The position numbers were made by a program, and so were the translations under genes. From Onthophagus taurus (taxonomy: Eukaryota > Arthropoda > Insecta > Coleoptera > Scarabaeidae), in contig NC_091973.1 of NCBI RefSeq assembly GCF_036711975.1, positions 4,464,001 through 4,528,000 of the forward strand: 64,000 bases of DNA, written 5' to 3'. Below are positions 1 through 64,000 of the stretch, in pieces. Within the stretch, counting starts at the first letter, position 1. Each line of letters begins with the position of its first letter. The notes under the pieces were generated by a model. That model was not told the DNA's origin, did no database searches, and saw only the letters and a list, made by a program, of their open reading frames with translations.

Positions 1-3000
1 ATTTGGGAAGTTGATCTTCACTGGTCAATGAGATTTTTAAATCATAACGCTACTTTAATAATAAAAAATAATTTTAATAATTTCAGCGAATATGCGTCAA
101 AAATGTTGGGTATTTGGGATAATTTAACAATATCGAGTGATTTAGAAATTAATTTTAATAACAAATCGTTTTGGAGGCTTAAATCGAGTGCTTTAAAAAA
201 AGAATTTTATTGTTTTTATCATAAAAACGATGATATATATAATTTTGGTGTTACTATTAATGATATATTAAATGGCGAAATAAAATTTAAATTTTACGAC
301 CTACTTAATATCGACGTAACGTTTAAAGATTACGATATCAAGTTTAAATATTTCTTGGTTAATAATTTATATAAAAAAAATGAAATAGAAATTTTTTACC
401 AATTTAATAATTACACGATAAAAGGCGACGTTAAATTAGACTTAAAATTGAACGATTTTTTAATAAAGGCTTATTTTATCGGATCTGATTTAGCACCCCT
501 CGAATTTTATGGGGAAGGTAATAAAGACGAAAAAAGTTTTTATTTTAAAGTAGAATCCGATATTTTAAGAGGGAGCGCTTCGTTAAATATGAATCAACAA
601 TTATTCTCGATGAATTTAAGCGCTCAATTATTAGAAACCCAATTGGTGTTAAAAATAAATGTCGATGACGTGATTTTTGAAATGATTTTTAAATCAAATT
701 TTGATAACGTCTATTTAAACATCGAAAAAGATGGATTAATAACTTTCCGTAAAAACAACGAAACGATTATATTAAACTACAAATTAAACGAATTAATTTT
801 CGATGACGATAAAATCAATTTCGACGTCAATTTAATATCGAGCTTAAATCTTTTGAACAACACAATATTAATTATTAATTTGGATAGAAACAACATTTAT
901 TTTAAATTAAATTTTGACGTTTACAAAGTTGAAATCGATTACGTTTTTAGATTTAACCGCGAATTAGACCAATTCGAAAGCGAAAATAAGGTGTTAATTT
1001 TTTTGGGGGTTGCGGATAAAAATGTTACAAACATTAATTTCGGTGTTAAAACGAACTTTAAGAATCGCAATAACGAAACTAGTTTTACGCTAAATTTTAT
1101 CGAGAATAAATCTAAATTGGATATTGAATTATTTAAGAATAATTGGGACGAAATTAAATTAAAATGTTTTTCGGTTTTTAATGAAAATGTTTTCGCCGAA
1201 ACGATTTTTAGTTATAAAGTTGTTGGAGTTATATTTTTTGAGAGCAAATCGATATTTGGGGATGTTAATTTTCGTGTTGATGTCGGTGATTATGACGCGG
1301 ATGAGTTGAGGAGGGTTGTAACTAATATTTCGTATAAAAATGATGATGTTGAGTATTCGGGGAAAATGTTGACTAAATACAAAAACATTTTTTGGTCCGA
1401 TTCTGAGGTTGAGCTTACATTTAATGAGACTTATTTGGGTAATTTCAAAATTGAGTTTGATTATGTTAAAAATAATAAAATTAATAATACTTTAATGATT
1501 TTGTTGAGATCACCTACACATTTAAATAAAATCGATTGCGTGTTGAATGTTGATACAATTAAGAAAGTTAACGGGGTGTTTGATTTTTATTTGGGGGTGT
1601 TTAACGCGTCGAGTAAATTGGAGTTTGAGTATGATTTGGAAGTTGATAAAAAAATCGGGGTTAATTATGACTCGGATGTTGTTAAATTACAATTAGGGGT
1701 GAATAAAGGCGATGTTAAAATTAAATTGGATTTGCCGAATAACGAAAAATTTTTTTACGTGAACGGCCAAAATGTTTTTAATGATAACGAGGTTGTGTTG
1801 AATTATTACGTTAAATATTCAACGAGTGTGTTAAATTTCAACGTTTTTTACATCAACAAAAATTACACTCAAAGTAAATTAGAAATGAGCTCTAACATTA
1901 AAGGTTATGAGCGAGTTATTTTCGAGAACCGCATTGACGATAACAAAATAAGAATATTTATGTACAGCAAATTACACAAGTTGTCTTTGATCGCCGATAA
2001 AACGGCTTTATCGCAAGATAAAGAATTGTTTAGTATTTATTACAACGGCGACCCAATCGTCGTAATAAGATCAGATAACGACCAAAGTTATTTAATGACG
2101 TCGTCTAAATACATCAATTATAAACTAACAATTAATTACGTGCATCAACCCGCCATATACACATTTTCGATATTAAAAAACGGCGAAAATTTGATTTCCT
2201 TTATGCTGTTAAACACCACATCGACGAATCTAATCGGGTTTAAAGGAAAATTGGCAGCCCCGATTTTATTCAAAAATTACCCCGAAATTCTTTTTAATCT
2301 CAACATTAATCAGGACGTTTCGAAATTATTCCACATCCACATATCAAGCGAAAACAAGAATTTATTCGAAATTAAATGGACCTCGAAGCTAGAAAACGGC
2401 CTTTACCAAGCTTATTTTAAATACGCCTCCGATATTTCCCTAGGAAAATTAAAACGATTCGAGATACAACCCTCATTAAACATGTGGAACGATTTAAGCA
2501 TCAAAATTAATTATCACGATAATAACAAATATTTCATCGAACTCGTGATCCCCATCAAAACGTTGGACACGAAATTTTTGATTGAATACCCCTGCTTAGA
2601 TTATCAATGCAAATATTATTTTTATATAAATAGGACGCTTATTGACATAGATTGGGAGGGGTTCAACAAACTAAAATTATTAATTAATTTAGAAAATAAA
2701 CAGATATTGTTCGAAAATAATGATAATTATTTAAAAGGGGGGTTTATATACAACGAAACAGAAACTATATTAATATATATAAAATCGAATTTAATCCAAA
2801 ACGAACAAAAATTTTTTTATAAAAACAAAATCGACGAAAAAACGCTAAAAATTAATCTAAATTCATCCCAATACTTAATTGAATACAAATTAGACGCAGA
2901 CTCCAACAAAAATTTTAACTTAAACATTAACGAGATGATCAATTTAACCGGATTCGTTTCCAACGATTTTATTAATTTCGTTTTAAACAATACGGTCACT

Positions 3001-6000
3001 TTAACCAATTTAACTTTTACGTACATCGACGAAAACATTTATTTTAACATTAAAAACGAATTTATTCCCAACACGCCGAGTGCCCACGATTATTCAAACG
3101 ATTTATTTTATTATTTATTCGAATTCTCGAAAATCATTAACATCCCAATTTTAGAAAAAGAAATTATTTTCGAAAGCAACAACTTCAACGACTCCAAATT
3201 AATAATAAAAAATAAAAACGACACCGATGAATACATCATTAAAAAAACACAAAGTGATTTATTAATATTTAATAAAAATTTAAATATTTCTTTTGCGTTC
3301 GATGACTCAAAGGGGTATTTCCGCCAATTAATCGTGAAGAATTTTAATGGGGCGTTAAATTTAACTTTGGGCGTAAAAAATGATTTGGTTGAATCGAAAT
3401 TTTTAATCGATGATTTATTGGGGTTAAAATTAAATTTTCAGTTTGATTTAAAAAAAAATAATAAGCTTTTTTACCAAATTTATTTAATTTATCACTTTGA
3501 AAACATAAATTTTAATTTATCCCTAAATGTTTCGTCGAACAAAAACGACGTCTCAATAAACATGAAATCATCCTTCCCCGGATACCACGAAATATCTTTC
3601 GAGGGAAAAATGATTCCCATCAATTCAACTTACCAACTTGATATGGTCTCTAATAACAAAAACATAACGCTTAATTTATTATTAGACGCCGATTTTAACC
3701 CGAAAAACATCAAAATCGATTTTGATACAAACAAATCCGCCGAAATCTACATCGATTTATATCGCGAATCTTATTTTAAAACGAACGATTTATTCATCCA
3801 ATACAACATAAATAATAAGTACCTCTTTAAATTAATTTATTCCGAAATCATATTCGAATTTATCCACGAAAATAACGAAGGGGAATTATTCATCGAATTA
3901 CCCCAAAAATCACAAAAATTAGAATTATCATACAAATTATGGGACCATTTCAAATTAAACAACCCCCAAAACATATCGATATTCTTATCAAAAAATCAAA
4001 TTAACATCATAAAAAACGAAATTGAAATAACATACATAAACAATTTCACCACTTTTTGTTTAAAATATAAAAATAAAAATTTATTATACCTCTTAGAATT
4101 ATTCAAAAACACAAAAAATTTTAATTTCCAATTCAACGATTACTCCAAAATCGTGTATAACCTCAACAATGACCACAAATTATTAATTTTTAATTTTAAA
4201 AATTTGATCGATTCAAAATTTAATTCGTCGAAAACATTAATCGAGTTCAAAGCGATCATACCGAAATTAAACGACGTTATTTTACACGGGAAACTAAATC
4301 GATCGAAATTATTCGCCGAAACGATTTTTAAATACCAACAAAACAATCAAAGCTTAATCGCGTTTAATGAATACCACGACAGCACCAAAATGGGGATCGT
4401 TTTTAATTTACACCATCTTTACATCAAATTAAACCACGAGTATCAAAATTCAAAAATCACTTTTCACCTTAAAAACAATTTTAACGAAATCGTTTACGAA
4501 TTTTCTGATTTAACCAACTTAAACTTCACCATTAAAAATATTAACATAATTAATAACGGATTTAGCATATCAACATCGATTCATTTATTGCCTTTAAACG
4601 TTACATTTCAAATTTATTCTTTCAACAACCTATTTACCAAATTTATTTGTTACGCGAATAAAAATTCGTTTTATTTGAATTTTATCGCCCCGCAAAATCA
4701 AATATTAAATTTAATTCAATTCGAAACGATTTGGGGGCACCAAATATTCAAAACGTTAAATAAAATTCAAATAGAATCGAAACAAATCGGGAATGTGTCA
4801 ATAATCGGTAATTTTGATCTCAAAAAAGACGGCTTGGACATCGAAACCCACCTAAAAATACCATTTTTGGATCATTTTAACGAATTGGACGGCGAGGTTC
4901 ATATCCACAAAAATTTAGCACCTTTTTGCAACTTTTACATCAATTTACCCAATAAAATTAATTACTCGGTTAAAGCTATTTATTTAAACGATTTAAACAC
5001 CTTCACGATTAACGTCGATTTTAACCAAATTTATTCGGGGAAAATTGATTACAAAAAAAATAATTCTTTTTTTTATTTTAACGTTATAACCCCATTCGAG
5101 GGTTATAAAAATTATAGCGTCGAGTTTAATAAATACGATAAATCAAAAGTGGTAATTTTGAATTTAAACGAACGAATTTATTGTTTAAATGTTTTAAATA
5201 ATGTTAATATTTTTAGTGTTAATTTAAAAACGCCGTTTAAAAACTACGAAAATTACTTATTTAGTACCGAAATTGATGGAAATAATTTTAGTGTGTTCGT
5301 TTTTTACCCCGGGGTAAAACGGGCGGTTGGATTTGGGGTCAATTATGTTTTTGATTTAAATCAGCTCGGTTTTGGGGTTAAAATATCGTTGCCTTATAAA
5401 ATAAATAATTTCGAGTATTCTTCTTTGGCAATAAAAATAATTAAAACAGAAAATAATTTTAACATCTCAACTCTGTCTGAATTAAACGACCAATTTTTAG
5501 ATCTTAATTTGTTAATTAATTCGCAATTTTATTCGAGGATAAAAACGAATGATCACTCAATTATTTACCAATTAAATAAAAACGATTTAGAAAATTATCT
5601 TATTTACGATAACAAATCGATTTATCACTTTAATTTTAAAAAGGATGTAATTAAATTTGAATTTTTTGATTGTTACGGTTTTCACTTCATAACAAACGGC
5701 TCGAATTCGATTAATTTCCAAGTTGGGTTTTATTTGCCGCAAAAAAAAATCGTTTTGGCTCAAAATTATTTCAAAAATTCGACTTATTTCGTATACGACG
5801 GAAATTTATTATTAAACGACCAAAAATTGTATCAAATTCAAACTGATTTAACCCAAAAAAAAGGATTCGATTTCGATTTCAACCTCAACCTCAACTCGAA
5901 TTTCTCGAAATTGCGCTACAACGTCGTTTTGAATAAGCGCCACGTGGAGTCAAAGTTTTTCATCAACGGATTAACCCACGATATAATATTCCGGATCGAT

Positions 6001-9000
6001 TTCTCAAAATTAGAAATTCCCTTCATTTTCGTGTTAGAATTAGAATATTCCGGCGATAAAGACAAAATGGTGCACTTAGAGATATTTTACAATAAAACTT
6101 ATATTGATAACGAGACGATCGATGAACGAAGGTTGATTTTGAGGCACCCCCATTCGAGATTAGACCACGCGTTTATTTCAAAAACGATCACCTCGAACGA
6201 ATACATCAAAATCAACGCGATCATCGAGTACAAAAATTTCGCCGAAGACACACCCGATTACATGAAGATATCTTTCGATATAGGCCGAAAAGAGTTCGAG
6301 ATAACCACCAAAGTCGAGTCAAAAAAAAATTCGCTTTTTATATTCGGAAAATCGCTAACTGAAGTTTATTCGAAGGGGTTACAAATAAATTTTAAAATCA
6401 ACAACAAAGAACCTTTAAATTTAAACTACCTCTACGTATTCAAAGAGGATTCCCCTTCGTTTGAATTCCTCATCGGATACGGAGAGCGATTTTACCAACT
6501 TTTCATGGGAATCCCAAACAACAAAGAAATAAGAGCCGAATTAATCCACAACGTTTACGGGAAAGAAACAATAGACGGCCTAATCATTTTAAAACTAAAC
6601 ACAACCTCCCTACTTTGGACCAAAATCATTTGGAACTTTAACGTTCACCACGAATTCGACAAAATAATCGTCGATGAATACAAAGACTTAAAATACATCA
6701 TCCAAACAATCGGGAAACAATTAATCGACATTCTAAACGACGAAACGGGCAAAATCATTCTAAACGAATACAAAGCAATTAAAAAAAATATCAAGTTCAA
6801 AATCGACTTTCCCAAAAAATTCGAAAAAATTCAAAAAGCACTCGAATCCATCAATTTAATCCACATAAACGAAATTAACATAAAAAAAATAAAAGAAATC
6901 GGAAAAAATTTGTTGAATAAAAGCCTCGAAGACGTTAAATTAAGCCTAAACGATATGAAGAAATTAACGAAATCGCTTTCGAACGATTTTATTAATTATT
7001 TAACAAAAATAAAACGGTCTTTCTTAACGATTTTTCAGCCACTTATCAATTTAATAAACGAATCTTCGATTTATTTCGAGCAACAAAAAACTTACATAAA
7101 CGTTATTTTTGTTGAGACGATATTTTCAATCGAAATGTACGTTTACCAACTTCGCGAAGTAAATGAAATGATTTCGGTTTTTGTCAAATTAAAATCTTGG
7201 GTCTCGTCGATAAATTACATCGAGTTTTTTAACCCGCTTTGGGACGTGTTAGAAATAACAATAAATATTTTTGTAACAAATTTAAACCAATTCATTGATG
7301 AGTACATTCCGTTTAGTCGCGAATTAAAATCGTATTTGCAAATGATAACCCCCAAAATCCGAGAGATCAAGGAGTTTATTGATGCGAGTTGTCAAAAAAT
7401 AATTTGGTTTTGGAATTATTACGACGTATCAGGAAATATTAAGAGTTATGTTTGGATGAGGACTTCGTATTATTCGCAATTGTTTATCCATAACACGTTT
7501 GGGAGCACCAAAGAAGGATTTGGAATTTTCGATTATATTTATCAACCCGAAAATGGGATGTTGGAGATAACTCAACGATTACCGGTTGAGTGGGAGTCGT
7601 TTGATAAATCCCCGCAGTTTGAGCAACACCCGCTTTATAACCACATTTATAAAAAAATTAGCTTGTTAACTTTGGACCAATTAGAACACGTCTTATCAAA
7701 AATCCAAATTTTGATTTACACCATTTTGCACACAACAATTAAGCCCCCCATTAATAATTACGCAATGCTCATCGCCGACAACCACTTTATAACATTCAAC
7801 AACAAACACTTCCATTTAAATCCCTCAAAATCAAACTGCAGCTATTTATTAATAAACAACTTTGACACAAACTCATTTTCTGTTATATTGAACTCAAAAA
7901 ATGTTAATTCAACATTAAGCATAACAACGCACAACAACTCAATAACTTTCAACACATTCAAAGAAGAACCCATTTTATTTAACTCAAACCCGGTTGAATT
8001 CCCATTAATCAAAAACGACTTTTACATCCAACGCGAAGAAGAAAACATTATATTCGAAAACAATCAAGGTTTATTTATTAACTGCAACATGCACCACCAT
8101 TATTGCACCTTCAAAGTTTCTGAGTGGCTTTTTGGAAAAATTAATGGAATGCTAGGAACGATGGATAACGAGCAAAACACCGATATCAGAAAACCAAACG
8201 GCTCCTCAATCATCGACATCGACGATTTCGCCCAAAGCTGGAGAGTCGAACAATGTTTAAGCGGGAAAATAAAAATTAATAACACCAAAATACCCACGTT
8301 CGTTAATAACGCAATGAACTTAATTTGTTCGTTAACATTCTCAACGAGCAACTCAACTTTATCATCGTGTTTCCCAATAATCGACCCAAAACCGTTCTAT
8401 GAAATGTGCGTAAAAAGAATTCGAATTAACTCCAACTCAGTTTGTTCTTCAATTGCTGTTTATAAACAATTATGTAATTATAAACACATTCAAGTTAAAA
8501 TGCCTCATTTTTGTGGTAAGAAAAAATCTTTTATTTATTCTTAAAAATATAAATTATTTTTTGTAGCAAATTGCAACTTAAATAACAACGAACAAATTTT
8601 TGATGGACATAACCCAAAAACAACAGACATCGTTTTCATCCAAGAAGAAAATTGCCGAGCAAACACGCAAGAATTAACAAAAACTTTAAATCAAGCTTTA
8701 ATTAAAAAAGGATTTTCACAAAATAGATTCGCCTTCGTTGTTTATAAAAAGAAATCTTTCATAGAAACTGTTCAAGGAAAAATATGGATTAATGACACGA
8801 ATTTAATTCAAAATCAATCGATTAAATTAATAAACCAAGAAAATCAACAAAATCAAGAATTTTTATCAAAACTAGAAGAAACTCTAAGATTTTCATCAAA
8901 ATTAGAATTTCGTTTAGCAGTGAAAAAGCTTTTTATATTAATCCAATGTGACTCTTGTTCCGAAATTTCTCACTCCCAAGAATTATTTAATCTGTTGGGT

Positions 9001-9435
9001 GAAAAAGATATAATTCTCCACATTATAAAACCCCATCCGTTTGAAAATCAAAATTACCTCGCTTTCGATTCACAAAAATCCCGCATAGACAACCACGGAG
9101 TCTTAAAGGAAATCGAATCCAACGAAAAAATGATCGATTCTTTGAAAGATATGTGTTGCGGATTAGCTTTATCCACCTCCGGTACCGTTTCTAAAGCAGT
9201 TTTGTTGGAAAAATACCAAGAGAAATGGGCGGAACTTGTTGCTGGGACGCTTCGAGAAAGTTCTTGTCAAAAATGTAGATGTATTCAAAAAGGAAATGGA
9301 GTTGGGAAAATCGATTGTAATCGCTGTATGTCTCCATTGGTGAAACAATTATTAAATGTAAGTTGTGAATAACACATTTATAAATTTTGAATGAATTTTT
9401 TTTAGGAATATGAGTCGCAGCATGTTAGATTGTAA
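1..9435 (+). CDS. Large lipid transfer protein (apolipophorin/apoLTP-like), C-terminal ~3,110 residues
   Basis: This is the 3' part of a giant secreted lipoprotein gene. The frame is open from base 1, so the ATG at 28 is not the real start and the N-terminal lipid-transfer (vitellogenin_N) module lies outside the window. Exons are 1-8515, 8567-9357 and 9406-9435 (TAA). The introns are 51 and 48 bp and the frame is kept across both. Most of the protein is repetitive, Asn-rich, amphipathic beta-strand sequence with many N-x-S/T sites. Helical, Lys-rich sequence follows (nt 6660-7500), then a von Willebrand D domain (nt 7755-8265, with a GMLGTMDNEQNTD motif), a Cys-rich stretch, and about 290 further residues. 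With over 3,100 residues and no N-terminal module in view, the full protein should exceed 4,000 residues. That fits apolipoprotein of lipid transfer particle better than apolipophorin II/I (~3,300), which is the alternative. AATAAA is at 9490. Confidence 0.85.
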
Positions 9436-9527
9436 TGATTTAATGATGTATTATTTAATTTAAGATTGTATAAATTATGTTTAAACAAAAATAAAAAGTA
9501 GTTAATATCATAATTATTTATTAAACA

Positions 9528-11290
9528 AGATGTTGCCATAAAAGAGATATCAATTTATTACGATTACTTATTTAAAATTGAATTTTAAACAACTTTTATT
9601 CGAAACTATTTTTATTATAATCAACTTTTTTGGACAAGCCCTATTAATTTAATTATTGTCATACCTATATACAGCCTTAATTAAGAAAGATATGAATTGA
9701 TTTTATTAAGATTATTTATTTAAAATTGAATTTTAAACAACTTTTATTCCAAAAATTTTTTATTATAATCAACTTTTTTAATCAAGCCCGATTAACACAT
9801 TAATGTCATACCAGTACGCAGCCTTAATTAAAAGAGATATCAATTTATTTTATTAAGATTACTTATTTAAAATTGAATTTTAAACAACTTTTATTCGAAA
9901 CAATTTTTATTATAATTAACTTTTTTGAACAAGCCCTAAGTATTTACTTAATTATTGTCATAAGTACCTATATACAGCCTTAATTAAGATAAATATCAAT
10001 TTATTTTGTTAAGATTATTTATTTCAAATTGAATTTTAAACAACTTTTATTCCAAAATTTTTTTATTATAATCAACTTTTTTAATTAAGCCCGATTAACA
10101 CATTAATGTCATACCAGTACACAGCCTTAATTAAAAGAGATATCAATTTATTTTATTAAGATTACTTATTTAAAATTGAATTTTAAACAACTTTTATTCG
10201 AAACAATTTTTATTATAATTAACTTTTTCGAACAAGCCCTATTTACTTAATTATTGTCATACCTATATACAGCCTTAATTAAGAAAGATATCAATTTATT
10301 TTGTTACGATTATTTATTTAAAATTGAATTTTAAACAACTTTTATTCCAAAATTTTTTTATTATAATCAACTTTTTTAATCAAGCCCGATTAACACATTA
10401 ATGTCATACCAGTACGCAGCCTTAATTAAAAGAGATATCAATTTATTTTATTAAGATTACTTATTTCAAATAGAATTTTAAACAACTTTTATTCGAAACA
10501 ATTTTTATTATAATCAACTTTTTTGAACAAGCCCTATTAAGTTAATTATTGTCATACCTATATACAGCCTTAATTAAGAAAGATATGAATTTATTTTGTT
10601 ACGATTATTTCTTTAAAATTAAATTTTAAACAACTTTTATTCAAAAAATTTTTTATTATAATCAACTTTTTTAATCAAGCCCGATTAACACATTAATGTC
10701 ATACCAGTACACAGCATTAATTAAAAGAGATATCAATTTATTTTATTAAGATTACTTATTTCAAATTGAATTTTAACAACTTTTATTCGAAACTATTTTT
10801 ACTATAATTAACTTTTTTGAACAAGCCCTATTAACTTAATTATTGACATACCTATATACAGCCTTAATTAAGAAAGATATGAATTTATTTTGTTAGGATT
10901 ATTTATTTAAAATTGAATTTTAAACAACTTTTATTCGAAACTATTTTTATTATAATCAACTTTTTTGAACAAGCCCTATTAACTTAATTATTGACATACC
11001 TATACACAGCCTTAATTAAGAAAGATCTGAATTTATTTTGTTAAAATTATTTGTTTAAAATTGAATTTTAAACAAATTTTATTCGAAACAATTTTTATTA
11101 TAATCGACTTTTTTGATCAACCCAATTAACACCATCAATATTATACCAGTACATGGTCTTAACTAAAAGATATCAACTTATTTTGTTAAGATTATTTATT
11201 CAAAATTGAATTTTAAATAACTTTTATTTGAAACAATTTTTAATACAATCAACTTTTTTAATCAAGCCTCATTAACACGTTTCTTTTAAT
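9528..11290. repeat. ~148-bp satellite, about 12 units, two alternating monomer types
   Basis: AT-rich tandem repeat. The landmark CAGCCTTAATTA recurs near 9672, 9819, 9975, 10122, 10270, 10417, 10565, 10712, 10859 and 11007, with a weaker last copy near 11150. Two monomer types alternate, one with CCTATATACAG and one with CCAGTAC(G/A)CAG before the landmark. This makes a dimer of about 295 bp, broken once (two of the first type in a row at 10859 and 11007). The array fills the space between the convergent 3' ends of the lipoprotein and NT5DC1 genes. No coding potential is seen. Confidence 0.9.
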
Positions 11291-11564
11291 CAAATATGGG
11301 CAATGAATGACATAAAACAAGATAGGAATGATATAATGGATTTATTTATTATCAAAAATTGAACATAATCTCTTTATAAAAACAACGAGCAATAAAAAAC
11401 ATAAATTATTCTATTCGTGATTATAAAAAAATAATTTAATTCAAACAAAAACGAAACAAAAATATTAATTACAATAAATACTATGGCAAAACGGAAATTA
11501 ACAAAACAGTATTTTTTGCAAATCAATATCATAAATGATTTAAATGTGTATTGTAATTATTAAA

Positions 11565-12968
11565 TTACTGATCTGGTTTTAGAAAATCATGATCAATAGG
11601 GTAATTTGCAACATACTCTAAATTTGGAATGCAAATTTTCGCATGGTTTCGAATAAATTCCTTCCAAATGGTGGCCTTCTCAGCCTCCTTATGATGGAAA
11701 TAGGAACCCCATGTTTTTGATGACAACAAATGTTTTTCTTTATGACATTGATTGTGTCCATAAACTCCTTCGGCTTCCAGTTCTTCACAAATAGCTACAG
11801 CATCACATTGACCGTGGACGGCTGGTGCATAAACGTCTTGGATTATATTATCACCAATATAAACTATTTTAGGATTCTCTTTCCCACATGATTTTGATAA
11901 GAAGCTGTACAAACCCTTCCAGTTACCATAACTATAAGAACTACCTCGTTTAAGTTCTGCATCGGGTACTGGATCGGTTTCTTCTATCCCATTGAGACCA
12001 ATAAATTGTCGGTTTTCTGTAAAGAATCCTGGTTTTTTAGCAAAAAATATAATGATATCAAAGTGATCTCTCCAATTTTTTCCCATGGCGTTTTCGGCAG
12101 TGTGAGAAGCAAAGTCAACATTTGAGCCGGTGATAAGAAATAAAACTTTCTTATTAGATCTTAACTTTTCAAACCAATGAATAAGAAGTTCGCTGCATTT
12201 ATGGATATATTCCTCGGGTTTATTTTTCATATTTGGAAAATAACCACCTTTTTCTAACATAAAATGTTCTTTTTTAAACATATAAGTTAAAGCTTCGACA
12301 ATATCCGGCCAAATTGAGTAACTATCAAGTTTCTTATTACCATTTTCCTCATCCAATGTATCAACAATCCTTGCAAATACTAAACCAGCAGGCATATCAA
12401 AATAATCTAATAAGGTACGTAATTGCTCTGATAAAGGGCCATTCCAGGTGTGTAAAGGATCTTTTGCAAATGTATCTGTTACATGCCATCGACAATCTTC
12501 CCCATAATATTGCTTTAATTCATTTCTAGTTAATTGCTTTGTACCATGACTTCCATGAATGATGTGGGCATTTGAGTCGATTCTAAGTACATTACCGTTG
12601 TAGACGTCCAAAATTAAGCCTTTTAACATAAAGTCTATGTCATCTTCTATGGGTAATGACAAATATTTAGGTGAATATCCCTTCTCATCCACCATAAACA
12701 TAGATAATACTTCGTATTCTAACCTTACCATATTCAATACTTTATATCTACATATTGTATTATCCAAATCGAAGCCGATGCAATCGTAGTCGGTGAATTT
12801 AAAAGTTTCGTGTTTAGTTAGTTTTACATTCATCGTACGATTTATTTTTATTAATCGTTTATCCGCGACGTAACTTCTTCGACTGACGCTAAACACGCTG
12901 TTCACATGACACTCACCAAAACGTAATCGTCTGAAACTGTTCAAACAGCAACGCACTATCAGCAACAT
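11565..12968 (-). CDS. NT5DC1: 5'-nucleotidase domain-containing protein 1 (HAD superfamily)
   Basis: Intronless 467-residue frame with a HAD-type phosphatase fold, like the metazoan NT5DC1 family (usually about 455 residues). Visible motifs are GFDLDNT (residues 65-71, with nucleophile Asp67 and acid/base Asp69), LITGS (278-282), KKPGFF (311-316) and YIGDNIIQD (370-378, the metal-binding acidic motif IV). The presumed activity is hydrolysis of a nucleoside monophosphate; the substrate of this subfamily is not established. The first Met gives an Arg-rich, acid-poor leader of about 45 residues that could be a mitochondrial presequence. A second in-frame ATG at 12833 (residue 46) would give a cytosolic form matching the family's usual start. 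The gene is convergent with the lipoprotein gene and on the same strand as the acetyltransferase gene. Family assignment is secure; the start is uncertain. Confidence 0.92.
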   Translation of the reverse strand: MLLIVRCCLNSFRRLRFGECHVNSVFSVSRRSYVADKRLIKINRTMNVKLTKHETFKFTDYDCIGFDLDNTICRYKVLNMVRLEYEVLSMFMVDEKGYSPKYLSLPIEDDIDFMLKGLILDVYNGNVLRIDSNAHIIHGSHGTKQLTRNELKQYYGEDCRWHVTDTFAKDPLHTWNGPLSEQLRTLLDYFDMPAGLVFARIVDTLDEENGNKKLDSYSIWPDIVEALTYMFKKEHFMLEKGGYFPNMKNKPEEYIHKCSELLIHWFEKLRSNKKVLFLITGSNVDFASHTAENAMGKNWRDHFDIIIFFAKKPGFFTENRQFIGLNGIEETDPVPDAELKRGSSYSYGNWKGLYSFLSKSCGKENPKIVYIGDNIIQDVYAPAVHGQCDAVAICEELEAEGVYGHNQCHKEKHLLSSKTWGSYFHHKEAEKATIWKEFIRNHAKICIPNLEYVANYPIDHDFLKPDQ

Positions 12969-13829
12969 ATCTATCTGTTATTTTATTTTCAAATTTGCAC
13001 TAACTAAAGTGTTATATATACATATAACATATATTGAATGCAAATAAATCTATTAAAAGTCGTTGGTATTAAATTAAATTTGCAGGTAGTAAATGAGATT
13101 AGTTTCTATCTGCGGTGAAGTTATGAAGTTGAATTCGATTTGTGGTCGTTTTTTATTTTTGGGCACAAGGTTACGTTATACTCGTTATAGAATAGTGCAA
13201 ACGCGTGCCGTTTTATAAATGTGTTTATTTTATACGCTTGAAGGATAAACGGACGTTTTCATTTTCAAAAAAATCTTTACTCAGCGCGCTTCGAATCCTA
13301 TTCTTTTCGAATATCTTTGAAGGTTATGTGAGCCTAATACTTTTGAGACGTTTCGTCGAACCCCGCTGATCGTTAGCGGGAATTGAATTTTTCTAAAACC
13401 AATAAGATATTTAATAATTCACCTCCAACCTTTCTGCTCCTCTGGTACCAAAGAAACTTCGTGGGTATTCCAAGAGTTCGAAATTTTTCATTCTTTGCAT
13501 TCCATTCTACCGCTTTACCGTTAAGTTTTTTTAACGGAAATGAAATTTAAAATATTTTATGTGGCGCCATCTCGTTGTGTTTTTATACTTTTTATTGCAT
13601 CATTTTATTGCAAGGATTGGGTCAGAGAAATAATTAATTACATTTTCTTTTCGCAATGTTAGTGAAAAATCGATTTTAATAATTGTCAATCTTTCTTTTG
13701 TAACCTTAAAAAAGTTTCATTTGTTATTTTTTAGAAATGAATTTGTAAAATAAATAATTATTAAAATAGAAAGTTATCTTTTATTTTTATTTTTTTATGA
13801 AAGTCCTCTAAATTTTGATATGACAAACA
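12969..13829. other. Non-coding upstream region of NT5DC1
   Basis: AT-rich with scattered CpG-containing stretches (about 13130-13400) that probably include the NT5DC1 promoter and 5' UTR on the minus strand. A short inverted repeat (CCCGCTGATCGTTAGCGGG, near 13364) is visible. AGGTTATGT occurs near 13322 and resembles ATAACCT boxes near other promoters in this window. No gene is seen. Confidence 0.4.
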
Positions 13830-14530
13830 TTGAAAGACCCTTGCAGCTCAAACGTCTTGCTGGGAATAGGGAAAATATCAAAAGATGCAGCCTCCAAACT
13901 ATGGGATATGGCTAAACATCAGAGAGCTAAGAAATTTTACACCTTCATCACTACAGAAAGGAAGATTACTGCAAGAAGGGAATCCTTACAACAAAAAATA
14001 ATGTCACTGAAGAAATCGAGGTAATATAATAAGTGCTACTATAAGAATAAACTACGATTTGGACCAACTTATGCATGCTGCAGGCATAATACGTCACAAA
14101 AAAGCACAAATGAAGCTGAGATATCTGGAAATGATGCAGGGAGGCAGAGGAGTGAAGAGAATTGTGCAAAGACACCACAGCAACAGTCCAGATCAAAGTC
14201 CATACAAGACTGTATTGCTTGAAGAAGAACAAGAAAGTCCAGCAATGATGTAATACTTAATAACATATTGATACTTAAAGATATAAAGAACAATACTGAT
14301 TGGGCTGGTGGTGAATCAAAACAAGTTAATAAAATAGCGCATGAAGTGGTAAGACATCCTCTGGAACTCTGGTTGCTTACAGCAATTGGCACCAATGAAA
14401 TGCTAGTTGGGCACTGTAATTTACTAGTATCACGGTTGCTATCCTCCACAGCAACTCAATTTGGAGGAGAACCTCAACTTTTGTTACTTCATCAACAGCC
14501 AGATTGGTGACTCAGCTTTACTCAGTACAT
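13830..14530 (+). pseudogene. Decayed coding-like segment, origin not recognised
   Basis: Three short plus-strand frames (about 13830-14024, 14059-14253 and 14268-14510) are richer in GC and more protein-like than the surrounding DNA. Each has balanced amino-acid composition and charged helical stretches, but they are broken by stops and frame changes. No promoter, splice sites or full-length frame join them. They look like the remains of a mobile element or a retrocopied gene. The reverse-transcriptase-like fragment directly downstream supports the mobile-element reading. I do not recognise the family. Confidence 0.4.
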
Positions 14531-14547
14531 ATCGAATGCACTAGATG

Positions 14548-14722
14548 GTCGAATTTGATTTCTTGGACCATGGTTTGTTGGTTGAAAAGTTGGAGAGGTT
14601 TGGATATGATCACTTTCTCACACGACTTCTGGTATCTTAGGTATCCAATCGCAGACAATACGTTGAGTTAAGTGATATGAAGTTAAGGCGAATACATTTT
14701 ATTAGTGGAACACCCTGTATCT
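14548..14722 (+). mobile_element. Degenerate non-LTR retrotransposon reverse-transcriptase fragment
   Basis: One plus-strand frame reads LDHGLLVEKLERFGY, then after one stop codon SNRRQYVELSD and HFISGTP. This is the order and spacing of the jockey/RTE-type reverse-transcriptase segment V-D-H-x-x-L-L-x-K-L...G-R-x-Q-x-V...S-G-V-P-Q-G. The catalytic box that should follow is missing and the sequence runs into ACACCCTGTAT. The copy is dead. The exact clade cannot be set from this fragment. Confidence 0.7.
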
Positions 14723-15311
14723 CCAAAACAAAGCGTTTGTCGACCTATGTTTATATGAAGTATTTATGTTAATTTTAAAAGATCTATCGACTGTTAAAGT
14801 CCTGCTACAAAAACCTGAAACACCATGTATAAATGATTTTCAATACGAATTCGGCAGTTATTGTGTCCTGTCTTTCCAACCGCAACCAAGACATCAAGAA
14901 GACCGCCTGATCATGACTCGACTTGTACTCAGCAGGCTACTAGCGGCACCGTGAATGTTATCCTTATTTTAAAGTTCCCCTCAATTGATAAGCGGATTTC
15001 AAAGAATTAATAGCAAATTTGTTGTTCTCTCTTGGCTTCTTTATCTCAAATCCTTGTTTTATACTTTCATTATTCGCAAAAACAAATTTGAGACTAAAAT
15101 TGAAAAAAACACAATTTTAATAACATCTTTATTATTACAAACATTTTATTATTGTTTTTAGAGTAATGTTTAATTCAATTTGATTAATTAATAATAATTT
15201 TTTTTAATCAAATAACGCAATAAAGCAAATACTGCAATTTTAGTTAATACTCATTAAAATACTAACACAAATTCTTTTCAAAAGCAACATTGATATAAAT
15301 TGTTTTAAAAT
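14723..15311. other. Intergenic DNA and 3' UTR of the acetyltransferase gene
   Basis: A short plus-strand frame at 14766-14954 resembles the decayed segment upstream and is unlikely to be a gene. From about 15100 the sequence is very AT-rich. TTTATT at 15128-15133 (AATAAA on the minus strand) is a candidate poly(A) signal, 180 bases past the acetyltransferase stop codon. Confidence 0.45.
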
Positions 15312-16765
<1,454 letters not shown>

Positions 16766-17060
16766 GTTGATTATTTGAAGTTCTATGTAATAAAAAAATA
16801 AGAAAGTTAGTATAAATCAACATTTAAATTATTTAGTGAGAGAAAGTTTCAAATTGTGTCATGGATAGACTAAATAAATAAGTGATAATTAAGTAAATGA
16901 TTACATAACAATACAAAATTATTTAAAATATTTTTAATAATAAAATAATTATTTATAATTTTTTAAAACATACCTTCTATTAAATTTGAGATATAAAATA
17001 CCTAGGTTATGTTACAAAACTAACGTGAAGTTCGTGCGTCACCGGGAGCTGTCACGAGTT
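16766..17060 (-). promoter_or_regulatory. 5' UTR exon, 5' UTR intron and promoter region of the acetyltransferase gene
   Basis: On the minus strand ATAGAAG/GTATGT (donor at 16973) and TTACATAG/AAC (acceptor at 16783) bracket an intron of about 190 bp within the 5' UTR. The first exon begins somewhere in 16975-17050. ATAACCTAGGT (minus strand, near 17000) lies in this leader and recalls the ATAACCTCA box in the repeat modules further on. The start of transcription is not defined by sequence alone. Confidence 0.5.
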
Positions 17061-17575
17061 ACCATGATAAATCCCCAGCTGTGGCTTATTTATATGAAAA
17101 TCCCTACCATTTTTACTCGTTGAGTTTCATGATATCCTGGTACAAAATATGAAAATTTGGCGTATGCGCCACAAGTAAACTTGACCGTGCCGATGATGCA
17201 CGATCAAAAATTTCCTTTCAAAATAAATACTTCAACAAGAAATTTCTATAATATGAGATATTGAGATATTTTATTAATATTAAACTATTTTGGTTAAATT
17301 AATATGTAATTTATAAATTATGTTTTGTGTAAATGATTTATTTGTATTTAAATTTGGCGCTGATACATAACATTTTGAATTTATATTTTGCTTAGTCATT
17401 TTTTTATTTAATCTTTAACTTAGCTATTTAACCGGTTAAAATTATCGTAATATTTAACTATCTCTTTTGGTTGATTGATTAATTGATTTAGGTTGGTGCT
17501 GCCAAATTCAAATTAGCATATTAATACTAATAGTTTAGCTTGTTCGTGCTAATTCTCAAGCAGGTTGAGATGATT
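17061..17575. other. AT-rich intergenic DNA
   Basis: No frame, RNA gene or repeat was recognised here. The region probably holds distal promoter sequence of the acetyltransferase gene. Confidence 0.4.
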
Positions 17576-17579
17576 ATGT

Positions 17580-18570
17580 ACAAGACTAATACAAGGATCA
17601 TGCGAATCCGAATTTAAAGATTACATAATGGCTACCAAGTCCCATCAAGTGTCTATCAGTTACACAATGTTTTTGTATCCGTGAAATTCGGGTTCGGCCG
17701 ATGTCTTCGAAAACGGCCGTGATTGTTTTTTCAATGATAGAAATTCCTTGACAGCCATAAAATCTTCGCCAATTTTCTTTAGCACATCATAAATGTTTAC
17801 ATGTCTACAGAATATTAATAATTTAGTAGTTTTCATCCAGGTTGGTATGTCTTGGGATGCAGATCATGTACAAAACTGTCTTTAAAGACATCAGCCGCCC
17901 CGATGCATTTTAGATACAAGGACCATGCGAATCCGGATCCAAAGATTTCATAACGGCTACTAAGTCCTATCAATAGTATCTACCAGTTACACAATATCTT
18001 TGTGTACGTGAAATTCGGGTTCGGCCGATGTCTTCGAAAACGGCCGTGATTGTTTTTGCAATGATAGAAATTCCTTGGCAGCCATAAAGTCTTCACAAAT
18101 TTTCTTTAACTCATCAGAAATTCCTACATGTCTACAAAATATTAATAATTTAGTAATTTTCATTCAGGTTGGTATGTCTTGGGATGCAGATCATGTACAA
18201 AACTGTCTTTAAAGACATCAGCCGCCCCGATGCATTTTAGATACAAGGACCATGCGAATCCGGGTCCAAAGATTTCATAACGACTACTAAGTCCTATCAA
18301 TAGTATGTACCAGTTATACAATGTCTTTGTGTCCGTGAAATTCGGGTTCGGCCGATGTCTTCGAAAACGGCCGTGATTATTTTTGCAATGATAGAAATTC
18401 CGTGGCAGCCATAAAGTCTTCACAAATTTTCTTCAACTCATCAGAAATTCCTACATGTCTACAAAATATTAAGAATTTAGTAATTTTCATTCAGGTTGGT
18501 GTCTTGGGATGCAGACCATGTACAAAACTGATCACCACGATGCATTTCATATATAAAGACTATGTGAATC
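17580..18570 (-). repeat. Three tandem 327-bp units carrying an exon-like frame
   Basis: The landmark CAGGTTGG recurs at 17838, 18165 and 18492, so the period is 327 bp; the first unit starts near 17580 and the last is partial. On the minus strand each unit has a splice-acceptor-like TTCTGTAG or TTTTGTAG followed by about 45 codons of plausible protein. The core SRPFSKTSAEPEFH is identical in all three units and the frame closes with the same stop. Units 1 and 2 are open, while unit 3 has an internal stop. The units differ by point changes. They may be copies of an exon from an unknown gene or element. Confidence 0.8.
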
Positions 18571-19247
18571 TTAACATTTCTGTAATGATACCACTCTGCC
18601 TATCTTTATTTTGCATAAATCTACACTTCAACAGAACGGTAGCATCTGGTGGTTTACTCACGATCTCAAACCTGAATGAAGGTCCCATTGGATGCCATAA
18701 AAGTGGGAGCCCATAAAAACCCAACCTAACTTAAGCCGTCTAATTCAAATCAACCCCAATCTTAATATAAATTCAAATATAACTCAAAATAATGAAAGAT
18801 TGATGAAAATCTCGATATCGAATTAACTGTATCATTACATATTTAATATAAAAAATTGCTAGAATTTATCAAAATATCAGTGGCGCTCCCTCTGGGCATA
18901 GGAAATCGAATTAAACCATATTTAAAAATTTGTGATTGCTTAAATTACAGGAAACTGTAAAATGTATCAAACTAAATAATGTTTAGTATTTACAAATTAA
19001 TTTGATTAATGATTTTACTAAACCGCGAATAATAATAAAAAGTAGGAAAAAATTGGATTTTTACTTTAATAATATAATAATAAAAAAAATCTATGAAATC
19101 GCTAGAAGAATATTTGACGTGTAAGACAAGTGCTGCCACCACAACGTACCAAAATCCCATCGTCCGTTTATAACTTCACATTCTACATTATATTGTGATA
19201 TGTCGTTTATGTGAGTGTGGTGGTGTTGTGCAGTGACTAGTGCCAAA
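18571..19247. other. Intergenic DNA upstream of MAP7, including its distal promoter
   Basis: No gene is seen. The end of the 327-bp array grades into moderate-GC sequence (18590-18740) and then AT-rich DNA. A short CpG-containing stretch at 19110-19247 is the likely promoter and 5' UTR for the first MAP7 exon, with a weak initiator-like GCAGTGA just upstream of the ATG at 19248. Confidence 0.45.
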
Positions 19248-22200
19248 ATGGCAGAAAACGGTCAGGACAACTCAGATCAATTAAAAAACATTGGTAAGTT
19301 TGAACGTTTACGTTCGTCCAAATCCATTTGGACGTTTTTTTCATTGCCGGGGGGGTGTGCAACATTTTTTGCCCCCTGGTCCTCGTCCGGTTATATAATC
19401 TAAAACGTTTCAACAGCTGTAGATTGTTCACTTCCCGGGGTGTTAAAAAACCACAATTTAACAAGCCCACGGCTTTTCCATACAGAAAACCGCGTGGGTT
19501 TTCTTTTGATACGTTAAAATATTCGATTCTTAACTGTATATTTGTGTCGGGAGAAGTCACAGAACATGACCTCGTACCGCTTTTTTTTTGTTTTATTGTA
19601 CAGGAGTTACACCCCGGACAGATATATTTAATACATGTTAATATCTTGAATCGTGGTGTATGTTTTATATATCAATAATACGTATTGATTTATTTCGTTT
19701 CTAGACGGTCAGGTAAAGTTAATATTTGCCGGTTCATTTAGAAAAAGAAAAATGTCACCGTTTCTCGTTAACCATAACCTCTAAATTGTATTCTATGTAC
19801 AGGGTGAATCAAAATTATTTCACCTATTAATCTATTAATATGCATGTTTGTGTATTAATAATCCTTTTTATATCATTATATTAATCATAAGTTAATAAAA
19901 TTTTGGATGTTGAAACTTTTGATTCATCACTTACATCACTCAGTAATATATATTAATATATATATATTAATTATTCATGATTATTCTTATATTTTTAGGT
20001 GTGTTTGAGAGTAAGTTGGTTGGCGCAGAACCTAACCTTAAAATATGCCGTTTTCAATTCTTTGTTTTCTGTAGTGCGTCTGCATTATTTTTGGAAACAC
20101 TCAACGAAATACCACACGGAACATTTCCCGTTTTATCCCATGGATTTGAAGCATTTTAACGCCGGTTTGGGACGTTATCTCTCACGTAATCGACTGTTTT
20201 AGCAAAATTTATCGATCGAAATTTTTATTTAAAAAATACGTTTGTTATCGTTTCAGTAGCCCTCGATATGAAACATGCATGATTCATTATCTTTTAGCGT
20301 TTTATTTATGACAAGTTTTTTTTATATATATATTATGATAAGAATGTTGAAGGAAGGTTTTAAACGTTTAATCGTGAAAGTTCTTTAAATGATTTAATTA
20401 AACCAATTTAATACGGATGGAACTTACAATGTCTATTTTTAAAACATAAAAATTCCGGCCGAAAATAATTAAAAAGCAAATTAATAGAAAGTTGTCTTTC
20501 TATTAATTTAACAATTTTATTACTTGTGTTGATGTGTTTCACAATTTTCGAAATAAATTTATGACAGATTATAAACATTTCAATATCTTTTTATTGTAAA
20601 TGAACAGATGGGACTCATGTTATCTGATCAAAAATAACTTCAAATATAATAACAACAACAAAAATACTGAAAAAAATAAAAATGAAGAGAAAGCCGTTCC
20701 TCGCTTAATGTACAATTTATTGTTACTATTCGCCGCCGACTATAATTAGCGGCCACTTTGATTAATACTCAATGCTCAGGGCAACATATTCTATTGCTTT
20801 TGCTTTTCCCTCGATATTTTTTTATTCGATAAGGACGCTTTGTTTTAACTTTACCCTAAGGTAAAAGTCACGTACGCGTGTGTTCCAATTCAACTTACTC
20901 TCAAAGTCTACTAGAGAAACGATTGTTCTCTCTAATTCGTTAAATTCTCAGATTACAAACTTGAAGAACCTTGAAGGAAGAGTTTTTCTTTCTGCAATGA
21001 GTGAATAACTAACGGGACTTGTTCGATTACTCACGATGTTTCAATTCATTCGTCATCGCTCACATTTTTACCGATCAAAATTTTTATATTAATATCTATA
21101 AAACTATTAAAAAAATTATTTCGAAACGATTAGATTATTAACACTCAACATTTTTTTTTTTACTTTCAGTAGCTAAAAATAGTTTTAATGCGTGTTCGCG
21201 ATTGTAGATGACTCTACTTAATCAGTCAACCCAACCTAATCTTCACCTACATCTTATATCTCTATGATAATATACTTTATTTAAAGTACAAGTTTATATG
21301 AAGTGCCACTTCCAGTTGGGAGACTTGGACTAAAACTTGAGAAATCTACAATTTTAGTGTAATAACCATACATCAAATTTCCTCACCGCAACTAATTGCG
21401 TTTTAGAGTTATATATATACGAACAGACATATAGCCAGAAATAGTCGAAATATGTATATTTAACTATTTTTAACTTTTTTGTAAGTTCTGAACCAAAACA
21501 CAAAAAAAGTATCACCTGAATGATAACTGCCAACTATTACATACAGGGTGATTCTCAAGCTACACGCATAAACTTGAGGATTTATTCCTCATGGCAAATA
21601 ATTACTATTAGGTGAAAAAAATGTAGTAACCACAAGCGCGGCTTAAATCAGGATTTTGTAGAATTGTCTCGGCAGCAGAATGTATCTTAATTACTGCTCA
21701 GTATTAACTATGGTTTTTAAGTGACCCCAAAGATAAAAATCATGATGTTTGAGGTCGGGCGATCGAGATGGGCAGACCATTGGACCACCTTGGCCTAACA
21801 CATTATCTAGATGTCGCCGCACTTCCAACGAAAAATGTGGAGAACGTTATTGGTACCACTCGCAAAATTGTACTCGAGGGGGATGATTCACTGGTAGTAG
21901 GGCTTGTACACGTTGGATGTGATATGGATGGAGTTGGTTGTGCCTCAATATATGCTGCTCTTCGACGACATTCAAAACGTCCTCGTGATTGACTATGTGT
22001 ACAGGTCTAATTGTTCCTTCAAGTTGCCTAAGCCTCAGTCGAATATTGCCATTTTGCTTACCACGTTGCAAAAAGGATTCACGATATTTATCTACAAACC
22101 TTTCTGCATAGAGACGAGCCGCAAGCACAGAATTTTGCTGTGGTTCCCCGTATGTTAATAAGTTCCTCGTTAGAGAAATATAATATTTAATACCCTGTAT

Positions 22201-25200
22201 ATCACCCTGTATATGAAGACAATCATCAACTTAATATGTACATGGGTAGGCTAACTTTAAGATTATTATCTATCTAATTTCCTAACCTCTCCTCATCCTC
22301 CATCCAATATCTATTGATCATCTCTTCAATTCCCTATCCTGCCCTCTAGTTATTTCCCACAAGATTTTTTCTCTAACTATATACCCCGGCATCTCCTTAG
22401 CCAACCTCAACACCCACTTCCACTACCTGGTTTGCACATTTTCTAACTGCCCTTGCTTCTTCCATCCCCATACATCATAACGCTTTTTATCAAGCTCAAA
22501 AGCATTATCCTCCTTTTTCCCACGTCGTTCCCAAATATCCTCTTTCCCCATTCCCAGACCTGTTCCATGTATAAACAGTCTCTATTCTGTTTCCAGACTT
22601 TGTTCAACATTTTTAGCGTCTTTCGTCTATTGTGCCTCTTCAGTACTTCTCTTCTCTGGCTAGTTCTCTTGTTACCTTGAAATTTTTCTGATTTCTGTTC
22701 AGTTTCTTTCTTCTACTACCAGTTTCCTTCCACTCTCCTTCCATTCAATGCAGTACCTTATTTCTCTTTCTGATCTTTTTCCTTTATTATCAGTTTTCTT
22801 TCTGGCCAGCTTTTTTTTTCTCATTCTAGTATCATTCTTTTATTGCTATTATCTTCTCTTTCCGTCTCCATCCCATCTGCTCAGTCCAACAAACAAACAT
22901 TGTTTTGTAACCAAAGGCAGCAATTTAAAAAGCTGTTCAAGTGTAGGTACTCTTTAGACAGACACAATCTCTTTACTATAGGTACATTGATTAAAGCATT
23001 ATATTTAATCAGGTTTGAAGCTTGGATTTCTTGGAGCATCTTGATCTAATGTTGTAAGGTTGTTTTAATAAAATAATTTATATCTGTTTTATCGAAATTT
23101 CTCATTTAATATTTTACTTTTGTTGGAATTGTGCTAAATGAGGGCGGGGCGAAACTATCTCACCCTGACTGAGATTCACCGCGCATCACATTGTTTTTAG
23201 GATTTCGTTCCACACAATGTGTCGCATTGTCTCTTTTGAGGGACCACCATTTTGGAAAACTGATTTTCGGCGAAATATAAAATTATTATTTATTCTTCAA
23301 GCAATTGAGAATTTAGTCAATAAGTTGCGGTCACACGACGTTTATCGAGCGGGGATGCGCGAGGTGTGGCGAAAATCAACACTTATATGTTCTTTTATAG
23401 TAAGTGGCACATAAAGCGAATATAACACAATTACTTTCTCCCATATAGAGATAGTAAATATTATTTTTACTTTAGGAAAAACAAAAATGTTTCCTAAAAT
23501 CGTTAAACTATATTATTGTGTTATTGCAGTTTATCTAGAGTGCGATATATATAGAGGTGATAATGACTAGGCTGAATTTCTAGCAATCAATGATTTCATA
23601 ACAATTCGGCAATGTGTGTAAAACTTATCTTTTTGATAAATAACATCATAAACAATTTTAATTATTAGTTTTTACGTTTAAAGCCGCTCTCACTCTAAGA
23701 AAAAAATTAAAAATATATTAATAATAAATAAATTTTTATTCGAAATGCTTTCTCTAAATATGCCACGGTTTTCTAACAAGCTATGACTAAATATTTTTTT
23801 ATTAACGAGACAAATGAGAGCGAAAAATTTGTTTGGGTTTTTATTAGGTCAAGGATTTTCTTGTTGTTTTAAGATTATTCTTTTATTATATTTCTGTTTA
23901 AGTGATTTCAAAAGTAAAATTCCCAGAATGTGAAAATAACCTTTAATTAAATTATTTTAATTCAAATTAAGGGTGTGTAATAAAAGAATTATTCTTTTTA
24001 GTCACGTTAGATTCGGTAAATTAAGTTATGAATCTTCTTGCCAATAGATGGCGTTAGTTTATAATTCTTTGATTTATAAAAAAAAATGGTTTAATTTAAG
24101 AATAGATTATTGACCATGTTTTTAATTAAGCTAATCGAGGGTGTGTACCAGAAAAAAATGGGTTAAACGCAAAATGTTTTATCTATAAAAATTTGCGTAA
24201 TAACACAAAAAGATAACCAAAAAAGTGTGCTAAAAATTCCAAATTATTTTTAGCACAAAATAAAAGGTCATTGAAGGTGATCTCAATTAAGATAATCAAG
24301 GGTAAGAACTAACAGATTTTTTATTAATAATTTAGTTTTAGAGATTATGGAGAGCGTATCGAGGTGTTCGCGTGGCGCTTTCTTGGAGGCGGTGATAACG
24401 CTTCGGTGGCGGTTCATAGCGTTCGCATTCACGAACGCAACATCGTTTTCGAAGCTCCAACTCCTCGTAGTTGGCAGTAACAGCGGAGACTTCGTACGGT
24501 AAACACCGAGTGATCAAGGCGACGAAACGTGCGCCAAAACGTGGACGTGCGGACGTCAAAATAAAACAATAACAACAAAGACACCGGGTGAAAGACGTCG
24601 CTTTCGACGTCTTATAGACATTAAAACGATTCGCGTTACCCGGAATCGGATTATTAAGAATCGTTCGAACTAGAAAAACAGTTCGATAATAAGGTTCCTA
24701 TTTATAGACGGAGCACCAAAATACGCAACGTTGTGCTACGGTCCTTGTCGATAATGTTAACTTTAATATCACGACAAGAATCAAATAGTCAAATGGATAA
24801 CCTGGATCATCTCTTTTTATTACCAGAAAGAGCACTTAGCATGGATGCATCCAGGTTACAAAAAGACTTAGAAGGACTCAATTTTGATCCGCGATTACTA
24901 CACGAAGCCCCTATGGGGAATATATGGTTATGTAAGTTTTAATAAAAATGTTTAATTTTTTTGATTAATTAATTAATTTTTTTTTTGAAATGTACGATAA
25001 CAATCTGGTGCTCAACTTATCGTGTACCGTCCGCTGCGTTTTCGTTTTACAGTTAAGATTTGTATAGCATTGGTATCCATAAGCCGCCAGGTGTAAAATG
25101 TGAAGTAGGACGCGGGCGTATATAGAATATCAAAATAATAATACCGACTACAAGGAAGAAAACTAATTTTTTTTCATTAATTAATTTTTTTTTCAAAAGA

Positions 25201-28200
25201 AATTTGTTTATATATATATTCTGGTAATCCTGTCCAATAAGGTCGATTTAATTAAATATTTACGTAATATAATAGGCGCGTTTTGTAAATCGCCCCACCG
25301 TACAATGTAAATCGTTAAGTACACGATATCTCTTTTACACCCATTCGACCTTCACTATTTTTTTTTTAACAAACCAATGCAACATTATTGAAATATTAGT
25401 CATTTTAATACGCGGAAAATATGTAGGAATAAAAAGAAATATTTCCAAATTATAATCAAATATTCGAAAAAAAAAATAATATAATTAATTTTTAATAAAA
25501 TTTATTAAAAATACAACACGTGTCATAAAACAACAACATTTACCTCTTATCTTAATTTTATCTCGAATATTTTTAATACAATTTTGCAATTACGTAATAT
25601 AACAAATTGTTTTATAAATAAACAATATATTATTACTTAAGGCTTTTAGCAAAGTATTTAATTAAATTGAAAAGTTAAAGATAAATGAGACGAGGTTGCT
25701 TTGAGATAGCGAGGGAGGAAGCGCAAAAGATAGGAATTCATGATTGAGGATATAACGCGACATATAAAGACTGTTGATTTATAGGAGAGTGATGTCAACT
25801 ATTTGATATTATCTTAGTTATTTTTATCGTTTCCTTTAAATTAGGATTCTTAAAATGGCTTAAATATTATATTGTCGGCACCGAAATAAAAATGAAGGAA
25901 ACAAGGTCGATAATAACTGTATCCTCTTAGAAAAAGGAAATTATCATAAGGATACATCTGTTTCCTTTGAAAATAAAACGTTTGCCATAAACTGGATTAG
26001 ATGACCTTGTTACAAAAAAACGTTTTAAAAAGCAACTGCGAATACTGCCGGAGAAATTCGAGTGAAATTTTATTTGTCAACGAAAGTGTAAACAATTTGT
26101 TTCGTACGGAGAGAAATTCGAATACGGATCTTCTTTATTAATCCAGGTATACATTTTCTGGATCATAAAAAAGTTTCTTCACGAATTAGATAACAATCAC
26201 AATAGCTAATAGGTTTTTATAATCACGAAAATTTAATTGAAACCGACACCAAATGAATCGATAAAAATATTTTGCGAAAAGATTAAAGTTTTGTCATAAA
26301 CATTTTCTTCATTTATTTTATGATTTTAATTTCTATAGTTTTGAAAGTTTCTTTATTTAATATATATATTATCGAGATAGCATGTCACTCCCTGTTTTAT
26401 CTATAATGCTCATAGTTGTAGCGCCTCGGCCGTGAACGACCTCTATTACAATATCTCACTAAAAATAATACTATAATATTTGTTGTTGATGTAGATAAGT
26501 ATAAAAGTAAATATAAGTAAAATAAGTATAAAAATTTAGTATTAATTTATTGTTGGTTTCTTAACGTGAGAATATTTTTGAAAAGTGTATTAAATTTAAG
26601 TTGAGAAAATAAAATGTTGTGCCATTAAAAACGCGGTATATAAATAGTGGACTATTGTTTGTTGTATATTGACGTCGTAAATGTGATTTTAGGTGTAGTT
26701 GCACATTTCCAAAGAAAACTATGAATCGTGGAATGACTTGGTGTGTCGCAATGACGACGTTTGTTTATTGGCTCGTTTTCGCGTCGCGCAATTAAATTTT
26801 GCGCTTGTTTTCTCCCAATGTAACAAAGAGAGATTTCACTCGACGTTTTTAATTGCGGCCAATAATAATAATAACGATAATTCCGATGAATCGCGAACCG
26901 GTGGCTATTGCTATTGCAATCGCGTGCGCGTCGATAAGCCATTAGATTATTAGATTAGTACATTGTTGTATTGAAAGTAGGGTAATGTAAAATTACCACA
27001 CGGGCCGGTCCAATCTTCTCGAAGAGCGAGTTCGACTTTTTTTCTATATCTATCCATTTTCTATCCTTTAGGCTACTGCACACCGTTACGCGTTTTTATT
27101 GGGCGTTACGCGTTTTGTGAAAACGACTCCTGTTATTTCGATACTCTCTACTTTTTCTTTTTTTAACTTTTGGTTGACTTTTTGTTTATAAACGAGAAAC
27201 GACCAAATTTAAGAGGAAGTTCCCCGTCTAACGGTTGCGGAAAGCTGCCGAAGGACTTTTTGCGCCTTTTTATAAGTGAAAAATTACCGACCAAGCACCG
27301 TAGAATGTCGACGCTTTTTGCCATGGTTATGCAATTCGAATTATGACACCTTGTACAGGATGTCCCCGTTTAAATTGACGCTATCTATCACCACCTAACA
27401 AGATTCTGACTAATACTTCTTTACACCAGAAACACTGTAACTCGTTAATTAATCAGCTATTAGTAAGGCCTAATTTTTCGGAATGGAGTTTTATCAACGT
27501 AATTGCCTCGATAAAAAATCACCTACTTTTCACACCACGCGGTTCTGACCGGATAATTTTTAAGGAATTCCAACGCCCGGCTTACAAAGGCACTGGAAAG
27601 TTTTTGTTATACTACTGTGTGCACAATTAAGACACAAACGTTTTCTAATTGAATTCCAACTTAATTCATTTCATTATCTTTAAATAAATCTACTCAAACC
27701 ATTTTTTTAATTAATAATTCAGAAACAAAAAAGTCACAAATAACAATTAGAAATAATTAACACCGCTCGTATTTTATTCTGAAACGTAACCGTTTTGTTA
27801 TCCAGTTATCCACATTTATTTTTAATTACTCTTTGATAGATCTTTTTAATTGCTTGGTATTATCGTTTTCTAATTTACCTCTACGTTATTTTGTTTTAAC
27901 CTAATTGTGGTAAAATTTATTGAATTCTTCTATATTCATTACAATTTATATTTTATTATTATTATATGAGAAGATGTTTCTCTCTCTAGAAAGATCTAAA
28001 AAGAAAGTTAACTCGCATACTGATCCTTCAAGAAAAGTTTTTATTTTATGCTAATTAAAAACAATGCGTCAATAAATTTTTGTTAATGCTATAAAAAATG
28101 AGAATTAAATAAACGAGACGTATAATTGGTTGCACACTTGTACTTTTATAATAATTATGAAATGAAATTTTCCCATAACTTAATTACTTTGTTATTGTTG

Positions 28201-31200
28201 TGATTATTATTTATAAATTTCGTTTTTATTCTCCTTTAAAGTTAAAATTTCTTAATTTTTGTAATATCTCACTATGATATGTTTTTGCAAAAATTTACTT
28301 TTCTGGAAATTTATTAAATAATTCGTCTTTATGACCATTTCAATGTTTTTTATTTTCTGGAAAACCATTTTGTCAAAAATTTGCTCATTTCTGTGGAGAG
28401 TTTCAAGATTACACTTAAATTTCTATATACAGGGTGCTCTAAAATTCTCCTTACAAACTTCTAAGACTTGTAGAAGGGATCTTTCTGCAACTTCTTACAA
28501 AATGATTCTTTTGTTATTGGCGATTTTTTTTAACACTTCCAATTTTCATATTTTTGAAAAATTCTCTACATTGATGCATCTGGGAGCAAAAGTGTTGATG
28601 AGCAATCTGTTAAGGCTACAATTTGCTACAATTTTTGTTATAAAAGTTTTTCTGTATCACGCTTCGGATACCGATTTTTTTAACACTCTTCAAATTTTCA
28701 TATTTTTGAAAAATTCTCTACATTGATGCATTTGGGAGCAAAAATGTTTTAAGGCATTGTGTTAAGGATACAATTTGCTACACTTTTGTTGTAAAAGTTT
28801 TTCTGTATCATGCTCCAGGTACCGATTTTTTTTAACACTCTTCTAATTTTCATATTTTTTAAAAATTCTCTACTTTGATGCATCTGGGAGCAAAAATTTT
28901 ACATAGCACTGTGTTAAGGGTACAATTTACTACAATTTTTGTTGTAAAAGTTTTTCTGTATCATGCTCCGGATACCGATTTTTTTTAACATTCTTCTAAT
29001 TTTCATATTTTTGAAAAATTCCTTACATTGATGCACCTGGGAGCAAAAATGTTACAGAGCATTGTGTTAAGGGTACAATTTGCTACAATTTTTGTTGTAA
29101 AAGTTTTTCTGTATCATGCTCCGGATACCGATTTTTTTTAACATTCTTCTAATTTTCATATTTTTGAAAAATTCTTTACATTGATGCATCTGGGAGCAAA
29201 GGTGTTGATCAGCAACGTGTTAAGGGTACAATTTGCTACAATTTTTGTTGTAAAAGTTTTTCTGCATCATGCTCCGGATACCGATTTTTTTTAACATTCT
29301 TCTAATTTTCATATTTTTGAAAAATTCTCTATATTGATGCATCTGGGAGCAAAAATGTTTAAGGCATTGTGTTAAGGATACAATTTGCTACACTTTTGTT
29401 GTAAAAGTGTTTTTGTATCATGCTCCGGATACTGATTTTTTTTAACATTCTTCTAATTTTCATATTTTTGAAAAATTCTCTACATTGATGCATTTGGGAG
29501 CAAAAATGTTTAAGGCATTGTGTTAAGGATACAATTTGCTACACTTTTGTTGTAAAAGTTTTTCTGTATCATGCTCCGGATACCGATTTTTTTAACACTC
29601 TTCTAATTTTCACATTTTTGAAAAATTCTCTACATTGATGCATCTTGGAGCAAATATTTTACAGAGCATTGTATTAAAGGTACAATTTGCTACAACTTTT
29701 GTTATAAAAATGTTTCTGTATCATGCTTCGGATACCGATTTTTTTTAACACTCTTCTAATTTTCATATTTTTAAAAAATTCTCTACATTGATGCTTCTGG
29801 GAGCAAAAGTGTTGATGAGCAACGTATCAAAGGTACAATTTGCTACAATTTTTGTTGTAAAAGTTTTTCTGTATCATGCTCCGGATACCGATTTTTTTTA
29901 ACACTCTTCTAATTTTCATATTTTTGAAAAATTCTCTACATTGATGCATCTGGGAGCAAATATTTTACAAAGCATTGTATTAAAGGTACAATTTGCTACA
30001 ATTTTTATTGTAAAAGTTTTTCTGTATCATGCTCCGGATACCGATTTTTTTTAACATTCTTCTAATTTTCATATTTTTGAAAAATTCTCTACATTGATGC
30101 ACCTGGGAGCAAATATTTTACAGAGCATTGTATTAAAGGTACAATTTGCTACAACTTTTGTTATAAAAATGTTTCTGTATCATGCTTCGGATACCGATTT
30201 TTTTTAACACTCTTCTAATTTTCATATTTTTAAAAAAATCTCTACATTGATGCTTCTGGGAGCAAAAGTGTTGATGAGCAACGTATCAAAGGTACAATTT
30301 GCTACAATTTTTGTTGTAAAAGTTTTTCTGTATCCTGCTCCAGGTACCGATTTTTTTAACACTCTTCTAATTTTCACATTTTTGAAAAATTCTCTACATT
30401 GATGCATCTTGGAGCAAATATTTTACAGAGCATTGTATTAAAGGTACAATTTGCTACAACTTTTGTTATAAAAATGTTTCTGTATCATGCTTCGGATACC
30501 GATTTTTTTTAACACTCTTCTAATTTTCATATTTTTAAAAAATTCTCTACATTGATGCTTCTGGGAGCAAAAGTGTTGATGAGCAACGTATCAAAGGTAC
30601 AATTTGCTACAATTTTTGTTGTAAAAGTTTTTCTGTATCATGCTCCGGATACCGATTTTTTTTAACACTCTTCTAATTTTCATATTTTTGAAAAATTCTC
30701 TACATTGATGCATCTGGGAGCAAATATTTTACAAAGCATTGTATTAAAGGTACAATTTGCTACAATTTTTATTGTAAAAATTTTTCTGTATCATGCTCCG
30801 GATACCGATTTTTTTTAACATTCTTCTAATTTTCACATTTTTGAAAAATTCTCTACGTTGATGCATCTGGGAGCAAATATTTTACAGAGCATTGTATTAA
30901 AGGTACAATTTGCTGCAACTTTTGTTATAAAAATGTTTCTGTATCATGCTTCGGATACCGATTTTTTTTAACACTCTTCTAATTTTCATATTTTTAAAAA
31001 ATTCTCTACATTGATGCTTCTGGGAGCAAAAGTGTTGATGAGGAACGTATCAAAGGTACAATTTGCTACAATTTTTGTTGTAAAACTTTTTCTGTATCAC
31101 GCTCCAGATACCGATTTTTTTTAACACTCTTCTAATTTTCACATTTTTGAAAAATTCTCTACTTTGATGCATCTGGGAGCAAAAATTTTTCATAGCATTG

Positions 31201-34200
31201 TGTTAAGGGTACATTTTGCTACAATTTTTGATGTAAAAGTTTTTCTGTATCATGCTCCGGATACCGATTTTTTTTAACACTCTTCTAATTTTCACATTTT
31301 TGAAAAATTCTCTACATTGATGCATCTGGGAGCAAAAATTTTCTGCAACTTCTTACAAAATGATTCTTTTGTTATTGGCTAAACTTTAGTAGCAACCCTA
31401 ATTCGTGCAATTATTTCTTTCTATATTCTACATAATTTTGGCCAAAATTAACTTATTTGATTTTATGATACTCAAAGTATAAAAAGAGAAAAAAGGATAC
31501 AAAAAAAGGTTTTTATTGAATAGTAAGCGTGGATCACCTGCAACGACGATGAGTTACGCAACGGTTTTGGAACGCCAACATCGTCGTCGACGTTGAACGT
31601 TGAATTTCCTTTCCGGAGATAAACAATCGTAAAGCGCGATAACTCACTTCGGGAGTCTTCGTGTCAACACTAAAATCAGTTTCGCCGGAGTCAGCCTTCC
31701 TTATAGGTTGGAGACGCGTGGGCATTAATATACATAGATTAAAACCAATAACAAATACCTGAACGGTGATCTACACACACTCATACTCAACACAAACCGT
31801 CGTTTGGCCGTTTTGTGCGACAGTTCATTGTTGATAGTTGAAGTGTCCGCGCGACGGTGGTGCATGCATATATGAAATTTGAAACTTTGTAATTTTTGTA
31901 TAAAATAGTAAAATAATATGGGTACTGAAACTGATGGGAGAGGAATACCGAGCAATTCATTAGAACATTTAAGAAGTATTTTAGTGTCATCTTTGCCTCC
32001 TGAAAATATTGGTTTTTGTGATTATCAAGTTGGAGTGAAGTTAAAAGTAAAAGCGAATAATCCAACAGGTAATTTTTTCAATTATCAACGTCATCGCCGA
32101 TGTTGCCTTTTAAGTCCTGTATTCTAATGTATTCGTCGCTCTCTCTTCGCGAGCCTTCCTAATCGTAGGTGTCACGACCTTGCTTACAAGGCGAAGCTAT
32201 AAGTAACCCGATAGTCCAGAGACTGACGACGATATCGGAGAACGATATCGGAAAAGAAAAAAAAACCGAGAAGGAGAGGAGAGATTATTTCGAAAAACAC
32301 CGCGCGCGTCAGCTGTTCCGTTTCGAGAAACGCGACGAGAAGTTTTTAATTGAAAATCGCGTAATGGGTTTCGCGTGTGTCACCGTCTATTTTTAAGTCC
32401 ATATATGCATAAAGGACGTCGTTGAATAATTGGAAGAAATTGCCACAAGTGCAAGGTGCATTTCAATGCGTTGTCTTTATCGCGGATTTTAGATGGAAAT
32501 ATTTAATCATGGTCCACTAAAGTCATTTATTTTTATTTATTTTTTATTTAAATATTATCGTTTCATAAAGTTGAATGAATGATAAAATCGATAACAATTG
32601 TAAACAGGAATATTGATAAAATTACAAATACATTTGATTTGGAGATAATTTATGTGGAAATAATATGTCATGGTCCACTAAAAATTGAACCAATTTTAGT
32701 AAGAACATCGTAGATAATTAATTTATATTAACTTTCCAACATCATTCATCCGTGTTAACTGTAAGCGCGACAAGGATAAAGTAATATTTTTATCGAAAAG
32801 ATTAATAACTCAAAATTATGGTTTTATACAGTCATATCACGAACATGAATGTAAACAGAAATAATGATAAAGGTAATGTACCGTTCTGATAACACTGAAA
32901 TTACGTGCAATTTGTTTTGGATATCGACTCAAAATAATTTAATTCTTTTTAATGACTAACTTTCCAAGAAAATTATTATCACAAATTTATGGTTTTATGG
33001 TTGTATTGAATATTTTGAATTGTAAACGGGACAAAATTTTTTATTTCTGCCTTGTAATACTGGAACGGTCGGATCGCATTTGAACGTTTTATAATTGCAC
33101 CTTGTGCAAGTCGATAATAATAATATGGAGCCAAACCGATTTTCGCAACGGTCCCGATCGGAATTTAATAAAATCGCGGCAGGAATTTGAAAAAGGATGA
33201 CGCAACGAGGCGCTGTCGTTGAAATCGCACGTCTTTAAGACGCCGTAAGAGATGCAATTAAGAGCACCCGAGAAAAGCTACTTTCTGATGCTCACGGACC
33301 ATGCAAATACTACGCCGGTAAAAGCTACTTTTTGAAATTCTCCTCGTAGAAACTAGGAAATTCGTGTTTCTCGCAATTACAAAATGATTTATTTGGTCGT
33401 CTAACTCTAATTGTACGGGCAATTTGTTTTCTATAATTGAACAAGTTTTATACAAAAATATTTTTTAATTATTAAATATTAAAACTATTTTTTTTTATTT
33501 ACAGCTGGGTCTCGTCCTTCATCAGTCGCAAAAGGTAAAAAATATTCCCCAAAAAAAAATTAATAAACACCCCTAAATTCACCCATTCTATTTTCTCCTC
33601 TTTCACGTCTCTTTCTACTCTTATCTGTTCTATGTTAGATGTTCCGTGTAATTTTCTAGGAAAAACCATGCATTGGTTTGCATATGTGGGGCCAAACCCC
33701 CCCGATTACGAAGGTAAAACTCTTGAAAGGGAATACATTGGAGACTAACAACTAACAAAACGCAGTTGTCTTTCGTTAAATACTAACTAGTGACAATTTC
33801 AACATACAGAAGAAATATGTGAATGTCTTATCTGTTGTGCAACATATGCATGTTGTGTTTTTTTTAAATTCCCAAAAAAAAATTAATTATACTAATTTAA
33901 TACTAACTTTTCAGAAGATTCAAAATCCAGATTAAAATCCGTAAAGGAACGTGAAAATGAAGAGAGACAAAAGAAGCTGGATGAGCTTAAAGCACAAGCG
34001 CAAGCAGCACAACGTTTCAAGGAAAAGAAAGAGATGGAAAGGAAAATGCGACTTGAAGAAATGAAGTTCAAGGAGGACAACAGAAGGCAACAAGTGGAGG
34101 AGCGCAAGAAAATGATGAACGAGGCCGAAAGGGATCGGCTGGAAGCGATTTTAAGGCGCAATCAAGAAAGGGAGGCGCGAATAGAAGCGAAAAAACGCAA

Positions 34201-37200
34201 CGAAAGGCATTCGATGGTGTTTGCGTTTGGTTCGTCAACACCTAGGATGCTCCAACCTACCGACTCCATAGGGTCGTTTTGGGGTCATCGTAGGGCGACC
34301 TCTACGCAGAATATCACCAGCGCAGCGGCGCCGTTGACTAGGAGACAGTCTGAGAGGGAACTTGACGGAGGTAGCAAGAAAAGAGCTACGTCCGCAGGTG
34401 GCCTCGAACGTTCAATAGAAGGTAATAAAATAAATGATAAAATAAAAACGCTGAAAGTAATCACTGAATCAAAGGCACCCTTTGTTTATATTTTATTTCG
34501 CGTCGTCTTCTGCAGTTTAGTTGGTAGACCTGTTTATTTTTACAGATATGCGAATGTCGTCGTCTATGTATGAGATCATGAACTGGGATAAGGCGGCCGT
34601 AGTCGACCGGCATATTTCTAGCACTGATCCTGCAGCTACCCTCGGTATAGATTCTCATCACGGTCTTAAGCCTAAATATTTTTTTTGGCCCGTAACTTGT
34701 TTTACTTTGTTCCGTTAACCATTTTGCTCCGCGATACGTTTCCTCCTGGCATGTTTCAAAATCGTTTCGCTTTATGACGTCTCGTACATATTTATTTTTA
34801 ATTTTTGCGCTTTTTATACTCTTTAGTGATTTTGTTTTCATTTCACCTATATCGAATATTTAATAGCACCGGTTATATAATATCTGCATGGTATTTTACA
34901 GGGTTTTAAGCAAAATGTGTAACGTCCTAGATAGAAATGATTTAAAATAAAAATGTTGCGCTTTGTTTTCTTAACATCCTGTATACATCATATAAAATGT
35001 TCATTGAAAACTTATAAAGGTATTTTTTGTACGTTTTAAAATAAATTGTATTTGTATTGTTCCTGGTTTGGTAAAAAAGTAAGCTTGATTAAAATGAAAA
35101 TTTGTTATTGAAGATGTGTGTTAAGGTGGGTGTGATATTAAGGTGTTAAAAATGTTGTTTTTAGTGTCACCGTCTCCTCAAGTCCCGGCCGGCTGCGCTA
35201 GTGGCTACGTAGGGCGTCGCCGTACGGACCTGATGCCGACCATTCCATCGCGGGAGTCGCCGTCTGCACCGTCGCGAAAATCGTTCACGCGCTCTCCAGG
35301 TAGGGCTTACTCGATGTCACGCTTAGACCAGCTGGCGAAGCCCCGCAAGAGGGCGGAGCTGCTACCGGCCCTGGCCGAGGCCGGACCTGCGTCGCCCCTT
35401 AGAACCCTAAACCGCTCGCAACAGTCCCCCGTTAGTCGTAGCATGAGCCACCTAAATGTTAACAAAGCTGGCCCTCAGCCTCAAAGGCCCTTACGCAAAT
35501 CTGATAGCCGCAGCATGCACCAGCTCTCGGCCGTTGTCGGTCCGTTGCCACCTCCACGCACCACGCGTGCCGCCCAACTACGGCAACAAAAGCTTCTTGC
35601 TACCGGTAGTAACCACGACGGTAAGTACTCCTTCACCGGAAACAAAACTCAAAGAAATGGTAATCTAATGGTTCTAATGGTGCGGGCAATATTTTTTTAT
35701 TACTGTTTTAATAATTTTTATACTTTTTCTCAAGAATATCTTTGCTTTAGCTTCAATATGGATCGTAAGTAATGCTACAATTTTCATCTCTAACTTTATT
35801 ATTTTTTTGTTTAAATCAAATCAACGGTGGTGGCTCATATATACGTTTCCCCCTACACTTTTTTCAAATCATGTTCCAAAACATTTACTATGCACAATAG
35901 CTGCTAATGAATCACTGAACTAACAACATGTTTTAGAATAAATTTATTTATAACTCAGTAATCCGATTTATGATCGAAATTGTTAATACATTGTTGGAAA
36001 TAATTCACGAGCACACCCTGTATAATCTAAACGCGTGTGTCTAGCGCAATGAAATTTGGTATGGAAGTTATACATTAATAACGAGAGTATTCCCGTAAGC
36101 AGCGCGTACCATCGCTACACGACGTGGCATAGAGTCGGTAAGTCGCCTCACCTCGCCTCCATAGCGACAGAAAAACTCGAAACTCGTCTATAGTATACCT
36201 TTATGCTCTGCAAATATTATGGATTTATCTTCACGCGTTCAGATTATATAGGGTGTGCTCGTGAATTATTTCCAACGATGTATGTCTTCGGATTATTGAA
36301 TAAATAATATACGTGATTTCATCAACAATCCTTTAATGGCATTTTTAGCACCGTCACGACCTAGCAGTTCGTTAAGTCAACAAAGTACGAGTAGCATCAC
36401 AAGTTCAGTCAATGTACGAATGAGACCGATAGCGGCACCGAGAAGACCTCGACCTATTAGCATAGCAGTAACCGGGATATCAACAAACGGCACACCAGAT
36501 CCGAAAAAGTCAACAGCGGCTGTTGAGAAACCACCTTTACCAAAAATAAGAAAGTCCAGTCTTGTTCGATCGACAGAGAAGCTCAAGAAGAAATCGGTGG
36601 CATCACCAACAGATGGTTCCCCGAAACCTTTGGCGTCTCCGACAAGCTCGCAACAACAAACTACTAGCCCTGTCGAACCGAAACCTTTAATCAAAGAGAA
36701 AGAAAAACCAACCGTCGCCAAAGAGGTTAAAAACGATGATAATAAACCGGTTGTTGTTGCCGCTTCTATCATCGCAACGGAAGAACTTACGGTTAAAAAT
36801 GAAATCCAAATCGATAATAGTAAAGATCTAACCGATACTACAGTTATTAATGATAATCTAATTATAACTGATAGTAACAAAGTTACTACTAATAGTGAAG
36901 TAATTACTGAAAGTACCGCACAGATTACAGAGTAAGTAAAATTAAATTAAAATATTAAAAGGTTTTTTTAATAAATTTTTTTTAGACAACTCGTAGATTT
37001 AACTTTAAGCGAAAAAGAAATAGTCCATAAAAATAAAGAACTTATTAAATCAGAAGAACATGAAAACGAAAAAGAAGCGATCGAAGAGAAACCAATTCCT
37101 CCGCAAAAGCAAATTGAAAAACAACCTGAAAAAGTAGCGGAGAAACAACCCGAAAAACAATCTGATAAAGAACTTGAAAATCAATCCGAAAAACAAACTG

Positions 37201-38474
37201 ATAAACAATCTGAAAAACAATCTGATAAATTGTCTGATAAACAATCTGAAAAGCAATCAGAAAAACAATTAGAAACACCTGTTAAACAACAACAAACTGA
37301 TGAAAAAATTGAAAATGGTACAATGAGTTCATCAACAATTGATTTTGGTGAATCATCAGAAATGACAACTTCAATGACAAAAGTGCGTATAAATACTGAA
37401 GAAGAAGCTAAAGCCGCTTTGGCTGAACGAAGACGTTTGGCACGTGAAGAGGCTGAAAGACAAGCTGAAATGGAACGTCAACGTATAGCGGAAGAAGAAC
37501 GAATCGAACGCGAGCGACAACAGCGCGAAGAAGAACAACAAAGGTTATTGATAGAAAAATTGAGAGAGGAGGAAGAACAGCGGCTACAAGAGGCGATTAA
37601 AGAAGCAAAGAAACGAGCTGAGGAAGAGAATCAAAGGCGGGAAGAGGAAAACCGCATGAAGTTATTGAAAGAAGAATCCGAACGCCGAGCACGGGAAGAG
37701 GCTGAAAGACAAAAAGCCGAGCTGCAGGAACGGCTGAAAAATGAAGAAAAAGAGAGGGAGGCGAGGCGTAAAAGGGTTGAGGCTATTATGTTAAGGACTA
37801 GAGGGAAAAATAATACACCTCAACAACAGGTAGGAAAACGAAAATTAAAAAAAAATTTTTAATTTTGATTGTTTTTGTAGACTGAAGAAAAAAATGAAGA
37901 AAACAAGTCTGAAAAGTTAAACGGGTCAAAAGTAGATACGCCAGAAAATGGGCACAAGAACGGGAAAGATATAGAGACAGTCGATAATATGTAAGCGTAA
38001 TCAAGAACGAAATATTAATTCCGTCGTAGAACTAATCTTTTTTAACATTTTAGAATACCAGTCGAAACATTGAAGAACGCTAACAACGTCGATAGCCTCA
38101 GTACAGATGATACGTTGAATTCAAACAACGCGTGGCAACACAACACACAGACTGGTAAATATTTTCTACACTTTATTAAACAAATTGGGCTTTATTTACA
38201 AGGTTATCCATTAATTAAACTTAAATATCAATGAGTCACACGTAAAGAGAGAGAGAAGTTAAGTCTTCCAGTCACGAATTCTTTTTTTGTTTAAATAAAT
38301 TCATAGATCTAACCATTAATTAGAACACCGAGAAAGTAGGAGGTCAAAAAAATATTTAATGATTGATAATTCAACATTATATAACAACTAATTTATTTTT
38401 GATCCAGATAACCTTGTAAATATAACTAAGAAATTATCTAAAAATGTTTTTCTTTTACAGATTTGCTGATGTGA
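19248..38474 (+). CDS. ens: Ensconsin / MAP7 microtubule-associated protein
   Basis: MAP7 proteins bind microtubules through an N-terminal charged helix and recruit and activate kinesin-1 through a C-terminal coiled coil. Coding exons: 19248-19293, 33505-33534, 33660-33713, 33915-34421, 34546-34644, 35165-35620, 36349-36931, 36986-37829, 37881-37990, 38054-38154 and 38461-38474 (TGA). The sum is 2844 nt, giving 947 residues with every junction in frame. Exon 33915-34421 has the Lys/Arg/Glu-rich microtubule-binding helix (RLKSVKEREN...) and a conserved SMVFAFGSSTPRML segment. Exon 36986-37829 has the long E/R/Q-rich MAP7 coiled coil ending in RKRVEAIMLRTRGK. The middle is Ser/Pro/Arg-rich and disordered. 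The 54- and 99-nt exons keep phase and may be skipped. Two other phase-1 first exons (24754-24931, 31918-32068) could replace the first. Confidence 0.95.
19294..21540. other. MAP7 intron 1, first part
   Basis: Mostly AT-rich intron. A small inverted-repeat remnant lies at about 19799-19930: TACAGGGTGAATCAAAA on the left, TTTTGATTCATCAC on the right. Short frames here have no coding character. Nothing else was recognised. Confidence 0.4.
21541..22212 (-). mobile_element. Internally deleted mariner-like (IS630/Tc1/mariner) element
   Basis: The element is bounded by ATACAGGGTGAT on the left (21541) and the inverse ATCACCCTGTAT on the right (22201-22212), with TA at each edge. The minus strand codes for transposase pieces. 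One is an N-terminal helix-turn-helix part containing AARLYAERF, QLHPYHIQRVQALLP and FCEW (about 22128-21850). A C-terminal part contains SPDLKHHDFYLWGHLK, which carries the conserved DFxLWG-type catalytic-domain signature (about 21770-21710). The intervening catalytic sequence is mostly missing and the parts are out of frame, so the copy cannot make transposase. Confidence 0.8.
22290..22900 (-). mobile_element. Degenerate non-LTR retrotransposon, 3' part of the polymerase ORF
   Basis: The plus strand is strikingly pyrimidine-rich; the minus strand reads as broken polymerase sequence. Pieces in order are VWEWGKRIFGND, KRRIMLLSLIKSVMMYG and, after a frameshift, VLRLAKEMPGYIVREKI. These match the region after the reverse-transcriptase domain in jockey/R1-like insect elements (a G-x-G-x-x-x-F segment, S-L-x-x-S-V-x-x-Y-G, then T-P-G-Y-I-V-R-E). 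There are several stops and no intact frame. The family call rests on motif memory only. Confidence 0.6.
22901..24339. other. MAP7 intron 1, AT-rich part
   Basis: No gene, RNA or repeat was recognised. A moderate-GC patch at 23140-23420 has no sustained frame. AATAGATGGCGTTAG near 24045 resembles the GC motif of the downstream repeat modules, as a single copy. Confidence 0.35.
24340..24931 (+). other. ens: Possible alternative MAP7 first exon with CpG-rich leader
   Basis: About 400 bp of CpG-rich sequence (24340-24750), unlike the AT-rich intron around it, precedes in-frame ATGs at 24754 and 24793. The coding stretch holds a helix-like, Leu-rich segment (LDHLFLLPERAL...), then GTAAGT at 24932. 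The exon leaves phase 1, as the exon at 19248 does, so it can splice to 33505 without changing the MAP7 frame. Promoter and exon are inferred; the protein segment is not one I recognise. Confidence 0.55.
24932..28425. other. MAP7 intronic DNA
   Basis: AT-rich DNA with one CpG-richer island at about 26690-27350, which could be another promoter or enhancer, though no first exon with a compatible donor was found there. TACAGGATGTCCCC at 27355 looks like a lone transposon end. Nothing else was recognised. Confidence 0.35.
28427..31390. repeat. ~152-bp satellite, about 19 units, within MAP7 intron
   Basis: The landmark GATGCATCTGGGAGC recurs about every 152-153 bp (28573, 28725, 28877, 29030 and so on to about 31320). 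Other shared blocks are TTTGCTACAATTTTTG and CCGGATACCGATTTTT. The array starts after a TACAGGGTGCTCTAAAA end (28429). It is flanked on both sides by the same segment beginning TTCTGCAACTTCTTACAAAA (28483 and 31341). There is no coding potential; frames here are shadows of the repeat. Confidence 0.92.
31530..32068 (+). other. ens: Possible alternative MAP7 first exon (MGTETDG...) and leader
   Basis: A CpG-containing leader (31530-31860) precedes ATG 31918. Fifty codons follow, up to CAACAG/GTAATT (exon end 32068), and again leave phase 1. Joined to 33505 it reads on in the MAP7 frame. The ORF continuing past the donor is short and not conserved in character. CpG-rich DNA at 32150-32380 just downstream may also be promoter sequence. 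Confidence 0.6.
32069..33504. other. MAP7 intron upstream of the shared exons
   Basis: CpG-rich for the first 300 bp, then AT-rich. CATGGTCCACTAAA occurs twice (32508 and 32668). No gene was recognised. Confidence 0.35.
34898..34985. mobile_element. Small inverted-repeat remnant in a MAP7 intron
   Basis: TTACAGGGTTTTAAG near 34898 and CTTAACATCCTGTAT near 34970 are imperfect inverse copies enclosing less than 90 bp. This looks like a minimal MITE related to the CACCCTGTAT-ended elements elsewhere in the window. Confidence 0.35.
35989..36280. mobile_element. 292-bp MITE with ~50-bp terminal inverted repeats
   Basis: The left end (CATTGTTGGAAATAATTCAC, continuing through GAGCACACCCTGTATAAT to ACGCGTG) is repeated in inverse orientation at the right end, with only about three mismatches in roughly 50 bases. 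The core is CpG-richer than the host intron (35621-36348) and carries no frame of note. The CACCCTGTAT inside the arms suggests mobilisation by a mariner-type transposase, which is inference. Confidence 0.85.
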
Positions 38475-40200
38475 GTCGTCATATTAAAAAATACTTTAGG
38501 TGCTTGTGTATATGGAAATTTAATTGTTTAGATTTTTTAATGATAATACCGAAAGCGGAAAACGTAGAATTGCCGTTTGATTATTTTTTTTTCATTTTTC
38601 TTTTTATTTTTTTGTAATGATAAAAACGTAGCGGATTGAAAAGAAAAAAAAATTAATTAATAAATCGTAACCGCGTTCATCGCTCCTGCTGTTATTATAC
38701 ATAAGAATTTTAAACGAATTTTTGAAATAAATTAATTAATTAATAGCGTACCATATCGTGAAGTTTGCGTGCAATAACGACTTATACCCATCTCGGCAAT
38801 TCTATCGGTTTAATTCAATATGTATTTGACTGAGAACATTTTTTTATTATTTTTTTTTTGTATAATGATCCTGATCAAGAAAAAAAAACTGAAATGAATC
38901 GTAAAGTGCACAACATTGTTTAATATCTTTTGTATTAGTATATTTTCCCGCAATTGTTGCATCTGAGGCATTGTAATTTTATAATTGTTTTCTTTTAATT
39001 GCTCTTATTTATAAAAATCGATTTCGATAGGGTTAAATTTTTAGAACGGCATCTATAGTTTAAAAGTTGCGACTATTTTTTTTAATATAATATAATTTTT
39101 TTCTCTCGGCGGTTGTGTTTGATCAGGATTTTCTGATTTATACAAAAAATATAACCCGATTGGATAAATATTAAATACTACAACAGGACTCGGTCTTAAC
39201 TAGTCATCTTATTCTATGTTGAATTATTTTTTATATCTATCGTTTATAAGGTAACCCCGCTGATTGCTAATGTGGTACTAAGAAATAAAAAAAAATTCAA
39301 TTTCAATAAAAAAAAAGAAAATAAATTAAACATGAAATAAGAAATGATAATAAAATTAATTATAAAATTTAAATCAGCATCTATTAATTATTCTCTAGCA
39401 CAGTTAGTTTGTAATTTGTAGTTTATAGGCATTTTTTGTCAGGGTATTTTCAAATTTGCCTTGAGAGAAGTCTGTCGAGATCACATGTGTATGGGATATA
39501 AACGTAAATTTTTTTTCAATTTTGTTTTCTATTTCTTCGGTTAACAGTTTTTTGAAGTATAATAATATATATCTATGAATATAAAATTATGTGTATAGCC
39601 GTAATTACATGATGGTTTTTTAAATCGAGACCCTTCCAAGAATTATTTACACAAAAATCGTAATTTTATTTATTCATTTTTTTTAAATATATAATAGTAT
39701 AGTCAAAAAACACTAAATTTGATTTACCGTACTCGGTGAATCAATAATCAACGTAAAATCAAATAATTTTAAGGTCCTATTTATATTCTATTAAAAAAAA
39801 AAAAACAATTTTTTCACGTTTTCATTTTTTTTTTGTGTATACATATATTTTTTATTATTGTATTAACGGTAAATGAGAGAACTGTTCTTGCTTGAAAAAA
39901 AAATCGATAAATTTATAATGAAAATAAACACTTTTTGGCTAATGTCCGTCAACATCCAACATTTTTTTTTCAATCTAAGAATGGCGACCAACCCACATGA
40001 ACGTACTTCATAGCAAAATACAAAATCTTGTAAAAAAATGCTTACATTTGTTACAGACCTAGCTTCTTGAAGAAATTAATACAATTTATTTATCAAAATT
40101 TATGTTAAATATATTTTTGAAATATTAAGCACGCTTTTTTTCTGCATATTTTTTTGAATTCGTACATCTCATTAATTTTTAATCATTTCAGTGTTTTATA
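38475..40200 (+). other. MAP7 3' UTR and flanking AT-rich DNA
   Basis: Very AT-rich, with several AATAAA signals (for example about 39284 and 39925), so a 3' UTR of roughly 0.8-1.5 kb is likely. The segment 39190-39300 (GGTCTTAACTAG... to CTAAGAAATAAAAAAAAATT) is homologous to a unit repeated three times at 52.42-52.85 kb. Confidence 0.5.
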
Positions 40201-41444
40201 TTCATGCTACTTAGTACTCATTTTTTAATAAAAAGAAAGGTAAGACATTTTTAATTTAACTTTATTAATTTAGCTTTTTTTGGGCCAAGTAAATAAACTT
40301 ATATTTTGTTTAGTTTCTCCAGCTCCTAGTTACAGGAAATTTTGTTTTGGCCGACAGCGCCATCGATGACCGTGCAGATAAACTACGGTTTATCTCTCCC
40401 TTTACGGTCCTTGACATACCTTTTTAATATTTCCATACAAACTAATCAACATCAACTAAGTTTTGACAAAATGACTTACAGAACACGACACTACATACAA
40501 TTCAAATTTATAAATGGGTATAATTTCTCATCGCTTCCTTATTTCTACTCAAAAAATAAATACACCATCTAATATCAACGCCATATAAAAGATAGATCAT
40601 ATATTGATATAAAATTATTAACAGTATTAATAAATAAATGTTTGAAATAGTAATAAATAAATATTAAAAACACCAACGTCGACTTTTGATGTAACTTTAA
40701 TAATCTGAAAGAAGTCTTGTTTTATTTCTTGATAGTTTCTGTGTAATTTATCCTATCAAACTTTATTTTGTTGAGAAAGGTAAGGTGAATAAAATTAGAG
40801 TTTGCGCATTTTAAGCGATTTTCAACTATAACAACATCCTCAATATAATAATAACAACAGATTTTGTTATTTTACTGTATTAACATAATTAAATAGATCA
40901 AAAAATGATTAATAAACAAATATTAAAAATTGCATTGATTGTTTTATGTTGTTAACAAAATGTTATTTCATTCGACAAGCAGCCGTGTTGATTTTTTCGT
41001 TGTGTTTTTACTGCGTTGAAAAAAAAGGTAAGAAATCTTTTTTTTTTATAATTTTTCCCTCTAATCTCACTCCACGGTGGATGTTGTTTTGAATTTGCGC
41101 ACATGTTAATTTACGAGATTTTCCACCTTAATAACGTGGGTAATACAATATTAATGGCTGACGCATCCATATTTTTTTTAACGAAAAAACAATAACAAAT
41201 ACGTGTTATTTTTATTATATTATCTTTGAATCTCTTATATTTATATAACCGCGATTTTCCACGCTTTTACTCGAAATTTATTCAAGTCAAATTCATCTGA
41301 CCCTTCTTCAGGTAGGGATTCACGTTTAACTCGTAGCAAATTCACGTTTAACTCAAAGGAATTCCACAAGCTCATAGCACAGAATATCACAATATTCTGT
41401 GCTTATAGTAGCGAATAGTTTTAATACGGCTTTAATTCAATATT
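40200..41444 (+). promoter_or_regulatory. Diverged first-exon/promoter modules upstream of the main array
   Basis: Three good donors, AAAG/GTAAGAC (40240), GAAAG/GTAAGG (40781) and AAAAAG/GTAAGAA (about 41029), end A-rich exon-like sequence. After the last two comes a degenerate copy of the intronic block found in the main array: TTTGCGCATTTTAAGCGATT at 40801, and TTGCGCAC...TAATAACG near 41094. GACAGCGCCATCGATG (about 40360) is a weak form of the GC motif. A perfect hairpin lies at 41376-41403. Expression is inferred. Confidence 0.5.
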
Positions 41445-44400
41445 GTAATTAATTAATATTAGAGATTCCAGCGCCATCTGGTGATTTTATATTGGTAACA
41501 AATTTCTTTTTTGTTGGTTGGCAGCTTTGTAACTTTTTCATTTCTTTCGACCGTTAGTTTTGGTTTGAATCGTTGTGTTTTCGACTCCAACTTTCATTGT
41601 GTTAAAAAAGGTAGGAATTATTACCTTTTTTTTTGAAATATTACTTTAATAATAATCGGATTTATGATTTACGCGGAGCAGAATACTTTGTTTATGCGCA
41701 ATCGACGCTTTACGCGATTTTGACCCATAATAACTTCGGCAACATAACCTCAAATGCCATGCTTTTTTTTACCACGAACTATAATTCCAGATAATTCATT
41801 TCTTATTCTGCATTTTTTTCATTTTTACTTTATTACGGATTTAAAACAACAAATACATTAATTACATCAAAAATAGTAATTAATTAATATTAGAAATCGA
41901 CACCCACGCCCCCTGGTGGTATTTGTTAGTAGCAAAACGTCTCTTCTCAGTTGCTGGGCAGCCATGTTGCTTTTTCATTTCTTTTGACCGTTAGTTTTGG
42001 TTTGAATCGTTGTGTTTTCGGCTCCAATTTTCATTGTGTTGAAAAAGGTAGGTATTCTTAACTTTTTTTTCCAATTTTACTTTAATAATAATCGGATTTA
42101 TGATTCACGCCGTGAAGAATACTTTGTTTATGCGCATATGATGTTTTACGCGATTTTGACCCATAATAACTTCGGCAACATAACCTCAAATGCCATGCTT
42201 TTTTCTACCACGAAAATAATTTGTATAATTCATTTTTTCTTCCAATTTTTTTAAATTTTTGCTTTATTACGGATTTAAAACAACATATATCTACGTTAAT
42301 TACATCAAAAAAATAGTAATTAATTAATATTATAAATGCCAACGCCCTGTGGTCGTTTCTTGTTGGTAACGAAACGTCTCTTCTTAGTAGCTAGGCAGCC
42401 ATATTGCTTTTTCATTTCTTTTGACCGTTAGTTTTGGTTTGAATCGTTGTGTTTTCGACTCCAACTTTCATTGTGTTAAAAAAGGTAGGAATTATTACCT
42501 TTTTTTTGAAATTTGACTTTAATAATAATCTGATTTATGATTTACGCGGTGCAGAATTCCTTGTTTATGCGCAGACGATGTATCACGCGATTTTGACCCA
42601 TAAAACTTCGGCAACATAACCTCAAATGCCATGTTCTTTTTAACACGAAAATAATTCTTGATAATTCATTTTTTATTTTACATTTTTTAAATTTTTACAT
42701 TATTACGGGTTTAAAACAACATATACATTAATTACATCAAGAAATTACTAATTAATTAATATTAGAAATCAACGCCCTCGCCCTCTTGTGTTTTTTGTTG
42801 GTAGCAAAACGTCTCTTCTTAGTTGCTAGGCAGCCATATTGCTTTTTCATTTCTTTCGACCGTTAGTTTTGGTTTGAATCGTTGTGTTTTCGACTCCAAT
42901 TTTCATTGTGTTGAAAAAGGTAGGAATTCTTAACTTTTTTTTGCAATTTTACTTTAATAATAATCGGATTTATGATTTACGCGGAGCAGAATACTTTGTT
43001 TATGCGCAATCGACGTTTTACGCGATTTTGACCCATAATAACTTCGGCAACATAACCTCAAATGCATGCTTTTTTTTACCACGAACTATAATTCTAGATA
43101 ATTCATTTCTTATTTTGCATTTTTTTCATTTTTACTTTATTACGGATTTAAAACAACAAATACATTAATTACATTAAAAATAGTAATTAATTAATATTAG
43201 AAATCGACACCCACGCCCTCTGGTGGTTTTTGTTGGTAGCAAAACGTCTCTTCTTAGTTGCTGGGCAGCCATGTTGCTTTTTCATTTCTTTTGACCGTTA
43301 GTTTTGGTTTGAATCGTTGTGTTTTCGACTCCAATTTTCATTGTGTTGAAAAAGGTAGGAATTCTTAACTTTTTTTTGCAATTTTACTTTAATAATAATC
43401 GGATTTATGATTTACGCGGAGCAGAATACTTTGTTTATGCGCAATCGACGTTTTACGCGATTTTGACCCATAATAACTTCGGCAACATAACCTCAAATGC
43501 CATGCTTTTTTTTACAACGAACTATAATTCTAGATAATTCATTTCTTATTCTGCATTTTTTTCATTTTTACTTTATTACGGATTTATAACAACAAATACA
43601 TTAATTACATCAAAAATAGTAATTAATTAATATTAGAAATCGATGCCCACGCCCTCTGGTGGTTTTTGTTGGTAGCAAAACGTCTCTTCTTAGTTGCTGG
43701 GCAGCCATGTTGCTTTTTCATTTCTTTTGACCGTTAGTTTTGGTTTGAAGCGTTGTGTTTTCGACTCCAATTTTCATTGTGTTGAAAAAGGTAGGAATTC
43801 TTAACTTTTTTTTGCAATTTTACTTTAATAATAATCGGATTTATGATTTACGCGGAGCAGAATACTTTGTTTATGCGCAATCGACGTTTTACGCGATTTT
43901 GACCCATAATAACTTCGGCAACATAACCTCAAATGCCATGCTTTTTTTTACCACGAACTATAATTCTAGATAATTCATTTCTTATTCTGCATTTTTTTCA
44001 TTTTTACTTTATTACGGATTTAAAACAACAAATACATTAATTACATTAAAAATAGTAATTAATTAATATTAGAAATCGATGCCCACGCCCTCTGGTGGTT
44101 TTTGTTGGTAGCAAAACGTCTCTTCTTAGTTGCTAGGCAGCCATGTTGCTTTTTCATTTCTTTCGACCGTTAGTTTTGGTTTGAATCGTTGTGTTTTCGA
44201 CTCCAATTTTCATTGTGTTGAAAAAGGTAGGAATTCTTAACTTTTTTTTGTAATTTTACTTTAATAATAATCGGATTTATGATTCACGCCGTGAAGAATA
44301 CTTTGTTTATGCGCAGACGGTGTTTCACGCGATTTTGACCCATAATAACTTCGGCAACATAACCTCAAATGCCATGCTTTTTTTTACCACGAACTATAAT

Positions 44401-47400
44401 TCTAGATAATTCATTGCTTATTCTGCATTTTTTTCATTTTTACTTTATTACGGATTTAAAACAACAAATACATTAATTACATCAAAAATAGTAATTAATT
44501 AATATTAGAAATCGACGCCCACGCCCTCTGGTGGTTTTTGTTGGTAGCAAAACGTCTCTTCGTAGTTGCTAGGCAGCCATGTTGCTTTTTCATTTCTTTT
44601 GACCGTTAGTTTTGGTTTGAATCGTTGTGTTTTCGACTCCAATTTTCATTGTGTTGAAAAAGGTAGGAAATCTTAACTTTTTTTTGCAATTTTACTTTAA
44701 TAATAATCGGATTTATGATTTACGCGGAGCAGAATACTTTGTTTATGCGCAATCGACGTTTTACGCGATTTTGACCCATAATAACTTCGGCAACATAACC
44801 TCAAATGCCATGCTTTTTTTTACCACGAACTATAATTCTAGATAATTCATTTCTTATTCTGCATTTTTTTCATTTTTACTTTATTACGGATTTAAAACAA
44901 CAAATACATTAATTACATCAAAAATAGTAATTAATTAATATTAGAAATCGACGCCCACGCCCTCTGGTGGTTTTTGTTGGTAGCAAAACGTCTCTTCTTA
45001 GTTGCTAGGCAGCCATGTTGCTTTTTCATTTCTTTTGACCGTTAGTTTTGGTTTGAATCGTTGTGTTTTCGACTCCAATTTTCATTGTGTTGAAAAAGGT
45101 AGGAATTCTTAACTTTTTTTTGCAATTTTACTTTAATAATAATCGGATTTATGATTTACGCGGAGCAGAATACTTTGTTTATGCGCAATCGACGTTTTAC
45201 GCGATTTTGACCCATAATAACTTCGGCAACATAACCTCAAATGCCATGCTTTTTTTTACCACGAACTATAATTCTAGATAATTCATTTCTTATTCTGCAT
45301 TTTTTTCATTTTTACTTTATTACGGATTTAAAACAACAAATACATTAATTACATCAAAAATAGTAATTAATTAATATTAGAAATCGACACCCACGCCCTC
45401 TGGTGGTTTTTGTTGGTAGCAAAACGCCTCTTCTTAGTTGCTGGGCAGCCATGTTGCTTTTTCATTTCTTTTGACCGTTAGTTTTGGTTTGAATCGTTGT
45501 GTTTTCGACTTCAATTTTCATTGTGTTGAAAAAGGTAGGAATTCTTAACTTTTTTTTGCAATTTTACTTTAATAATAATCGGATTTACGCGGAGCAAAAT
45601 ACTTTGTTTATGCGCAATCGACGTTTTACGCGATTTTGACCCATAATAACTTCGGCAACATAACCTCAAATGCCATGCTTTTTTTTACCACGAACTATAA
45701 TTCGAGATAATTCATTTCTTATTCTGCATTTTTTTCATTTTTACTTTATTACGGATTTAAAACAACAAATACATTAATTACATCAAAAATAGTAATTAAT
45801 TAATATTAGAAATCGACACCCACGCCCTCTGGTGGTTTTTGTTGGTAGCAAAACGTCTCTTCTTAGTTGCTGGGCAGCCATGTTGCTTTTTCATTTCTTT
45901 TGACCGTTAGTTTTGGTTTGAAGCGTTGTGTTTTCGACTCCAATTTTCATTGTGTTGAAAAAGGTAGGAATTCTTAACTTTTTTTTGCAATTTTACTTTA
46001 ATAATAATCGGATTTATGATTTACGCGGAGCAGAATACTTTGTTTATGCGCAATCGACGTTTTACGCGATTTTGACCCATAATAGCTTCGGCAACATAAC
46101 CTCAAATGCCATGCTTTTTTTTACCACGAACTATAATTCTAGATAATTCATTTCTTATTCTGCATTTTTTTCATTTTTACTTTATTACGGATTTAAAACA
46201 ACAAATACATTAATTACATCAAAAATAGTAATTAATTAATATTAGAAATCGACGCCCACGCCCTCTGGTGGTTTTTGTTGGTAGCAAAACGTCTCTTCTT
46301 AGTTGCTAGGCAGCCATGTTGCTTTTTCATTTCTTTTGACCGTTAGTTTTGGTTTGAATCGTTGTGTTTTCGACTCCAATTTTCATTGTGTTGAAAAAGG
46401 TAGGAAATCTTAACTTTTTTTTGCAATTTTACTTTAATAATAATCGGATTTATGATTTACGCGGAGCAGAATACTTTGTTTATGCGCAATCGACGTTTTA
46501 CGCGATTTTGACCCATAATAACTTCGGCAACATAACCTCAAATGCCATGCTTTTTTTTACAACGAACTATAATTCTAGATAATTCATTTCTTATTCTGCA
46601 TTTTTTTCATTTTTACTTTATTACGGATTTATAACAACAAATACATTAATTACATCAAAAATAGTAATTAATTAATATTAGAAATCGATGCCCACGCCCT
46701 CTGGTGGTTTTTGTTGGTAGCAAAACGTCTCTTCTTAGTTGCTGGGCAGCCATGTTGCTTTTTCATTTCTTTTGACCGTTAGTTTTGGTTTGAAGCGTTG
46801 TGTTTTCGACTCCAATTTTCATTGTGTTGAAAAAGGTAGGAATTCTTAACTTTTTTTTGCAATTTTACTTTAATAATAATCGGATTTATGATTTACGCGG
46901 AGCAGAATACTTTGTTTATGCGCAATCGACGTTTTACGCGATTTTGACCCATAATAACTTCGGCAACATAACCTCAAATGCCATGCTTTTTTTTACCACG
47001 AACTATAATTCTAGATAATTCATTTCTTATTCTGCATTTTTTTCATTTTTACTTTATTACGGATTTAAAACAACAAATACATTAATTACATTAAAAATAG
47101 TAATTAATTAATATTAGAAATCGATGCCCACGCCCTCTGGTGGTTTTTGTTGGTAGCAAAACGTCTCTTCTTAGTTGCTAGGCAGCCATGTTGCTTTTTC
47201 ATTTCTTTCGACCGTTAGTTTTGGTTTGAATCGTTGTGTTTTCGACTCCAATTTTCATTGTGTTGAAAAAGGTAGGAATTCTTAACTTTTTTTTGTAATT
47301 TTACTTTAATAATAATCGGATTTATGATTCACGCCGTGAAGAATACTTTGTTTATGCGCAGACGGTGTTTCACGCGATTTTGACCCATAATAACTTCGGC

Positions 47401-50400
47401 AACATAACCTCAAATGCCATGCTTTTTTTTACCACGAACTATAATTCTAGATAATTCATTGCTTATTCTGCATTTTTTTCATTTTTACTTTATTACGGAT
47501 TTAAAACAACAAATACATTAATTACATCAAAAATAGTAATTAATTAATATTAGAAATCGACGCCCACGCCCTCTGGTGGTTTTTGTTGGTAGCAAAACGT
47601 CTCTTCGTAGTTGCTAGGCAGCCATGTTGCTTTTTCATTTCTTTTGACCGTTAGTTTTGGTTTGAATCGTTGTGTTTTCGACTCCAATTTTCATTGTGTT
47701 GAAAAAGGTAGGAATTCTTAACTTTTTTTTGCAATTTTACTTTAATAATAATCGGATTTATGATTTACGCGGAGCAGAATACTTTGTTTATGCGCAATCG
47801 ACGTTTTACGCGATTTTGACCCATAATAACTTCGGCAACATAACCTCAAATGCCATGCTTTTTTTTACCACGAACTATAATTCTAGATAATTCATTTCTT
47901 ATTCTGCATTTTTTTCATTTTTACTTTATTACGGATTTAAAACAACAAATACATTAATTACATCAAAAATAGTAATTAATTAATATTAGAAATCGACACC
48001 CACGCCCTCTGGTGGTTTTTGTTGGTAGCAAAACGCCTCTTCTTAGTTGCTGGGCAGCCATGTTGCTTTTTCATTTCTTTTGACCGTTAGTTTTGGTTTG
48101 AATCGTTGTGTTTTCGACTTCAATTTTCATTGTGTTGAAAAAGGTAGGAATTCTTAACTTTTTTTTGCAATTTTACTTTAATAATAATCGGATTTACGCG
48201 GAGCAAAATACTTTGTTTATGCGCAATCGACGTTTTACGCGATTTTGACCCATAATAACTTCGGCAACATAACCTCAAATGCCATGCTTTTTTTTACCAC
48301 GAACTATAATTCGAGATAATTCATTTCTTATTCTGCATTTTTTTCATTTTTACTTTATTACGGATTTAAAACAACAAATACATTAATTACATCAAAAATA
48401 GTAATTAATTAATATTAGAAATCGACACCCACGCCCTCTGGTGGTTTTTGTTGGTAGCAAAACGTCTCTTCTTAGTTGCTGGGCAGCCATGTTGCTTTTT
48501 CATTTCTTTTGACCGTTAGTTTTGGTTTGAAGCGTTGTGTTTTCGACTCCAATTTTCATTGTGTTGAAAAAGGTAGGAATTCTTAACTTTGTTTTGCAAT
48601 TTTACTTTAATAATAATCGGATTTATGATTTACGCGGAGCAGAATACTTTGTTTATGCGCAGATGATGTTTCACGCGATTTTGACCCATAAATCTTCGGC
48701 AACATAACCTCAAATACCATGCCTTTTTTTTAACACGAAAATGATTCTTGGTAACTCATCTTTTATTTTACATTTTTTTAATTTTTACTTTATTACGGGT
48801 TAAAAACAACATATACATTAATTACACCAAGAAATTAGTAATTAATTAATATTAGAAATCAACGCACACGCCCTCTTGTGTTTTTTCTTGGTAGCAAAAC
48901 GTCTCTTCTTAGTTGCTAGGCAGCCATGTTGCTTTTTCATTTCTTTCGACCGTTAGTTTTGGTTTGAATCGTTGTGTTTTCGACTCCAACGTTCATTGTG
49001 TTAAAAAAGGTAGGAATTATTACCTTTTTTTTGAAATTTTACTTTAATAATAATCGGATTTATGATTTACGCGGAGCAGAATACTTTGTTTATGCGCAGA
49101 CGACGTTTTACGCGATTTTGACCCATAATAACTTCGGCAACATAACCTCAAATGCCCTGCTTTTTTTTAACACGAAAGTAATTCTGGATAACTCATTTTT
49201 TATTTTAAATTTTTTTAATTTTTACTTTATTACGGGTTTAAAACAACATATACATTAATTACATCAAAAATAGTAATTAATTAATATTAGAAATCGATGC
49301 CCACGCCCTCTGGTGGTTTTTGTTGGTAGCAAAACGTCTCTTCTTAGTTGCTAGGCAGCCATGTTGCTTTTTCATTTCTTTTGACCGTTAGTTTTGGTTT
49401 GAATCGTTGTGTTTTCGACTCCAATTTTCATTGTGTTGAAAAAGGTAGGAATTCTTAACTTTTTTTTTGCAATTTTACTTTAATAATAATTGTATTTATG
49501 ATTTACGCGGAGCAGAATACTTTGTTTATGCGCAGACGACGTTTTATGCGATTTTGACCCTTAATAACTTCGGCAACATAACCTCAAATGCCATGCTTTT
49601 TTTTTACCACGAAATATAATTCTACATAATTCATTTTTTATTCTCCATTTTTTTAATTTTTGCGTTATTACGGTTTTAAAACAATAAATACATTAATTAC
49701 TTAAAAACATAGTAATTAATTAATATTGGAAGTCAACGCCTTGCCCTCTGGTGGTTTTTGTTGGTAGCAAATGTCTCTTCTTACTTGCTAGGCAGCCATA
49801 TTGCTTTTTCATATCTTTTCACCGTTAGTTTTGGTTTGAATCGTTGTGTTTTCGACTCCAACTTTCATTGTGTTAAAAAAGGTAGGAATTATTACCTTTT
49901 TTTTGAAATTTTACTTTAATAATAATCGGATTTATGATTTACGCGGTGCAGAATACTTTGTTTATGCGTAGACGACGTTTTACGCGATTTTGACCCATAA
50001 TAACTTCGGCAACATAACCTCAAATGCCATGCTTTTTTTTAACACGAAAATAATTCTTGATAACTCATTTTTTATTTTACATTTTTTTAATTTTTACTTT
50101 ATTACGGGTTTAAAACAACATATACATTAATTACATCAAGAAATTAGTAATTAATTAATATTAGAAATCGACGCCCACGCCCCCTGGTGGTTTTTGTTGG
50201 TAGTAAAAGTCTCTTCTTAGTAGCTAGGCAGCCATATTGCTTTTTCATTTCTTTTGACCGTTAGTTTTGGTTTGAATCGTTGTGTTTTCGACTCCAACTG
50301 TCATTGTGTTAAAAAAGGTAGGAATTATTACATTTTTTTTTGAAATTTTACTTTAATAATAATCGGTTTTATGATTTACGCGGTGCAGAATTCCTTGTTT

Positions 50401-51060
50401 ATGCGCAGACGATGTTTCACGCGATTTTGACCCATAAAACTTCGGCAACATAACCTCAAATCCATGCTTTTTTTAACCACAAAAATAATTCTTGATAACT
50501 CATTTTTTCTTCTAATTTTTATTTTATTACGGATTTACAACAACAAATACATTAATTACATAAAGAAATAGCAATTAATTAATATTAGAAATCCCAACGT
50601 CATGGGGTGGTTTTTTGTTGGTATCAAAACGTCTTTTTTTAGTTGCTAGGCAACCATGTTGCTTTTTAATTTCTGTTGACAGTTAGTTTTGGTTTGAACC
50701 GTTGTTTTCGTCTCCAATTTTAATTGTATTAAAAAAGGTAGGAATAATTTAACTTTTCGTTGCATTTTGCTTTAATAATAATCGCTTTTATGTTTTACGC
50801 GGTGTAGAGTACTTTGTTTATGCGCAGATGATGTTTCACGCGATTTTGACCCATAATAACTTCGGCAACATAACCTCAAATGTTCAGCTTTTTTTACCAC
50901 GAAAATAATTCTTGATAACTCATTTTTTAACCTACATTTTTTTAATTTTTACTTTATTACGGATTTAAAACAACAAATAATCGTTTTCCAATTACTATTG
51001 TGTCGAAAAAGTTAGGATTTCGTAATTTTACTTTAATAATAATCAAATTAATAATAAAAA
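41445..51060 (+). repeat. ~436-bp tandem array: 22 monomers, each with a putative promoter and first exon
   Basis: Each monomer contains, in order, AATTAATTAATATTAGAAAT; a GC motif CGCCCTCTGGTGG; AGGCAGCCATGTTGC; an exon-like stretch ending TTGTGTTGAAAAAG/GTAGGAAT; and an intronic block (ATGCGCA, CACGCGATTTTGACCC, TAATAACTTCGGCAACATAA, CCTCAAATGCCATG). Intact donors begin near 41609, 42048, 42485, 42920, 43355, 43791, 44227, 44663, 45099, 45535, 45964, 46400, 46836, 47272, 47708, 48144, 48573, 49010, 49445, 49882, 50318 and 50738. A 23rd, broken donor (GTTAGG) is at 51010. The period is 435-437 bp, or 429 where 7 bp are deleted. The single acceptor at 51185 makes each donor a candidate alternative 5'-UTR exon of the gene at 51212. 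Edge units are more diverged than central ones. Confidence 0.85.
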
Positions 51061-51211
51061 GTACTTTACTCATGCGCAAACGATATTTCACGCGATTTTA
51101 TTCCTTAATAACTTTGGCGACATAACCTCAAATTGTATCCCTTGAAACTTTATTCTTGTAATAATATTTTTTTCAATATTTGCAGGATAAATTTTAAGCC
51201 TAATCATCAAG

Positions 51212-52346
51212 ATGGGAAAATGGGCGGCAAAACTCGGTAACAAATTAACTGTTTAATAAATTTTACTTTTAATTTAATTTTTTTCTTTTTATTAATTATA
51301 GCTAAATCAATGAGTAGGTCACCTCAGCGTAATAGGGAACGTCGTGATAGGGAACGGCGTGATAGGGAAAGGCGTGATAGGGAAAGGCGTAATAGGATGT
51401 CTTTGTCTGTGTCTATGTCACCCATGAGATTTTCTTCTCCAAGTACTAGTCAAGGAAGACATCGATCACCAATGGGGTTGGCGCCCATCGTTAGACCGAA
51501 GCTGAGCCGAGAATTAGAACTGTGGTAAATATTTAAATTTGGATTTTATTCTTTACTAATTTTTTGTAATTTAGTGGCCGTGCTCAAAGATCTAGAAGTC
51601 TACCAGATCGATACAGTTCGGTGGACTTTAGGAGGGCTTTAGGGACTGGGAGGTCCAGGAGGTCAACTCGTGCACCCTCAAGGGAATTGGTCCGGCAACC
51701 AGAACCGATTGCAGGGCCAAGTACCTCACCTAGGCCATCTGCTTCACCTAGGTCATCTGCCTCACCTAGGCCATCTGCTTCACCTAGGTCATCTGCCTCA
51801 CCTAGGCCATCTGCTTCATCTAGGTCATCTGCCTCACCTAGGCCATCTGCTTCACCTAGGTCATCTGCCTCATCTAGGGCATCTGCCTCACCTAGGTCAT
51901 CTGCTTCACTTAGGAAATCTGCCTCACCTAGGTCATCTGCCTCACCTAGGAAATCTGCATCACCTAGGTCATCTGCCTCATCTAGGAAATCTGCATCACC
52001 TAGGTCATCTGTCTCACCTAGAAAATCTGCCTCACCTAGGCCATCTACATCATCGACTGTTTCTACCCAGTCACATTGGAAAATTTTCGCTTGGGGGTTA
52101 GGCGAAATCGACGTAGACGCTCTACGTCAACAACTATTACGTTATGGGCCCGTCCAAAACGTCTCCGTTTACCCCAACCCACGCAAAAATAATAACGAAG
52201 CCGATATTTACTTTAAAACCAAGAAAAGCGCCCTAGCAGTACTTCGTGCCATTCGTTTGGGCAAATTTTACGACGCCTTTAAATTGTCTTCGGCCGTTAT
52301 GGGACCAGCTGCTAATAAACTTAGAAAGAATCGTCGAAATAAATAA
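51212..52346 (+). CDS. RS/SASPR-rich protein with C-terminal RRM-like domain (paralog A)
   Basis: Coding exons are 51212-51236, 51302-51524 and 51575-52346, giving 1020 nt and 339 residues in frame. The first exon part starts after the acceptor at 51185, with ATG in good context. It has a MGKWAAKL start and four RRDRE-type units (residues ~20-40). The family motif LPDRYSSVDFRR is at residues 92-103. About 18 SASPRx hexapeptides come from an 18-bp minisatellite (residues ~133-240). An RRM-like domain runs from about residue 250 to 330 (WKIFAWG strand, LRQQLLRYG helix, EADIYFKTK strand, LAVLRAIRLGK helix). Canonical aromatic RNP residues are reduced, so RNA binding is uncertain. The SR-protein-like layout suggests a nuclear RNA role (inference). 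I do not recognise the family. Confidence 0.8.
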
Positions 52347-52416
52347 GTATTTATATTTTGTATTGAAAAGTACTAAAAGTTTTTTCGTTCGCCCACTTTA
52401 TTTTTGAGGCAATTTG

Positions 52417-52850
52417 TGTTAATAAAAGTATTATTTATAAATAATTTTCGATAGGTTTAGGTCTTAATTACGTATCTTATTCTATTATTTATCGTTTGTA
52501 AACTAACCAAGTTAGTTATTACCAATTTTGCACTAAGAAATAAAAAAAAATTGTCAGTTTTGTTAATAAAAGTATTATTTATAAATAATTTTCGATAGGT
52601 TTAGGTCTTAATTACGTATCTTATTCTATTATTTATCGTTTGTAAACTAACCAAGTTAGTTATTACCAATTTTGCACTAAGAAATAAAAAAAAATGTCAG
52701 TTTTGTTAATAAAAGTATTATTTATAAATAATTTTCGATAGGTTTAGGTCTTAATTACGTATCTTATTCTATTATTTATCGTTTATAAACTAACCCAGTT
52801 AGTTATTACCAATTTGGTACCAAAAAAAATTTAAAAAATTTGTCAGTTTC
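52417..52850 (+). repeat. ~143-bp unit x3 in the 3' end of paralog A, homologous to the MAP7 3' UTR
   Basis: Units start with GTTAATAAAAGTATTATTTA at about 52419, 52561 and 52703. Each holds GGTCTTAATTACGTATCTTA, TATCGTTTGTAAACTAACC and, in the first two, CTAAGAAATAAAAAAAA, so each has its own AATAAA signals. The third unit is diverged at its end (TGGTACCAAAAAAAATT), where it is nearer to the single MAP7 copy at 39190-39300. Confidence 0.85.
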
Positions 52851-52899
52851 AATTAAAAAATGTTTTTGTAAAAAAAAATTTAATTATAACATGTTTCTT

Positions 52900-53860
52900 A
52901 TTTCCAATAAAAAATAACGTTTAATTAAAAATCTTTATTTTATTTCAAAAACCCTCATAATGTTAATAAATTTATTAAAAAGATAAAATTAAATAATTGG
53001 ATTTTCCCACCAAAATAATCGTCCAATCCGTGTTAGATACGTTGAAGCTGCGCAGACTGCGTGGTACGTGATTCTCGACCTTAACAGTTCTCTCCTTTTC
53101 ATAACCTCAACCATCGTGTTTAGAAGTTTTTAAAATCAACTAATAAAATTAATAGTAAATAAAAAAGTGTTAATAACGTTTAATTAAAAATCTTTATTTT
53201 ATTTCAAAACCCCTCATAATGTTAATAAATTTATTAAAAAGATAAAAATAAATAATTGGATTTTCCCTCCTTTTCATAACCTCAATCATCATGTTTAGAA
53301 GTTTTTAAAATCAACTAATAAAATTAATAGTAAATAAAAAAGTGTTAATAACGTTTAATTAAAAATCTTTATTTTATTTCAAAAACCCTCACAATGTTAA
53401 TAAATTTATTAAAAAGATAAAAATAAATAATTGAATTTTCCCGCCAAAATAATCGTCCAATCCGCGTTAGAGACGTTGAAGCTGCGCAGACTGCGTGGTA
53501 CGTGATTCTCGACCTTAACAGTTCCCTCCTTTTCATAACCTCAACCATCGTGTTTAGAAGTTTTTAAAATCAACTAATAAAATTAATAGTAAATAAAAAA
53601 GTGTTAATAACGTTTAATTAAAAATCTTTATTTTATTTCAAAAACCCTGACAATGTTAATAAATTTATTAAAAAGATAAAAATAAATAATTCAATTTTCC
53701 CGCCAAAATAATCATCCAATCCGCGTTAGAGACGTTCAAGCTGCGCAGACTGCGTGGTACGTGATTCTCGACCTTAACAGTTCCCTCCTTTTCATAACGT
53801 CAACCATCGTGTTTAGAAGTTTTTAAAATCAACTAATAAAATTAATAAACAGTAAAGTGT
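52900..53860 (+). repeat. ~260-bp unit x4 carrying the conserved intronic/promoter block
   Basis: TAACGTTTAATTAAAAATCT recurs at about 52915, 53174, 53348 and 53608. The second unit lacks about 86 bp. The full units carry GAAGCTGCGCAGACTGCG (or a one-base variant), ACGTGATTCTCGACCTTAAC and TTTTCATAACCTCAACC. These match block by block the element that follows first-exon donors elsewhere in the cluster. The repeat lies directly upstream of paralog B and may be an amplified piece of its promoter. Confidence 0.8.
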
Positions 53861-53869
53861 TTATTATAA

Positions 53870-54694
53870 ATAATTTAGTGCTTTGTTAAGGTTTTATATT
53901 TACTCATTCCCAATCAACGAGTAACTAAAAAACAAATTAGTGGAAAGTAACCGACGTCGGCGTTGCTGCCGTTCGTTTTCGGTTAACAATCGCATTTTAG
54001 TCTTTGTTTAATCATCCTATTTTAATTCAGGAGATAGAGGTAAGGATTAAAATTAATTATTAATTGTAAATGAAGTATTGAGCATGCGTACACTACATTT
54101 CGGGCGATTTTCAACCATAACCACGATGTTATAACCTCACCACTGCTATTTCTTTACGTAAACGTGTTTTCAAATGTAATTAAATTATATAAAATTATAA
54201 ATCAATTAGGGTTAAGTTAAAGATAGGAGTTATTAAAAAGAGGGAATTAATTTGAACTAGATGGTGCTTTTATCGCATGTATTACTTCGGTAACGTTTAT
54301 GTTGATTGCTCATTTCTAAGTAAAACTCGTCGGGGTTATTGTATTTCAGAGAGGTAAGAAATTAAATCAAGTGCTTTATTTTTGTTAAAATTAAGAGATT
54401 GCATTTTTCGTGATTACCAACATTATCTAATTTAATCTTTTGGTTCATCTATTAATTCTATATGATAATGAATCATCTTATAGAAAATTCTAAAATTTTT
54501 ATTCCCAAGAATATTGTGTTTTGATTGTATTATATAGCTTATAATAGTATGTAATTTAAACCAAAAATTTCGATTACAAAATATTCGTATCGAAACAGAT
54601 AAGAACATAATTAAGAATACAAAGCACAACAACTCTATTACTTACTGCCTTGAGTTACTCTTTGATATAAAAAAATATTTTTTTTAAGATAAAA
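53870..54694 (+). promoter_or_regulatory. Two candidate first exons and promoter of paralog B
   Basis: Candidate non-coding first exons end at GATAGAG/GTAAGG (54039) and CAGAGAG/GTAAGAA (54353). The first is followed by GCATGCGTACAC, GGGCGATTTTCAACCATAAC and GTTATAACCTCACC. The second starts near ACTAGATGGTGCT (54257), a weak form of the GC motif, and is followed by a degenerate block (GATTGCATTTTTCGTGATT). Both could splice to the acceptor at 54688, seven bases before the ATG. Confidence 0.55.
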
Positions 54695-55259
54695 ATGAAA
54701 GTACGTTGTACTTCCCCGACTGGAGCGATACCGCAAAATGTTAATAAGGGATGGTATAAAACACCCCAGACGAAATATTTCGAGAGATTACTACGCCCTT
54801 GGTGGTTACCCCTCATGCAGAAGAACCAAAGGCGAGGAACACGGTAAATGTTGAAATAATTTCTTTCTTTTTCAAATTTTTTAATTTTACAGAAAAACCA
54901 AAAGGACTAGATCTTCCCCAAAGCGCTATAATCCGGAGGATTTCACTTCAAATCGTAAGTCAGCAAACCGAGCTATGAAATCTTGGATGATTAGCACTTA
55001 CGGCCACGGGAATGTAAATTTACACACATTCCGTGGTTATGTTGATGTTTTTGGAGTGATTAGAAACATACGCATCTGTCGAAATCACAGCGAAAAAACT
55101 TATCAAGCCGATATTTATTATAAAACGAAGAAATCCGCTTTGGATGCACTCCGAGCTATTCGTAATCGCAAATTAGCTGAAAATATTGGACTTACCTCTG
55201 GCGTTTTGGCCGAAAAAAATCCTAGATACTTACAGTTTCGTCCTAACAACACCTCTTAA
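54695..55259 (+). CDS. RRM-like protein (paralog B)
   Basis: Coding exons are 54695-54843 and 54893-55259, giving 516 nt and 171 residues, with a 49-bp intron in phase 2. This is the same place and phase as in paralogs A and D, just before the RSSP/RSRS motif. The first exon codes a basic, Trp-containing leader unlike the others. The family motif is the diverged SPKRYNPEDF (58-67). The RRM-like domain starts near residue 78 (KSWMISTYG, then VDVFGVIRNIRI, QADIYYKTKKSALDALRAIRN). It has no SASPR repeats. AATAAA is at 55309. It is the most diverged member of the cluster. Function unknown. Confidence 0.8.
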
Positions 55260-55379
55260 ATAATATTTATTTTTGTGGTGATTGTACATAACTAAGAAAT
55301 GCTAAGTTAATAAATACTATTTCTTTAACAAATTTTGTGTTTTATTTATTTTTTGTAAAAAGATTATTTGATTAAGTTT

Positions 55380-57560
55380 AAAAATGTTGTAAAAAAACGA
55401 ATACTTATCAATTATTCTTGGACTTTTCATGGATTATAAATAAAAGTTTGATCTTTTTAATACAATTATTCATTTGGAAAAATAACTTTCAGTTGATGAG
55501 ATAAATATTTTTAAAGATGACAATTTTTATAGGTTATTTTTTTTGATTAAGTTTAAAAATTTGTAAAAAATCGAATACTTATCAATTATTCTTGGACTTT
55601 TCATGGATTATAAATAAAAGTTTGATCTTTTTAATACAATTATTCATTTGGAAAAATAACTTTTAGTTGATGAGATAAACATTTTTAAAGTTGATGACAA
55701 TTTTTCTTGATTAAGTTTAAAAATTTGTAAAAAATCGAATACTTATCAATTATTCTTGAACTTTTCTTGGATTATAAATAAAAGTTTGATCTTTTTAATA
55801 CAATTATTCATTTGGAAAAATAACTTTTAGTTGATGAGATAAACATTTTTAAAGTTGATAACAATTTTTATAGGTTATTTTTTTTGATTAAGTTTAAAAA
55901 TTTGTGGAAAATCGAATACTTATCAATTATTCTTATACTTTGCATGGATTATAAATAAAAATTTGACCATTTTAATACAATTATTCACTTGGAAAAATAA
56001 CTTTTAGTTTATGAGATAAACATTTTTAAAGTTAATAATTTTTATAGGTTTTTTTTTTGATTAAGTTTAAAAATTTGTAAAAAATCGAATACTTATCAAT
56101 TATTCATGAACTTTTCATGGATTATTAATAAAAGTTTGATCTTTTTAATACAATTATTCATTTGGAAAAATAACTTTTAGTTGATGAGATAAACATTTTT
56201 AAAGTTAATAATTTTTATAGGTTATTTTTTTTGATTAAGTTTAAAAATTTGTAAAAAATCAAATAGTTTTCAATTATTCTTGAACTTTTCATGGATTATA
56301 AATAAAAGTTTGATCTTTTTAATACACTTATTTATTTGGAAAAATAACTTTTAGTTGATGAGATAAACATTTTTAAAGTTGATGACAATTTTTATAGGTT
56401 ATTTTTTTTGATTAAGTTTAAAAATTTGTAAAAAATCGAATACTTATCAATTATTCTTGGACTTTTCTTGGATTATAAATAAAAGTTTGATCTTTTTAAT
56501 ACAATTATTTATTTGGAAAAATTACTTTTAGTTAATGAGATAAACATTTTTAAAGTTGATGACAATTTTTTTTGATTAAGTTTAAAAATTTGTAAAAAAT
56601 CGCATACTTATCAATTATTCTTAAACTTTTCATGGATTATAAATAAAAGTTTGATCTTTTTAATACAATTATTCATTTGGAAAAATAACTTTTAGTTTAT
56701 GAGATAAACATTTTTAAAGTTGTAACAATTTTTATAGGTTATTTTTTTTGATTAAGTTTAAAAATTTGTGGAAAATCGAATACTTATCAATTATTCTTGG
56801 ACTTTTCATGGATTATAAATAAAAGTTTGATCTTTTTAATACAATTATTCATTTGGAAAAATAACTTTTAGTTGATGAGATAAACATTTTTAAAGTTGAT
56901 AACAATTTTTATAGGTTATTTTTTTTTTGATGAAGTTTTAAAATTTTGTAATAAATCGAATACTTATCAATTATTCTTGAACTTTTCATGGATTATAAAT
57001 AAAAGTTTGATCTTTTTAATACAATTATTCAGTTGGAAAAATAACTTTTAGCTGATGAGAAACATTTTTAAAGTTGATGACAATTTATATAGGTTATTTT
57101 TTTTGATTAAGTTTAAAAATTTGTAAAAAATCAAATAGTTTTCAATTATTCTTGATCTTTTTATGGATTATAAATAAAAGTTTGATCTTTTTAATACAAT
57201 TATTCATTTGGAAAAATAACTTTTAGTTGATGAGATAAACATTTTTAAAGTTGATGACAATTTTTATAGGTTATTTTTTTTGATTAAGTTTAAAAATTTT
57301 TTAAAAATCGTATACTTATCAATTATTCTTGAACTTTTCATGCATTATAAATAAAAGTTTGATCTTTTTAATACAATTATTTATTTGGAAAAATAACTTT
57401 TAGTTGATGAGATAAACAGTTTTAAAGTTGATGACAATTTTTATAGGTTATTTTTTTTGATTAAGTTTAAAAATTTGTAAAAAATCAAATACTTATCAAT
57501 TATTCTTCAACTTTTTATGGATTATAAATAAAAGTTTGATCTTTTTAATACAATTATTAA
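55380..57560 (+). repeat. ~175-bp satellite, 13 units, made of 3'-end/poly(A)-type sequence
   Basis: GGATTATAAATAAAAGTTTG recurs near 55431, 55605, 55769, 55945, 56118, 56291, 56469, 56633, 56810, 56988, 57163, 57340 and 57520. Each unit contains AAATAAAAG (a poly(A)-type signal), CATTTGGAAAAATAACTTTT and TGAGATAAACATTTTTAAAG. A single, more diverged copy lies at 60215-60390, just past paralog D. The array fills the space between the convergent 3' ends of paralogs B and C. Confidence 0.9.
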
Positions 57561-57730
57561 AAATTATAATAATTAAAAAAAAAACAAATAATGGAAAGAA
57601 ATTTTGATTTAAACTGTTTCGAAAAACTTACATTTACAAAAATAAAAACTTTTTTAAACAAGTAATTGGCTTAAATTTACCTGTACATTACTTTTACATA
57701 ACTATTTTATTAATACAAACTAAAAAAAAA

Positions 57731-58234
57731 TTAAACAGAATGAAAATGACTAAGAGGAGTTGTTATCACTCGTTCAGACGACTGTGGCCTTTCTACCATT
57801 TCAGCGGAAGTAATGCCAAAATCGTAAAATTTACCAATACGAATTGCACGAAGTGCTGATACTGCTCCTTTCATTGTTGTGAAACTAATATCGGCCTTAT
57901 TTTTGTTGATGCCGTCGCAATGTTGAATACGAATTTGTTCAATAGTCCCATAACACGATAATTGCTTTCGTAAAGCATTTATGTCGACTTCTCCAAAGTC
58001 CCAAGCGAAAATCATCCAAAGTTCTGCAGGTTTTTGAGGCGTAGCAGGAGGAGATGGCGTTCTAAATATCACTTCTGACGATATGGTTGGAGTCAAATTC
58101 AATTTTGAAATTATCTCAATTTCCGGGGAAGGTTGGGTATTTTTGGGCGCCTTAAAGTTCACAGATTGATACCTATTCGGTACAGCTCCACACCTCATAG
58201 ATCGGCGACGAATCGATTTAGTTTGAGCAGGCAT
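57731..58234 (-). CDS. RRM-like protein (paralog C)
   Basis: 167 residues in one exon from ATG 58234. The frame is open a little further up, but TTTTAG/TTGG at 58247 looks like the acceptor of a non-coding first exon, so this ATG is preferred. It has a basic start with SIRRRS, family motif VPNRYQSVNF (18-27), a Pro/Thr linker, and the RRM-like domain from Trp73 (WMIFAWDFGEVDINALRKQL, KADISFTTMKGAVSALRAIR). It lacks the coding intron of A, B and D. Convergent with B and divergent from D. AATAAA on the minus strand is at 57711-57706. Function unknown. Confidence 0.8.
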   Translation of the reverse strand: MPAQTKSIRRRSMRCGAVPNRYQSVNFKAPKNTQPSPEIEIISKLNLTPTISSEVIFRTPSPPATPQKPAELWMIFAWDFGEVDINALRKQLSCYGTIEQIRIQHCDGINKNKADISFTTMKGAVSALRAIRIGKFYDFGITSAEMVERPQSSERVITTPLSHFHSV

Positions 58235-58246
58235 TTTGTTAACCAA

Positions 58247-59374
58247 CTAAAAGATAGGTTAGGTGTTAAGGTTGACAATCGTGTAAAATTCATTCAGCGC
58301 AAACTCAAACTCAATTCAGCTTATTTACAGAGTTGATCGTTTTAAATGAATTATAAAGCATATTAGAACAAAATTAGATTAATTAGGTACCTTTTCTGGC
58401 TTCGATATCAAAGAGAACAGCGTTCTTGACGAGATTTGGTTAGAAAAGGGATTAAACAAAATGGACGTTGTTTAACGTTAGCAAGGCATGTTCGATTAAG
58501 ACTTCGAAAATAATTAAAGTCGAAAATCGTTTGAAATATAATCTGCGCATGCACGACTTGTTATTTAAAATAAAATGTGTGAAATGGAAACAAATTTACC
58601 GTTTAAACCAGATTAAAATTGGGAATTAAATGATGTTAACGATATTTGTCAAAATATGCGCCCTCTACAACTAAGATTTATTTGTTAAATTTCTTAATAA
58701 ATTTATTTATTTTTAATAATGACTAATTAATAATGTGTATTTAGATCGTTTTTTGATGTGGTACTAAATAAAAGTTAAATTAAATAAATTAATATTTCGA
58801 AAAATAATCAGTGTAGAGGGCGCTAGTGATCCCTTTTGACAGTTATTGCTAATCGGTTCGCATCATCTAAATTTTTGAATTCATAATTCATTGAAAAAGG
58901 TATGAGTTAATAATAATTTTTCGCCCAAAACGATCAGATATCTCCCGGCATTCTTTAAAGAATGCGTGGAGTCTGCGTATACTGAATTTCAAGCGATTTT
59001 CGACCACTTATTTCGAAAAATAATCATTGTAGAGGGCGTTGTGATCGTTTTCGACTAATCCCATATTGACGGTTATTATTAATTGGTTAATTGGTTTAAT
59101 AATTTATTGAAAAAGGTAAGATTTAATAATATTTTGCAACAAAAATTATCCCGCATTCCTAAAAGAATGTGTGGAGTCTGCGTATACTGAATTTCAAACG
59201 ATTTTCGACCTTAATGACTTAGGGTAACATAACCACAAAATGCCTTGTTTAAATTTTTTTTAAACATAAAAAACGTTTTTTTTCGAATGAAAATATTTTA
59301 ACGGATTAGTTTAAAAGACGTTTTGGTTATTAAACATGTTTAAAGAAGTTTTAATTTTCTTTTTTCAACATCAG
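58247..59374. promoter_or_regulatory. Divergent promoter region of paralogs C (-) and D (+)
   Basis: Minus strand, for C: GTAGAGGGCGC (58668-58658), exon-like DNA, donor AAACG/GTAAAT (58600) and then GCATGCGCAG with TTTCAAACGATTTTCGAC (58560-58500); a second donor AAAAG/GTACCT is at 58390. Plus strand, for D, two modules: GTAGAGGGCGCTAG (58813) to TTGAAAAAG/GTATGAG (58899), then CTGCGTATACTG and CAAGCGATTTTCGACC (58975-59005); and GTAGAGGGCGTTG (59030) to TTGAAAAAG/GTAAGA (59115), then CTGCGTATACTG, AAACGATTTTCGACC and AACATAACCACAAA (59173-59240). The order of parts is the same on both strands. Confidence 0.65.
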
Positions 59375-59382
59375 CTGAGAAA

Positions 59383-60001
59383 ATGGAAAAAAATCGTACC
59401 ATTGTATCATCTGAGGATGAAAAGGGAGATGAACCTGATTCTAGATCAAGATCTATATCACCATCTTTGAGTCCATCAGTACGGTAAATAAGCAAAGAAC
59501 GTTTTGTTTTACTTTTATACATTAATAAGATTTTTTTTTATTTTAAGCCGCTCTAATAGGGTTAGATCAATTCCGGATAGGTACCAATCCGTTGACTTTA
59601 GGCGAACCATGCCTTCGCGAAATAGGAGTGCTCCAAGACCACTTTCAACTACAACAACATCATCGGGGTCAACTGAGGCCTCATCCACGACCACCGAGTC
59701 AACTCAAAGATCATCTTCTGCACCTTATCTGGTTTTTGCTTGGGGATTTGGAGAAGTGGATGTTAATGCTTTGCGCCGTCAGTTGTCGCGTTATGGATCC
59801 GTGCAATATATACGTCTTTATCATAATAGTCGTCGCAATAATAATAAAGCCGAAATGTTTTTCAAAACGAAGAGAGGTGCCCTGTCAGCACTTCGTGCCA
59901 TTCGCCTTGGAAAATTGTTCCACGACTTTGGAATTTCCTATGCTGTCATGGGAGATAGAAATCCTAGAGCTGCGCGAATGCACGCTGAAAATGACCAATA
60001 G
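59383..60001 (+). CDS. RRM-like protein (paralog D)
   Basis: Coding exons are 59383-59483 and 59548-60001, giving 555 nt and 184 residues. The 64-bp intron sits in phase 2 before the family motif, as in A and B. The acidic first exon ends in an RSRS-type stretch. The motif is IPDRYQSVDFRR (42-53), then a Thr/Ser-rich linker (64-92), and the RRM-like domain from about 93 to 165 (LVFAWGFGEVDVNALRRQL, SRYGSVQYIRLYH, KAEMFFKTKRGALSALRAIR). It is closest to A in the domain and motif. An AATAAA cluster is at 60172. Function unknown; an RNA-binding or protein-protein RRM-like role is inference. Confidence 0.8.
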
Positions 60002-60655
60002 ATGTTTTTTTGTGTCTAATTTAATCCTCAAATTTGTTCCATAACTATGTGATTTTTTGCTATATATTTATTAATGAATTATGTTTATAACCCTATAAAA
60101 TTATTTCTCGAAAAAAATTTTAATTTAACTTTCCGAGTGCATTATATAGTCTTTTTAAAGACTGAACAAAATAATAAATAAATCGTGCACTCGAAAGGTT
60201 AAATTGATGTGTTAATTTAGTTCGATTAAGTTTAAATGTTTGTATGTAGAAAATTGAATACTTATATTTATTATTTATTTCTCGATGTTTCATGAATTAT
60301 AAATAAAAGTTTCTTGTTTTCAATAAAGTTATTCGTTTGGAAAAATGACTTTTAGTTTATGAGATAAAAATTTTTGAAATTGAACTCATCCCAGAAAAGA
60401 ATGTTGAGTAAGGTAAGTTTTCTTTTGTAATGATATAAATGAGTTATTAAAATCTCATGATATCCTTGCTAGAGAAGATTTAAAAGCTTTAAAGAAAATG
60501 AAAATCTTCTAATACTTTATTATCGATAATTCAAGGTTGGGGTTTTCTTAGAGACTAATGCCTAGGCAAAGAAATGGCGAAAAGAGCAACTTTAGACATG
60601 TTTGTTATCCATAAACATTAAAAGGTGTATCCATAAACATGTTCACAGACAGTCA
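60002..60655. other. 3' region of paralog D and spacer
   Basis: Contains an inverted repeat (arms 60123-60141 and 60186-60204, 17 of 19 matching) around a perfect inner palindrome AGTCTTTTTAAAGACT (60148-60163). A single diverged copy of the 175-bp 3'-end unit follows (60215-60390). A consensus donor GAGTAAG/GTAAGT at 60412 may mark another first-exon module. No frame was recognised. Confidence 0.55.
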
Positions 60656-60659
60656 TAAA

Positions 60660-63315
60660 CATGTTCACAGACAAATTTGTAGCAAATTTAATTCTTAACA
60701 ACATTGGTCTCTTACACTTTTGCTCTCATATGCGTAAATATCGACAAAAACACCAAAATATAAAAATCAGATGAATTCCTAGTTTTATATGTTATTAATG
60801 GTGACGTTCGGGATTCGAAGCATGTTACAAAAAAACTTTTAGAACAAAATTTGTAGCAAATTTAATTCTTAACAACATTGCTCTCTTACACTTTTGCTCT
60901 CAGATGCGTAAATATCGAGAAAAATACCAAAATATAAAAATCAGATGAATTCCTAGTTTTATATGTTATTAATGGTGACGTTCGGGATTCGAAGCATGTT
61001 ACAAAAAAACGTTTAGAACAAAATTTGTAGCAAATTTAATTCTTAACAACATTGCTCTCTTACACTTTTGCTCTCAGATGCGTGAATATAGAGAAAAATA
61101 CCAAAATATGAAAATCAGATGAATGCTTAGTTTTATATGTTATTAATGGTGACGTTCAGGATTCGAAGCATGTTACAAAAAAACTTTTAGAACAAAATTT
61201 GTAGCAAATTTAATTCTTAACAACATTGCTCTCTTACACTTTTGCTCTCAGATGCGTAAATATCGAAAAAAATACCAAATTATGAAAATCAGATGAATTC
61301 CTAGTTTTATATGTTATTAATGGTGACATTCGGGATTCGAAGCATGTCACAAAAAAACTTTTAGAACAAAATTTGTAGCAAATTTAATTCTTAACAACAT
61401 TGCTCTGTTACACTTTTGCTCTCAGATGCGTAAATATCGAGAAAAATATCAAAATATGAAAATCAGATTAATTCCTAGTTTTATATGTTATTAATGGTGA
61501 CGTTCGGGATTCGAAGCATGTTACAAAAAAACTTTTAGAACAAAATTTGTAGCAAATTTAATTCTTAACAACATTGCCCTCTTACACTTTTGCTCTCAGA
61601 TGCGTAAATATCGAGAAAAATACCAAAATATGAAAATCAGGCGAATGCCTAGTTTTATATGTTATTAATGGTGACATTCGGGATTCGAAGCATGTTACAA
61701 AGAAACTTTTAGAACAAAATTTGTAGCAAATTTAATTCTTAACAATATTGCCCTCTTACATTTTTGCTCTCAGATGCGTAAATATCGAAGAAAATACCAA
61801 ATTATGAAAATCAGATGAATTCCTAGTTTTATATGTTATTAATGGTGACATTCGGGATTCGAAGCATGTTACAAAGAAACTTTTAGAACAAAATTTGTAG
61901 CAAATTTAATTCTTAACAACATTGCTCTCTTACACTTTTGCTCTCAGATGCGTAAATATCGAGAAAAATACCACAATATGAAAATCAGATGAATGCTTAG
62001 TTTTATATGTTATTAATGGTGACATTCGGGATTCGAAGCATGTTACAAAAAAACTGTTAGAACAAAATTTGTAGCAAATTTAATTCTTAACAATATTGCC
62101 CTCTTACACTTTTGCTCTCAGATGCGTAAATATCGAGAAAAATACCAAAATATGAAAATCAGATGAATGCCTAGTTTTATATGTTATTAATGGTGACATT
62201 CGGGATTCGAAGCATGTTACAAAAAAACTTTTAGAACAAAATTTGTAGCAATTTTAATTCTTAACAACATTGCTCTCTTAGACTTTTGTTCTCAGATGCG
62301 TGAATATCGAGAAAAATACCAAAATATGAAAATCAGATGAATGCCTAGTTTTATATGTTATTAATGGTGACATTCGGGATTCGAAGCATGTTACAAAAAA
62401 ACTTTTAGAACAAAATTTGTAGCAATTTTAATTCTTAACAACATTGCTCTCTTAGACTTTTGTTCTCAGATGCGTGAATATCGAGAAAAATACCAAAATA
62501 TGAAAATCAGATGAATGCCTAGTTTTATGTTATTAATGGTGACGTTCGGGATTCGAAGCATGTTACAAAAAAACTTTTAGAACAAAATTTGTAGCAAATT
62601 TAATTCTTAACAACATTGTCCTCTTACACTTTTGCTCTCAGATGCGTAAATATCGAGAAAAATACCAAAATATGAAAATCAGGCGAATGCCTAGTTTTAT
62701 ATGTTATTAATGGTGACATTCGGGATTCGAAGCATTTTACAAAGAAACTTTTAGAACAAAATTTGTAGCAAATTTAATTCTTAACAACATTGCTCTCTTA
62801 CACTTTTGCTGTCAGATGCGTAAATATCGAGAAAAATACCAAAATATGAAAATCAGACGAATGCCTAGTTTTATATGTTATTAATGGTGACATTCGGGAT
62901 TCGAAGCATGTTACAAAGAAACTTTTAGAACAAAATTTGTAGCAAATTTAATTCTTAACAACATTGCTCTCTTACACTTTTTCTCTCAGATGCGTAAATA
63001 TCGAAAAAAATACCAAAATATGAAAATCAGATGAATTCCTAGTTTTATATGTTATTAATGGTGACATTCGGGATTCGAAGCATGTTACAAAAGAACTTTT
63101 AGAACAAAATTTGTAGCAAATTTAATTGTTAACAACATTGCTCTCTTACACTTTTGCTCTCAGATGCGTGAATATCGAGAAAAATACCAAAATATGAAAA
63201 TCAGATGAATTCCTAGTTTTATATGTTATTAATGGTGATATTCGGGATTCGAAGCATGTTACAAAAAAACTTTTAGAACAAAATTTGTAGCAAATTTCAT
63301 TCTTAACAATATTGT
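60660..63315. repeat. 174-bp satellite, about 15 units
   Basis: TTTGTAGCAAATTTAATTCT recurs every 174 bp (60677, 60851, 61025 and so on). Other shared blocks are TTTTGCTCTCAGATGCG, AATATGAAAATCAGATGAAT and TTCGGGATTCGAAGCATG. It matches the reverse complement of the 152-bp satellite at 28.4-31.4 kb over most of its length, with about 22 extra bases (around TTATATGTTATTAATGG). No coding potential. Confidence 0.92.
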
Positions 63316-63809
63316 TAAGAAATATGAAAATTATTTATATTAATTATTTTTTTTAATAATTTCGAATTTGACGTAACTCGGGGATTCACATGAATCCAAT
63401 GAATTTATAATACATTTATTAATACTTATAATCCTATTAATATGACTAAACTGTATGATGTGATGATGACTCATCATATATGAATATAAAATCGTTAAGA
63501 ATAGTAAAATTTGTATTCTAAACCCCCTTCGGTTGGTAGTGTTGTACAAACAAAAAGCGAGCCTCCTCATAAAAAACATACGGTGTTTATTCATTCGAGT
63601 TTACTTTGTTGAAACGATCGGGAATCATTCATCGCGTAACTGATCGCGACCTTCGCCACACGACGTCACATATTTTCGAAACCGAAGCGTTTTTTTACAC
63701 TCGACGAATTTAGTGACGACGTAAATTCCTCCTCTCCCCGCGCCACCAAAAAGTTGCCCCCTTTTCGGTGTCAGTCAGCGACGAGCCGATTCGAAACCTA
63801 AAGGGAGCC
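63316..63809 (+). promoter_or_regulatory. Spacer, promoter and 5' UTR of the last gene
   Basis: AT-rich up to about 63600, then CpG-rich. TGTCAGTCAGCG near 63768 holds an arthropod initiator-type TCAGT. The leader to ATG 63810 would be about 40 bases. No TATA box is obvious. Confidence 0.5.
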
Positions 63810-63898
63810 ATGGATACGTCGCCGTTGGGCATTGATTTCGATGTGACCGCTAAGACCTGCAGGATGGACGCCTGTTTCTCTGCGTTCGACAAAAATGG
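63810..63898 (+). CDS. First coding exon of an unidentified gene (partial)
   Basis: ATG with purine-rich GGAGCC context, then 29 codons starting MDTSPLGIDFDV and ending MDACFSAFDKN. It ends at AATGG/GTAAGA in phase 2. Codon use is GC-richer than the flanks and the leader is CpG-rich, as for a genuine 5' end. The rest of the gene is outside the window. CFSAFDKNG faintly recalls the start of an EF-hand loop, but this is too short to assign. Confidence 0.65.
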
Positions 63899-64000
63899 GT
63901 AAGACACAATTTTTAAGAAATTAAATTCGGCCGAGTTTTGTAGTAGGGGATTTACTCAATTTTTGTGGGAGTGACGCGGTTAGGATAGCCAACAGTAAAA

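Follow-up and report, generated by a model that had tools for sequence, protein, structure and literature searches.

In the clustered protocadherin and UGT1A loci, first exons stand in tandem, have individual promoters (with CTCF sites in Pcdh) and are spliced to common exons. The locus that we analysed in the beetle Onthophagus taurus resembles them in having candidate first exons in tandem before common exons; those of the known loci are coding and diverse, whereas those described here are predicted to be non-coding and near-identical, and so would add no protein diversity. The intergenic spacer promoters of rDNA likewise place several copies of a promoter unit upstream of a single transcription unit, but they serve rRNA genes, while here the gene is protein-coding and has a predicted spliced first exon. 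A 2026 publication (PMC13004009) reports human rDNA spacer promoters as insulated by CTCF, with Pol II. Human DXZ4, the nearest known case, is also a tandem array; PMC3491370 reports that each of its monomers has promoter activity and that CTCF binds to it, properties that are putative here. DXZ4 differs in its kilobase monomers and in being non-coding, whereas the present monomers measure ~436 bp and have a splice donor directed towards a single coding gene. Within the same genome, the GPI2/PIG-C gene has a comparable 5' array of five tandem 377-bp copies bearing a CTCF core directly 5' of the start codon, but these extend into the coding sequence and then meet a stop. No report of an array such as the present one at a coding gene was found by title and abstract in searches of the open-access (non-subscription) literature.

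The window, that is, the whole stretch of 64,000 nucleotides of contig NC_091973.1 that was analysed, had been predicted to contain about 22 tandem copies of a ~436-bp monomer, and Tandem Repeats Finder retrieved such an array at 41472–50979 (period 436, copy number 21.9, matches 93%). Donor-like sites recur in register on the plus strand, at 41611, 42048 and onwards to 50738 and 51012 (n = 23, spacing 420–437, final step 274), and a donor-anchored alignment yielded 22 monomers, m01 to m22, and one remnant (Table 1). With up to one mismatch, AAAAAGGTAGGA matches 26 places in the window, against 0.8 expected from shuffles. A genome search with one monomer (290.8 Mb, 33 contigs) retrieved 23 matches at a single locus, counts that are lower bounds because the search skips very common words; it did not retrieve the copies elsewhere by which dispersed satellite DNA or a transposable element would be recognised. 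No RNA families or tRNAs were detected within the window.

The copies are uniform only in part. Four pairs (m06/m13, m07/m14, m08/m15 and m10/m16) are 100% identical in rounded values and m04–m16 are 96–100% identical to each other, whereas the outer copies have lower values and m22 the lowest, at 80–85%. Identical pairs together with divergent outer copies are the usual mark of unequal exchange, and we infer recent multi-unit duplication. The distinct variants among monomers argue against an assembly artefact.

Downstream of the array, the model of gene A reads through, with arginine/serine-rich repeats and then a C-terminal RRM-like domain. A protein search of the genome with paralog D as query retrieved four copies, A to D, all inside the window. 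Genes A and D share the same plan, with a modelled non-coding exon 1, an acceptor and an ATG at most 30 nt further on. Matches to RRM_1 (Pfam PF00076) reached 14.5 bits for A, 15.6 for B and 16.4 for D, all below the curated cut-off of 20.7, and the Pfam search returned no match for C. The top solved-structure matches of a four-paralog profile were CUGBP Elav-like chains (E 0.00077 and 0.001). We regard the family as weakly RRM-like and not as a confirmed RRM member.

Table 1. Predicted features of the array and of genes A to D, in window coordinates.
Feature	Position	Strand	Evidence
Older diverged unit A5a; donor 40780 (GAGAAAG/GTAAGG), block starts 23 nt on	40560..40862	+	blastn pieces, weak profile match (E 0.2), donor score
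Older diverged unit A5b; donor 41028 (AAAAAAAG/GTAAGA), block	40941..41185	+	profile match (E 1.1e-11)
Tandem array: 22 monomers (~436 bp) and remnant with mutated donor	41461..51012	+	TRF, donor register/alignment, genome search
Putative CTCF-core word CCACCAGAGGGCG, example m09	44958..44970	-	exact match to the consensus
Candidate first-exon part, example m09: 65 nt ending AAAAAG, no ATG	45034..45098	+	variation, ATG count
Donor GTAGG, example m09	45099..45103	+	invariant in 22/22
Block, example m09	45175..45244	+	two core strings kept in 21/22 and 22/22; aligned with copies from four genes
Block of terminal remnant (donor lost)	51068..51136	+	profile, alignment
Gene A exon 2; acceptor 51185, ATG 51212	51186..51236	+	gene model reads through; acceptor score
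Gene A exon 3	51302..51524	+	gene model
Gene A exon 4: S/R/P-rich repeats and RRM-like domain	51575..52346	+	gene model, domain search
259-bp repeats upstream of B (one shortened); three block matches, each with GTG/GTACGT inside	52913..53856	+	profile, alignment, donor score
Block of paralog B, 45 nt past candidate donor 54040	54078..54154	+	profile, pattern, donor score
Paralog B main coding exon	54893..55259	+	gene model
Paralog C coding exon	57731..58246	-	gene model
Paralog C 5' units; candidate donors 58390 and 58599 (both weak, top 3–4%)	blocks 58267..58301 and 58515..58549	-	blastn, pattern, donor score
Unit D1: AGAGGGCGC word, donor 58900 (GAAAAAG/GTATGA), block	58793..59005	+	profile, blastn
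Unit D2: donor 59116 (GAAAAAG/GTAAGA), block	59009..59248	+	profile, blastn, alignment
Paralog D exon 2; ATG shortly past acceptor, as in A	59375..59483	+	gene model
Paralog D exon 3, RRM-like	59548..60001	+	gene model, domain search

The original prediction took the monomer for the 5' (first-exon) region of gene A, which is supported by the comparison with D, the block shared by four genes, the few ATGs and the pattern of variation. When the array-masked window was compared with a profile of the 22 monomers, the remnant (E 2e-20), D2 (2e-6), D1 (4e-4) and block matches at B (0.002, 0.003, 0.004 and 0.012) were retrieved. Matches to C (0.05) and A5a (0.2) are not significant alone; blastn between units supports both. 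The two D units are 77% identical over 220 aligned columns, and no further genomic copy of the D upstream region was found. Exact matches to TTGARAAAGGTA number 19 in the window, against 0.09 expected, and lie in 16 array monomers, A5a (at 40771), D1 and D2; the remaining six monomers and A5b differ immediately 5' of the same donor. The monomer is homologous to the 5' regions of the related genes, with the donor word and the block in common with D and the block with B and C, and it looks like a derivative of gene A's own 5' region.

A candidate third old unit at 40240 has a good donor (AAG/GTAAGA) and was excluded because no block was found there. The two older units, the unit pairs at C and D, the block, the CTCF-core word and the acceptor-like sites within the monomer were absent from the original prediction.

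The block, of about 60 nt and predicted to be intronic, recurs at all four genes. It starts 23–89 nt 3' of the donor at nine of the ten donors examined, the exception being the second candidate donor of B (B2, at 54354), which has no block within 260 nt. The core is free of internal gaps in ten of the 12 aligned copies, which were drawn from the four genes; A5a is gapped and D1 is cut short. A 35-place pattern of the block, allowing up to three mismatches, has five matches in 291 Mb, located at B, C, C, D and D, and its reversed control has none. The A copies and the B repeats lie above this mismatch limit and were therefore detected by the profile. By this one pattern, the intronic element is found only at this gene cluster. 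A 20-place pattern has 276 matches in the genome. A transposon origin of the block was rejected: 29 of these loci that lie outside the window, inspected around the match, display by eye the end of a transposon-like family and resemble the block in the pattern word alone, and the longer pattern matches nothing but this cluster.

We consider it rather probable that units composed of a start, a first exon and a block were multiplied by unequal exchange, and that several of them are usable as alternative starts splicing to 51186. The monomer would then represent the 5' unit of a family of four genes confined to this locus. Its upstream part holds CTCF-core and YY1-like words; next would come a short non-coding first exon without ATG, ending in TTGAAAAAG/GT, and then intron 1 with the family block. 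Unequal exchange would have multiplied such units repeatedly, giving two at D, two at C and the block repeats at B, while gene A would possess two old units, 22 young ones and one remnant. Any intact A unit could in principle start an RNA, with its own donor joined to the common acceptor at 51185/51186; candidate first-exon donors and one shared predicted acceptor are both present in the sequence. The sequence itself shows the array, the conserved donor, the kinship to the paralogs' 5' regions and a 5'UTR-like lack of ATG; what we infer is promoter activity, the use of more than one copy, transcription from many copies and any effect on expression. Since RNAs from all units would encode the same protein, the array would alter only the amount, timing or robustness of expression. 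A stronger form can be put forward tentatively, in which a coding gene is driven by two dozen near-identical, interchangeable promoter/first-exon units, most with a CTCF-like site, and unequal exchange, by changing the number of starts, sets the dose of expression; this would be the counterpart, at a coding gene, of the rDNA spacer promoters. If many units were active, promoter copy number, and not gene copy number, would be a quickly mutating expression dial. Even with most copies silent, the cluster shows that related 5' units of adjacent genes were duplicated more than once.

Several features of the candidate exon end bear on this proposal. All 22 monomers retain GTAGG, which is replaced by GTTAGG in the remnant, the 23rd copy, in agreement with the predicted loss of the donor in the last copy only. 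The longer string AAAAAG/GTAGGA had been described as kept in 22 copies; its final A is present in 21, m02 having GTAGGT. Donors and acceptors were scored with splice-site tables that we assume to hold here. On this scale the consensus array donor belongs to the best-scoring 1.0% of the window's GTs and can be called strong, as expected; the top 0.4% includes A5a, A5b, B1, B2 and D2, the top 1.6% D1 and the top 3–4% both C donors. The 11-mer AAAAAGGTAGG has no variant in the 22 copies, compared with ~15.3 intact copies expected from per-copy divergence under an assumption of independence that does not hold for these copies, so that 22 intact donors do not equal 22 tests. As 34 of the 426 11-mer windows in the monomer are invariant, the donor's included, an invariant 11-mer is unremarkable here.

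ATGs are scarce before the donors. For nine diverged donors (A5a, A5b, B1, B2, D1, D2, two of C and one array copy), the preceding 65 nt contain one ATG in total, against 7.7 in dinucleotide shuffles (P 0.002), and the preceding 80 nt contain three against 10.3, with none of 500 shuffles as low. Nine random 65-nt stretches of the window contain 8.8 ATGs on average (P 0.001 for one or fewer). The 65 nt directly 3' of the same donors contain nine ATGs, and the 65 nt on their 5' side contain 13 instances of CAT. Sliding 65-nt windows contain 3–5 ATGs when they start 220–260 nt 5' of the donor, 6–8 at 100–200 nt, 1–3 at 20–80 nt, and 9–12 when they start 0–120 nt 3' of it, then 7–8. None of the 22 array copies has an ATG in the last 80 nt before the donor; 17 have one at 81–85 nt, and the footprint is valid only if the start lies 3' of that ATG. 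The test is weakened by the low counts far upstream and by 12 other AGGTA[ATG]G sites, which average just 0.5 ATG in 65 nt. The scarcity fits a short, non-coding first exon.

Among m01–m21, 149 of 436 alignment columns are variable. The donor together with the 60 nt that precede it has seven variable columns of 65 and the block 13 of 60, against 129 of 311 outside them: 43/90 in the upstream part with the CTCF-core word (positions 1–90), 26/78 in the intron between exon end and block and 60/143 in the AT-rich spacer. The two low-variation regions, which were picked after viewing the alignment, differ from the rest with a Fisher P of 2e-7, and values equally low occur in one of 435 circular shifts. 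In a blind scan, the lowest 60-column window falls at positions 90–149, which is the exon end (P 0.0016). Substitutions per cell over the 22 copies amount to 0.021 in the exon-like positions 76–150, 0.032 in the block, 0.038 in the spacer, 0.043 in the intron and 0.054 in the upstream part. Low variation is clear for the exon end and slight for the block.

This unevenness, with its minimum at the exon end and donor, and the intact donor of all 22 monomers speak against a passive array, in which the 5' region was caught in duplication, one unit starts gene A and the others are passengers homogenised by exchange. The live unit would be either one of the old ones near 40.8–41.0 kb or the final intact copy at 50.7 kb. 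We take this to be a serious rival, if a somewhat doubtful one. Such duplication is common in this genome: the window has seven further tandem arrays with a period above 100 bp, and the copies at the GPI2/PIG-C gene elsewhere consist of upstream and early coding sequence, four of them, upstream, running into a stop. Multi-unit duplication and divergent edges are also typical of unequal exchange. PMC3491370 traces transcription of mouse Dxz4 to a single promoter flanking the array; human DXZ4, with promoter activity in every monomer, and the mouse array provide a precedent for both outcomes.

For CTCF and YY1 we relied on words that we take to be their consensus, and the CTCF-core sites are putative. 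An exact match to the CTCF-core consensus, in every case on the minus strand, is present in 17 of 22 monomers; none was detected in the rest of the window or in a further 118 kb of this genome. With the array included, the genome contains 607 matches to the pattern against 47 to its reversed control, and 502 against 16 for a narrower form, making the words 13–31 times commoner than their controls. Among the first 100 of the 502 sites, 38 fall into 15 clusters within 1 kb, five with at least three sites; four of these five, among them the GPI2/PIG-C array, were inspected and all are tandem arrays, a choice biased by the regular spacing that drew attention to them. The YY1-like CCATNTTG is present in 21 of 22 monomers and 5' of the C2 and D2 donors, and is a common word, with 12 further places in the window and 12 in the 118 kb of other sequence. 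A composite of CTCF and TTTTGACA was rejected as a general promoter word, having one genome match, outside the window.

The abundance and clustering of CTCF-core words would suit an array in which the block, the CTCF-core word or both were multiplied as an enhancer, insulator or boundary, the exon being carried along. It is the block, and not the TTGAAAAAG donor, that is present at all four genes, including the 259-bp B repeats, and the terminal remnant retains its block with the donor gone. However, the exon end and donor vary less than the block (7/65 against 13/60), the part that holds the CTCF-core word varies most (43/90) and the exact word is absent in five of 22 monomers. We find this explanation improbable. 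The B repeats lack the AAAAAG donor; their donor-like GTG/GTACGT within the block (top 1.5%) removes one argument against function.

To return to the alternative starts that we favour, three AGs in 50740–51240 score positively, and the best of them is that of the acceptor which ends at 51185 (top 0.65% of AGs). It had been predicted to be the sole possible acceptor, which does not hold, as acceptor-like AGs also occur in the monomer consensus, at positions 61 (top 1.2%) and 65 (top 2.6%), with GGCAG kept in 21 of 22 copies. Weaker AGs lie 44–57 nt before the donors of A5a (top 4.0%), A5b (6.6%) and D1 (4.4%). Acceptor scores discriminate poorly, the modelled acceptors of A, B, C and D ranking from 0.65% to 26%. 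These AGs would allow a single promoter 5' of the array to produce a long RNA in which monomers serve as optional internal 5'UTR exons (acceptor 61/65, donor 151), which we consider very improbable, given that the better context CTAGGCAG is kept in only 12 of 22 copies and that no AG in the top 20% occurs within 120 nt before the donors of D2, B1, B2 and both C units. The acceptor-like site at D1 removes one argument against such cassette exons and roughly balances the donor-like site of the B repeats.

The contig that carries the array starts with (CCCAA)n, that is, TTGGG telomere repeats, which by themselves would point to an insect, probably a scarab beetle, since they are recorded from some scarabaeoid beetles (PMC8233369) and from a lacewing (PMC12564400).

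At GPI2/PIG-C, the 377-bp unit of the 5' tandem array comprises an upstream region with a CTCF-core word and the initial portion of the CDS, and a stop is reached in reading the four upstream copies (n = 5 copies). The unit of the L078 array joins an exon-end-like piece to a CTCF-type word, and the array lies immediately 5' of a coding exon, for which no Pfam match was found; it probably sits within an intron. In the O. taurus genome, tandem arrays that are otherwise unlike in sequence are places where CTCF-core words cluster.

Tandem arrays in the window and at other O. taurus loci
Array	Location	Period or unit (bp)	Copies
Window	9554-11278	147	
Window	17589-18530	327	
Window	28521-31342	153	
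Window	52417-52849	144	
Window	55367-57558	177	
Window	60673-63314	174	
CTCF-core-bearing	L079:2641-5000	292	
CTCF-core-bearing	L080:18-1976	303	
L078	L078:2561-3991	~180	~8
GPI2/PIG-C	L077:2179-4065 (G000:C1:1438679-1440565)	377	5

Paralogs C and D are arranged head to head (window 58390-59116), with GAGGGCG words mirrored between them at 58659 (-) and 58816 (+).

A transposon-like family found genome-wide (e.g. loci L044-L063) carries CGATTTCCAACCCTTATAAC on inverted ends, often spaced 2-2.4 kb apart; under this family were noted the 276 genome matches retrieved by pattern search with the 20-place version of the block, the intronic element common to paralogs A-D. Contig C8 opens with (CCCAA)n, a TTGGG-type telomere (G000:C8:1-800, locus L074).
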